From positions 1-42,038 of IMG/VR virus record IMGVR_UViG_3300048834_000341: DNA of 42,038 bases; one strand, written 5' to 3'. This DNA is from a virus. Every line of letters starts with the position of its first letter. The first letter of the stretch is position 1. The position numbers and the translations under genes are program-made. The notes below the pieces were generated by a model. That model was given only the letters and a program-made list of their open reading frames with translations, did not search any database and had not been told where the DNA came from. Positions 1 to 42,038 of this stretch are shown here, piece by piece.

Positions 1-227
1 GTGTTGAAGCTGCCTTCCGTGGGGAGCGCGCGGAGGCGGTCCCCGGCGGCGGTGGCTTCCGGGCGGTAGACGAAGCCGCCGCCGAACGAGTCCGGCGACG
101 AGGCGTTCTCGCGGAGCGTCGAGTCCACGAGCTGCGTCTGGCTCGAGTTGGCCTCCACCGTCGAGGAGAAGGCCGCCATGCAGCGGGCCGCCGTCTCCAG
201 TCTGGCCGCGAGAAGCGTCGTCGTCAT
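1..227 (-). CDS. Virion-type protein, N-terminal part (cut by left edge)
   Basis: The frame opens at ATG 227, preceded by an AGGGGG ribosome binding site, and runs off the left edge without a stop, giving about 75 residues. The start is helical and Ala-rich; then comes a segment with the pattern LVDSTLRENASSPDSFGGG, followed by VYRP and a charged stretch. Proteins with this kind of head are common in phage tail or receptor-binding genes, but I cannot name the family with certainty. It follows the 207-residue gene by 10 bases in the same direction, so it belongs to the late structural operon. It may be the N-terminus of the repeat-rich tail protein that enters from the right edge, although the two frames do not join directly. 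Confidence 0.6.
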   Translation of the reverse strand, partial: MTTTLLAARLETAARCMAAFSSTVEANSSQTQLVDSTLRENASSPDSFGGGFVYRPEATAAGDRLRALPTEGSFN

Positions 228-237
228 GCCGAGCCCC

Positions 238-861
238 CTAGAGGTCCTCGGGGATCTCGTCCCCGTCCGTGTCGTCCTGGGGGTAGAGCGCCTCGTACTG
301 CTCCGGGGTGAGCACCTGGTAGCCCTCGTAGCGCTTGGTCTCCAGGCGCCGCGTGCGCGGGTTCGCCTCGCGCTCGAACACCGGGTAGTTGCGGAGGTTG
401 TTGAGGCGCAGCACGCGCACGGCGACGCGCTGGGGCGAGGCCGTGCGCGGGAGGCCGGGGATGAGCACCTGGCCGTTGGCGAACGCGAAGCCCTCCGTCT
501 CGCCGGTGAAGGAGCCGTTGCGGGCGCGCACGCGCCAGCTCCGGTAGGCGTCCTCGGTCGTGAAGTTGCCGCCCTGCTCGGCCGGCTTGGCGGGCTTCGC
601 CGGAGCCGCTGTCTTGGCGGCCTCGCTCACCTCGGCCTCGCGCTCGAGTGCGCTCATGCTCGCTTCGCGCGCTGCGCTCTCGGCGCGGAGCCGCTCGATC
701 TCGTTGGCCTGCGCGTCGAGCTGGCGCTGGCGCTCGATCACCTCCTGCTCGAGCGCGGCGTTGTTCGCCTCGAGCTCGGCGAGGCGCTGGTCCTCATTCT
801 CGGCCTGGTTGAGGCTGTCCGGTGCGGTCGGCGTGGCTGCTCGGGTCGTCGTGTTCCCCAT
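238..861 (-). CDS. Coiled-coil structural-type protein of unknown function
   Basis: 207 residues from ATG 861, with an AGGAGG-type site upstream; the preceding gene stops only 4 bases earlier. Residues about 20-85 are a heptad-like, Glu/Gln/Arg-rich coiled coil. An Ala/Pro/Lys linker follows (about 85-97), then a compact C-terminal region of mixed beta character ending in an acidic tail. I do not recognise a named family. Its place between the capsid-side glycosylation genes and the tail-type gene at the left edge suggests a virion or assembly protein, perhaps a head-tail connector or fibre-attachment factor. That role is inferred from context alone. Confidence 0.7.
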   Translation of the reverse strand: MGNTTTRAATPTAPDSLNQAENEDQRLAELEANNAALEQEVIERQRQLDAQANEIERLRAESAAREASMSALEREAEVSEAAKTAAPAKPAKPAEQGGNFTTEDAYRSWRVRARNGSFTGETEGFAFANGQVLIPGLPRTASPQRVAVRVLRLNNLRNYPVFEREANPRTRRLETKRYEGYQVLTPEQYEALYPQDDTDGDEIPEDL

Positions 862-865
862 CGTC

Positions 866-1537
866 CTATCCCTCCTGCGGCGGGTACATCACCGCGATCG
901 CTTCGGGGCCGTCCTCGCGGTGCCAGCCCTCCTCGTTTTCGAGCTCCGCGAGGAAGCGCGCCACGCCCGAGAAGTTGCGATCGTGGAACGCGATCGCGCC
1001 TCCGGGGGCGATGAGGTCCTTCCAGGCGAGGTAGTCGCGCTTCACGGCGTTGTAGTGGTGCGCGGCGTCCACGAAGAGGAGCGCCACGCGGTCGCCGGCG
1101 AGGCGGAACATTTCGGCGGCGTCCGCCGAGTCCATATCGAGGAGGTGGACGCGCTCCGCGACGCCGTAGCGCGCGAGGTTCGCCTCCGTGTCCGGCCGGT
1201 AGGTGCCGAAGTAGTGATCGCGGTGAACGCCGAGCGCGTCCTCGCTGCCCGCCTCCACCGCCTCCGGCGTCACGTTCTCGAAGCGCTCGCCCTGGAAGTG
1301 GTCGACGCTGTAGACCGGCCCGGCCTGCGCGAGGCAGATCGCGCTCCGGCCCTTGTAGGTGCCGAGCTCCACGATCACGCCCGGCGGCGAGAGCCGCGCG
1401 AGGAGGTTGAGGTAGGCGCCCTCGACGGGCTCGAGGTAGCCTTCCACGTCCTGCGGGAACACGAAGCCATGCATCATGTTCGGGAAGTTGAACGGGATCG
1501 AGACCGCGATGGTCTCCTCGATGAGCTGGTTGGTCAT
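866..1537 (-). CDS. Class I SAM-dependent methyltransferase (Methyltransf_24-like)
   Basis: 223 residues starting at ATG 1537, which overlaps the TAA of the upstream glycosyltransferase (TAATG). Motif I for SAM binding is VIVELGTYKGRS (residues 54-65, acidic then GxxxG). Later strands read LLFVDAAHHY and an APGGAIAFHD stretch, the usual order for small Rossmann methyltransferases of the Methyltransf_24 and cephalosporin-hydroxylase-like group, which often act on sugars or other small groups. There is no (N/S/D)PP(Y/F) motif, so it is unlikely to methylate DNA. Direct coupling to a glycosyltransferase just after the capsid genes suggests it methylates a transferred sugar; this is inference. 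Confidence 0.75.
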   Translation of the reverse strand: MTNQLIEETIAVSIPFNFPNMMHGFVFPQDVEGYLEPVEGAYLNLLARLSPPGVIVELGTYKGRSAICLAQAGPVYSVDHFQGERFENVTPEAVEAGSEDALGVHRDHYFGTYRPDTEANLARYGVAERVHLLDMDSADAAEMFRLAGDRVALLFVDAAHHYNAVKRDYLAWKDLIAPGGAIAFHDRNFSGVARFLAELENEEGWHREDGPEAIAVMYPPQEG

Positions 1538-2394
1538 TAGCCGGCCACCTCCACGAGCGGGTTGCGGGCCGGCTCCATCTGCTGCGGCGCCACGTCGAGC
1601 TCGAGCTCGCCGAAGTCGTGCTCCTCGTCCGTCCCCACCTTGAAGAAGTCGGCGAAGTCGGAGCGGTCGATCCAGGCGTGGCGGAACTCGTGGGCGCACT
1701 GAACGCCGAAATCCACCCACACGTCGAAGCCGGCCGCGCGGGCCTGCTCGCAGAAGAAGAAATCCTCACCGCCGCCGGTGTCGAGGTGCGAGCGGAACCA
1801 CGGGCGCCGCTCGCCGGGGTGGGCGTCGCGGATCGCCTCGAGCACGCGCCGCTCGATGAGCATGGCGCCCGTCGCGATCGCGTCGCACTTCACGAGCGCG
1901 TCCGGCGTCGCCGGCAGCACCGCCGCGGCCTCGTACTCGGCCTGCGAGGGGTTGCGGCGGAGCCAGGCGGCGAAGTCGCGCGCGAGCGGCGCGTACCACT
2001 TCCCGCCGTCGCCCTGGTGGTCTTTGCCGAGCGGACACGTCCCATCGGGTTCGTCCTCGTGATGGAACCGATAGGCGTGCGGGGTCGGCTTCCCGCCGCG
2101 GGCGAAGTAGGTCCCGCCGACGACGGGCTTCGCGTCGCGGATGAGGCGGAGGAGGGCGTGCGCCGGGAACTGCATATCCGAGTCCATGAAGAACACATGC
2201 GTCGTCTTGGGGTCCGCGAGCGCGGTCTCCACGATCATGTTGCGGGCGATATCGATCGGCTTGTCCTCGACACGCACGAGGTAGGTCTGCTCCCGGCCCG
2301 GGATGCTCAGATTCACCATCGTGTCGAAGAAGTACGGCCGGATCGGCCCCAGGTGGGGCACGCCGATTGCGATCTTCCCCTCGAATCCTGCCAC
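1537..2394 (-). CDS. GT-A-fold glycosyltransferase
   Basis: Probably 285 residues from GTG 2394, which has an AGGGGGA site 7 bases upstream; an in-frame ATG at 2439 lacks a good site. The sequence shows an N-terminal nucleotide-sugar region (IGVPHLGPI), an IDIARN stretch, and the metal-binding DxD motif as FMDSDMQFP (D71 and D73 from this start). A later GGEDFFFCEQARAAG segment matches the acceptor/catalytic ED region of GT-A enzymes that work on glycans or proteins. It lies directly after the capsid protein and a capsid-accessory gene and is coupled to a methyltransferase. It may glycosylate a capsid protein or DNA; the context favours the particle. Confidence 0.75.
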   Translation of the reverse strand: MAGFEGKIAIGVPHLGPIRPYFFDTMVNLSIPGREQTYLVRVEDKPIDIARNMIVETALADPKTTHVFFMDSDMQFPAHALLRLIRDAKPVVGGTYFARGGKPTPHAYRFHHEDEPDGTCPLGKDHQGDGGKWYAPLARDFAAWLRRNPSQAEYEAAAVLPATPDALVKCDAIATGAMLIERRVLEAIRDAHPGERRPWFRSHLDTGGGEDFFFCEQARAAGFDVWVDFGVQCAHEFRHAWIDRSDFADFFKVGTDEEHDFGELELDVAPQQMEPARNPLVEVAG

Positions 2395-2465
2395 CGCTTG
2401 ATCCCCCTGTTCGTGGCGGGGGCCCCGGAGGACCCCCATCACGTCTACTCGCTCTTGCCCGGAGG

Positions 2466-2882
2466 CTAGATCGAACCCGCGTTCACGCCCGTGGGGTTAC
2501 CCACGGTCAGCACGTTCCAGTCGTCGTCCGCGCCGAGCGCGATCACCACCGCGCCGTAGTCCGGCGAGGTGCCCGCCACGGTCGTCACGGTCCGCACGTA
2601 CTTGGCCTTCGTGTGGAAGCGCCGCTTGATCTCGAGGGTGGTGGTGATAGCCACCGTGCTCGAGGCGATCGTCTCCATCGTCAGGAGGTTCGTGAAGGTC
2701 GAGTTGTCCGTGGAGTGCTGGAGCGATACCTGTACGGTGTCGCCCACGCTCTGCTTCGGGATGATCACGCTGATCCCGAGTCCGCCCTTCGGCGTGCCGT
2801 TGATGGTCACGGCCGTGGCGGTCTCGGTCGCGGTCAGCGAGCCGGCCCCCGAGGTGCGGAGGAAGAGGTTGTTGTCCCGCAT
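2466..2882 (-). CDS. Capsid-associated beta-rich protein (decoration or head-fibre candidate)
   Basis: 138 residues from ATG 2882, with a strong AAAGGAG site, 16 bases after the capsid gene. The protein is almost entirely short beta strands rich in Thr, Ser and Val, with no Cys and few charged residues. Its middle reads like an immunoglobulin-type or jelly-roll repeat (VQVSLQHSTDNSTFTNLL). Small Thr-rich beta proteins just downstream of the major capsid gene are commonly decoration, cement or head-fibre proteins. The Ser/Thr richness, together with the following glycosyltransferase gene, makes it a possible substrate for glycosylation. No catalytic motif is visible; the assignment rests on position and composition. 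Confidence 0.65.
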   Translation of the reverse strand: MRDNNLFLRTSGAGSLTATETATAVTINGTPKGGLGISVIIPKQSVGDTVQVSLQHSTDNSTFTNLLTMETIASSTVAITTTLEIKRRFHTKAKYVRTVTTVAGTSPDYGAVVIALGADDDWNVLTVGNPTGVNAGSI

Positions 2883-2897
2883 CGCTGCCGCTCCTTT

Positions 2898-3893
2898 CTA
2901 GGTGACCTTGAGGCCGATGGCCTTGCTCACGCATCGCGGACCCCAGGCAGCGGTGCCGAGAATCCACTTCATGCGCCAGCGGTAGTTGTCCTTGCTCTCG
3001 AGCTCGATCGGGCCCCGCACGTCGAGCGGCTGGGCCTGGATCATTTCCAGGTTGTCCGCCTGCTCCTTGACGAAGAACACGCGCGTGTTGTCCGAGGAGC
3101 CGAGGCCGCCGTCCGTGTAGGTGTTGAGGATCACCTGCGTGGACTGATCGGTCTTGAGCCCCAGGTCGAAGAACGGCGTGTCGCGCCACATGAACGCGGG
3201 GAGGTCCGCCGCGCGCGAGCCGAGCTCACGCGGGTTGTCCACGTCGAGCCGCGCCTGCTTCCAGTTGTAGTCGTTCCCGAGGAGCGACTGCTGGCGGAGG
3301 TGCGACTCGAAGCGGAGGAGGAACTGCTCGTTGCCGAAGCCGGCGGTCGGCTTGTGGCCGTCCGTGCGGAACATGGCCAGCTCGAGCCGGTCGATCGCGG
3401 CGATCGCGTTCGAGGTCGCCGAAATGTCGAGCTGGCTCGCGCCGATCGTCTGGTTGCTCGACAGCGCACCAACGATGCGGTTGAGGCCGTTGAACCCGTT
3501 GGGGTCCGAGCCCACGTCGCCGTTGATGAACTGGTCATTGATCTTGAGCGCGGCGCCCTTCTTCGCGAGGTTGAGCTGCGAGACGGATGCGCGCTGGATC
3601 GTGGGGCCCGAGAAGTCCTCGAGCACCTTCGGAATGTCGATGTGGTGCAGCATCTGGTAGACCACGTGAGTGATCTGTTTGCCGTCCACCGTCGCCTCCG
3701 AGATCGTGCCGTCGATCGGCACGAAGCCCGGGTTCGGGAGCTCGTCGTAGCGAACGCCCGTCTCCGAAAGTGCGTTGATGCTGCGGAACTTCATCAGGTC
3801 GGCGACAACGCCTTCCTGGGCGATCCCCAGCATGAGCCCCTTCGCGAGGGGCTCCTTCTCGAGCTTGGCGTACTGCGAAAGCGTGTAGGTCAC
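2898..3893 (-). CDS. Major capsid protein (HK97-fold candidate)
   Basis: 331 residues from GTG 3893, with AAAGGAG 7 bases upstream. The N-terminus is a helical, charged segment followed by regions such as VRYDELPNPGFVPIDG and a long helix running through SQLNLAKKGAALKIND. The C-terminal half contains NTYTDGG, FFVKEQ and a terminal PRCVSKAIGLKV stretch. These resemble capsid proteins of podovirus and siphovirus groups in which an N-arm and spine helix precede A and P domains. The scaffold-like gene is directly upstream and the decoration-like gene directly downstream. Length is typical for a capsid protein lacking an attached protease or delta domain. Confidence 0.75.
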   Translation of the reverse strand: MTYTLSQYAKLEKEPLAKGLMLGIAQEGVVADLMKFRSINALSETGVRYDELPNPGFVPIDGTISEATVDGKQITHVVYQMLHHIDIPKVLEDFSGPTIQRASVSQLNLAKKGAALKINDQFINGDVGSDPNGFNGLNRIVGALSSNQTIGASQLDISATSNAIAAIDRLELAMFRTDGHKPTAGFGNEQFLLRFESHLRQQSLLGNDYNWKQARLDVDNPRELGSRAADLPAFMWRDTPFFDLGLKTDQSTQVILNTYTDGGLGSSDNTRVFFVKEQADNLEMIQAQPLDVRGPIELESKDNYRWRMKWILGTAAWGPRCVSKAIGLKVT

Positions 3894-3914
3894 GCTGGTA
3901 CTCCTTTGCTCGGG

Positions 3915-4991
3915 TTAGCGCCGAGCCGCCCTCCCGCCGGACCGCTGGCGGCGGATGCCGTCACCAATGCCGGAAGAGAAGAGCTCGGTCGGGTCGTCGA
4001 TCTTCGAGATATCGCGCTCCCTGCTGCGCTGCCCGCGAGGTGCGGCCTGGCCGCCCCCGATCATGGGCCGGGCGGCGCGAGGTCGTCCGGGAGGCGCTGT
4101 GCGCTGCTCACCGTTCCCCCCATCGCCACCGCTGCGCTGCGTGAAGCCACGCTCGAGTAGCTCGTCCACGTCACGCTCGAGGGCCGCGAGCCCTTCCTCG
4201 GATGCGGGGTAGCGCTGCTCCTGCTCCTGGCGGCGAGCAATCTCGGCCTGGAGCTCGGGAAAGCGGCTCAGTCGCTCAAACTGCCGCACGGACCGCTGAT
4301 TGAGCTGAATCAGCCCGTCCGCTGCTGCTACCCGCTCGTCGGGGGTCTGCTGCTCGAAGGCGGCGGCGAGCTGCTTCGCTTGCGTGTAGACGGGCCCCTG
4401 GGGGTCCGTCTGAATCCACGCCAGGAGGCCGTCCGGGTCGCCGTCGAAGTGGGATTCCACCTCGAACACGAACCGGCGGTAGTTTTCCTGCGTGCGAAGC
4501 TGCTCGGTGAGCTGCTGCCGAACGGTCGTGCCGGCTAGGCGTGCCGACTCCTCGCGGAGTGCCTGCAAGAACGCCGGGTCTCGAAGTGCCTTGTTCGAGA
4601 CCTCGGCGACTCGCGCGGCGTCGGCTGCGACGATGCGCCCCCACTCGGCCGGGCTCGGCTTCGTGGCGGGCTTCTTCGCGGTCGATTGCTCCGGCGCGGT
4701 TCGATCGTCCGGTGCGTCGTCGGCGTCGAGGTCGCCCTCTTCGTCGTCGAGCTCATCCGGCTCGTCGTCACCATCCTGCGTATCCGCGTCGAGCTCGTCG
4801 GAGTCGTCCGACGCGCCCGGGTCGGCGCCGTCCAGGTCGTCCTCGTCGATGAATCGGCCAGCGTCGAGGCCGGCGGTGATCCCCTCGAGCACGAGTGATT
4901 CCGGTGTCTCGGGCATCTGACCACGGGCGCGCGTATCCGCGGAGCTCCTGCCCCTCTCGGAGACGCCCTGGCCTTCCCTTACCGTCGTCAT
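3915..4991 (-). CDS. Scaffolding-type protein
   Basis: 358 residues from ATG 4991, with a GGAGGTG site. Residues about 47-100 are very acidic, with long Asp/Glu runs. The middle (about 115-290) is helical and charged with coiled-coil potential, and the C-terminus is basic and Gly/Arg-rich after a DISKIDDPTELF stretch. This acidic-to-helical-to-basic layout immediately before the capsid gene is typical of phage scaffolding proteins, whose basic C-terminus contacts the capsid subunit. No protease motif is seen. It begins about 40 bases after a strong terminator, so the capsid block is likely transcribed from its own promoter or by read-through. Confidence 0.7.
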   Translation of the reverse strand: MTTVREGQGVSERGRSSADTRARGQMPETPESLVLEGITAGLDAGRFIDEDDLDGADPGASDDSDELDADTQDGDDEPDELDDEEGDLDADDAPDDRTAPEQSTAKKPATKPSPAEWGRIVAADAARVAEVSNKALRDPAFLQALREESARLAGTTVRQQLTEQLRTQENYRRFVFEVESHFDGDPDGLLAWIQTDPQGPVYTQAKQLAAAFEQQTPDERVAAADGLIQLNQRSVRQFERLSRFPELQAEIARRQEQEQRYPASEEGLAALERDVDELLERGFTQRSGGDGGNGEQRTAPPGRPRAARPMIGGGQAAPRGQRSRERDISKIDDPTELFSSGIGDGIRRQRSGGRAARR

Positions 4992-5030
4992 GGACTAGCA
5001 CCTCCCCTAGCGGGGCCCCGTCTGTTCGGG

Positions 5031-5070
5031 CAACAAAAAGCGCCGGCCACCCTGGGGGGTGAGCCGGCGC
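5031..5070 (-). terminator. Strong rho-independent terminator before the capsid block
   Basis: On the minus strand a perfect 8-bp stem (GCGCCGGC / GCCGGCGC, 5040-5047 and 5063-5070) encloses a second 5-bp stem (CACCC / GGGTG) separated by one bulged base, and is followed by TTTTTGTT. This is the clearest terminator in the window. It lies after the 104-residue zinc-ribbon gene and before the scaffold gene. Confidence 0.88.
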
Positions 5071-5113
5071 CATTCGGTGCCATGCGCGGAGCCGTCCGCG
5101 TGCTGGGGCGAGT

Positions 5114-5428
5114 CTAGCCCCCCGTGGGTGCTCCTGTCACCCCCGGGCCGTCGTACCAGGTCCCGCACCGCCGGCATTGGGCCCACGTGCCAGCGGCCAG
5201 CGCCCCGACGTACTGCTGGTGCCCGGGGCGGCGCCGCGCCTCCTGACAGTCTGGGTTGTCGCAGAACACATGCGAGACGCCCGGCGCGAGCGCGCGCTCG
5301 TGGCGCGCGACGAGCGGCGGGCTGCCGTGGAGCGCGTACTCGGGCGGGCGCGTGAGGTCGATCACGGGCACGCGATCGGGCGTGATCGTGATCCCCTCGA
5401 GTCCGGTGATCCCCGTGTGGATGGTCAT
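5114..5428 (-). CDS. Small zinc-ribbon-like protein
   Basis: 104 residues from ATG 5428, whose ATGA overlaps the stop of the giant polyvalent gene, so translation is probably coupled. The N-terminal half contains a PPEYALHG segment. The C-terminal half has a Cys pair FCDNPDC and, after about 25 residues, a second pair QCRRC, consistent with a four-Cys zinc ribbon. No enzymatic motif is seen. It is the last gene before the 5031-5070 terminator. A structural or DNA-binding role in assembly is possible; I cannot name a family. Confidence 0.65.
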   Translation of the reverse strand: MTIHTGITGLEGITITPDRVPVIDLTRPPEYALHGSPPLVARHERALAPGVSHVFCDNPDCQEARRRPGHQQYVGALAAGTWAQCRRCGTWYDGPGVTGAPTGG

Positions 5429-8400
5429 GCCGCCTCGCTCCTCATCTGCTGGAGCTGCTGCTCCGCCTGCGCTCGTTGCTGGGGAGTGGGGGTGCCAAAG
5501 AAGTACGCCGTGAGCGGGTCGCGGCGCGTTGCACGCTTGCGGTCGGGGGCGGTCGAGAGCGATCCGGCGATGCGCCGGCGCACGCCCGTCACGATGCGCG
5601 GGTCCACGTCGCCGGCCTGCGCGAGCACCTGGCGGAGCGCGCGGCTCATCGCGAGGTCGTCGGTCGAGGCCGCGCGAGCGCGCGCCCGGCTCCAGAGCTC
5701 GTCGATCGCCCGCGCCTCGTCGGCGGTGTAGCCCTGGTAGCGCGGGAGCTCGTAGTAGACGTTGGCAGCCTTGCGGTACGCCCGCACGAGCGGGGTATCC
5801 GAGGTGCCGAGGCTCTTGTCGATCGCCTCGTTGGTCGCCTGATCCCAGCCGGCCCGCGCGCGCTCGAGGGCGCCCTGGTCGACCGCGCCGGTGCTCGGGT
5901 CGGTCGAGTCGGCGATCGCCTTGAGGTAGCGCTTGAGCGGGTCCTTCGCGGCCTGCGCGTCGGTGATCGCCTGGCCGGGGCCGTAGACCGCCTCGAGCTG
6001 CCCGCGGAGCCGCACGGTGCGGTCGCCGCGCTGCTGCTGCCAGTCCTGGCGCGTGAGCTTGCCCTCGAGGAGCTGCTGGTCCGATGCGAGCTGCTGCTGG
6101 TAGGCCTGCTGCCGGAACGCGGCCGCCTGCCCGCCGCGTCCGCCCGCCTGGGCCTGCTCCTCGAGGATCTTCCCCTGGAGGTCCGGGTGGGCCGCCGCGA
6201 GCTCGTTGCGCTGCTGCGCCGTGAGCTCGCCGTACTGCTTGCCGAACGCCTGGCGTGCGAGCTGGTCGCCGGCGCCCTGCTCGTAGGCCTGCGTGCCGAG
6301 GCCCACGGCGGAGCCGACGCCCGCCACGAGGCCCTCGACGGGGCCAGCGCCGCGCGTGGCGTCCACGAGCTCCTGAATGAAGAGCGGCGTCACCATGCGG
6401 AGCGCCTGCTCACCCACCGCCGGCGGCGAGAATCGGAGCTGCTCGCCGGACGGGCTCTCGCCCTGGGCGCCGGCGACGACGGCAGCCGGGACCGGGGCGA
6501 GCTTGCTCTTGAGGAAGCGGTAGACCGTCTCGCCGCGCGCCTGGTCGTAGGTCTGGCCGGTGCGGGCGCTGGTCGCCTCGCCGGTGACGAGGTTCGCGAC
6601 GAATCGGAAGAGCTGCTGATTGCCGCCCCAGATATCGATCCGGGTGCCGCCCGGGAGCGTGATCTTCCCGAAGTCCGAGCTCGTCGGCTCAACGCCCACG
6701 TTGGCGCCGGCGAGCTTCGCCAGCGCGAGGATGCCGATCCCGGTGCCGTAGAACGCGACGAGGTTCTTCGCGGCTTCCTTTCGCACGGCGGCGTCGCGGC
6801 TGAATACCGCGAGGTTGGCCTGCACCTTCCCGATGAGGTTCCGGGGCGCAAAGAAGAGCGCGTTGAGCGTCTGCGCGTGCGTCTGGAGCACCTCGGGGAG
6901 CTGCCCGCGGCCGGTGGCGGCGTTGATGAAGGCGCCCATCGCCTCGAGCCGGCTCGGCGGCATGGCCGCGAGCTGCTCCGGGGTGAAGCTCGTCAGCCAA
7001 TCGTAGGCGACGCCGGCGCGCATCGAGTTTCCCGCGGCCGTGGCGGCGCGGCTCGACTGGCGCACGAGCGGGAGGTCCCCCACCGCGCGCGATAGGAACG
7101 CCTCGTCCTGGTGGCCGGCCTGGTCGAGAATCTCCACGCCCATCTTCTTGAGGTAGGGGTAGAGCGGGTTCCCGACGATCCGATCCGTCACCGCCTGCGC
7201 GCCCTCGACGGATCGCCATGCGGTGAGCTGGTCCTTCATGGAGCGGAGCCACGCCCGCGGGTGGGCGGGCGCGAGCATCGCGTTCTGGCGAAGCGAGTAG
7301 CTCACGTCGCCGGACGCCATGAGCGTGCGCGGGGCGTTGAGGAGGTCGAGCGCTGTCCGGCTGGGGTCCTCGCGGAGCTGCTGGAAGAGGCTCGCGACGC
7401 GCGCCACGCCCCGCTCCGGCGGCTCCGGCGCGAAGAGGCCCGGCTGGTGGCCGTAGTCGGAGGCGGGCGGTTGGTCCCCAAGGCCGGGGCGCACGGGCCG
7501 CGGCGGGTCGCCGAGAGCCTGCTCGAGCGCGGTCCCCTGGCCCTGACGTCGCGCCACCTCGAGCATGTGAGCCTGTCGCGGCGTGAGCTCGACGCCCGCC
7601 CGCTCCGCCGCCTGGGCGGCCCGGAGATCGGCGATCGCGCCATAGGTGCGCCGCTGGCGGGCGAGCGCCTGCTCCGCTGGAACCCCCCTGGGGACCGGGC
7701 GGAGGAAGTTGGCGCGCCGCTCGAGGAGCTGCTCGGCCCTTGCCTCGGACCGCTCGAGCCCCTCGCGTGCCTGCGCGAGCACGCGCTGGAGGCGCTTGCT
7801 CGTGGGGTTCATGCCGAGATCGCCCTCGAGCTGCGCGACGAGAGCGCGCTGCGCCTCGGCCTGCTCCTGGTAGCGCGTGATCTGCTTCTCACGGTGAGCG
7901 GAGGCGGCCTCGATCCGCGCGAGCGCCTCGTCCGAGAGCGGCGCCCGTGGCGACGGGCGCGCCGCGTTGGCCTCGTCGATCAGGATGCCAATGTCCTTGC
8001 CGAACACGCGCTTGAGGAGCGCCGTCTGCGCCGGCTGCACGTTCTCACCGTCGATGAGCGCCTTGAGCGCGCGGAGGCCCTGCCATTGGGTGAACTCCCC
8101 TTCGCCTTCGAGGACGCCCTGAATGTGATCGGCGAGTGCGTCGCGGGCCTCGTCCGTGATCTCGAGCGGCGCCGCAAACGTCTTGCGGAGCGGACCAACG
8201 CGCGCCGCCTGACTGGCGCCGGAGAGCCGATCATCGAGCGATGCGCCGGAGGCATTGGCCGCGTCGAAGCTGCGCCGTAGGCGCCCCGCCTGGAGTCGGC
8301 GCCCGGCGGCGATCTCGTCCATCACCTGACCGGAGCGGCGCAGATCCACCTCCTGCGCGAGCGCCTGCTGGAGGGCGTGGAAGGCCGGCTCGTCGGGCAC

Positions 8401-11400
8401 TCCCGGGCGATTGTTCACGTATGGGCCCGGCGTCGGCTGCTGGCGGAACGTCGGTTCGTCCGGCACGGTGGCGCGAGAAGCCACCGGAGCCTCCATGCCG
8501 GCGGCCTCGAAGAGGTCCGGGCCCTGCTGCCGAGGGACGGCCGGCTCCTGCGGCGCGATCTCGCCGAGCGTGGCCTGGCCGGCGGTGCGTGGCGCGGCGG
8601 CCTCCGCCTGCGTGCGCACGCGGCTCATCACCTCCGCCTCGAGGGAGCCGAGCCGCTGGTTGATGCTCGCGAGCTCGGTCTGGCCGGCGGCCTCGAGCTG
8701 CGACACATCGACGCCGGCACGCTCCCCCAGGCTCTTCACGGACGCGATCTCGCGGTTGATGTTGCGCTGGGCCGCGAGGAGCTCGTCCTGGAGCTTCGCC
8801 CCCTCGCGCACCGCCTGGTAGAGCGGCGTGGAGTCGCCACCGAAGCCGTTGCCCTCGAAGCCCGGGAGCTGGCGATTCTCGAACGCGGGGGCGAGGCGGT
8901 CGAGCATCCGGCGGACGGCGGTGGGCGAGGGGAGGGTCTCGCCCTTGCCGCGGCGCACGAGCGCGTCGAATGTGCCTTGTGCGTCCTCCTCGCTCACGCC
9001 GAACATGCGGCGGAAGCGGCCCACCTCGGCGGCGATGCCCTCGAGCTGCGGGTTGGCCGTCACGCGGTCCACGATCGCGGCGCCGGCGTGCCCAACGTCG
9101 AGGGTGCGCTGCACCTTCTCCGCGCTCATGCGCGCCTGGGCGCCGATCTCGTCGGCGCTCATCCCGTGATCGGCGAGCGTCGAGAAGGCGCGCACGCGCT
9201 CGCGGACGTTCTGCTCCGCCTGCCCGAAGTTGCCGAGGATCGCCTCGGTCTGGGCGCGGTTCATGCCGGCGCTGGTCGTGAGGTCGGCGTTGACGACGCG
9301 CACGGGGAGGTCCTCGGCGCCGACACGGCGGGCGGCCTCGAGGCGGTGGTGGCCGGAGAGCACGACGTAGCCGCCCTCGGGGTCCGGTGCCACCACGAGC
9401 GGGTCCACCCGGTCCGGGCTCCAGTTTTCCACGAGGTTCTGCACCTTGCGCTCATCGAAGCTCGTCCCGGGCGTCGTGTCGCGCGCCTGGAAGAGCTCGG
9501 GACGGGTGCGGATCTGCTCGAGCGGGAGCCGGCCAGCGTCGCCAGGGGCGATCGTGTGCGAGGCGGCGACCGCCTCGGCGTCCACGGGGCGCGGCTGCTG
9601 GCCCTGCGGCTCCACCGGCGCCAGGTCGCCGCCGAAGTCCGGGTAGCCGTTCGGGCGAGTGTTGGGGCTGTCGGAGCGCATCCGGTAGCGGCTGCCGTCT
9701 GATCGTTCGTAGATCGTCTCGCCGGCGGCGTTCTTGCCGATCACCGTGTCGTCTGCGGGGATGATCGTCTCGCGCGGAGCGGTCGGGTTACGCGAGGCAT
9801 CCGCGGCCCGCTTGTATTCGGCGAGGCGCTCGCGCGCGGAGGGTTGCTGATCCCCACGCATGAACGGCTCCGCCGGCTGGTCGGGAGCGCCACCGCGTAG
9901 GCCTGCCGGAGGCGGCTCCTCGCCGCGGGCCTGCTGCTCCTGGAAGCGGCGCATCGCCTCCTCTCGGATCTTCGCGAGGCGGTCCTTCGCGATCGGCGCG
10001 GGGCGCGCGTCCGCCTGGCGGGCGCGCGAGAGCGCGTCCTCGACCGTGCCGGTCGTGGGTGCGCCCAGCTTGGCGCGGAACCCCTCGATGAGTCCGGTGT
10101 CCACCTCGCGCATATCGGTGGGGACGGGCCCGTTGTAGAGCGCCTCGCGCGCGGCGGCCTGCTGCTCCGGGGTGGTGGCGCCGATCGAGCGCCCGAACGT
10201 CTCCATGAGCTGCTTCTTGGTCTCTTCGGAGACCGCGCCGGTCTCGGCCACCTCGCGCTGCGCCTGCGCCTGGAGCCGCTGCACCTCGGCGGCCCGTCCG
10301 CCGCGCATGAACGGCTCGCGGGGCTGGTCAGCACCTCCGGCCATGCCAGGCATACCGCCACCGGGAGGCGGCTGGTTGCGCCCGGCGTAGAAGTCGGCCA
10401 TATCCGGGAGCGCCTCGCCCGGCACGGGGTACTCGTTCGAGCGCACGTCGAACACTTCCGTGAGTCGGGGCGCGCCCTTGAGCTTCTTCGAGTAGCCGAT
10501 CACGCCGTCGTAGCCGGCATCCTTCACGGCCTGGGCCGCAATGCGCTCCTGGAGTGCGTAGGCGAGAAGGTTCCCCCCGCGGCTGTTCTGGATGATGCGC
10601 TCGGCCTCGTACCCGATCGGGTCGTCGATGCCGTAACGCGAGAGGAGCTCGATCACGGCCCAGGTGTGTTCGTTCGAGCCCTGGCGCCGGAAGTCGCCCA
10701 GGCCGTTCTTCAACACGTCCTCGCGCATCCTTTGATACGCGCCCTTCCCCTTGAGGAAGTCGTAGGCCGCCTCGGGGGCCTTTCCACCGGCGGCTGCTTG
10801 CACGAGGAGCGGGTCCTGGAAGCGGGTCCGCACCTGAACGCGGTCCGAGCCGCCGTATCCGCTCGGGGCCTTGTCCGTTCCTCGCGGCGCGCGGAAGTGG
10901 CGCTCATAGGGGCTCTTTGCCTCGGGCATGTAGAACGTGCCCGCGCGCACGGAATCCGCACCGGCCTGGTCCGGGACCTGGTAGCGCACGAGATCGAGCT
11001 CGATCGAGCCGTCCGGGTGGATCACGGTGCCCGGGGTGCTCTTGATCGCGGCGATCGCGTCGTCGCCGAGCACCTGATTGGGGCGCGCGCTCTTGCTCAC
11101 GTCGCGCATCGGTGCGCCGCCGCTCATCAGGGGCGGGCGGAGGCCCTCGCCGCGCTGGAGCCGCTGGATCGCCTGCTCGTCCCAGAACACGTAGGCGTTG
11201 TGGCGAATCCCGCCACCCATCGTCACGCCGCCGTCGTAGCGGATGCCGGTATAGCCGAGGTCCGAGAGAGCGCGACGGATCGCCACCTGTGCTTCTTCGG
11301 TAGGCCCGATGTTTCTCCATAGATCGCGGAGCGTGCGCTGCGACCCGTCTCCGCGATTCATTGTCTCCGCAATCACACGGCGGATCGCGTCTCGCGCGTC

Positions 11401-13200
11401 GTCCGGGAGCGGAGCATCGGCGTCCAGCGCACCGTTGAGCACCGCGCGCGGGACGTTGAGCTCGGTCTGCTGGCCGGAGAACTGCCCCTTCGGGTAGATG
11501 CCGAACTGCTGCGTGGTCGGCGACGTGCGCCCGAGGTCCACCACGTCGAGCGTGTCTGGGGTGTACCGGCCCGTGACGTAGCGCCTGAGCTCGCGCGCCT
11601 CGGTGGCAGCATTTCCGCCAGCGCGCTCCACGATCCCGATCGCGTCCTGCACCTCGGCCGGATCGGGCATCCCCGCCATGCCGTAGGGGAGGGGCTGGCC
11701 CTTCTGCTCGCGGCGCGCGAGCGAGGCAAGCTGGCCGATGCGCGACTTCCAGAACTGCTCGATCGCCTCGTCCGCCGGCGAGAACTGGCCGGGCTCGAGG
11801 CGTCCGTTGCGATAGAAGTGCGTCACCACGTTCGGCTCGAAGAGCGGAGCGCGTTCGGCGCCCTTCACCTGGTACGAACGGGCGATCTCCGGGGAGTCGG
11901 TGAAATAGATGCCCTGCCCGAAGAGCGCGTTGGGCTGGCCCTTCGGGAGCGAGAGCGGCCCCGTAGGCTGCGCGTCGCCGCGATAGAGCGTCACGGTGTC
12001 CGCGGCCTGCTCCGGCGTGGCACGCATCGCGCCGCCGGCCAGCGCGGGGGCGGGCGCCGATGTTTCACGTGAAACATTGGCGCGGCGGAGCTGGCGCTGC
12101 GCCTCCTTCGCCGTGCGCTCCGCCGCGAATATCTCGCCGGCGAGCTGGCGCCGCTCGAACTGGCGGAGGGTGGCGAGCTCGTCGGCGGGGATGCGCGCGG
12201 CGAGGTAGTTGTCGACGTTCGAAACGTTGCCGAGGTCCTCGGCGCGCGGCACGGGGAACGCCCGTCCGCCGGTGCTGTAGTGCGGGTTGATGAGGTCCTG
12301 GCCTGCGGCGCGCCCCTGCTCGAACGCCTCGGGCGCGGCGGCACGCATGGCCTCCTGCGCCTGCTGGCGGGCGGTGGCGCGCCACGCGCTGCGCGTCGCG
12401 TTGATGCCGTGGAGGCCCGCCACGCCTCCCGCCAGGCCGCCAGCGAAGCCGGCGACGGCCTGAGCGGTCTCGCCTCCGCCGAGCGCCTCGGTCGCGGCGC
12501 CTGCGGCCCGGGCGCCGTAGTACCCGCCGACGCCCATCACGCCCTGAGCGGCGACGTTGGAGGCGATCCCGCCCTGCACGGCCGGGGCGATAGCTCCGGC
12601 GGCGAGGCGGCCAGCGAGGCCAGCGGATCCGAGACGCGCCAGCGCGGCGCCACCGGCGGCGGTCGAGCCGATGCCAGCGGAGGCGAGCGAGAGCGGAGAG
12701 AGCCCGGCGTCGAGGCCCACGGCGAGCGGCGTCCCGATCACGGGCACACGCTCGATCGCGTTCTTCACGGCGGTGCCGGGGTCGCCCGGGAGGATGAGGT
12801 CGGCGAACGCGGAGGCGCTCGTGGCGGCGCCGAACCCGGTGGCGAGCCCGTCGCGCACCTCGCGCGGCACGAGCGAGCGGAAGGCGTTGGCGACGTTGCC
12901 GAGGAAGCTGGGCCTATCGGGCCCGGCCGCCCCGGCCTCGGGAGGGTTTGCGATCGAGCGGAAGGCCTCTCCGGTCGCCTGGCGGCGAGCTGCCTGCGCC
13001 TGCTGCACGACGGGGGAGGGTGCGCGCGAGTCGCGGACGATCTGGCGCGCGGTCTGGATTGAGACGGGATCGCCAGCGGCAACGAGGGGGGAGATCCGCT
13101 CGGCCATAGCCTGCACGGCGGAGGCCTGACGGGCGCGGATGGTCGTCTGGGGCTCGTAGGCGTAGCTGGCCGGCTTGAACGGGTTGTAGGCCGGCGCCAT
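5425..13200 (-). CDS. Giant polyvalent protein: two ART-like domains, ParB domain, LPD38-like domain
   Basis: 2,591 residues from ATG 13200, with a GAGGAGGG site. Approximate layout: residues 135-275 are a Gly/Ala-rich hydrophobic stretch with glycine-zipper character that could insert in membrane. Residues 395-670 are ADP-ribosyltransferase-like (VTLYRGDAQ, GIYFTDSPE, then YTGIRYDGG). Residues 757-925 hold a second such module ending in YDGVIGYSKK and EVFDVR. Residues 1215-1365 are a ParB/sulfiredoxin domain with GHHRLEAARR near 1281. Long helical, coiled-coil segments fill about 1400-1950. Residues 2100-2320 (FFAPRNLIGKVQ, SSDFGKI, IDIWGGNQQLF) match the polyvalent-associated domain type I know as LPD38. 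Such proteins are thought to be packaged and injected with the DNA to blunt host defences. It ends inside the next gene's ATGA. No frameshift is visible. Confidence 0.88.
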   Translation of the reverse strand: MAPAYNPFKPASYAYEPQTTIRARQASAVQAMAERISPLVAAGDPVSIQTARQIVRDSRAPSPVVQQAQAARRQATGEAFRSIANPPEAGAAGPDRPSFLGNVANAFRSLVPREVRDGLATGFGAATSASAFADLILPGDPGTAVKNAIERVPVIGTPLAVGLDAGLSPLSLASAGIGSTAAGGAALARLGSAGLAGRLAAGAIAPAVQGGIASNVAAQGVMGVGGYYGARAAGAATEALGGGETAQAVAGFAGGLAGGVAGLHGINATRSAWRATARQQAQEAMRAAAPEAFEQGRAAGQDLINPHYSTGGRAFPVPRAEDLGNVSNVDNYLAARIPADELATLRQFERRQLAGEIFAAERTAKEAQRQLRRANVSRETSAPAPALAGGAMRATPEQAADTVTLYRGDAQPTGPLSLPKGQPNALFGQGIYFTDSPEIARSYQVKGAERAPLFEPNVVTHFYRNGRLEPGQFSPADEAIEQFWKSRIGQLASLARREQKGQPLPYGMAGMPDPAEVQDAIGIVERAGGNAATEARELRRYVTGRYTPDTLDVVDLGRTSPTTQQFGIYPKGQFSGQQTELNVPRAVLNGALDADAPLPDDARDAIRRVIAETMNRGDGSQRTLRDLWRNIGPTEEAQVAIRRALSDLGYTGIRYDGGVTMGGGIRHNAYVFWDEQAIQRLQRGEGLRPPLMSGGAPMRDVSKSARPNQVLGDDAIAAIKSTPGTVIHPDGSIELDLVRYQVPDQAGADSVRAGTFYMPEAKSPYERHFRAPRGTDKAPSGYGGSDRVQVRTRFQDPLLVQAAAGGKAPEAAYDFLKGKGAYQRMREDVLKNGLGDFRRQGSNEHTWAVIELLSRYGIDDPIGYEAERIIQNSRGGNLLAYALQERIAAQAVKDAGYDGVIGYSKKLKGAPRLTEVFDVRSNEYPVPGEALPDMADFYAGRNQPPPGGGMPGMAGGADQPREPFMRGGRAAEVQRLQAQAQREVAETGAVSEETKKQLMETFGRSIGATTPEQQAAAREALYNGPVPTDMREVDTGLIEGFRAKLGAPTTGTVEDALSRARQADARPAPIAKDRLAKIREEAMRRFQEQQARGEEPPPAGLRGGAPDQPAEPFMRGDQQPSARERLAEYKRAADASRNPTAPRETIIPADDTVIGKNAAGETIYERSDGSRYRMRSDSPNTRPNGYPDFGGDLAPVEPQGQQPRPVDAEAVAASHTIAPGDAGRLPLEQIRTRPELFQARDTTPGTSFDERKVQNLVENWSPDRVDPLVVAPDPEGGYVVLSGHHRLEAARRVGAEDLPVRVVNADLTTSAGMNRAQTEAILGNFGQAEQNVRERVRAFSTLADHGMSADEIGAQARMSAEKVQRTLDVGHAGAAIVDRVTANPQLEGIAAEVGRFRRMFGVSEEDAQGTFDALVRRGKGETLPSPTAVRRMLDRLAPAFENRQLPGFEGNGFGGDSTPLYQAVREGAKLQDELLAAQRNINREIASVKSLGERAGVDVSQLEAAGQTELASINQRLGSLEAEVMSRVRTQAEAAAPRTAGQATLGEIAPQEPAVPRQQGPDLFEAAGMEAPVASRATVPDEPTFRQQPTPGPYVNNRPGVPDEPAFHALQQALAQEVDLRRSGQVMDEIAAGRRLQAGRLRRSFDAANASGASLDDRLSGASQAARVGPLRKTFAAPLEITDEARDALADHIQGVLEGEGEFTQWQGLRALKALIDGENVQPAQTALLKRVFGKDIGILIDEANAARPSPRAPLSDEALARIEAASAHREKQITRYQEQAEAQRALVAQLEGDLGMNPTSKRLQRVLAQAREGLERSEARAEQLLERRANFLRPVPRGVPAEQALARQRRTYGAIADLRAAQAAERAGVELTPRQAHMLEVARRQGQGTALEQALGDPPRPVRPGLGDQPPASDYGHQPGLFAPEPPERGVARVASLFQQLREDPSRTALDLLNAPRTLMASGDVSYSLRQNAMLAPAHPRAWLRSMKDQLTAWRSVEGAQAVTDRIVGNPLYPYLKKMGVEILDQAGHQDEAFLSRAVGDLPLVRQSSRAATAAGNSMRAGVAYDWLTSFTPEQLAAMPPSRLEAMGAFINAATGRGQLPEVLQTHAQTLNALFFAPRNLIGKVQANLAVFSRDAAVRKEAAKNLVAFYGTGIGILALAKLAGANVGVEPTSSDFGKITLPGGTRIDIWGGNQQLFRFVANLVTGEATSARTGQTYDQARGETVYRFLKSKLAPVPAAVVAGAQGESPSGEQLRFSPPAVGEQALRMVTPLFIQELVDATRGAGPVEGLVAGVGSAVGLGTQAYEQGAGDQLARQAFGKQYGELTAQQRNELAAAHPDLQGKILEEQAQAGGRGGQAAAFRQQAYQQQLASDQQLLEGKLTRQDWQQQRGDRTVRLRGQLEAVYGPGQAITDAQAAKDPLKRYLKAIADSTDPSTGAVDQGALERARAGWDQATNEAIDKSLGTSDTPLVRAYRKAANVYYELPRYQGYTADEARAIDELWSRARARAASTDDLAMSRALRQVLAQAGDVDPRIVTGVRRRIAGSLSTAPDRKRATRRDPLTAYFFGTPTPQQRAQAEQQLQQMRSEAA

Positions 13201-13242
13201 GCTGCCCTCCTCTCGCGCGGTACGGGCAGCATAGCCGAAACG

Positions 13243-13599
13243 TTACGAACTGTCGTCACGCGCGAGGGCTTCGAGAAGCCGGAAAGCCGCCCAGAGCGTC
13301 CTCCGCTGCATCCGGTCCCATTCGAGCTCAACGGCTTCGAGCTGCGCCTCGGCCCGCTGCGCCGCGGCAAGCCTCCGGCGCGCTTGTGCTGCTGCGCGCT
13401 CCTCACTGAGAGCCCTCGATCGGATCCTGACGCGATCCACGCCATGAGCACGGAACACGGCCGTCACCCTGCAATACGCGGAGTGCGCGGTGAGGCCGCG
13501 CGCGGCGGCGATCTCCTCGAGCGTCCGCCCGTCCTCGAGCATCGTCTTTACCTCGAGCTCGGCCCGGGTGAGCGGCCGGAGGGGCGCGCCGAGGTTCAC
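13243..13599 (-). CDS. LuxR/sigma-4-type helix-turn-helix protein
   Basis: 118 residues from GTG 13599, chosen because its GTGA overlaps the stop of the upstream gene. Residues about 8-55 form a GerE/LuxR-type HTH: LTRAELEVKTMLEDG, then EEIAAARGLTAHSAYCRV as the helix-turn-helix, then a trailing helix. The C-terminal half is a long Arg/Glu/Ala-rich helix that could dimerise. There is no receiver or ligand-binding domain, so it is a stand-alone DNA-binding module. It lies 42 bases upstream of the giant polyvalent gene and could tune late transcription; the role is inferred. Confidence 0.7.
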   Translation of the reverse strand: MNLGAPLRPLTRAELEVKTMLEDGRTLEEIAAARGLTAHSAYCRVTAVFRAHGVDRVRIRSRALSEERAAAQARRRLAAAQRAEAQLEAVELEWDRMQRRTLWAAFRLLEALARDDSS

Positions 13600-13877
13600 T
13601 CGTCCTCGACGCTGTAGCTCTCGCGGATGATCTTGTCGTGCGCCACCGAGAGCATGTAGAGGGCGCGCTCGAACGTGAGGCCGGAGTGGGCCCAGCGCGT
13701 GCCCTGGTCGCAGCGGATCACCACGAGCACGTCCGGGACGTGCGCTCCGGCCTCGTTCTTCGGATCGGCGCACTCGGCGATCTCGGCCATGAGGAGCTCG
13801 AGCACCTCACCGATCTCGATGCGGCGGGCGTCGTCCGCCATTTGCTGAAAGTCGTCACCCAGGCCCAGAAGCGGCAT
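13596..13877 (-). CDS. Hypothetical small protein
   Basis: 93 residues from ATG 13877, just after the stop of the kinase-like gene, with GGAAA upstream. It is acidic and mainly helical, with an LELLMAEIAECAD helix, a beta-strand stretch VPDVLVVIRCDQG, and a terminal helical segment ending in VEDE. I know similar short phage proteins in which a VVIR strand precedes a conserved Trp, but I cannot attach a function. It overlaps the HTH gene by GTGA, so the two are probably translated together. Confidence 0.65.
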   Translation of the reverse strand: MPLLGLGDDFQQMADDARRIEIGEVLELLMAEIAECADPKNEAGAHVPDVLVVIRCDQGTRWAHSGLTFERALYMLSVAHDKIIRESYSVEDE

Positions 13878-13879
13878 CG

Positions 13880-14350
13880 CTAGTTTCCGTAGTCCACGGC
13901 GACGAGGCGGCCGAGGTGCTCGCGAGAGACCCCGCGCGCGTCCTTGCCACCGAGCCACCCGAAGCTGTCCGCCTTGATCTCGGCGGGGATCGCGGAGGCG
14001 CGATAGGTCTCCGCCACGAACGCCTCCAGGTGGCGGACGTGCTCGGCGTAGCGCGTCGGCTCCTCGATCTCGTCCGGCTCCCCGATCGGCTCGCAGCGCG
14101 GCATCACGAGGAGCCACCCGCCCGGCACGCCGAAGAGCACCGGGCAGAGCCGCGGATCGCGGGTGTCGCGCCACCATTCGCGCTCGATGCCGTTCGCGAT
14201 GAGGCCGCGGAGGAACGGACGCCAGCCGTAGCGGAGGTTGGGGAGCTTCACCGCCCACCGCCCGACGAGGATCACGGTGCGCGTCGCCCCGTGGAGCACG
14301 CTCACGTAGGCCTCGGAGCTGCGGTTGTCGATCTCGATGATCGGCTTCAT
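13880..14350 (-). CDS. Kinase-fold-like phage protein ending at a DYG motif
   Basis: 156 residues from ATG 14350 (ATGA overlap with the upstream gene). The features resemble a reduced protein-kinase or phosphotransferase fold: a VILVGRWAVKLP segment with a possible beta-3 lysine (K35), a GGWLLVMPRCEP hinge-like strand, then KADSFGWLGG, and a terminal VAVDYGN in the place where kinases carry DFG. The protein ends right there, so the usual C-lobe is missing. Phages carry a widespread family like this with no tested activity that I know of. It may bind a nucleotide, act as a pseudokinase, or inhibit a host kinase. Confidence 0.65.
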   Translation of the reverse strand: MKPIIEIDNRSSEAYVSVLHGATRTVILVGRWAVKLPNLRYGWRPFLRGLIANGIEREWWRDTRDPRLCPVLFGVPGGWLLVMPRCEPIGEPDEIEEPTRYAEHVRHLEAFVAETYRASAIPAEIKADSFGWLGGKDARGVSREHLGRLVAVDYGN

Positions 14351-14706
14351 CTGTCCCCCGCAAAGCGGTAGCCGGGCGGCAGGATGAGCCCGTGCGGCGT
14401 GTAGCGGCCATTCGGGCGGGCGCGGCCCTTCGTGAAGGGGTCCTCGCGATCGCCGGGGAGCGGCTGCTCCAGCACGTCCGGCGTGGCCGCCATGCCATGA
14501 TCGCCGTAGATCCCGCGGACGCGGTTCGAGTCCTCGAGGCCCTCGTGGACGTACTGCGAGCACTCGCACCGGGGATGGTGGCACGCGCCCACGAGGAGCT
14601 GCCCCTCGCGGCCAGCGGCGCGCGAGCCGGCGTCCGCCCGCGCGCGTCGGTGCTCGGTGAGGTCGTGCGAACAATGGCGCCGGCTGCACGGCTGATAACT
14701 ACCCAC
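14347..14706 (-). CDS. Hypothetical Cys/His-rich protein
   Basis: 119 residues from GTG 14706, overlapping the upstream gene by 8 bases. The N-terminal half contains two metal-binding-like clusters: PCSRRHCSHDLTEH and, after a basic linker, GACHHPRCECSQYV. Together they could hold one or two zinc ions. The C-terminal half is Pro/Gly-rich and probably loosely folded. Small proteins with GAC...CxC...Y signatures are frequent in actinobacterial phages, which is one reason for the host guess. No function can be assigned. Confidence 0.6.
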   Translation of the reverse strand: MGSYQPCSRRHCSHDLTEHRRARADAGSRAAGREGQLLVGACHHPRCECSQYVHEGLEDSNRVRGIYGDHGMAATPDVLEQPLPGDREDPFTKGRARPNGRYTPHGLILPPGYRFAGDR

Positions 14707-14974
14707 GGCGCGCCCCCGTTCCGGCGCAGAGTCCTCGTCGGTCGATGTGGCGGGTGGGGCGCTCCGGGTCGATCGGGTCGTAGACGCCGAGCCGGAGCGC
14801 GATCTGGCGGCTCATCAGGTCCAGCTCGCGCACGTCCTCCTCGGCGATCGCCTCGGTCATGCGCCCGTCGTCCTCGAGGGCGCCGTGCGCGATGCGGTAG
14901 ACGATCCAGGGGTTGCCGATCCCGAACGCCTCGAGGAGGTAGAGCGCGGGCCGCTCGGTGAGTGGCCCGTTCAC
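14699..14974 (-). CDS. Hypothetical small protein
   Basis: 91 residues from GTG 14974, joined to the upstream gene by a GTGA overlap. The first part carries a conserved-looking aromatic strand (GNPWIVYRIAHG). The middle is acidic and helical (EEDVRELDLMSRQIALRL) and the end is Arg/Gly-rich. It has no transmembrane segment and no Cys cluster. I do not recognise it. Its place in a run of short coupled genes between portal-side structural genes and the polyvalent gene suggests a particle component or a host-takeover factor. Confidence 0.6.
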   Translation of the reverse strand: MNGPLTERPALYLLEAFGIGNPWIVYRIAHGALEDDGRMTEAIAEEDVRELDLMSRQIALRLGVYDPIDPERPTRHIDRRGLCAGTGARRG

Positions 14975-15297
14975 GGTGCTACCGCTTCGTCGGCAGCCGC
15001 ATCGGCCGCTGCGTCGGGCCGGTCGGCCTCTTCGCCGGGAGCTTCATCGGCGGCCGGAGCTTCTCGGGCTTCCTGGCGGGCGGCGCGGCGGGCGTGTAGG
15101 CGAGGGTCATCATTGGGCCGAATCCTTACCCACTCGGCCACCTCGTCGGGTGGCCCCACGAGAAGCTCCATCGTGGAGTCGGGGAGGGCCGCGTTGCGCG
15201 CGCCCACGATCGAGCTCACGCGATTGTAGGCCTCCTCGCTGCTGCCGGCGCGCACGTGGGCCGCGAGCGGGACGCGGTAGATCACCTCGTCGCTCAC
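14971..15297 (-). CDS. Hypothetical protein with acidic Ala-rich tail
   Basis: 108 residues from GTG 15297, overlapping the stop of the Acb2/Tad1-like gene by GTGA. The first about 65 residues look folded, with strands (VIYRVPLAAHV, MELLVGP) around a helix. The last about 40 are a low-complexity Ala/Asp/Glu/Pro tail. Tails of this kind are common in phage accessory proteins and may be flexible. It is probably co-expressed with the putative sponge gene. Function unknown. Confidence 0.6.
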   Translation of the reverse strand: MSDEVIYRVPLAAHVRAGSSEEAYNRVSSIVGARNAALPDSTMELLVGPPDEVAEWVRIRPNDDPRLHARRAARQEAREAPAADEAPGEEADRPDAAADAAADEAVAP

Positions 15298-15737
15298 GGC
15301 ATGATCCCTTCATCGAGCGCCTTCTGGAGCTCGATCTGGAGCGCCCCCACGTAGTCCGCGAGATCGCCGGGGTGGACCCGGCGGAGGTGCGGGAAGTTGA
15401 GGCCCTCGGTGCCGTCGATGCGGCGGTTCATGGTGCGCCAGTCGAGCGCGGCGAGCATCGCCTTTCCGGCGAGGAGCGCGAGCTGGTTCTCTGCGCACGG
15501 GAAGGGGCCGCGCTGGTATCCATCGAGCCGATCGAGGAGCACCTGGAGCACCACATCGAGGCTCGTCCCGTTCACGCCTGCCTGGAGCACGGGGCCGTCC
15601 TGGAAGCGCACGAAGCCGTATGCGGCCTCCGACTCCCAGGTGAGGGGGTGCGACTCCTCCGGCTGATTGATCGGCCCGAAAGCCACAACCGTAGGCGTGT
15701 CAGTCGCTTGGATGCTCGGTCTCTGCTGCTGATCCAT
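15294..15737 (-). CDS. Acb2/Tad1-like helical-hairpin protein (candidate anti-CBASS/anti-Thoeris sponge)
   Basis: 147 residues from ATG 15737 with a GGGAGG site. Residues 42-53 read FVRFQDGPVLQA. Residues 54-114 match a widespread phage family by recall: GVNGTSLDVVL, DRLDGYQRGPF, C81, E83, N84, then a helix with W100-R101-T102 and RRIDGTEG. I associate this pattern (NG, DRL.GFQ.GPF.C.EN, RT..R..GVEG) with the Acb2/Tad1 hairpin domain, whose members bind cyclic oligonucleotides or gcADPR signals and so block CBASS or Thoeris. The canonical ALTKLEEAL helix is altered here to ALLAGKAML. The N-terminal 40 residues are an unusual extension. It sits in the virion operon. The family match is fairly strong; the biochemical role is inferred. 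Confidence 0.6.
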   Translation of the reverse strand: MDQQQRPSIQATDTPTVVAFGPINQPEESHPLTWESEAAYGFVRFQDGPVLQAGVNGTSLDVVLQVLLDRLDGYQRGPFPCAENQLALLAGKAMLAALDWRTMNRRIDGTEGLNFPHLRRVHPGDLADYVGALQIELQKALDEGIMP

Positions 15738-16185
15738 CGGCCTCCCCCGGTCGATCTGCTGGCGGAGCCTCGAAGCCGTGGCGCGGAGCGTCGCACGGTG
15801 CGGGCTTGCCTTTGCAACGCGCGTGCTGCGCGCCGTCTGTGAGTGGCTGGTTCACGCCCACGGGATGCCGAGGCGGGAGCCAGGGGTGACGCGCGCATAC
15901 GAGCCCGTCGTCGCAGCGGTCGAGGATCGTGGTGAGAAGCTCGATCGCGGCGACGCCGTTCCCAGCGTAGCGCGGCGCGTAGTTGACGAGCACGGCGACG
16001 CCCGGCAGCTCCGGGTGCTCTTCGATGCCGCGCTCGGTGACAGAGCCCTTGTTGATGAGCTCGAGGAACGCCTCGAACTCCTCGACGCCCGCGAAGCCAA
16101 CGTAGACGTTGCCCTCTTCGTCGGTGCGCGGCGGGAGAAGCGAGGCGCTGGGCGGAACCCAGAGCGGGGTGAGGGTGTCGGGCAT
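15700..16185 (-). CDS. Hypothetical protein
   Basis: 161 residues from ATG 16185, which overlaps the preceding TAA (TAATG). The first 95 residues look globular: a TPLWVPPSASLL strand region, an EEFEAFLELINKG helix, and PGVAVLVNYAPRYAG. The last about 60 are Pro/His/Arg-rich with three Cys and are probably disordered or weakly metal-binding. Its 3' end overlaps the Acb2/Tad1-like gene by 38 bases, so the two are co-translated. I do not recognise a family. Confidence 0.6.
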   Translation of the reverse strand: MPDTLTPLWVPPSASLLPPRTDEEGNVYVGFAGVEEFEAFLELINKGSVTERGIEEHPELPGVAVLVNYAPRYAGNGVAAIELLTTILDRCDDGLVCARHPWLPPRHPVGVNQPLTDGAQHARCKGKPAPCDAPRHGFEAPPADRPGEADGSAAETEHPSD

Positions 16186-16343
16186 TAGTCCACCTCGACG
16201 CGGCGCGCTGCGCGGATCTGCGTGTGCTGGTCGCCGCGCGCTCCGCACTCGGGGCAGCGCTCGCCGAGCACGATCGGCACGGCTGCCTCCTCGCCGGTGA
16301 TCCAGTAGGTGAACGGGTGGTCCGTGATTCGCTCGTCGGCCAT
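16185..16343 (-). CDS. Small zinc-finger-like protein (52 aa)
   Basis: 52 residues from ATG 16343, inside a TAATG overlap with the upstream gene; its own TAA forms the TAATG of the next gene. The double overlap argues strongly that this short frame is real. A single RCPECG knuckle (CxxC) near residue 30 is followed by a DQHTQIR stretch, so zinc could be bound with His help or by dimerisation. The N-terminus has an aromatic strand (HPFTYWITGEE). Function unknown. Confidence 0.65.
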   Translation of the reverse strand: MADERITDHPFTYWITGEEAAVPIVLGERCPECGARGDQHTQIRAARRVEVD

Positions 16344-17596
16344 TAGGCGGCGTACCCCGACTGGCCGAGCGAGAGCCCCTGGAAGCTCGCGCGGCGCGCG
16401 CGCTCCATTTCGTCGGGGAACCACCCGCCGAGCCCGCCCTGGTCCTTCGGCGTCTCGATGTAGCCCTTCGTCATGGCCTGCTCCGAGGGGAGAAGCTGGA
16501 GGAAGCGCCCGTAGTCGATCGGCGCGGTGCCGTAGGGTCCGAGATCCTCGCCACGGCCGCCGAACGCGGCGCCGCCGCCCTGCGTCACCTTCGAGACGAA
16601 CGGCGCGTCCGCGTAGCCGCCCGTCACCCCGCCCGTGGCGTAGTGGGGGAGCTGCTGCGCGGCCTTGCGCGCCTGCGGGCCGGCGGCGTTCTCGCCCTGG
16701 AGGGGCTTCACGAAGATCGGCGCCCGGCTCATCACCATTTCCGGGTTCGCGCGGTTGCCGCGCTGCGGGTCGCCGACGACGGCCGCGTGCATCCCGCCGC
16801 CGACGTGCGGGGCCTGGCCGCCGAACGCGAGGAGGAAGTTGCCGTTGGCGTCGGTCGGCGAGGGCTGCCACTGAGCGCCCGCCGCGATCTCCCCGGCGTC
16901 GAACTGCACGCCATTTGAGCCGTCCGCCTTCGCCACGGTGTCGAAGCCGGCGGTCGTGTCCGGGCCCTGCGCCTGTGCCGCCTGCTGTGCAGCGATCCCC
17001 GCCATGCGGTCGTACTCGTCCTGCGATGCGGAGTGCCACGAACCCGTCGGGCTCACGCCGAACGGGTTGGAGGCCTGCTTCTCGCCGTCGATGTAGTAGC
17101 TGCTGCCCTGCTGCGCCGGAGGCGTGAGCTGGAGCTGGCCCGGAGCCGGCATCGGGGCCGGGCCGCCCACGGTCGGAGCCGGTGCGCCCGGCGCCTGCGC
17201 GCCCACGGTGGGCGCCGGCGCCCCAGGGGCGTTGTTCACCACGTAGTTGTAGCGCAGCCAGTCCTCCGGGCCGGAGCGGCGCGTCTGGAGGTCGAGGGTG
17301 GCGAGCTGATGCGAGGCCGCGCTCATCGCCTGGTTGAACGCCGTATTGGCGTAGTCGAGGCCGTAGCGCTGGAGGTTGAGCCCGTAGTTGCGGTTCGCGT
17401 CGTCGCGAGCCGCCTGGAGGGAGAGCATGGCGAGGTTCGGGCCGTAGCCCGTGCCGATGCCGAGGGCGCCGTAGTCCGAGTAGCCGGCGTTGTTGAGCCC
17501 TGCCTGGCGCGTCTGCGCCAGGAGGTTACTGATGTACGCGGCGAGCTGCTGAATGTCCGCGCCGGTGAGCGTGGTGACGGGTGCCCCTGCGACCAT
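16343..17596 (-). CDS. Virion structural protein with low-complexity PAPTVG repeats
   Basis: 417 residues from ATG 17596, with a strong AAGGAGG site. The N-terminal 110 residues are helical and Ala/Gln/Asn-rich, like phage internal or tail-interacting proteins. Residues about 123-155 contain a Pro/Ala linker with GAPAPTVG occurring twice. The C-terminal part includes NPEMVMSRAPIFV, a motif that recurs in phage structural proteins, and Gly-rich stretches. No enzyme motif is seen. Its place between the portal-side genes and the polyvalent gene suggests an ejection, tail-hub or internal core protein. Confidence 0.65.
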   Translation of the reverse strand: MVAGAPVTTLTGADIQQLAAYISNLLAQTRQAGLNNAGYSDYGALGIGTGYGPNLAMLSLQAARDDANRNYGLNLQRYGLDYANTAFNQAMSAASHQLATLDLQTRRSGPEDWLRYNYVVNNAPGAPAPTVGAQAPGAPAPTVGGPAPMPAPGQLQLTPPAQQGSSYYIDGEKQASNPFGVSPTGSWHSASQDEYDRMAGIAAQQAAQAQGPDTTAGFDTVAKADGSNGVQFDAGEIAAGAQWQPSPTDANGNFLLAFGGQAPHVGGGMHAAVVGDPQRGNRANPEMVMSRAPIFVKPLQGENAAGPQARKAAQQLPHYATGGVTGGYADAPFVSKVTQGGGAAFGGRGEDLGPYGTAPIDYGRFLQLLPSEQAMTKGYIETPKDQGGLGGWFPDEMERARRASFQGLSLGQSGYAA

Positions 17597-17626
17597 CTGG
17601 CCCTCCTTGCGGGAGTGTAGCGCGTT

Positions 17627-17968
17627 CTAGGCCGGTGTGCGCGCCCGGAACACGAGCGGCCCGTACACGGTGATGTTGCCGCTGCCGTCCGTTTGGTACA
17701 CGTCGAGGACGTGCTCCACCTCGACGGTCGGATCGAGCGGGTCGCCCTCGAGCTTGAGCGTGTCGGCGTCGGTGAGCGCGATGCTGATCGCGCGCGATGC
17801 GGCGTCGGTGATCGTCGGCGTGAGGGTGAGGAGCACGGCGCGGCCTGCGCGGCGACGGATCTTCGCGGAGTAGGTGTTGCCGGCGATCGAGCCGGAGCCC
17901 TCGAGCGTGAGCGGGATCGTCCAGTCCTGCCCGCGGGCCACCGTCTCGGAGATCGTCACGGTCGGCAT
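17627..17968 (-). CDS. Beta-rich virion protein (baseplate/upper-collar type candidate)
   Basis: 113 residues from ATG 17968, with TAGGAGG upstream. It is nearly all beta: TVTISETVARGQDWTIPLTL, SAKIRRRAG, an ISIALTDADTLKL strand pair, and a final GNITVYGPLVFRA. Proteins of this length and pattern are frequent in phage structural blocks and often form small beta-sandwich fibre-base or neck components. It follows a 41-residue gene by 10 bases. The assignment rests on sequence character and context only. Confidence 0.65.
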   Translation of the reverse strand: MPTVTISETVARGQDWTIPLTLEGSGSIAGNTYSAKIRRRAGRAVLLTLTPTITDAASRAISIALTDADTLKLEGDPLDPTVEVEHVLDVYQTDGSGNITVYGPLVFRARTPA

Positions 17969-17978
17969 GGCTCGCCTC

Positions 17979-18104
17979 CTACTGACTCACGGCGATCGTC
18001 ACCGCCGTGGCCGTCGCCCCACCGGCGAGCTGCACCGAGCTCGTGGAGCTGGTGCCGCTGGCGGTGCGGCGCGGTGCGGCAGCGGTGCCAGTGAGCGTCG
18101 TCAC
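17979..18104 (-). CDS. Very small beta-rich protein (41 aa)
   Basis: 41 residues from GTG 18104, which overlaps the stop of the 428-residue gene as GTGA and ends 10 bases before the next gene's start. It is Thr/Ala/Ser-rich and ends VQLAGGATATAVTIAVSQ, the same strand style as the following protein. Position, overlap and coding character support a real gene, possibly a small particle component or a detached N-terminal piece of the next protein. Function unknown. Confidence 0.5.
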   Translation of the reverse strand: MTTLTGTAAAPRRTASGTSSTSSVQLAGGATATAVTIAVSQ

Positions 18105-19387
18105 TGTGCCATACCGTCCGCGACGCTTTGCAGCGCGAGGAGCGAGGGGCCCTTCGGCGCAGCCGGCGCCGTGCGGTCTGGGATGATCGGTGCCTCCGGG
18201 CGGCGGAGCGTCGGCGGTCCACCCACGCCCGCGTATGCCGGCGCGTTCGGGAGGTCGGCTGCGGTGACGCCGAGGCCCGGGATCTCCGGGAGGGCGCGGT
18301 CCACGCCGGCCTGCTGGTCGAGGCCCCTGAGCATCCCCAGGGGGTCCACGGTGCGCTGCCCGGTGAAGTTGAGGAGCGGCGCGTCCGGCGCGATCCCCGC
18401 GAGCTTCGCGAGGCCGGCCTGAGCGGCGCCGAGGTCGTTCGCGGAGAAGCTCGTCTTGCCGGCGGGCGCCGCGTAGCCGGAGGCGGCCGCGAGCTGCGTC
18501 TCGGCGTCGGAGGCGCGGAGACGGTTCTCCTGCTGGCCCTTGAGGATGCGCTCGATCTCCTTCACGGCCGTGTCCTGGTTGGCCTGGCCGATGCTCACGC
18601 GCTCATTCACGAGCGAGAGCGCGTCCTGGAAGCTCCGGGAGAGGTTCGCGTTGTTCGCGTTGGTCGCCGAGACGACGCCCGCGTACTCCTGGAGGTCGAG
18701 GGCGTTGAGCTGGGCCGCGTAGTCGTTGCGGACCTTCTGATCCTGCTGGTGCCAGAACGTCGCGAGCGAGGCCTTGAGCTGCGGGTTGCGCTCCACCTCG
18801 GGGTCGCTCACGTCGAGGAGCGTCCCGTCCGGCATTTCGAGGATGCCGAGCTCGAGCTGCTGCGAGAGTCGGGCGTTCTGCTGCGCCGCGATCGTGGAGG
18901 TCTGCCACTCCTGCATATCGGCGCGGTACGCGGCCATATCGCCCTTGTAGGCGGGGTCCTTCGGGTTCGGCATGGCGGAGAGGTTCGCCTGGAGGAGCGT
19001 CTGCCAGCCCTGGCTCATGCTCATCTGCTTTGGCTGGGCCTGCCCGCCCATGAATGTCGGCTGCCCGGCAGCACCCCACGAGACGCCGTAGGGGTTGTTC
19101 GGGTCGGTGGCGGTGGTCGTGGGCGCGGCCTTCGTCTCCACGCCGGAGAGCGCGATCGGGCTCTTGCTCGCGTCCTTCGCCTTCTGCTCCTGCGAGGCGC
19201 CGAAGTCCTTTGCCGCCTGCGTGACGAGCGGGGCGAGCTGGTCGGCGGTCGCGCCGGCGCGCGATCGGCGCACCACCTCGTCGCGGAGCTCGATGCGCTT
19301 CGCGTCCGGGACGCCCTTCACGCCCGACGCGCGGATCGTGCGGTTGACGAGGGCGAGCGCCTGGTCCTGAGTGAGCGGCGTAGCCAT
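18101..19387 (-). CDS. Internal or structural virion protein, helical
   Basis: 428 residues from ATG 19387, with an AGGAGG site. The protein is mostly alpha-helical and Gln/Ala-rich, with a central coiled-coil-like region (about 140-300: WQTLLQANL, NDYAAQLNALDLQEYAG, AVKEIERILKGQQENRL) and a Pro/Ala-rich tail. This resembles phage internal core or ejection proteins more than enzymes. It lies two genes after the portal. It has no Cys cluster and no transmembrane segment. Recognition is by style and position. Confidence 0.65.
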   Translation of the reverse strand: MATPLTQDQALALVNRTIRASGVKGVPDAKRIELRDEVVRRSRAGATADQLAPLVTQAAKDFGASQEQKAKDASKSPIALSGVETKAAPTTTATDPNNPYGVSWGAAGQPTFMGGQAQPKQMSMSQGWQTLLQANLSAMPNPKDPAYKGDMAAYRADMQEWQTSTIAAQQNARLSQQLELGILEMPDGTLLDVSDPEVERNPQLKASLATFWHQQDQKVRNDYAAQLNALDLQEYAGVVSATNANNANLSRSFQDALSLVNERVSIGQANQDTAVKEIERILKGQQENRLRASDAETQLAAASGYAAPAGKTSFSANDLGAAQAGLAKLAGIAPDAPLLNFTGQRTVDPLGMLRGLDQQAGVDRALPEIPGLGVTAADLPNAPAYAGVGGPPTLRRPEAPIIPDRTAPAAPKGPSLLALQSVADGMAQ

Positions 19388-19388
19388 G

Positions 19389-19817
19389 CTAGCGGCCTCC
19401 TGTCACGGCCGAGGGGTACTCGGCGGGGCGCCCCACTCCCGGGCCGCCTACGGGCACGGGAACGGGGCTCGTGAGCGCGAGCTGCGGGAGCGGCGGCGCC
19501 TGGAACGGCGACGCGCCACCCACGCCGGGCGGATTCGGGACCGCGACGGGCGCGGGCGCCCCGAACTTCGCGGAGAGTCGCTCGAGGTCCTTCGCGGCCT
19601 GCGGGTTCTGCCAGAACATCGGCGAGCCGGCGTCGCGGAGCTGTACGAGGTTCTCGTACACCTGGGCGTCCGGGAGCGGGTCGGTGCCGAGCGGGTGGCC
19701 CGACTCATAGAACGCGCGCATGAGGTCGTCCTGCACCTGGCGCGCGAAGTCCTCGAGCTCCGCGATGATCGGGTTCCAGAGGTCGGCAGAGAGCGGGCCG
19801 GGGTGCTGGCGCGACAT
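19389..19817 (-). CDS. Hypothetical structural-block protein
   Basis: 142 residues from ATG 19817, overlapping the portal stop (TAATG). The N-terminal 85 residues are helical (NPIIAELEDFARQVQDDLMRAF, AAKDLERLSAKFG). The C-terminal 55 are a Pro/Gly/Val-rich, low-complexity tail. Its position right behind the portal gene fits an adaptor, head-completion or minor virion protein. No recognisable domain. Confidence 0.62.
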   Translation of the reverse strand: MSRQHPGPLSADLWNPIIAELEDFARQVQDDLMRAFYESGHPLGTDPLPDAQVYENLVQLRDAGSPMFWQNPQAAKDLERLSAKFGAPAPVAVPNPPGVGGASPFQAPPLPQLALTSPVPVPVGGPGVGRPAEYPSAVTGGR

Positions 19818-21787
19818 TAGGCGGGCATCCTTACGCCCTGGTTCATGGGCTGCTGGCCGCCTCGCGCGCCGTTTGCCACGGTCTGCGCCGGCGACTGGCC
19901 GCCGGGCGTCTGCCGCGATGCCTCGGCGCCCTCACGGCCGATCGTGGAGGGCTGCGGCGCCGGCGGCCCCATTGGGAGACCACCGGCGCCGCCTACACCG
20001 CTCCCCCCGCCCGGGGGGGTTGCAGGAGGAGCCAGCTCGGGGAAAGCGTCGCCGATCACGCGCTGGATCACCGCCTGCGTGATCGCCTCGACGATGCCGC
20101 GCTTCGCCTGGTCCACGATGATCCCGCGGTCCTCGGCCTCGAGGTCGTCGATCACCGAGCCGTAGGCGATGCGCTGCACTGTGCGGTGCTGGAGGTAGCC
20201 CTCCTTCTCGCCGTTGATCGCCCACTGAGTCACGGCCATGCGCTGCGCGTCCGAGAGCGGGTCGATGGTGACGCGCGTGGGTACGTCCGTCACCTCGTCC
20301 GGGTAGAGCGTCACGTACTCGAGCGGCTGGCCGTCCGAGCCGCCGGAGGCGACGGTGACGCCGAAGCCGCACACGTCACGCACGAGCGCGCGGGCGAAGT
20401 CGAGGATCTCGCCCATCGTGCGCTGCTTGTTCTTGAGAAGCTGCACGTAGAGCGCGGTGGCGGCTGACTGTTGCGTGTTGAGGGCGAAGCCCGAGGCGTC
20501 CGCGCCCGGGCTCTCGCCCTGCGCGATCGGGTTGAGGCCGCTCATGTGGAAGTATTGGTTGAGGAGCTGCACGAACGCCGGGTCGATCTGGCCGCGGAAC
20601 TGCCCGAACGCATCCGCCACGGTCTGCCCGGGGCCGAGCTGGGGCGGGTGCTCCGGGTCGGAGAGGTCGATCGGGACCGGGTTCCCGCGCTGGTCCACGA
20701 GCGGCGAGCCGTTCTCCGAGGTCTGCACCACGGGGAACGGGCGGCCGTAGGAGAACTGATTGTCCTCCCAGAGCGTGAGGAGGTCGTTGAGCACGGTCTC
20801 GTGCTCGAGCATCCCGAACGTCACGCCGCGCAGCATGTAGCCGCGGTATGTGGAGCTCGTCACCTTCCCGAACTGGAGGAAGATCGGGCAGCCGGGGAGG
20901 CCGTGCGGGATCGCCTGCACGCACCGGCCGGCCACGTACTCGACGAGCCAGTAGTCGTCGTAGTAGCGCAGCACCTCCACCTGGCCGTCCTCGTCGGGGT
21001 GGCCGTCGTACGACGCGATGCGCCAACCGTTGTGATCGGGGTTGCCGATGGTGTCGGGGTCGGGGAGGTGCGCCTGTTCCCAGGCGTCGTCGTCGAGGGA
21101 GTCGGCGAGCTCGCCGTATACCTGGCGGTAGTCCTTGAGCTCCGAGATCAGGACGGCCGACGTGGAGCGGTTGCCGTAGCCCGGCTCCCAGCGCACGGTC
21201 GTCGGGTCGAGGGCGCGCACGCCGAACGGGAGGCCGTAGGCGCGGAGCTCGGCCTCGGCGTCCGCCTTGTCGGCGCCGCTCATCCCGTCGATGCGCTCCG
21301 CGAGGTCGGCGTAGCGGTCGTAGTCCTCGGTGAGGAACACCTCGTAGACGCCGAGCGAGGTCTCCACGGCGGCGTCGTCGCCGCGATCCCAGATCGGCAT
21401 GACGGACTGGCGCTCGAGCGCCTCGAGGAGCTCCTGGCCCCACTTCGTTTGCTTCTCTGCGTAGCTGCGCGCGGTCGGCCGGTCGCCCACCGGCGGGACG
21501 TAGACCTTCGGCCGGTTGCGGGTCATCAGGGCGACGACGCGGGAGATCTCGTTGTCGGTGAGGTTGGTGCGGAAGCGGTGCAGCTCGTCGTCGTCGATGC
21601 CGAGCTTGTCGCGCCACTTCGTCGGGAGCTGGTCCTGGTGGAAGCGGTTGGCGCGCACGTCAGTCACGAGGCGCATCCACTCGCGCGTCGTGCGGTCGAT
21701 GCGATCGCGCATCGTGAGGAGGTCGCCGAGGGAAGGCTGGGGGTGGCGGTCCGGGAGTCGGCGCCGGCGGATGCGCTGCCTTGCCAC
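19817..21787 (-). CDS. Portal protein
   Basis: Probably 656 residues from GTG 21787, with AAGGAGG 5 bases upstream; an ATG at 21832 is possible but has a poorer site. The sequence has a basic N-terminus, a WRDKLGIDDDELHRFRTNLT region, an NEISRVVALMTRNRPK helix typical of phage portals, a wing region with LDPTTVRWEPGYG, and a helical stem/crown segment (LEHETVLNDLLTLWEDNQF, LLNQYFHMSGLNPIAQG). The C-terminal 80 residues are Pro/Gly/Gln-rich. The DNA-exit ring at one vertex is its expected site. The size suits larger podovirus-type portals. Confidence 0.85.
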   Translation of the reverse strand: MARQRIRRRRLPDRHPQPSLGDLLTMRDRIDRTTREWMRLVTDVRANRFHQDQLPTKWRDKLGIDDDELHRFRTNLTDNEISRVVALMTRNRPKVYVPPVGDRPTARSYAEKQTKWGQELLEALERQSVMPIWDRGDDAAVETSLGVYEVFLTEDYDRYADLAERIDGMSGADKADAEAELRAYGLPFGVRALDPTTVRWEPGYGNRSTSAVLISELKDYRQVYGELADSLDDDAWEQAHLPDPDTIGNPDHNGWRIASYDGHPDEDGQVEVLRYYDDYWLVEYVAGRCVQAIPHGLPGCPIFLQFGKVTSSTYRGYMLRGVTFGMLEHETVLNDLLTLWEDNQFSYGRPFPVVQTSENGSPLVDQRGNPVPIDLSDPEHPPQLGPGQTVADAFGQFRGQIDPAFVQLLNQYFHMSGLNPIAQGESPGADASGFALNTQQSAATALYVQLLKNKQRTMGEILDFARALVRDVCGFGVTVASGGSDGQPLEYVTLYPDEVTDVPTRVTIDPLSDAQRMAVTQWAINGEKEGYLQHRTVQRIAYGSVIDDLEAEDRGIIVDQAKRGIVEAITQAVIQRVIGDAFPELAPPATPPGGGSGVGGAGGLPMGPPAPQPSTIGREGAEASRQTPGGQSPAQTVANGARGGQQPMNQGVRMPA

Positions 21788-21846
21788 GCGGCCCTCCTTC
21801 TCGTGGAGTCCTGCGCGGCCATACGGCTGCATCCGTCTCGGGCGCG

Positions 21847-21852
21847 AGCATA
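21847..21852 (-). promoter_or_regulatory. Possible extended -10 promoter element for the portal operon
   Basis: On the minus strand TGTTATGCT gives TATGCT with an upstream TG, an extended -10 form, about 60 bases before the portal start and right after a terminator. No good -35 box is seen at 17-18 bases, so this is a weak call. Confidence 0.3.
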
Positions 21853-21881
21853 ACAGAAACGCCCCCGTTCACACGAGGGCG
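21852..21881 (-). terminator. Rho-independent terminator between packaging and portal blocks
   Basis: Minus-strand stem CGCCCTCG / CGGGGGCG (21874-21881 with 21860-21867, one G-U pair) around a 6-base loop, followed by TTTCTGTT. It ends the transcript carrying the terminase genes before the portal operon starts. Confidence 0.7.
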
Positions 21882-22010
21882 CGTCTGGAGGCGTCGGATT
21901 GGTGGTGACGCGGCAGTTTCTAACGTTGCAACCGCGACACTTCCCCGGGCATCCCCGCCGGTGGGTGTCCCCAGCCGACTCCTAGCCTCGCCAGCACTCT
22001 AGCACGCCCA

Positions 22011-22043
22011 CCGTTCGAGCGCCCCCGCCGAGCGCTCGAACGG
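22011..22043. repeat. Perfect 12-bp inverted repeat
   Basis: CCGTTCGAGCGC (22011-22022) and its exact complement (22032-22043) flank a 9-base loop, and after one mismatch the pairing continues for four more bases. There is no T-run, so it is either a second terminator element without a U-tract, an RNA-stabilising 3' hairpin, or a protein-binding site. The non-coding stretch 21788-22056 holds this repeat and the terminator at 21852-21881; I see no gene in it. Confidence 0.75.
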
Positions 22044-22056
22044 CGGGCGGTGGCGG

Positions 22057-22371
<315 letters not shown>

Positions 22372-22414
22372 GGGTTCCTCCCGGTGTGTGCGTGCGCGTT
22401 GTGCGTCCGTGACT

Positions 22415-22762
22415 CTAGCGGCGGGGCGGGCCACCGTCTAGATCGCGGTGGAAGCTCTCCGCCCAGCCTTCGGCGCCGCCGCCCAGCCGCACGAGGGCGG
22501 GGTAGTGGAGCACGGCCGTTTGCCTCACAGGGGTGGCGGTGACGTACGCCCGCTTGACTGCCAGAATCGCCAGGCCGGAGCACCCCGGGCAGGTGTCCGC
22601 GTCGTGTGTGTGGGGGCGCATCCGCTCGAGGCTGAGTCGGTCGCGGAGCTCTTGCTCGCGCCAGGATGCCGCGGTGGCCCCGGCCTTGAGCGCCACCGTC
22701 ACGCCGAGGCAGAACATCACGATCGCGAACGCGATCGCCACCCCTACCGTCGTCTCGATCAT
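22415..22762 (-). CDS. Membrane-anchored hypothetical protein with CxxC
   Basis: 115 residues from ATG 22762, three bases after the upstream stop. Residues about 5-30 form one hydrophobic helix (VAIAFAIVMFCLGVTVAL), with few charged residues before it. A charged helix follows, then a HTHDADTCPGC segment that could bind a metal, and a C-terminal domain without a clear motif. An N-terminal anchor with a cytoplasmic metal-binding part is likely. I do not recognise the family. Despite the single membrane helix it is far from the lysis block, so a lysis role is not supported. Confidence 0.6.
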   Translation of the reverse strand: MIETTVGVAIAFAIVMFCLGVTVALKAGATAASWREQELRDRLSLERMRPHTHDADTCPGCSGLAILAVKRAYVTATPVRQTAVLHYPALVRLGGGAEGWAESFHRDLDGGPPRR

Positions 22763-22765
22763 CGC

Positions 22766-23092
22766 CTACCCCCTGATCTCGCGGGTCTCGAACACGCCTT
22801 CGAGCCCCGGCTCTTCCATCACCATACGCGCGTAGCGGCTGGTGTAGTGGTCGTTGAGCTTGAAGGGCTCCCGGCCGTCCGGCCGCACCGCGAAGTCCCA
22901 GCGCATCGCCTCCCAGAGTGTGCGGATGCCGAAGCGGAGGCCGCGCGCCCGCATTTCCCGGGCCCGCCGCACGAGCTCCGCGAATACCTCGGGGTGCGCC
23001 GCGTGGAACGCCTGGAAGCGCGCCTCCGTGCTCGCGCTCCACTCGAAGATGCTCACCTGGCGAGCGAGCTTCTCATCGGATACCTGGTTCAT
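22766..23092 (-). CDS. Conserved phage protein of unknown function
   Basis: 108 residues from ATG 23092, with GGAGG 5 bases upstream; an ATG at 23116 would add 8 residues. The pattern FQAFHAAHPEVFAELVRRA, then an RFGIRTLWEAMRWD stretch, then NDHYTSRYARMV and FETREIR, is one I know from many unrelated phages, usually near packaging or replication genes. It is helical and basic, and no activity has been shown to my knowledge. It follows the large terminase gene by about 30 bases. Confidence 0.7.
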   Translation of the reverse strand: MNQVSDEKLARQVSIFEWSASTEARFQAFHAAHPEVFAELVRRAREMRARGLRFGIRTLWEAMRWDFAVRPDGREPFKLNDHYTSRYARMVMEEPGLEGVFETREIRG

Positions 23093-23122
23093 TGGGGCCT
23101 CCACTCCCGCGTCCATTCTCCG

Positions 23123-24877
23123 TTACCTCACCGTGACAGTCTGCCCGCCCGCGGGGATATCCTCCGCGCGCGTGTAGCCCTCGGTCCCGTACAGCACGCT
23201 CACGAGTACGTCGTCGTCCACCTCGATCGGGTCGTCAGAGAACGGCTCGCCGGGGACGTTGGGCTTGCGCTTCCACTTCTCGATCTCGAACCGGAAGCGC
23301 TTGCACCCGCCGATCGTGTGCGGCTGCTTGTCCATCGCCCCCTCTACCACCATCGGGCGCTCCAGGTAGTAGAAGCGGGGGCGCCCGTCGCCCTGCACCG
23401 GGAGGAGGAATCCGAACTGCCGGCGGCGCTGCTTGGCGCTGTTCGGCACGCGCGAGGCCATGCGGAGGGTCGCCATGCCCGCGCGCCGGCGGAGGGTCTG
23501 AAAGTACGTCCGCTCGTCGCCGTCCATCGTCCAGTTGATGTTGAAGCCGAACACCGTGTGAGCCTCGTCGATCGCGAGCATTTGCTTCTCCTCGACGTTC
23601 TGGCCGCGGTCGTACCACTCGTACACGAGCACGAGCCGGTTGGAGCTCGTGAGCCCCATCACCGTCACCGCCGAGTAGTGGGCGGTCTCGCCCTCGCCGC
23701 CGAAGTCGAGGCCGCCGTAGTAGGCCACGAAGCGCGGGAGGCCCTTGTAGACGTAGGCGTGGACGGCCGGGTTGAACGCCGGGTAGATGAGCTCGGCGGC
23801 GTCGTTGAGCCGCTGCATCACCTCGACGAGGAAGGACTCGAGGCCGTAGGTGTCGAGGAGGCCCTGCACGCTCGGCTGCCCCACGGGCGCCTGTACCGGC
23901 ATCGCGTCCCAGGTGGGCTCGAGGTCGTCGCCGACGAGGTTCCAGCCGCCGTCCTCGCGCGGGGCGATGTTCCGCTTCGGGTCGAAGTGGCGGAGGGCGG
24001 CGTGCGGCCCGGAGACGCGGCGGCGGATGAGGAAGTCGGCCGAGCCGTCCGCGAGCTTCGTGAAGATGCCTGTCCGCACGACGAGGTTCTGCACCCCCAG
24101 GAACGCGCAGCCGGGGCCCTGGAGCGGGAGGATCGCGCGGGTGAGGCTGCGCTCCTTGCGCTGCGAGACCGAGGCGGAGTCGGTGTCGCGGTCGAGGTCG
24201 TCGAACGCGATCACGCGGGGGCGGAGGTTCTCACGGCGGGCGCCGCGCATACCGCGATCGAGGCCGGCGGCGTCCACGGTCCAGCCGTCTCGATTCCAGA
24301 GACGGGTCCGGCGCCACCCGCGTTGGTTGCCGTAGCGGCCGACTTGCTTCTGGCTCATGCCCGGGTAGGCGTCCGAGAAGCGGTCCGACTCGAGCATGGT
24401 CCCGATGTTCTCGACGTGCTGCTCCGCCTGCACCTGAGTGTCGCCGACGTAGACCGCGTAATCGCGCTCGCCCGGCACACGCTCGAGCCAGTGGATGAGC
24501 TCGAGGTGGAAGTCCGCGAACGGGGTGAGGTAGCCGTGCGTCGCGCGGCCCACGTAGTCCGGGAAGAACTCGCGGACCCAGCGCACAAAGTCCTTCTCGA
24601 GCTCGCCGAGGGTGGTCTGGGTGCCGTCCTCCATCGTCCAGGGCTTGCTCACGTACTGCGGCCGGCCGCGCGTGCCGAGGTAGACGAGGCCGAGCTCGAT
24701 GAGCGTCGATTTCGTGAAGCCACGCGGCCAGATCGCGATGAACGCGGGCGGGTTGGGCGCCTCGAGCTGCTCGGGCGACGTGGGGGCGGGCGCGGTCGGC
24801 GCCGGCGGGCGCGGGCGCTCGCGGGTGATGCTCCCCATACGGATGCGGCCCGTGAGCTGTGGGAGCGAGAGCATCAT
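23123..24877 (-). CDS. terL: Terminase large subunit (ATPase plus nuclease)
   Basis: 584 residues from ATG 24877, chosen because its ATGA overlaps the upstream stop. The N-terminal motor has a variant Walker A, WPRGFTKST (about 50-58), an adenine-region helix, an HVENIGTMLESDRF segment, and Walker B as RVIAFDDLDRD near residue 224. The C-terminal RNase H-like nuclease begins at YYGGLDFGGEG (first catalytic Asp near 388), with later Asp residues in the VLVYEWYDRG and PIEVDDDVL regions. It drives DNA into the procapsid and cuts concatemers. It is preceded by a likely small subunit and two short genes. Length is typical. Confidence 0.88.
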   Translation of the reverse strand: MMLSLPQLTGRIRMGSITRERPRPPAPTAPAPTSPEQLEAPNPPAFIAIWPRGFTKSTLIELGLVYLGTRGRPQYVSKPWTMEDGTQTTLGELEKDFVRWVREFFPDYVGRATHGYLTPFADFHLELIHWLERVPGERDYAVYVGDTQVQAEQHVENIGTMLESDRFSDAYPGMSQKQVGRYGNQRGWRRTRLWNRDGWTVDAAGLDRGMRGARRENLRPRVIAFDDLDRDTDSASVSQRKERSLTRAILPLQGPGCAFLGVQNLVVRTGIFTKLADGSADFLIRRRVSGPHAALRHFDPKRNIAPREDGGWNLVGDDLEPTWDAMPVQAPVGQPSVQGLLDTYGLESFLVEVMQRLNDAAELIYPAFNPAVHAYVYKGLPRFVAYYGGLDFGGEGETAHYSAVTVMGLTSSNRLVLVYEWYDRGQNVEEKQMLAIDEAHTVFGFNINWTMDGDERTYFQTLRRRAGMATLRMASRVPNSAKQRRRQFGFLLPVQGDGRPRFYYLERPMVVEGAMDKQPHTIGGCKRFRFEIEKWKRKPNVPGEPFSDDPIEVDDDVLVSVLYGTEGYTRAEDIPAGGQTVTVR

Positions 24878-25098
24878 GGCAGGCGGTACTCGTAGACGGT
24901 GACTCCGCGCGGCACAGTGGGGCATCGGCGGCGAGCCACACCACGCTTCGCGACAAGCCCGCCCAGCACTTGCGACAAGCTGGAGTCGGCTCCAAGCGCC
25001 TCTCGGATAGTCCTCTCCGTCACCCACGTTCCAGCGTCCTGGATTACCTGTAGCGCCCGGTCTGCTACGAACGGCGTCATGGTCGCGAGCTCTCCCAC
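24874..25098 (-). CDS. Small winged-helix DNA-binding protein
   Basis: 74 residues from GTG 25098, or 68 from ATG 25080, which has a GGGAG site and may be the true start. The sequence RALQVIQDAGTWVTERTIREALG, then SSLSQVLGGLVAKRGVARRR, then a VTVYEYRLP strand has the order of a winged HTH (helix, recognition helix, beta wing). It sits directly before the large terminase and overlaps it by ATGA. It could assist packaging-site recognition or regulate the operon; no family is certain. Confidence 0.6.
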   Translation of the reverse strand: MGELATMTPFVADRALQVIQDAGTWVTERTIREALGADSSLSQVLGGLVAKRGVARRRCPTVPRGVTVYEYRLP

Positions 25099-25473
25099 CT
25101 AGCCCCTCCTCACATGGCCGCCACGCTGCCAGCGCGAGCTCGGCCGCTTGCGGCGCTCGATCGCGTCCTGGCACGCGCTACAGGCGTCGCACTCATCGTA
25201 GCCGGCCTCGAGCGCCTCCTCCGGCGTGCCCCAGCGGGCGTAGGGCCAGAGGTAGGCGTACTCGGGCGCGGTCGGGATCTGCCCGTGGTGGTACGCACGG
25301 CGCCCACCGCCGCGGGCGTCCGCATCCCACCACCACACGAAGCCCTCGAGGCGTGACAGGTAGGGAAACGCGGGCGGCTTGGGGGCGCGCGAGTCCGCCG
25401 GCGGGCGCTCCCAGCTCTCGACGCGATCCGGGATCGGGGCGTCCTCGAGGCGGTACTGGCGGCCGTCAGTCAT
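25099..25473 (-). CDS. Hypothetical protein with CxxCxxC knuckle
   Basis: 124 residues from ATG 25473, in an ATGA overlap with the probable small terminase. It is rich in Trp, Tyr and Pro in the middle (FVWWWDADARGG, EYAYLWPYARWG), then carries CDACSACQDAIERRKRP near the end, a likely metal-binding knuckle followed by a basic tail. It lies between the two terminase subunits, so a packaging-related role is possible. I cannot name a family. Confidence 0.6.
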   Translation of the reverse strand: MTDGRQYRLEDAPIPDRVESWERPPADSRAPKPPAFPYLSRLEGFVWWWDADARGGGRRAYHHGQIPTAPEYAYLWPYARWGTPEEALEAGYDECDACSACQDAIERRKRPSSRWQRGGHVRRG

Positions 25474-25916
25474 GCTGTACCTCCCTCGGTGAGCTGGAGT
25501 TGCTCCGCCGGCGCCTCGATCGCCGCCTGGGCGCCCGGAGGCGGCGTCTCGCGGTCCACGAAAAAGAGCTTGTCCTCCCACCGCTTCACGCGAAGCGCTG
25601 CCGCCTGGGCGCGCTTGTCGTCCGCCTCGAGCTCGCCGGAGAGCACGAGGCGCTCCACGTCGAGGGCGAGGGCGAGGTTGCCGTAGACCTGGCGCTCGAT
25701 CTCCCTGGGGACGTTCTCGCGGATGCGCTCGATCGCGTCGTGGAGCACGGCCGCCTTCCGGGTGACGGTGCTCAACGAGACACGGGTGAGGCGCGCGGTC
25801 TCGCGGAGGGAGTAGCCGAGGGCGAGGCAGCGCACGATCGCGCGCTCCTGGGGCGTCTCCGGCTCCCGCTGGGCCGGCTGCGGCTTCACCACCTCGCCCT
25901 CGAGCGGCTTCGCCAC
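25470..25916 (-). CDS. Terminase small subunit candidate
   Basis: 148 residues from GTG 25916, directly abutting the upstream stop. Residues about 20-55 are a helix-turn-helix (ERAIVRCLALGYSLRETARLTRVSLSTVTRKAAVLH), followed by a long helical region (IERIRENVPREIERQVYGNLALAL), a GELEADDKRAQAAALRV segment, and a Pro/Ala-rich tail. An N-terminal HTH plus a helical oligomerisation core is the usual plan of small terminases, which recognise the packaging site. Position two genes before the large subunit supports it. It could also be a general HTH regulator. Confidence 0.65.
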   Translation of the reverse strand: MAKPLEGEVVKPQPAQREPETPQERAIVRCLALGYSLRETARLTRVSLSTVTRKAAVLHDAIERIRENVPREIERQVYGNLALALDVERLVLSGELEADDKRAQAAALRVKRWEDKLFFVDRETPPPGAQAAIEAPAEQLQLTEGGTA

Positions 25917-26282
25917 CTAGTCCTCCGGCTCCTGGTCGCCCTGCTTCACGACGAAGCCGGTGCGCATGGTCTCAATACCCGTGCGGACGTTGCCGAGGCC
26001 GGCCTCGAGGATGCCCTCGATCACCTCGCGCTGCTCATCCGCGCTCATCACCTGACCGACGCTCGCTCCGAGCGATATCACCACGCCCACCTCGGGCGAG
26101 TAGGCGACGAGGACGATCGCGCCAGTCCGGCCGAGTAGCTGCGGGATCTGCTCGGCGCTGATCGCGAGGAACTCCTGCGCCCACTTCCCGGGCTCCACGC
26201 CCATAGCCGCCAGGGTGGCGGCGAAGTCCGCGATACGCTCGTCTGCTGCCTCTCGGCCCGGCCTCGACTCGTCCATGTTCAT
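25917..26282 (-). CDS. Hypothetical protein
   Basis: 121 residues from ATG 26282 (a second ATG lies 6 bases inside), ending directly at the start of the small-terminase candidate. It has helical ends and a hydrophobic central strand pair (TGAIVLVAYSPEVGVVISLG), followed by ADEQREVIEGILEAGLGNV. No Cys, no transmembrane helix, no known domain. The roughly 55-base gap upstream contains TTGACT on the minus strand but no matching -10 box. Confidence 0.55.
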   Translation of the reverse strand: MNMDESRPGREAADERIADFAATLAAMGVEPGKWAQEFLAISAEQIPQLLGRTGAIVLVAYSPEVGVVISLGASVGQVMSADEQREVIEGILEAGLGNVRTGIETMRTGFVVKQGDQEPED

Positions 26283-26337
26283 GCTCGCAATCTAGGCGCT
26301 CTCGGGTGACGTGTGAAGGGGTGTAGTCAATCTGTAT

Positions 26338-26919
26338 TCACGACGGCATCGTGCGGCACTCGGGACACGTCACCTCCGCCCAGCGCGCAGCGGCGCGAAC
26401 CTGGGGGATGCGAGCGGCCCCGCACCTCACCGAGTAGTACGGGCGCCGTTCCGAGACGTAGCCCGCGTACCCGTTGCGCTTATGCACCACAAGCGCCGTG
26501 TCGATGTGGCCGAGCGAGCCGTGACCGCCTGCGCCGTGCTCGGTCGCCATGTGATCGGCGAGGTTCTCGAACGAGCGGCGGCAGTTGATGCAGAGCCCAG
26601 CCTCGACGCGCTTCACGATGCGGCGGCGGTCGCGTTCCGTCTCCGCGTGCGCCTGGCGTTCGGCATCGAGGGCGTTGCGAGCGGACTCGGCCGCCTTCTG
26701 CGCGCTTCTCACCTCGTCGCGCAGCGCATCCTCGACCGTGCGCCCGACGTAGCCCTGCGGGTGGCCGTTGGGGCAGTAGAACGAGCGGCGGTCGCGGAGC
26801 CGTGCCTTGTGGAAGTCTTCCGTGAACGCGAAGAGCGCGCCGCATCCAGCCTTGCAGCACTCCTCGACGTACATAGCCACGGCCACGCCCGTGATCTGGC
26901 GCACGTTCATCGTTGGCAT
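26338..26919 (-). CDS. Zinc-finger and coiled-coil protein of the FYCPNGH phage family
   Basis: 193 residues from ATG 26919, with AGGAG just upstream. It shows CCKAGCGALFAFT, then RRSFYCPNGHPQGY (together a four-ligand zinc site), a charged coiled coil (about 65-100), and a second finger CINCRRSFENLADHMATEH of C2H2 type. This order is familiar from many phages. An added C-terminal domain of about 50 residues contains VRCGAAR and TCPECRTMPS, a possible third zinc site and longer than usual. The role is not established; nucleic-acid or protein binding is likely. Confidence 0.75.
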   Translation of the reverse strand: MPTMNVRQITGVAVAMYVEECCKAGCGALFAFTEDFHKARLRDRRSFYCPNGHPQGYVGRTVEDALRDEVRSAQKAAESARNALDAERQAHAETERDRRRIVKRVEAGLCINCRRSFENLADHMATEHGAGGHGSLGHIDTALVVHKRNGYAGYVSERRPYYSVRCGAARIPQVRAAARWAEVTCPECRTMPS

Positions 26920-26996
26920 GTTCTCCTACCCTTCCTCGCATCCGACGTGCGGTGATGCTCGATGATCCGCTTCTTGAGCTCCTCGGCCGTCGTCAC
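26907..26996 (-). CDS. Tiny coupled ORF (29 aa)
   Basis: 29 residues from GTG 26996, whose GTGA overlaps the ASCH gene stop; its stop overlaps the next gene's start region by 13 bases. It is charged and helical (AEELKKRIIEHHR, then a basic end). The linked overlaps on both sides suggest it is translated, perhaps only as a coupling leader. A longer protein is excluded by the stop at 26907. Confidence 0.4.
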   Translation of the reverse strand: MTTAEELKKRIIEHHRTSDARKGRRTCQR

Positions 26997-27436
26997 CGCT
27001 GCACCTCCAGGGGCGGGAGCAAGTCCTCGAGGATCAGGCGCTCCTCGCGCTCGGACAGGTTGGAGAGCCCCTGCCGGCCGCGGAGCGGGTACGGCTCGCG
27101 GAGGGGCCGCACGTCCTCGAGGCGCCAGGCGAACCGCCCCGGGCTGTAGTCGCCGTAGAGCCGCTCGAGCGCCCCCACCTCGAGCGCTACCTCGTCGGTC
27201 GCCCGGACGCCGCTCACGCGCGCCACGGCGACGATCGCGCCGAGTGGCAGCTTCTCCGGCAATCGGCCGAGCTGGTGCTCGAGGGCGGCGAAGTCCCGGG
27301 CGTAGCCGGGGAGCGCTTTGGCCGCGTGAATCGCGATCGGGCCCCGGTAGCTGGTCCACCATGAGCGCGTCTCGTAGCGCTTGTGCCCCAGGGCGATCGC
27401 CGTGGCGTAGGGCTGGTGCAGAGTGAGCACCTTCAC
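26993..27436 (-). CDS. ASCH-domain protein
   Basis: 147 residues from GTG 27436 (GTGA overlap with the upstream gene), which places the typical ASCH start KVLTLHQPYATAIALG at residue 2. A KRYETRSWWTSYRGPIAIHAAK stretch follows, then GAIVAVARVSGVR and FAWRLEDVRPL, the full ASCH beta-barrel order with the conserved ExR and HAAK groups. ASCH proteins bind RNA or modified nucleosides; some hydrolyse N4-acetylcytidine. Here it sits two genes after a sliding clamp and three after DNA methyltransferases, so it may read or process modified bases. Its substrate is unknown. Confidence 0.8.
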   Translation of the reverse strand: MKVLTLHQPYATAIALGHKRYETRSWWTSYRGPIAIHAAKALPGYARDFAALEHQLGRLPEKLPLGAIVAVARVSGVRATDEVALEVGALERLYGDYSPGRFAWRLEDVRPLREPYPLRGRQGLSNLSEREERLILEDLLPPLEVQR

Positions 27437-27750
27437 GCCTTCGCCTCGCATCCGACGTGCCGAAGCACGAGGTAGCGCATGTAGGCCACGAGCGCGTCGA
27501 TCGAGAGCGGGAGATCCGGCTGGGGCTCGTTCCTGCCGCACCGCTCGCACCTTGCGATGCCGGGGCCCTGCACCTTGAGCCAGGGGGCCGCCGGATCGAG
27601 CTCGAGCTGGTCGAGCTGCACAAGGCGCTCCGCCCCGTACTCAGCATTGAGCCCGTGACTCACGATCTCGCGGACCTCCACGATCAGGGCCTCGGCGAGT
27701 AGCCTGTTGTCGGTCTCGATGCTGAACTGCGCGATCGCCTTGATGCTCAC
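27433..27750 (-). CDS. Hypothetical protein with CxxC
   Basis: 105 residues from GTG 27750, in a GTGA overlap with the clamp gene. Residues about 10-45 are helical and acidic (LLAEALIVEVREIV). ARCERCGRNEP holds a CxxC pair, and the end is a helix with VLRHVGCE. One zinc knuckle is possible with the final His/Cys. Its coupling to the clamp and to the ASCH gene suggests a replication-block role. Family not recognised. Confidence 0.6.
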   Translation of the reverse strand: MSIKAIAQFSIETDNRLLAEALIVEVREIVSHGLNAEYGAERLVQLDQLELDPAAPWLKVQGPGIARCERCGRNEPQPDLPLSIDALVAYMRYLVLRHVGCEAKA

Positions 27751-28583
27751 TTCACGCTCCGCAATCGCGGCTTCGTAGCCTTCGCGGCGCGCTTCGCTGC
27801 CGGCTTCGGCCGCGTGGGGAGCGCGGCCTCCACGATTGAGCGGTGAGCCGCGATCGCGCCGTCGTGGTCGTAGACCGGGAGCTCGCCGTCCTTCTGCTCC
27901 ACCTTCGTCCCCAGCTCCACGAACATCGGCATCACGACGGCCACGAACGGGTAGCCCTCGTAGGAGTACTCGGTGAGCACGGCGGGGCGGTGCGGGGTGG
28001 TGAAGTGCCAGCGCATGACCCCCTCGTTGTGGTCGCGGCCGGCCTTCCAGGCCTTGAGCACGCGCTCCAGGAGGTGCGAAGCGAGCGCCACGGCTCCGAG
28101 CGATTCGCGGCCGTCCCACTCCGGGATGAGCTGGCGGTAGTCGGGGTAGGGCACCTGCACCGGCCAGGCCTCGTAGGCGTCCTCGATCGCGTCCGGCTGC
28201 GCTTCACGCGCGGGGACCGCGGGCGCCCCAGGCACGAACACCTCGCAGCGCACGGGGGCGCCGGGCTCCCACGAGAGCCGCACCCTGCGGCCCACGACGG
28301 CGCGGCCCTTCGGGATCATCCGGACGATCGCCTGGACGCCCTCGAGCGGCACCGTGACGCCCTCGAGGGGGCCGCTCACCTCCGCCGGCGAGGACTGCAC
28401 GCCGAGGATATAGCCGTCAACTGCCGCGGCGATCACGCGGTCCTTCGCCAGGTCGAGCCTGACCGCGTTGAGGACCGGCCTCGCGTCGTCCTTCGCCGCG
28501 AACGGAACCGTGCGGCCGATGAGGAGCCGGAGATCGTCACACTCCAGCACCACCGCCGTCCGCTGCTGCTTTGCCTTCGCCAT
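27747..28583 (-). CDS. DNA polymerase III beta-clamp-like protein (DnaN-like)
   Basis: 278 residues from ATG 28583 with a GGAGG site. The first domain reads DDARPVLNAVRLDLAKDRVIAAAVDGYILG, the characteristic clamp segment in which a strand follows a conserved P-L-x-x-V turn and ends in (T/V)DGY. The last domain has YSYEGYPFVAVVMPMF, matching the end strand of sliding clamps, which usually finish in MPM. A basic Lys/Ala-rich tail follows. Bacterial clamps have about 370 residues in three domains; this one is shorter and may have two recognisable domains or a reduced third. No polymerase gene is seen nearby, so it would have to act with host polymerase. Confidence 0.7.
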   Translation of the reverse strand: MAKAKQQRTAVVLECDDLRLLIGRTVPFAAKDDARPVLNAVRLDLAKDRVIAAAVDGYILGVQSSPAEVSGPLEGVTVPLEGVQAIVRMIPKGRAVVGRRVRLSWEPGAPVRCEVFVPGAPAVPAREAQPDAIEDAYEAWPVQVPYPDYRQLIPEWDGRESLGAVALASHLLERVLKAWKAGRDHNEGVMRWHFTTPHRPAVLTEYSYEGYPFVAVVMPMFVELGTKVEQKDGELPVYDHDGAIAAHRSIVEAALPTRPKPAAKRAAKATKPRLRSVK

Positions 28584-28586
28584 TTG

Positions 28587-29228
28587 CTAGATGCCTCCAC
28601 TCGTGCGCCTTGCGCGCTTGCCCGTGATGCGCCAGAGGTAATGCCGGAACGCCGGCATCGTCTCGGGCCCGTTCCAGATGATCCAGGCGTACTCCGCCGA
28701 GTCGCTCCCTCCGTTCGAGAAGCTGGGGCGCGGCGCGAGGTCGCGCTGGTGCGTGCGCTCGTGCTGCGCCCAGAAGTCGTAGCGGTCGTCCGAGCCGAGG
28801 AAGTGGTCGTTCACGAGGAACGCCACGATCGGCGGCTGCGACCACGGGTTCGCAGCCGGGAGCGCGAGCGCGCGACGCGCGAACGCCTCCACGGTCGAGA
28901 AGGGCGGGTTCGCGATGATGAGGTGGTAGCCCTGGTCCGGCCGGTGCTCGAGGAAGTCTCCGACGATCGGCTCATCCGCCGGAACCATGAGCTCCGGGGC
29001 GTGTTGGCGGTCGAGCTCGATCGCCGTGATGTGGGCGTCCGGCCAAGCGAGGCGCGCGGCGCCCGCCAGCACCCCACGGCCGGCGCCGGCGTCGAGGATG
29101 CGGAGATCGCGCCACCTGGAGAAATGCTCGTGAGCCTCCAGCTCGGCGATGAGCGGCTCGATCACCCCCTGGGGGGTCTCGTAGAAGTCGCGGGGGGAGC
29201 GGGCGCCGGATTCGGGGTGGCGGCTCAT
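28587..29228 (-). CDS. Adenine-type DNA methyltransferase (NPPF)
   Basis: 213 residues from ATG 29228, in an ATGA overlap with the larger methyltransferase. SAM motif I is RILDAGAGRGVLAG, followed by AIELDRQHA (motif II), VGDFLEH (motif III) and the catalytic IANPPFS (motif IV). The N-terminal segment DFYETPQGVIEPLI is common in phage enzymes of this group. The order I-II-III-IV is the gamma/alpha type of N6-adenine methyltransferases. It has no separate target-recognition domain, so target choice may come from the C-terminal region. It may protect phage DNA from restriction. Confidence 0.78.
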   Translation of the reverse strand: MSRHPESGARSPRDFYETPQGVIEPLIAELEAHEHFSRWRDLRILDAGAGRGVLAGAARLAWPDAHITAIELDRQHAPELMVPADEPIVGDFLEHRPDQGYHLIIANPPFSTVEAFARRALALPAANPWSQPPIVAFLVNDHFLGSDDRYDFWAQHERTHQRDLAPRPSFSNGGSDSAEYAWIIWNGPETMPAFRHYLWRITGKRARRTSGGI

Positions 29229-30832
29229 AGGAGCACTCCCTGGGCTTCGTCGATCTCGCCGGCGGCGGCTGCACGCGCGTCTTTCCGGGCGCCAGCGATA
29301 GGATCCACGCGGTAGATCGCCTGCTCACTCAGATACTCGTGCGACACGTCGAGGCCGACGTATGAGCGCCCCAGGCGCACGGCCACGGCTCCGGTCGTGC
29401 CGCTGCCGTTGAACGGGTCGAGCACGAGCGATCGGCCGCTCGGATCGTCGTGATCGCACGTCGGAGCCCATCCGGTCGTCGTGCGCGGGACAACATGCTT
29501 CAAGGTAGAGCCCTCGGCTATCCCGGCTCGGCGCATCGCCTGGATCGAGTCGTCATACTGCCCGGCGCCGGCCGAGCTCCACGCTTGAAGAATGGGCTCG
29601 CCCTTCTCGATGATCCGCTCCCACGGAGCCCCGCACGTCCCGCACGCCGTAGGCGCCGAGCCGCCCAGGATGCACGGCTCGACGAGATCCTCCGGGTATG
29701 TGGCGAAGTGAGCGCCAGCGTATGGCTTCGTCGCGATCGTCCAGACGGAGCGCTTATTGCGGCCGCCTGCCGGTACGAGCTGGTCGGCGCGCAAGGTGTC
29801 GCGGCCGGTGATGTGTCCGCCCTCCCGTCGAGCCCGCGCCGCCTCGAACTTCGGGCGGCCGCCGTTCTGCGAGACGCGCTGGATGCTCGACTCCGCGACC
29901 GGCTCGCGTATCGCGTCGGCGTCGTAGTAGTAATCGTGCGAGTCCCACAGGTTGCGCCGCGTCCACCGCTTTACGTCCTTGCCATCACGCCGCATCGTCT
30001 CCACCCGCCATCCCGGCGGCTCCTCCGCTGTCTCCGCGCCGTCGTTGCGTCCGTCGTACCAGCGGTAATCGGGCGCAGGCTGCGAGCGCGTACCAGCGCC
30101 GTCGCGGTGCGTCCAGTAGGTGGCGTCCCCGCTCTTCGAGAGCAGGAACACGTATTCGTGGCTCTTGGTCGGTCGGTCGGTGATGCTCTCCGGCATCGGG
30201 TTCGGCTTCGACCACACGATATCGGACCGGAGATACCATCCGTCCGCCTGAAGCGCGAAGGCGACCCGCCAGGGAATCCCGATGAGGTCCTTCGGTTTGA
30301 GGCCTTCTTCTCGGATCGTCCCGGTCTGCTTCGCGACCTTCGGATGATTCGCAATCTGATTCCTGGAGAGCGTCTCGGCGTTCGTGCTGCTCTCGCGGTG
30401 ACCTTGCGCGCCCCATGACCCGGCGTAAGAGTCGCCGAGGTTGAGCCAGAGCGTCCCATCCTTGCGCAGCACCCGGCGCACCTCGCGGAACACCTCGACC
30501 ATGTGCTCGACGTACAGGCTCGGCCTCGGTTCGAGGCCGAGCGCCCCGAACCACGCACCGCAGTCGCAGAACGCTCCGCGCCCGGCGCGCTGTCCGTTCG
30601 CCACAGCGTCGGCATGCTGGTGCTTTGAGTCCGGCACCTGTCCCGGTTTGAGCGCTGGCTGCTCCACACCCCACTCGTGCGCGTGAGCAGCCTCACCACC
30701 CCACGCCTGCCGCTGCTCGCCCGCGTACTGGCGCAGTCCCCAATACGGCGGGGACGTGACGACGCATTGAACCGACTCGTCTCGGAGCGGTATCGCGTTC
30801 GCGCTCGCCTGGATGAGGAGAGACCGGCTCAT
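29225..30832 (-). CDS. Site-specific DNA methyltransferase, beta class (TSPPYWGLR)
   Basis: 535 residues from ATG 30832 (ATGA overlap with the DnaA-like gene). Catalytic motif IV, VVTSPPYWGLRQY, is near residue 25. Motif I, LDPFNGSGTTG, near residue 480 lies after it, so this is the circularly permuted beta class; S-P-P-Y usually marks N4-cytosine but some members methylate N6-adenine. Between them are FCDCGAWFGALGLEP, a VLRKDGTLWLNLGDSYAG block, a long target-recognition insert, and a zinc-like CGTCGAPWERII with a later Cys. It should act on double-stranded phage DNA. It is directly coupled to the second methyltransferase. Confidence 0.82.
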   Translation of the reverse strand: MSRSLLIQASANAIPLRDESVQCVVTSPPYWGLRQYAGEQRQAWGGEAAHAHEWGVEQPALKPGQVPDSKHQHADAVANGQRAGRGAFCDCGAWFGALGLEPRPSLYVEHMVEVFREVRRVLRKDGTLWLNLGDSYAGSWGAQGHRESSTNAETLSRNQIANHPKVAKQTGTIREEGLKPKDLIGIPWRVAFALQADGWYLRSDIVWSKPNPMPESITDRPTKSHEYVFLLSKSGDATYWTHRDGAGTRSQPAPDYRWYDGRNDGAETAEEPPGWRVETMRRDGKDVKRWTRRNLWDSHDYYYDADAIREPVAESSIQRVSQNGGRPKFEAARARREGGHITGRDTLRADQLVPAGGRNKRSVWTIATKPYAGAHFATYPEDLVEPCILGGSAPTACGTCGAPWERIIEKGEPILQAWSSAGAGQYDDSIQAMRRAGIAEGSTLKHVVPRTTTGWAPTCDHDDPSGRSLVLDPFNGSGTTGAVAVRLGRSYVGLDVSHEYLSEQAIYRVDPIAGARKDARAAAAGEIDEAQGVLL

Positions 30833-31323
30833 CGCACGGCCGCCGTCTGCTGCTCGGCGCGCTCGTAGAGCTCCACCGTTTGCAGGAGCACCTCCGATTG
30901 CCGCTGCATGAGCACCACCTGTTCCTCGAGCTCGAGGATGAAGCCGCGGAGGCGCTCGGCGGTCGCGGCGTGCTCGCGGATGCGCGTTCGGATGCTCTCC
31001 CCCTCGACGATCGCGAGGTCGGGGCGCCCCAGCGCCTTCACCACCATCGACACGGCGTAGGAGAGCGTGGGGTCGCGCCGGATCATCGCCTCTGCCACGG
31101 CGATGTGGTGCCCGATCGTCGAGTGATCGCGCGCGAGCAACCGCCCGATATCCGTGTTGGCGTGGCCGCAACGGTGGAGCCCGAAGATGAACGCGCGCCG
31201 CGCGTCCACGATGCGGGCCAACTTCACGCGCCCCAGAAGGTCGGCGGGCTCGAGGCTGTACGCCTTCGCCGCCGCTGCGAGCGCTCGCGTGATGGGTGAC
31301 TCTGACTCGGAATCGTAGGGCAC
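30829..31323 (-). CDS. DnaA domain IV-like replication protein
   Basis: 164 residues from GTG 31323. Residues about 25-80 match the DNA-binding C-terminal domain of DnaA: ARIVDARRAFIFGLHRCGHANTDIGRLLARDHSTIGHHI, including the DHST signature that reads the DnaA box. There is no AAA+ ATPase domain. Residues 85-164 form a long charged helix with coiled-coil potential that could dimerise or contact a partner such as a helicase loader. It could bind phage origin boxes or host DnaA sites. Three near-consensus boxes lie about 1.6 kb upstream. It begins downstream of a TTGACA-type promoter. Confidence 0.78.
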   Translation of the reverse strand: MPYDSESESPITRALAAAAKAYSLEPADLLGRVKLARIVDARRAFIFGLHRCGHANTDIGRLLARDHSTIGHHIAVAEAMIRRDPTLSYAVSMVVKALGRPDLAIVEGESIRTRIREHAATAERLRGFILELEEQVVLMQRQSEVLLQTVELYERAEQQTAAVR

Positions 31324-31361
31324 GGTCTCGGCTTTCCGGTGCGCCTGGGTGGTCGCGGCGG

Positions 31362-31391
31362 ATTCTGCTCCACACGTTGCGCGTTTGTCAA
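31362..31391 (-). promoter_or_regulatory. Sigma-70-type promoter for the DnaA-like operon
   Basis: On the minus strand a perfect TTGACA (31391-31386) is followed after 18 bases by CAGAAT (31367-31362, four of six matches). It overlaps the last bases of the 63-residue gene and lies about 40 bases before the DnaA-like start. It is the best -35 box in the window. Confidence 0.55.
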
Positions 31392-31579
31392 CGCGCTCTC
31401 CATGATCGTCTCATTTCCATCGCTTTGCGATGAATGATCGCGGAGAGTGCGCGCCGGCAGCGGTCGCAGAGCGGGCGCGCGGCTCCGCTCGGTCCGTGGG
31501 CGGGGCAGTAGGGGCGCTGGCAGTTGCGGCAGCGGTCGGCGGCATCCTCGCGTGTGCAGCGGTGCGCCCCGCACCTCAT
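31388..31579 (-). CDS. Small B-box/AN1-like zinc protein
   Basis: 63 residues from ATG 31579, five bases after the upstream stop. The first 42 residues hold the spacing C-x4-C, CRNCQRPYCPAH and LCDRC, giving six Cys and several His, enough for two interleaved zinc sites as in B-box or AN1 fingers. The last 20 residues are basic and helical. Short Cys/His modules like this are common in actinobacterial phages. Possible roles are nucleic-acid binding or protein recruitment; not established. Confidence 0.6.
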   Translation of the reverse strand: MRCGAHRCTREDAADRCRNCQRPYCPAHGPSGAARPLCDRCRRALSAIIHRKAMEMRRSWRAR

Positions 31580-31583
31580 CGCG

Positions 31584-31952
31584 CTACTTGCTCCACCACT
31601 GTTCGGGTGCGGGAGCGGGCGCTGGGGCGGCCTGGAGGGCGCTCCGGCAGCGTGGACAGGTGCGCGGGTCCTCGGGGTCGAAGAGGAGGAGCGGCGCGGC
31701 TGCGTCGCCTCCCAGCACCTTCACCGTGAGCCGGTCGCCCTGGCGGACGTACTCGGCGATCCCGACGCCGCACACGGACTCCGCCAGGTTGCGAGCTCGG
31801 CCGTCGTAGAGCGTGCGCCCGTAGGCGTGGTAGGGGCCGAGGTAGCGGGAGCCCCTGCTCGTGATCCAGTTGCGCGGGTCGGCGGGGGCGGTGCGGCAGA
31901 GCTCGCAGCCGTCCCCGTTGCAGTTGGCGCAACCGTAGCGGTCGCGCGTCAC
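31584..31952 (-). CDS. Zinc-knuckle protein (CxxCxGDGCxxC)
   Basis: 122 residues from GTG 31952, in a GTGA overlap. It opens with YGCANCNGDGCELC, a DnaJ-like double CxxC cluster, and later has a RTCPRC pair before a Pro/Ala-rich tail ending in EQWWSK. Between them lies a beta-rich region (YLGPYHAYGRTLYDG, DRLTVKVLGG). The two Cys pairs at opposite ends suggest two small metal sites around a folded core. Function unknown. Confidence 0.62.
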   Translation of the reverse strand: MTRDRYGCANCNGDGCELCRTAPADPRNWITSRGSRYLGPYHAYGRTLYDGRARNLAESVCGVGIAEYVRQGDRLTVKVLGGDAAAPLLLFDPEDPRTCPRCRSALQAAPAPAPAPEQWWSK

Positions 31953-32143
31953 TTCGTCCGCACCTCCACCGGCGCGTAGCCGGCGGGCACGAACGCGCGT
32001 TCCGGCACGCATACCCTCCCGTCCACGTGCCAGACGTAGCCGGGGCGGGTGAGGCATCCGGCCGTGTGCGCGAGCACGAGGACCGCGCAGAGGGCGAACC
32101 CCACCGCGATCCCCGCGAGCCATGCCTGCGTCGAGTCGTTCAC
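31949..32143 (-). CDS. Small membrane or lipoprotein-like protein
   Basis: 64 residues from GTG 32143 (GTGA overlap upstream and downstream). Residues 7-29 form a single hydrophobic helix (WLAGIAVGFALCAVLVLAH) followed by TAGC, a weak lipobox. The remaining 33 residues are beta-like and contain VCVPERAFVPAGY. It could be a signal-anchored or lipid-modified envelope protein. A spanin-like or superinfection-exclusion role is possible but not supported by position. Confidence 0.58.
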   Translation of the reverse strand: MNDSTQAWLAGIAVGFALCAVLVLAHTAGCLTRPGYVWHVDGRVCVPERAFVPAGYAPVEVRTK

Positions 32144-32331
32144 AGTGTCCCCTCCGCCCGTGCTGCCGCGATCGCCGCGTCCGCGTGGAGCTTCGCCTGG
32201 TCGAGGGCCCAGCGGCAGTAGTCCCGCACCCACTCCTCGAGGCGCGTCGCAAAGCGCTGGAACGTCTCGTGCGTGGCGAGCCACTCGTTGTAGGCGCGGC
32301 CCCAGATCCGCCCGTATGCCTGGTAGTCCAC
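32140..32331 (-). CDS. Hypothetical helical protein
   Basis: 63 residues from GTG 32331, with AGGAGG 7 bases upstream. It is almost entirely helical and rich in Trp/Tyr/Arg/Ala (YGRIWGRAYNEWLATHETF, LEEWVRDYCRWALDQAKL), with alternating hydrophobic and charged faces. No known domain. It forms part of the run of short coupled genes read from the 32.8 kb control region. Confidence 0.58.
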   Translation of the reverse strand: MDYQAYGRIWGRAYNEWLATHETFQRFATRLEEWVRDYCRWALDQAKLHADAAIAAARAEGTL

Positions 32332-32333
32332 GG

Positions 32334-32504
32334 CTACACCTCCTCGCGGAGCGCGAGCATCGCGATCGCCGGGTGGCGGGTCGCCTTGCGGTGATCGGCG
32401 GCTGCCGTGCTGGCCGCCTTGCGGTTCTCGTCGGTGGCGGGGAGTTCACCCCCCCGCCAGCCGCACGTCGCGCGCTCGCACGCGGGGTAGACGACCTTCG
32501 TCAC
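32334..32504 (-). CDS. C2H2-like small zinc finger (56 aa)
   Basis: 56 residues from GTG 32504, overlapping the stop of the upstream gene as GTGA and ending three bases before the next GTG. It is easy to miss because of its length. C9 and C14 (PACERATCGW) pair with H38 and H44 (ADHRKATRHP) to give a C2H2-type site with a long linker. Very similar short finger proteins (C...CGW...H...TxHP) occur widely in actinobacterial phages. A DNA- or protein-binding role is likely. Confidence 0.6.
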   Translation of the reverse strand: MTKVVYPACERATCGWRGGELPATDENRKAASTAAADHRKATRHPAIAMLALREEV

Positions 32505-32818
32505 GACGGCTCTCCGTTCTGAGCCTGCGCCGCGCTGCCGAGCTCCACCTCATCGACCTCGATCCAGCCGACCTCGCCACGGAACTCGCGTTCCAGCGCC
32601 GTTCGCACGCGCGCCAAAAGGCCAGCGCCGGAAGTCTCATTCGCGTATTCACGCGCCTCCCGCCGTGCAACCTCCTGGTCTGCTGAGAATGTGCAGTTGG
32701 CGAGGTTGAGGCGGAACGCTAACGTCGCCGCCAGCAGCCAGTCCTCCGCGATCTCCGGCTCATCGGGCACGCGCGCCTCGTACTGCGCCTGCGCGCGAGC
32801 GAATCCATCATCTGCCAT
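32501..32818 (-). CDS. Hypothetical first gene of the 32.8 kb operon
   Basis: 105 residues from ATG 32818, with GAGGGG upstream; a longer frame from 32866 would run through the leader hairpin and is less likely. It is acidic and helical (IAEDWLLAATLAFRLNLANC, ADQEVARREAREYANE), with a terminal strand region (GEVGWIEVDEVELG). No recognised domain. It is the first gene after the operator-bearing leader, so it is probably among the earliest or most tightly regulated products. Confidence 0.6.
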   Translation of the reverse strand: MADDGFARAQAQYEARVPDEPEIAEDWLLAATLAFRLNLANCTFSADQEVARREAREYANETSGAGLLARVRTALEREFRGEVGWIEVDEVELGSAAQAQNGEPS

Positions 32819-32841
32819 GTTTCCCCTCGACTCCGTTCCCC

Positions 32842-32909
32842 TGGGGGCCTCCCCCAGCACATTCAATGTATCACACGAGATACCTCATGGTATAGGGGTT
32901 TCCCCTATC
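32842..32909. repeat. Stacked inverted repeats in the leader
   Basis: Four overlapping or adjacent palindromes: CTGGGGG-cct-CCCCCAG (32842-32858), GTATC-N6-GATAC (32869-32884), ATACC-tcat-GGTAT (32881-32894) and ATAGGGG-ttt-CCCCTAT (32893-32909). They share edges, so occupancy of one could affect its neighbour. The nearest gene start is 32818. Confidence 0.75.
32869..32884. promoter_or_regulatory. Operator-like site GTATC-N6-GATAC (copy 2)
   Basis: Read on the minus strand it is GTATC TCGTGT GATAC. It agrees with the copy at 38210-38225 in 13 of 16 positions, including the central GTG. It is 51 bases upstream of the 32501-32818 gene. A matching promoter is less clear than at the first copy. 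Confidence 0.55.
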
Positions 32910-33160
32910 TTTCGCGGACTTACCCACAAACGCGGCGCCGCATGATCCGACGAGCTCGATCACGTCTTGGTGAGGAGGGTGGTGATCTTCTAGTAGTAGT
33001 AGTGGTGTTGATAGCGTGGATAACCGCCTAGAGCCCTTGCGGGTACTTGTAAACGTCTGTTCGCGGCGTGTCGATAAGTCGGGCTTGGATGGTGGCAACT
33101 CTGCAACGTTCGCGCCGGTCGCCTTGATGCGTTCGCGACGCCCCGCCGCCCTCGCTGCGG

Positions 33161-33673
33161 TTATGCGCGCTGCGCGAACACGCTGCCCACAGCGTTATCA
33201 ACGCCGGCGGCCTGCTGCGCGGCGAGCGCGCGGAGGGTGAGGGAGAGCGCCTCGCCGGTCGTTACCTGGCGCTGGCCGACGCGCACGACGCGCCAGCCGC
33301 GGAGCTCGAGCTGGGCGTACTTCTCGAGGTCGGCCGCGAAGCCGGCGCCCTGCTGGTGGCGCCCCACGGCGGCGCCCTTGCGGTAGACGACGCCCTCGTA
33401 CTCGACGATCACCATGCGGCGAGGGAACGTCACGTCCGGGCGCCAGTCGCGCTCGTGGAGGTACTCGTGCTGCGCCGCAGCTACGTTGCCGAGGAGGTCG
33501 ATGCACTCCACACAGACCGCGGGAGCCGTGTCGAAGGAGCGATGCCGCGCCTTGCGGTGCTCGCAGCACCATAGGGGGTGGATCTGAGCGAGGGCCGGTC
33601 CATGAGGCCAGCCCTCGCTCATCGCCAGGAGCGCGAGCTCGCCGGCGAGACGTTCCTCGTACTTGCTGCTCAC
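33161..33673 (-). CDS. PD-(D/E)XK-type endonuclease (DUF559/Vsr-like)
   Basis: 170 residues from GTG 33673, sharing one base with the tailspike stop. The C-terminal half carries a nuclease-like core: DWRPDVTFP (Asp), MVIVEYEGV (Glu), GRHQQGAGFAADLEKYAQLELRGWRVVRV (Lys in the following helix). This order is shared by phage proteins of the Vsr/DUF559 type. The N-terminal half has HPLWCCEHRKARH and CVECIDLL, a probable zinc site. It may nick or resolve DNA during recombination or degrade host DNA. The long gap after its stop is the control region. Confidence 0.7.
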   Translation of the reverse strand: MSSKYEERLAGELALLAMSEGWPHGPALAQIHPLWCCEHRKARHRSFDTAPAVCVECIDLLGNVAAAQHEYLHERDWRPDVTFPRRMVIVEYEGVVYRKGAAVGRHQQGAGFAADLEKYAQLELRGWRVVRVGQRQVTTGEALSLTLRALAAQQAAGVDNAVGSVFAQRA

Positions 33674-35304
33674 TACGGCGTGGAGAGCGTGAGCACGTCG
33701 GTGTTGGCGAATACTTCGCCCGTGGCGCTCGGGTCCGCGGTCGGCACGTCCGGCATGGTGACGGGAGAGCCCCCGATCTGGTAGGTCGAGGTGGCGAGGC
33801 CGCCGAGCATCCCGATCCAGCGCGAGTCCGCGTGAGTGAACGTGTAGGCCGCCGAGCTCATGCCGATCGGGACGTTCTCCACGCAGAGAGTCGGCCCGGC
33901 GTCTGCCTGCTCGAGGACGAGCCGGGCCATTGTGACCGCGGCAGTCGTCACGCCGGTGTTGCCCTGGACGACGGGGTTGGCGCAGCCGGCCACGATCAGC
34001 ACGCCGTTACCGGCACAGTTGATGGTGTTGTGGAGCACGAGCGAGCCGTCCGCCGAGCCGGAGAGCACGATCCCGTCCGAGGTGCCACCCCAGAGCCGGT
34101 TGTTCTGGACGACGGCGAGCGGCTCATCGATCCAGATCATGTAGCCGCTGACCACCTCGATATCGTTGTCCGCGACCACCGTGTAGAGGCCGGTCGCGCT
34201 GTTCGCGAGGACCGCGTGGGTGACGCTGTTCTCGATCTTGTTCCCCACGACGGAGACGTAGGTGGTGGTGTTGGGCGCGTCGGCGCCGCCGACGTGCACG
34301 CCCCAATAGGCGCCGCGGATGATGTTCCCGCGGACCGTCACGCGGTCGCTGTTCATCACCTCGATCCCGGAGTCGCCGCTGTCGGCGTGCCCCTGGACGA
34401 TGTTCCCCTCCACCATGACGTTGAGCGAGCGCTGGACGCCGCCCTCGGAGGTCGTCTCGATCTTGATGCCCTGGAGCGCGTTGTCATAGCACGTGTTGAC
34501 GGCGACGGTGGAGTACCGGCAGCCGGCCAGCGTGATCCCCGAGCCCTCGCCCGTCGTCGGGCCGTTGTCGGTGCAGGTGTTGTGCACGATCGTCAGGTGG
34601 TCGGAGTGGATCGCCCCGACGCCGTAGTAATCGCCGCCCTTGCAGACGTTCCCGGCGATCAGGATCTCCGAGCAATCGGGCCGCACAAACACGCCGTTGT
34701 CGCGGTTGTCCACGCAGTAGTTGTTGATCGCCCAGCACTCGGTACTCGGACCCGTCACGGCGCCCTCGAAGAGGATGCCGCCGGAGTAGCAGTCGTGAAC
34801 GTAGCACCCCTCGACGGTGACGCGGGAGCCGGCGTCCACCCAGACGCCGTTGCATGTGATGTACGCGGTGCCGGTGTTGTCGGTGTTGGCCTTGTTGCCG
34901 TCTACCTGGAGGTGCGCGATCCGCACGTTCGAGGAGGAGATCACGGCGATGCCGTTCTCCTGGGAGTCGGCGGGGATCTGAATCTTCGTGCCCCAGCCGG
35001 AGCCGATGATCTGAATGTTGCTCTTGCCGGTGACGATCGCCGGCGCGTAGGTCCCGGGCTCGAGGATGATCGTCCCGCCGCCGCTCGGGAGCGCGTCGAT
35101 CGCGGCCTGGAGCGTCTGGTAGGGGCCGGTGCTCCCCACCCCGAGGATCACGCCCGTGCCGATGGTGAGCGCGTTGGTGGTGAGGTCGCCCTTTGCTCCC
35201 AGGGCGAAGCGCGTCACGCCCGCATCGGACAGGAGGCGCATCGCCTGGGAGCTCGGGGAAATGTCGTACTCAACGCCGCCAACCTGGAGAAGAGAATCGG
35301 GCAT
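33673..35304 (-). CDS. Tailspike with right-handed beta-helix (pectate-lyase fold)
   Basis: 543 residues from ATG 35304, chosen for the AGGAGG site 6 bases upstream; an upstream in-frame start at 35385 is unsupported. After a short N-terminal head (about 1-55), YQTLQAAIDALPSGGGTIILEPGTY introduces a pectate-lyase-3-type helix. It continues as about twelve rungs of N-N/D-x-G and V-x-x-N turns (for example INNYCVDNRDNGVFV, VMVEGNIVQGHADSG). The C-terminus (about 470-543) is a different beta domain. Such proteins bind or cut host surface polysaccharide. The gene lies away from other tail genes, among early-block genes, and its start is in a hairpin. Confidence 0.83.
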   Translation of the reverse strand: MPDSLLQVGGVEYDISPSSQAMRLLSDAGVTRFALGAKGDLTTNALTIGTGVILGVGSTGPYQTLQAAIDALPSGGGTIILEPGTYAPAIVTGKSNIQIIGSGWGTKIQIPADSQENGIAVISSSNVRIAHLQVDGNKANTDNTGTAYITCNGVWVDAGSRVTVEGCYVHDCYSGGILFEGAVTGPSTECWAINNYCVDNRDNGVFVRPDCSEILIAGNVCKGGDYYGVGAIHSDHLTIVHNTCTDNGPTTGEGSGITLAGCRYSTVAVNTCYDNALQGIKIETTSEGGVQRSLNVMVEGNIVQGHADSGDSGIEVMNSDRVTVRGNIIRGAYWGVHVGGADAPNTTTYVSVVGNKIENSVTHAVLANSATGLYTVVADNDIEVVSGYMIWIDEPLAVVQNNRLWGGTSDGIVLSGSADGSLVLHNTINCAGNGVLIVAGCANPVVQGNTGVTTAAVTMARLVLEQADAGPTLCVENVPIGMSSAAYTFTHADSRWIGMLGGLATSTYQIGGSPVTMPDVPTADPSATGEVFANTDVLTLSTP

Positions 35305-35329
35305 CGCGGGCCTCCTTTTGCCCGCGATG
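35302..35329 (-). promoter_or_regulatory. Start-codon hairpin of the tailspike gene
   Basis: Perfect 10-bp arms (35302-35311 and 35320-35329) surround an 8-base loop. On the minus strand the loop holds AAAAGGAG, so most of the ribosome binding site is displayed in the loop, while the ATG start forms the end of the 3' arm and pairs with a CAT in the 5' arm. Folding should hide the start codon and reduce translation. Confidence 0.85.
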
Positions 35330-35339
35330 GTACTCCCTC

Positions 35340-35654
35340 TTAGGGTTGCCCGCCTAGCAGCCGGAGGAGCCACCGCCGCCACCACGGCAGCCTCGGCGGA
35401 GCTGGTGGAGCTGCTGCCCTGGGAAGCGCCGACGTGAGGCCCCAGAGCCCGTAGAGCATCGCGTCGTGCGCGTCGTCGCGCGGGTCCTCAATCGCCCCGA
35501 TGAGTGGCGGCGGCCAGCCGGGGAATATGAGCTGCCCGGCGCGGAGCTCCCCAGCGATCCGCTCGCGCGTGCGTTGTATCCGGTCCTGGAGGCGCTCCTC
35601 GTCGGTGACGGGGGCGATCGCCTCGAGCTCGGCGCGCCAGTCGATCTCGCTCAT
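35340..35654 (-). CDS. Hypothetical helical protein with C-terminal Trp/Arg anchor
   Basis: 104 residues from ATG 35654, in an ATGA overlap with a tiny upstream frame. The N-terminal half is charged and helical (SEIDWRAELEAIAPVTDEERLQDRIQRTRERI). The middle has FPGWPPPLIGAIEDPRD, then HDAMLYGLWGLTSALP. The end is a basic amphipathic stretch (LPWWRRWLLRLLGG) that could touch membrane. It directly precedes the tailspike hairpin. No family recognised. Confidence 0.6.
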   Translation of the reverse strand: MSEIDWRAELEAIAPVTDEERLQDRIQRTRERIAGELRAGQLIFPGWPPPLIGAIEDPRDDAHDAMLYGLWGLTSALPRAAAPPAPPRLPWWRRWLLRLLGGQP

Positions 35655-35725
35655 CGCAGCACAACCTCCAGCGCTGAGAGCGCCACGGTGAGGCAGCCCA
35701 GCGCGATCCCGGTGACGCCGAGCAC
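35651..35725 (-). CDS. Tiny transmembrane ORF (24 aa), tentative
   Basis: A GTG at 35725 opens 24 codons that are almost wholly one hydrophobic helix (LGVTGIALGCLTVALSALEVVL), ending in a TGA that overlaps the next gene's ATG. A longer frame reaching back into the regulator gene is also open. The ATGA coupling and pure membrane-helix character favour a real product, but its size keeps this uncertain. Confidence 0.35.
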   Translation of the reverse strand: MLGVTGIALGCLTVALSALEVVLR

Positions 35726-35787
35726 GAGCTCGAGCCGCCCCTCTTCCTCGAACGGCCAGTCCGCCCACCGCGGCCAGCGCGACGGCG

Positions 35788-36045
35788 CTACGAGGACGCC
35801 TCCTCCGTAGCGGAGGGGATCGGCGCGGTCAGGTCGTCCAGGCTGCACTCCAGCGCCCACGCCAGCCGGTAGAGCGTCCAGCTCGACGGCGTTTTCTGCG
35901 ACGCCTCGAGCCGGACCACCGCCAGGCGCGAGAGCCCAGCGCTCCTCGCTACCGTCGCCTGGTGCAGCCCCGCCCTCTCGCGCTTCTCCCGGGCGTGCCA
36001 CCCGACGCGACGACGCAGCTCCAGCTCCGTCATTGTGTCCCCCAC
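35788..36045 (-). CDS. XRE-family helix-turn-helix regulator
   Basis: 85 residues from GTG 36045, with GAGGTGA 4 bases upstream; an ATG 12 bases inside is an alternative. The Cro/C1-type HTH is clear: REKRERAGLHQATVARSAGLSRLAVVRLEASQKTPSSWTLYRLAWAL, followed by a CSLDDLTAP strand typical of XRE proteins. There is no cleavage or oligomerisation domain, so it looks Cro-like or like a small repressor. The paired GTATC-N6-GATAC operators are candidate targets. No partner integrase is seen. Confidence 0.8.
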   Translation of the reverse strand: MGDTMTELELRRRVGWHAREKRERAGLHQATVARSAGLSRLAVVRLEASQKTPSSWTLYRLAWALECSLDDLTAPIPSATEEASS

Positions 36046-36082
36046 GATTCACCTCGCCTCTCCTTCCTCGACTCCGCGTTTG

Positions 36083-36331
36083 CTAGTAGCCCCGGTGCCC
36101 GCGCGCGCACGTGCAAGGGCGCCGGGAGTAGGTGCCGGGGCATTGTTCGTGCCGCGCCCCGGCTCCGATGCTCGCTCCGATGCAGTAGGCGGACAGGTTG
36201 CCGCGCGGCTGGTTTCGCGGGCGCTGCTGACGCTCCAGCTCGCGCATCGCCAGCTCGTCCTCGCGCCGGCGATCCTCGAGCTCGGCCCGGAGCCGGTCCA
36301 GCTCGCGCTCCAGCTCCCGCACGGTCTTCAC
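36083..36331 (-). CDS. Small coiled-coil and Cys-cluster protein
   Basis: 82 residues from GTG 36331, in a GTGA overlap with the annealing-protein gene. Residues 3-40 are a charged coiled coil (RELERELDRLRAELEDRRRE). The end carries AYCIGASIGAG, ARHEQCPG and RRPCTCARGHRGY, a Cys/His cluster of a type I know from small actinobacterial phage proteins (RHExCxG...CxC). It probably binds zinc. The role is unknown; its place next to a recombinase suggests a partner function. Confidence 0.62.
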   Translation of the reverse strand: MKTVRELERELDRLRAELEDRRREDELAMRELERQQRPRNQPRGNLSAYCIGASIGAGARHEQCPGTYSRRPCTCARGHRGY

Positions 36332-37353
36332 GGCCGGTTGCCACGCCCACGAGCGCGCGGCGTCGCCTCGGGCTCCCCAGGGGCCTCTCCGGCGGTCTCC
36401 GCCTCCACGAGCGCCGCCGCCTCCGCGAGGATCGCGGCGTCGGTCTCGATCGCCTCGAGGATCTTGCGCTCATCCTGATCGGTGAGCTCCGCCGGCTCGG
36501 CCTCGACCACCTCACCCTCGAGGGGCGGCTCCGCCGCCGGGGCGGAGCGGTCCATCGCTGCCGCGATCTTCGCGCGCGCACGCTGGATCGCCTCGGCGCG
36601 GCTCGCGGCCATGTTCTCGGGCGTGTCCGTGTGGAGCTTCTGGAGCGTCTCGCGGTCGATGCCGAGGATCTCGAGCACCTGTCCGGTGCTGAGTCCGTGC
36701 GCCTCGAACGCCCACGAGAGCACCTCCTCGATCGTCTCGGGGCGCCCCCCTCGCTGCTGTTCGGCGCGGGCCTGCTGCGCGGCCTGCCCGGAAGCGGTCG
36801 GGCGCTCCTCGTCCTCCACCATTTCCTCGGCCGGGGTGGCCTCGAAGCCGGCCGCCGCCATGATGAAGCCGAGCCCCATGCGGAACGCCTTACCGGCTGC
36901 GCGCGTCTGCGCCATGCTCTTGAGCGCGAACGGCTCGCGGTCGAGCCACGTCTTTTCGTCGTAGGTGCACTCGGCGGTGCCGGCGGCGGCCACGAGCCCG
37001 TCGCGCATCACGAGCTCGGCGTCCGCCTCGAAGCCGCGGAGGGCGCCGTTGGGGTAGAGGAGCTCGCGCACCTCCACGGTGCGAGGCGCCACGCCCAGCA
37101 TCGCGCCCATGAAGCTCCAGCCCTCGATCATCACGTAGCGCTTGAGCGTCTGGCCCTCGCGCTCCGCCTTCGCCTTGCGCGCCGCCGAGGCGAGCACCTT
37201 GCTCATGTTGTGATCGTTGATGAACGTCGCGAGCGGGCGGGCGAGCTGCTCGACGCGCTCAAGGATCGCCACGGGGTCGGACGTGCCGAACACGGTCAGG
37301 CTCGCCGGTGCCTCTTCGCGGACGGCGAGCGCGGTCTGATCCTGGTTGGTCAT
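36328..37353 (-). CDS. Single-strand annealing-type protein (RecT/Erf-like by context)
   Basis: 341 residues from ATG 37353 (ATGA overlap with the Gam-like gene). The core (about 45-175) includes RYVMIEGWSFMGAMLGVAPR, FEADAELVMRDGLVAA and ALKSMAQTRAAGKAFRMGLGFIM, then AAGFEATPAEEM. I know this set (GW...LG..LGV, SMAQTRA..KA.R, AG.E.TPAEEM) from phage proteins beside nuclease-inhibitor and recombination genes. The helical SMAQTRA segment recalls the Erf/Rad52 annealing group, but no direct test is known to me. The C-terminal 120 residues are acidic and low-complexity, as in SSB-interacting tails. Confidence 0.55.
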   Translation of the reverse strand: MTNQDQTALAVREEAPASLTVFGTSDPVAILERVEQLARPLATFINDHNMSKVLASAARKAKAEREGQTLKRYVMIEGWSFMGAMLGVAPRTVEVRELLYPNGALRGFEADAELVMRDGLVAAAGTAECTYDEKTWLDREPFALKSMAQTRAAGKAFRMGLGFIMAAAGFEATPAEEMVEDEERPTASGQAAQQARAEQQRGGRPETIEEVLSWAFEAHGLSTGQVLEILGIDRETLQKLHTDTPENMAASRAEAIQRARAKIAAAMDRSAPAAEPPLEGEVVEAEPAELTDQDERKILEAIETDAAILAEAAALVEAETAGEAPGEPEATPRARGRGNRP

Positions 37354-38075
37354 GCCTGCACCTCAATCGTTGCGCCGATCTGGGTCGGCTCGAATGTCAC
37401 GCCCGTGTATGCGGCCACCACCTCGGCGCGAATCGCGTCGAGGCGCCGCTCGCGCTCGTCGTCGCCTACCTTCGCGAGCTCGGCGAGCTGCTCCGGCGTG
37501 AGGTCCTTGATCTCGAGATCAACCTCCGCCTCGATCTGCTTCTTCACCGCGCGCGCGTCTACCTGTCGCTGGGGCGGCTTCGGCTCCGGGTAGGGGGCGA
37601 GATCGTCGCGCTCGTCCTCGGGGAGCGCTGCGATGAACGCCTCCGCGTCTATCACCTTCACCTGGTACGGACGGCGCCGCGTCCGCACGTGCCCCACGGT
37701 CGGGATCGCGAGGGTGTTGTCCTTGCCGTGCGAGAGCTCGCGCTGCGCGAGGGCGGCCCGCACGAGGAACGTCTGCGCCTGCTCGCGGCGGGCGATGAGC
37801 GGCGCCTCGAGCGAGTCGAACTCCGCGATCATCGCCGCGCACTGGCGACGGATCACCTCGAGGCGGCGGCCGTCGCGGAGGTACGAGCGCCCCACCGCGA
37901 TCACCATGCGCTCGGAGTCCGCGAGCAAGCGCTGGAGGCGCTCCTCGTGCTCGGTGGCGTCCGTCGCGCCGTCGATGATGCGCGCGGCGTCGTGCCGCGC
38001 GAGGTGGGCGAGCGCATCGAGGTGTTCCTCGGCCTCGTCGTCCATTGGAAGCGTGATATCCGTGGTATCGTTCAT
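37350..38075 (-). CDS. Gam-like or Gp157-like host-nuclease inhibitor candidate
   Basis: 241 residues from ATG 38075 with a GGAGG site 9 bases upstream. Residues about 45-115 form a long helical hairpin (HEERLQRLLADSERMV, LIARREQAQTFLVRAAL). TLAIPTVGHVRTRRRPYQVKVIDAEAFIAALP follows, matching the end strand region of Mu Gam and the siphophage Gp157 group, in which a G.V..R....V...D turn follows the coil. The last 80 residues, with KKQIEAEVDLEIKDLT, form an added helical domain. Gam proteins shield DNA ends from RecBCD-type nucleases. Position before a RecT-like gene supports this. Confidence 0.55.
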   Translation of the reverse strand: MNDTTDITLPMDDEAEEHLDALAHLARHDAARIIDGATDATEHEERLQRLLADSERMVIAVGRSYLRDGRRLEVIRRQCAAMIAEFDSLEAPLIARREQAQTFLVRAALAQRELSHGKDNTLAIPTVGHVRTRRRPYQVKVIDAEAFIAALPEDERDDLAPYPEPKPPQRQVDARAVKKQIEAEVDLEIKDLTPEQLAELAKVGDDERERRLDAIRAEVVAAYTGVTFEPTQIGATIEVQA

Positions 38076-38100
38076 ATCGGAGAGCCTCCACTCTCTACTG

Positions 38101-38143
38101 GCCCCGGCCCTCTTCTTCGTGTCGGGAGAAGAGGTGCCGGGGC
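38101..38143 (-). promoter_or_regulatory. Long leader hairpin of the early operon
   Basis: GCCCCGGC plus CCTCTTCT (38101-38116) pairs with AGAAGAGG, one bulged T, and GCCGGGGC (38127-38143), leaving a 10-base loop. The 16-bp stem lies 26-68 bases before the first early gene. No T-run follows, so it is not a simple terminator; it could stabilise the leader or bind a protein. Confidence 0.75.
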
Positions 38144-38198
38144 CTCCTTCTGCCCGGACCGCCGAGCCGCTCGAGCGGTGCCCTTCGGTCCTGGGAGC

Positions 38199-38227
38199 AT
38201 CCTAGCAAAGTATCTCACCGGATACAA
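38199..38227 (-). promoter_or_regulatory. Early-operon promoter
   Basis: On the minus strand TTGTAT (38227-38222) and TAGGAT (38204-38199) are separated by 17 bases, with TG one base before the -10 (extended -10). It lies just after the lysis-block terminator and drives the Gam/RecT-like genes. The operator at 38210-38225 overlaps the -35 and spacer. Confidence 0.55.
38210..38225. promoter_or_regulatory. Operator-like site GTATC-N6-GATAC (copy 1)
   Basis: Read on the minus strand it is GTATC CGGTGA GATAC. Its place inside the promoter means a bound protein would block RNA polymerase. A second palindrome, CCGCTCGAGCGG, lies at 38167-38178. The XRE protein encoded about 2.2 kb downstream is the obvious candidate ligand. 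Confidence 0.6.
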
Positions 38228-38248
38228 GTAGCAATCTGCGCGGGCACG

Positions 38249-38273
38249 GAAAAGCCCCCCGAGGTGGGGGGCT
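38249..38273 (-). terminator. Rho-independent terminator after the lysis block
   Basis: Perfect 8-bp stem AGCCCCCC / GGGGGGCT (38253-38260, 38266-38273), 5-base loop, then TTTT on the minus strand. It separates the lysis genes from the early operon. Confidence 0.8.
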
Positions 38274-38301
38274 GATCCGGGAGTCGAGGCCGAGTTCGAT
38301 G

Positions 38302-38655
38302 CTACCCGAGCGGGGGCGCCGGTGGCAAGCCTGCCGGGATGCGATCGCGAATCTGCCCGGCGGTGATCCCCAGCGCGAGCCCCACGAGCACGATCGTCGG
38401 GAGCGCGATGTGGTCCACCTTGAGGAGCGCCTGGAGGATGCCGTCCGCGGAGAGCGCCCAGCACCATCCCACGGCTAGAAGGTCGGCGACGAGCGGCCAC
38501 ACGGAGGCGTTCGAGTCGCTGCTCGCGCTCCAGGTCCGATTGAGCGCGCCGATGATGTAGGCGTGCATCGCTCGCGCGAACGCCTTGATGTGGGCGGTGA
38601 GCGCGATGATCACGAGCGGCGCCGCCCCCAGCCCGATCAATGCCTGAATGTCCAT
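38302..38655 (-). CDS. Holin-type membrane protein
   Basis: 117 residues from ATG 38655. Two or three hydrophobic segments are visible: about 5-27 (LIGLGAAPLVIIALTAHI), 52-75 (VWPLVADLLAVGWCWAL) and 83-100 (IALPTIVLVGLALGITAG). A short polar, Ser-rich loop and a Pro-rich tail complete it. The size, number of segments and place directly after the endolysin gene fit a holin, which would form holes in the inner membrane so the amidase can reach the wall. It is the last gene before the 38249-38273 terminator. Confidence 0.7.
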   Translation of the reverse strand: MDIQALIGLGAAPLVIIALTAHIKAFARAMHAYIIGALNRTWSASSDSNASVWPLVADLLAVGWCWALSADGILQALLKVDHIALPTIVLVGLALGITAGQIRDRIPAGLPPAPPLG

Positions 38656-38684
38656 CCCCGTAGTCCCTTCTCGGCTTGCGCCGG

Positions 38685-39458
38685 CTACTTCCCGCGGATC
38701 AGATCGCCGTCGCCACCGGCGAGCTTGTGCGCCTGGATCTCGAGCTGCTCGGCCCACGCCTCGAGCGCGTCGGCCTGCTGCCGGAGGAGTCGCGCATCGC
38801 GCCGCTTCACGGCCGCGCCCTCGAGCGGGATGCGGATCGCTCCCACGTCCACGCCGTCGCGAATGTCTGCGCCCATGAGGTCCTCCCGGAACATGAAGTC
38901 GTAGAGCTGGTGGCGCAGCTCCGGCGTGTTGAAGTCGTTCACGCGGTTCCAGCGATCGATCTCGGCGTGCGGCGGGAAGCGGTCCGGCTCCCACGGCCAG
39001 CCGAAGCGGCGGGCGCACCACACGGCGATCGAGCGGATCGCGATGAGCTGCTTCTCCGTGAGCGGCTGCCCGGAGAAGCCCTCCGCCTCCACGCCCAGCG
39101 TGTAGAGGTTGATGCTGCCACCCCAGCGCCCGCGCCAGCGCGGCCACGTCGGGGGCGCGGCGGCGGCCTGCGCGTCGGAGAGTCCGGCGTGGTAGCCGCC
39201 GTCGTGGAGGTCGAGGTGCTGGAGCACCTTCCCGTCGTTGATGCCGGTCGGGTCGGTGGGACTGCGCCCGAGTACCGTCCACGTCCAGGATGCGCCGAAA
39301 TGGCCGTCCCGCGCCCACTGGCGGGCGGTGGTGGCGTAGCCCTCGAGGCGGTGGATCACGAGCGCGTCGGGCTCGCAGAGCCCGGCGTAGTAGGTCGGGT
39401 TGCCGGCGTCGTCGGCCGGCCGCCACGGGACGTACTCCGCGCCCGGGAAGATCTCCAC
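38685..39458 (-). CDS. N-acetylmuramoyl-L-alanine amidase (endolysin)
   Basis: 257 residues from GTG 39458. The N-terminal 180 residues are Amidase_2/PGRP-like: LVIHRLEGYATTARQWARDG with zinc His H36, HFGASWTWTV, LGVEAEGFSGQPLTEKQ, and PHAEIDRWNRVND with H164 and D175 as likely further metal ligands. The third ligand is less standard than the usual DPG/Cys form. The C-terminal 60 residues are a helical, charged segment rather than a known wall-binding repeat. No signal peptide is seen, so release depends on the adjacent holin. Cuts the amide bond between sugar and peptide in peptidoglycan. Confidence 0.82.
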   Translation of the reverse strand: MEIFPGAEYVPWRPADDAGNPTYYAGLCEPDALVIHRLEGYATTARQWARDGHFGASWTWTVLGRSPTDPTGINDGKVLQHLDLHDGGYHAGLSDAQAAAAPPTWPRWRGRWGGSINLYTLGVEAEGFSGQPLTEKQLIAIRSIAVWCARRFGWPWEPDRFPPHAEIDRWNRVNDFNTPELRHQLYDFMFREDLMGADIRDGVDVGAIRIPLEGAAVKRRDARLLRQQADALEAWAEQLEIQAHKLAGGDGDLIRGK

Positions 39459-39462
39459 CCGG

Positions 39463-39699
39463 CTACCCCGCCTTCTGTATGGCGTCCATCGCCAGGTTCG
39501 CGGCCATGAGCACCGCGCCGATCACGAGGGCCTGGAGGATCTGAGTGGCGCGGCGGGAGAGCGCGTCCATCTTCGCGTCGAGGGACACGCGCCAGCGCTC
39601 GGTATCGTCGAGGTCGTCCTCGAGGAGCACGAGCCGCTCCGCCGAGCTGAACGATTGCCGCTGATCGCGCCGTCGCATCCTCGATGGAATAGTCCCCAC
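39463..39699 (-). CDS. XhlA-like coiled-coil/membrane lysis protein
   Basis: 78 residues from GTG 39699. It has a basic N-terminus, then a charged helix with heptad pattern (LLEDDLDDTERWRVSLDAKMDALSRRA), then one C-terminal hydrophobic helix (LQALVIGAVLMAANLAM). This layout is that of XhlA-type haemolysin and holin-accessory proteins, found directly before endolysin genes. It lies 4 bases before the amidase. It may help the holin or anchor a lysis complex. Confidence 0.62.
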   Translation of the reverse strand: MGTIPSRMRRRDQRQSFSSAERLVLLEDDLDDTERWRVSLDAKMDALSRRATQILQALVIGAVLMAANLAMDAIQKAG

Positions 39700-39711
39700 G
39701 GTGGTGCCCTT

Positions 39712-39969
39712 CTAGCCAGTCGCCACGATGCGCCAGCCGTAGGCGCCCGCGCTGTTGCGGAGGTTCTGATACGTCACGTCGGCCGTGGTCGCGCCGTCGC
39801 CCGGCACGGTCACGATCTGGAGCCAGTTGTCCGCGGAGGCGGTCGGGAGCGTCGCCACCTGGGGCGAGCGCGGCCACTCGCCACGCTCCGCGCCCTTCGT
39901 CCAGGGGTTGCGCTCGAACGCCTCGAGGCGCGCCTGGAGCTCGGCGATCTGGGCGGCGATCTCGTCCAC
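39712..39969 (-). CDS. Small tail-associated protein
   Basis: 85 residues from GTG 39969, one base overlapping the tail-protein stop (TAGTG). It starts with a short coiled coil (AAQIAELQARLEAFERN), followed by a beta region (NWLQIVTVPGDGATTADVTYQNLRNS) ending in WRIVATG. A helix-then-beta chain right after a large tail protein suggests a trimeric fibre tip, chaperone or connector. No family certain. Confidence 0.6.
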   Translation of the reverse strand: MDEIAAQIAELQARLEAFERNPWTKGAERGEWPRSPQVATLPTASADNWLQIVTVPGDGATTADVTYQNLRNSAGAYGWRIVATG

Positions 39970-42038
39970 TAGCGAGTCCTCCGCGGCGCGCGCACGCGCT
40001 GGTACTTCACGACGGCGACCATCACCGACTCGGCCGTACCGCGGAAGTGGAACTCCGAGAGTCCGAGGGCGGTCACGATCGCCGGCACGGTGCGGTGCAG
40101 CACCGGATCATGTACCTCGATCACCTGTCGGCCGCTCGTGCGGTCGGGAGGGCCGAGGTAGCCCTGGAGCTCGGCGACCATCTGGCGGCTGCCACGGTCG
40201 CCGGACGCCTGGCCGGTGTCCTGCTGCTGGTTCGGGCCGAGCACGAGCACGACGTGGCTCTCGTCGGTCGGCTCGGAGAGCACGAAGCCGCGGAGCGTGA
40301 GGTCGCGGATCGTCACCGCCACGCCCACCTCGCCGGTGCCCGCCGCGTCGATCACCGCGCGGAGCTGCACCCAGCGGCCGGCGGCCACCGCGTCGGGGAA
40401 GTAGAGCTCGAACGGGCCGGGCTCGTAGAGCTCATCCTGGCCGTCGTAGTCGATGAGCGGGACCCACACGCCGGAGTCCTCGATCTGCGCCTCGATGCGG
40501 ACGCCGGGGTAGAGGCCGGAGGTTGCAGCGGCCTCGAGGTCGAGCCACCCCTCCACGCTCATGTAGCGCTTCACGGTCGCGCGGGAGGGCCCGTAGACGC
40601 GCCCCGAGGTGAAGGTGGCCCCCAGCGTCACGTGCTTGGCGATCTGGGGGTCGTTCGAGACGGTGAGGCCGCTGCGGGGCAGCTTGTAGGCGACGGGGTT
40701 CGCGGTGAGGCCGTCCGCCGAGACCTGGCACACGACGAGGTAGCTCGCGGGGTTCGCGACGCCCGGGATGCTCACCGTGATCTCGATCGTGACGTACTGC
40801 ACGCGCGCATAGCCGCCGTCCGTGACGGTCGCGGAGATCACGAACCCAAAGTCTGCGGCGTTCACGTCGGACGGCGTGAGCGTCGTCCCCCAGAGGTTCG
40901 TCGAGCTGCCGTAGGTGGCGATCGTTTCGCTCGACGGCCATTGGGTGCTGGTATCGGCGAGGTTGTTCCCGGTGACGGCTCCGCCCTTGACGATCTTCAC
41001 CACCGTGTCCACCACGTCGGCGACCTGGTAGGTAACGGCAATCGTGATCTGATCCACGTAGGCGGTGCCCGAGGTTGGGACCGTCGCCGCAACAAACGCC
41101 CCGAAGTCCGTATCGTTGACGACGGCCGGCGTGAGCGTGGCGCTCCAGGTGTCGGCGGCGCCGCCGTAGCTCGCCACGCCGTCCGAGGTCGGCCATGCGC
41201 TTGCGGATGCCTTGTTGGCTCCGGTCGCCGAGCCGCCGTCGTCCACGAGGCGCACCGAGTAGTCGATCACGTCCGCGGCGTCCTCGTAGTAGACCGTCAT
41301 GGTTACAGACTGGATGCGAGCGTCGCCGTAGCCGGAGCCGGAAGCGTAGGCGCGCAGCGCCACGCCGAAGTTGCTGGCATTCACGTCGGCGGCGGTGAGC
41401 GTGTTGCCCCAGAGGTCGGCGGCGCCGCCGTTGCTGATGGTGCTCCAGGGCGTCAGGCCGTACCCGTAGCTGAGGCTCGTGGTCCAGTGGGTGCCGTTGG
41501 CGTTGTTGCTGCCGCCGATCGTGCCGCCCTTCACGATCTTTGCCTCGGAGAGATAGGCGGTGGCGCTGCCGGGGTAGCCGACGACGCTACAGTTGACCGT
41601 GACGACGACGCCGAGAATGGTCTTGCCGTTCGGGATGTTCAACGAGAATCCCGTGCATTTGAGGTACTGCGATTCCCCGAAGTAGCCATTGAAGTAGGCG
41701 TAGGTGCTCGAGGGGTCCGTGGGGGCGTGGTTCTGAATGGCGGTCGGCGTCGTCCATGCGGTGACGCCTGCGGATGCGTCGTTGGCGGCCGTGCTGGGGT
41801 ACACCGTCGAGCTCGCGTAGCTCGCAACGCCGGCCGTCTGCTTGCGCTCCACGTCCACCTGAACGCCGAGGATGCTGGCGGCCGTGGGGATCGAGAAGCC
41901 GAAGTTGGAGGCGCGGAGGCCCTGCGTCGTTCCTGCCGTCGCGCACGTCGCGTAGCTGTTGTCGGATGCGGTGATGTTGCCGGGGTTCGTCCAGGCGTTC
42001 GTCCCGACGCTGGCGAGGTTGCCGCCGGTGCCGGGGCT
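39969..42038 (-). CDS. Repeat-rich tail protein (cut by right edge)
   Basis: The frame is open from the right edge to a stop at 39969, giving at least 689 residues; the first apparent start (GTG 41858) is internal, since the upstream 60 codons continue the same repeat pattern (FGFSIPTAASILGV). Residues about 150-440 contain three tandem units of roughly 85-95 residues with LWG-x-TLT-x-x-DVN, DFG and a final V-x-V-x-Y strand. A different C-terminal half (about 450-689) with PGPFELYFPDAVAAGRWVQLRAVI looks like a beta-sandwich or carbohydrate-binding-type domain, and the end is basic. It is likely a tail fibre or receptor-binding protein. Next genes are a small partner and lysis. Confidence 0.75.
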   Translation of the reverse strand, partial: SPGTGGNLASVGTNAWTNPGNITASDNSYATCATAGTTQGLRASNFGFSIPTAASILGVQVDVERKQTAGVASYASSTVYPSTAANDASAGVTAWTTPTAIQNHAPTDPSSTYAYFNGYFGESQYLKCTGFSLNIPNGKTILGVVVTVNCSVVGYPGSATAYLSEAKIVKGGTIGGSNNANGTHWTTSLSYGYGLTPWSTISNGGAADLWGNTLTAADVNASNFGVALRAYASGSGYGDARIQSVTMTVYYEDAADVIDYSVRLVDDGGSATGANKASASAWPTSDGVASYGGAADTWSATLTPAVVNDTDFGAFVAATVPTSGTAYVDQITIAVTYQVADVVDTVVKIVKGGAVTGNNLADTSTQWPSSETIATYGSSTNLWGTTLTPSDVNAADFGFVISATVTDGGYARVQYVTIEITVSIPGVANPASYLVVCQVSADGLTANPVAYKLPRSGLTVSNDPQIAKHVTLGATFTSGRVYGPSRATVKRYMSVEGWLDLEAAATSGLYPGVRIEAQIEDSGVWVPLIDYDGQDELYEPGPFELYFPDAVAAGRWVQLRAVIDAAGTGEVGVAVTIRDLTLRGFVLSEPTDESHVVLVLGPNQQQDTGQASGDRGSRQMVAELQGYLGPPDRTSGRQVIEVHDPVLHRTVPAIVTALGLSEFHFRGTAESVMVAVVKYQRVRAPRRTR
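40765..41550 (-). repeat. Three tandem protein-level repeats in the tail gene
   Basis: Three units begin with a (K/R)(I/L)V(K/D)(G/D)G strand, contain a WG-x-TLTP-x-(D/V)VN block, then (D/N)FG, and end in a (V/I)-x-(I/V)-x-V-x-Y strand. They start at about 41.55, 41.27 and 41.00 kb. A partial, more diverged unit lies near the right edge. Confidence 0.65.

Follow-up and report, generated by a model that had tools for sequence, protein, structure and literature searches.

A giant phage protein with an ART-type and a ParB domain and a conserved C-terminal domain: a candidate ejected polyvalent protein

The injection of polyvalent proteins along with phage DNA is a prediction that stands mostly without direct tests, and a giant gene lying among the virion genes of a viral record raises the question of what such a protein might carry and how it could be delivered. 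Here, we examine a stretch of 42,038 bases (the window), an IMG/VR virus record that is linear by classification, whose minus strand encodes a protein of 2,591 residues that a sequence-only reading had described as polyvalent, with two ADP-ribosyltransferase (ART) modules, a ParB domain, a glycine-zipper segment and an LPD38-like end. We find that the evidence best supports a polyvalent protein that is delivered with DNA: one ART domain and the ParB domain are real, portal-like, scaffold-like and capsid genes surround the gene, relatives carry lytic transglycosylase (SLT), metalloprotease-like and ART cargo, and one relative lies in an ejection-protein gene order.

The giant gene and its neighbours

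The giant gene (5425..13200, minus strand, stop codon within the coordinates) is a single open reading frame of 2,591 codons, and it is a real gene. Its GC content by codon position (0.75/0.52/0.91, and so a GC3 of 0.91) follows the pattern typical of a gene and is matched by the neighbouring minus-strand genes, and from base composition we estimate the chance of a stop-free run of 2,591 codons at 71% GC at about 1e-20. A search of phages and viral contigs with the whole protein returned relatives that were weak or none.

The gene is embedded in a set of late virion genes, as is usual for phage polyvalent proteins. The minus-strand order begins with the terminase large subunit (23123..25174; phrog_38, E 3.2e-18) and a portal-like protein (19817..21832; a weak PHROG match to phrog_156, E 0.0019), followed by two proteins rich in Gln and Ala. 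The giant comes next, and after it a 104-residue protein, an acidic protein (3915..4991) whose composition and position immediately upstream of the capsid gene suggest that it is the scaffold, and the major capsid protein (2898..3893; phrog_212, E 8.3e-20). The 104-residue protein (5114-5428, minus strand) overlaps the giant's stop codon and has paired cysteines, CDNPDC and CRRC, that resemble a zinc ribbon. Elsewhere on this strand, a glycosyltransferase-like gene (1537-2442) comes right after the capsid gene and a small tail-protein-like gene, and a 716-residue DNA methyltransferase (29225-31375; N6_N4_Mtase) has a Pfam match divided across residues 202-574, which suggests an insert.

ART-type, ParB and Gly/Ala-rich regions

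The first ART module, ART1, spans residues about 395-690 (11131..12018, minus strand) and does contain the YRG and GIYFTD motifs ascribed to it (Y406-R407-G408 and G430-I431-Y432-F433-T434-D435), together with Y670-V-F-W-D674. The Pfam ART-PolyVal family (PF18760) has no match in the window's own genome at E<=10, and the link to that family runs via an intermediate profile. Briefly, a DNA pattern for GxGxYFTDxPxxA was searched in viral contigs, giving 58 loci, and 20 domains from these loci were built into the profile; five of the six checked polypeptides carrying pattern hits exceed the Pfam ART-PolyVal cut-off. ART1 matches the profile with an E of 1e-15 (53.7 bits; hhalign 97.6%). Since the pattern had been picked from ART1 itself, the search motif was then masked, upon which the match was retained (E 1.8e-4; hhalign 87%; the best shuffle gave 3.2 bits). 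By profile comparison, the predicted ART-type domain is thus confirmed.

Polyvalent ARTs have an H-Y-D active site (Iyer et al. 2017, PMC5512222). In ART1, R407 replaces the histidine, Y432 is kept and D674 is a candidate for the aspartate, so that, as far as residues can tell, the ART homology stands and the H-Y-D triad does not. ART1 is best called a putative enzyme, because the usual strand-1 histidine is an arginine. Strand 1 likewise reads YRG in L005, the sole relative found in a search with ART1 only, while a rough motif count gives HG or HS in strand 1 for 33 of the 42 non-redundant pattern hits (L005 being among these hits). YRG or YRA is present in two further records, L024 and L032, and the Arg-for-His change therefore recurs. 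Such a change in both ART1 and L005 would be expected if the giant were an ejection or tape-like protein with a structural role alone, its ART1 and ParB domains being degenerate and serving only in binding or scaffolding. We regard this alternative as unlikely, since YRG, GxGxYFTDxP and a terminal FWDEQAIQ are kept in these two proteins at only 32% identity. L005 also contains, at 6850-7540, a second short stretch of ART-like appearance with VYHAT and LFFST, which has no Pfam match.

The second ART module proposed for the giant (placed at residues 757-925 by the sequence-only reading, and taken here as residues 700-945, with GYDG at 896-899; 10366..11103, minus strand) found no support. The ART profile scores it at 8.8 bits, through the GYDG motif only, its hhalign value of 3.8% lies under the best of 30 shuffles, and a search with this region alone found no relatives. 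By eye, a VRTRFQDPLLV-like strand resembles the ART NP strand; the model of residues 385-945 is unreliable here, with a pLDDT of 44.6 overall and mostly below 50 in the region in question, and in the 10-row alignment behind it the ART rows are misplaced around a long insert in ART1. Two ARTs in one chain are, for now, unsupported.

The ParB claim fared better. Residues 1214-1382 (9055..9561, minus strand) match phrog_1033 in a PHROG search (E 3.6e-19) and PDB ParB entries (E 0.004), and ParB_N (PF02195) is the only Pfam family found in the giant, at residues 1235-1305, with an E of 0.0012 that is below the family cut-off. The GxxRxxA motif of the superfamily is present as G1283-x-x-R1286-x-x-A1289, in SGHHRLEAA at 1282-1290, and together these matches confirm the predicted ParB homology. 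The canonical ENxxR motif is not seen in the domain, where the expected stretch reads GNFGQA, a point in keeping with the degenerate domains of a structural protein. A DNase role has been discussed for the DdrB-like ParB family (Iyer et al. 2017, PMC5512222); this role is not established for the giant because PF18763, the family in question, had no match at E<=10, in a search whose control was weak, the sole matching control genome falling below the cut-off. A similar ParB stretch is found in Salisaeta icosahedral phage 1 (JN880423.1 32338-32574), under a feature annotated as a DNA methyltransferase in NC_017983.1.

With ART1 and ParB, the giant holds at least two biochemically unrelated domains in one chain, as phage polyvalent proteins do. 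ParB domains are also known as solo phage and plasmid proteins, and the giant could on that account be imagined as an intracellular, unpackaged protein made during infection for partition, regulation or superinfection exclusion; the position of its gene among portal-like, scaffold-like and capsid genes makes this very improbable.

Upstream of both domains, residues 115-275 (12376..12858, minus strand) form a Gly/Ala-rich segment of low charge and weak hydrophobicity, which may be a first membrane-active region. Its richness in glycine and alanine is as claimed, but it is not a glycine zipper, having 7 GxxxG motifs against 6.8 expected after shuffling. Hydropathy peaks along the giant are modest (1.3-1.4), and an N-terminal domain common to the giant and L003, L012, L013 and L014 was looked for and not found.

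The C-terminal domain and its relatives

Residues 1943-2308 (6277..7374, minus strand) make up a domain that is conserved across uncultivated phages. It recurs in 14 IMG/VR contigs, among which are at least two near-identical pairs, in 8 contigs from metagenome-assembled genomes (MAGs), which span varied groups and whose host assignments are uncertain, and in one circular phage genome (L002, Manatee Spring), the only one of 50,697 annotated phage records in which tblastn with three members detected it. At the thresholds used, no scanned member has a Pfam or PHROG match in this domain, and there is no PDB sequence match. An AlphaFold2 model of the domain is confident (pLDDT 86.8, pTM 0.82) and, together with hydropathy, places a hydrophobic helix at residues about 2137-2163 (6712..6792, minus strand).

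A BFVD search with the model retrieves direct relatives, followed by proteins that bear the name 'large polyvalent protein associated domain-containing' (E 4e-5 to 7e-4, TMq 0.47-0.53, rmsd 8-13), while PDB structure searches gave nothing above background, which does not prove a new fold. As for the LPD38-like end that had been proposed, the module is conserved and the BFVD matches suggest a fold resemblance to generically named polyvalent-associated domains, but the assignment to LPD38 (PF18857) has no support from sequence: this family has no match in the window or in four relatives, in a search where two records scored 94-97 bits, and hhalign shows no link to it. An attempt to enlarge the LPD38 profile yielded no bigger one. 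We read the domain as an undescribed conserved end of polyvalent proteins, putatively of a delivery type.

Its partners vary. Among 15 giant proteins with the C-terminal domain, Pfam recognises ART-PolyVal in three (L006, L007 and L010) and SLT in two, which our reading of the sequences suggests to be L006 and L010. A HELGH metalloprotease-like motif occurs in L002 and in L024, whose sole Pfam hit is a weak, sub-cut-off match to a metalloprotease family and where the YRG belongs to an ART-like stretch. Several relatives have no recognised enzyme domain, as a structural role would allow, whereas the recognised ART-PolyVal and SLT domains of others count against that role, and the fusions to SLT count against an unpackaged intracellular protein as well. 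L040 and L051 encode polyvalent proteins that join SLT and ART-PolyVal above the Pfam cut-offs, the C-terminal domain being absent in the part that was read.

Gene order in the relatives bears on delivery. In L004, a tail protein (phrog_376), an internal virion protein (phrog_418, E 1.6e-9), a 448-residue protein, the giant and a tail-protein-like gene follow one another, in parallel with T7 genes 12, 14, 15, 16 and 17, so that the giant takes the slot of gp16; this again speaks against an intracellular role. L005 has the order portal-like, SLT protein, giant, scaffold-like and capsid-like, its portal and capsid calls resting on position and sequence reading and its capsid candidate having no PHROG match. 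The SLT gene just upstream of its giant matches phrog_342, the family to which T7 gp16 belongs ('internal virion protein with endolysin domain'), and the C-terminus of the L005 giant itself has no significant match to the C-terminal family. In L011, the giant is followed by a scaffold-like protein and a capsid protein (phrog_212, E 1.7e-44) that matches the window's own, and the order giant, scaffold-like, capsid or capsid-like is thereby common to the window, L005 and L011.

A delivery model and its known counterparts

Taken as a whole, the giant is probably an internal virion polyvalent protein that is ejected into the host, a modular ejection protein whose packaging we infer. It would be made late, at the same stage as the portal, scaffold and capsid proteins, be packed in the head and reach the host either along with the DNA or before it. 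Engagement of the ejection machinery or the inner membrane would fall to the conserved C-terminal domain, perhaps with the Gly/Ala-rich N-terminal segment, in a two-region layout modelled on the proposal for T7 gp16, and the central part of the chain, which holds ART1 and ParB, would come to lie in the cytoplasm. In this compartment, ART1 might modify a host target by ADP-ribosylation or, should Arg407 be no substitute for histidine, do no more than bind NAD+, and ParB might bind DNA or nucleotides or act on them. A bolder version, which we hold only tentatively, makes the C-terminal domain an undescribed swap-in family of ejection proteins, a membrane-engaging carrier that would keep its varied load (a lytic transglycosylase, a metalloprotease, an R-Y-D type ART or ParB) on the cytoplasmic side, flanked by two membrane regions; were this true, ART1 would represent a subgroup of ARTs with arginine in strand 1.

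We conclude that the giant belongs to an ordinary class, the polyvalent proteins, of which its undescribed delivery-type end and atypical ART are the distinctive parts. The former, through its confident model and a single relative in ejection-protein order, offers a handle for finding polyvalent proteins and testing their delivery, and the latter raises the question of whether ARTs with arginine for histidine still ADP-ribosylate. Like the polyvalent proteins described by Iyer et al. (2017, PMC5512222), the giant is a large multidomain chain with ART and ParB, encoded beside virion genes; it differs in a C-terminal domain outside Pfam and PHROG families, in the lack of a detectable Pfam ddrB-ParB and in the arginine of ART1. 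With ART-PolyVal, ART1 shares GxGxYFTDxP, the terminal GYxGI...Y.FWDE and a significant match through the intermediate profile, but it has YRG rather than YHG, its strand 2 is followed by a long insert, and it falls below Pfam detection. LPD38 is, like the C-terminal domain, a helical polyvalent-protein domain with a hydrophobic helix, and BFVD suggests a similar fold class, but neither HMM nor profile-profile comparison matches the two.

The N-terminal part of T7 gp16 (internal virion protein D) is a transglycosylase; the protein also has two putative membrane regions and a part that binds DNA and presumably extends into the cytoplasm (PMC8954989). Its topology serves us as a model and not as evidence of homology: gp16 and the C-terminal profile show no sequence link (hhalign probability 0.1%), a PHROG scan of gp16 finds no ART or ParB family, and the giant of the window precedes scaffold and capsid, the ejection-protein order being seen in L004 and not in the window. 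What likens the two is the comparable slot in L004, the fusion to SLT in other relatives and a possible layout with two membrane regions.
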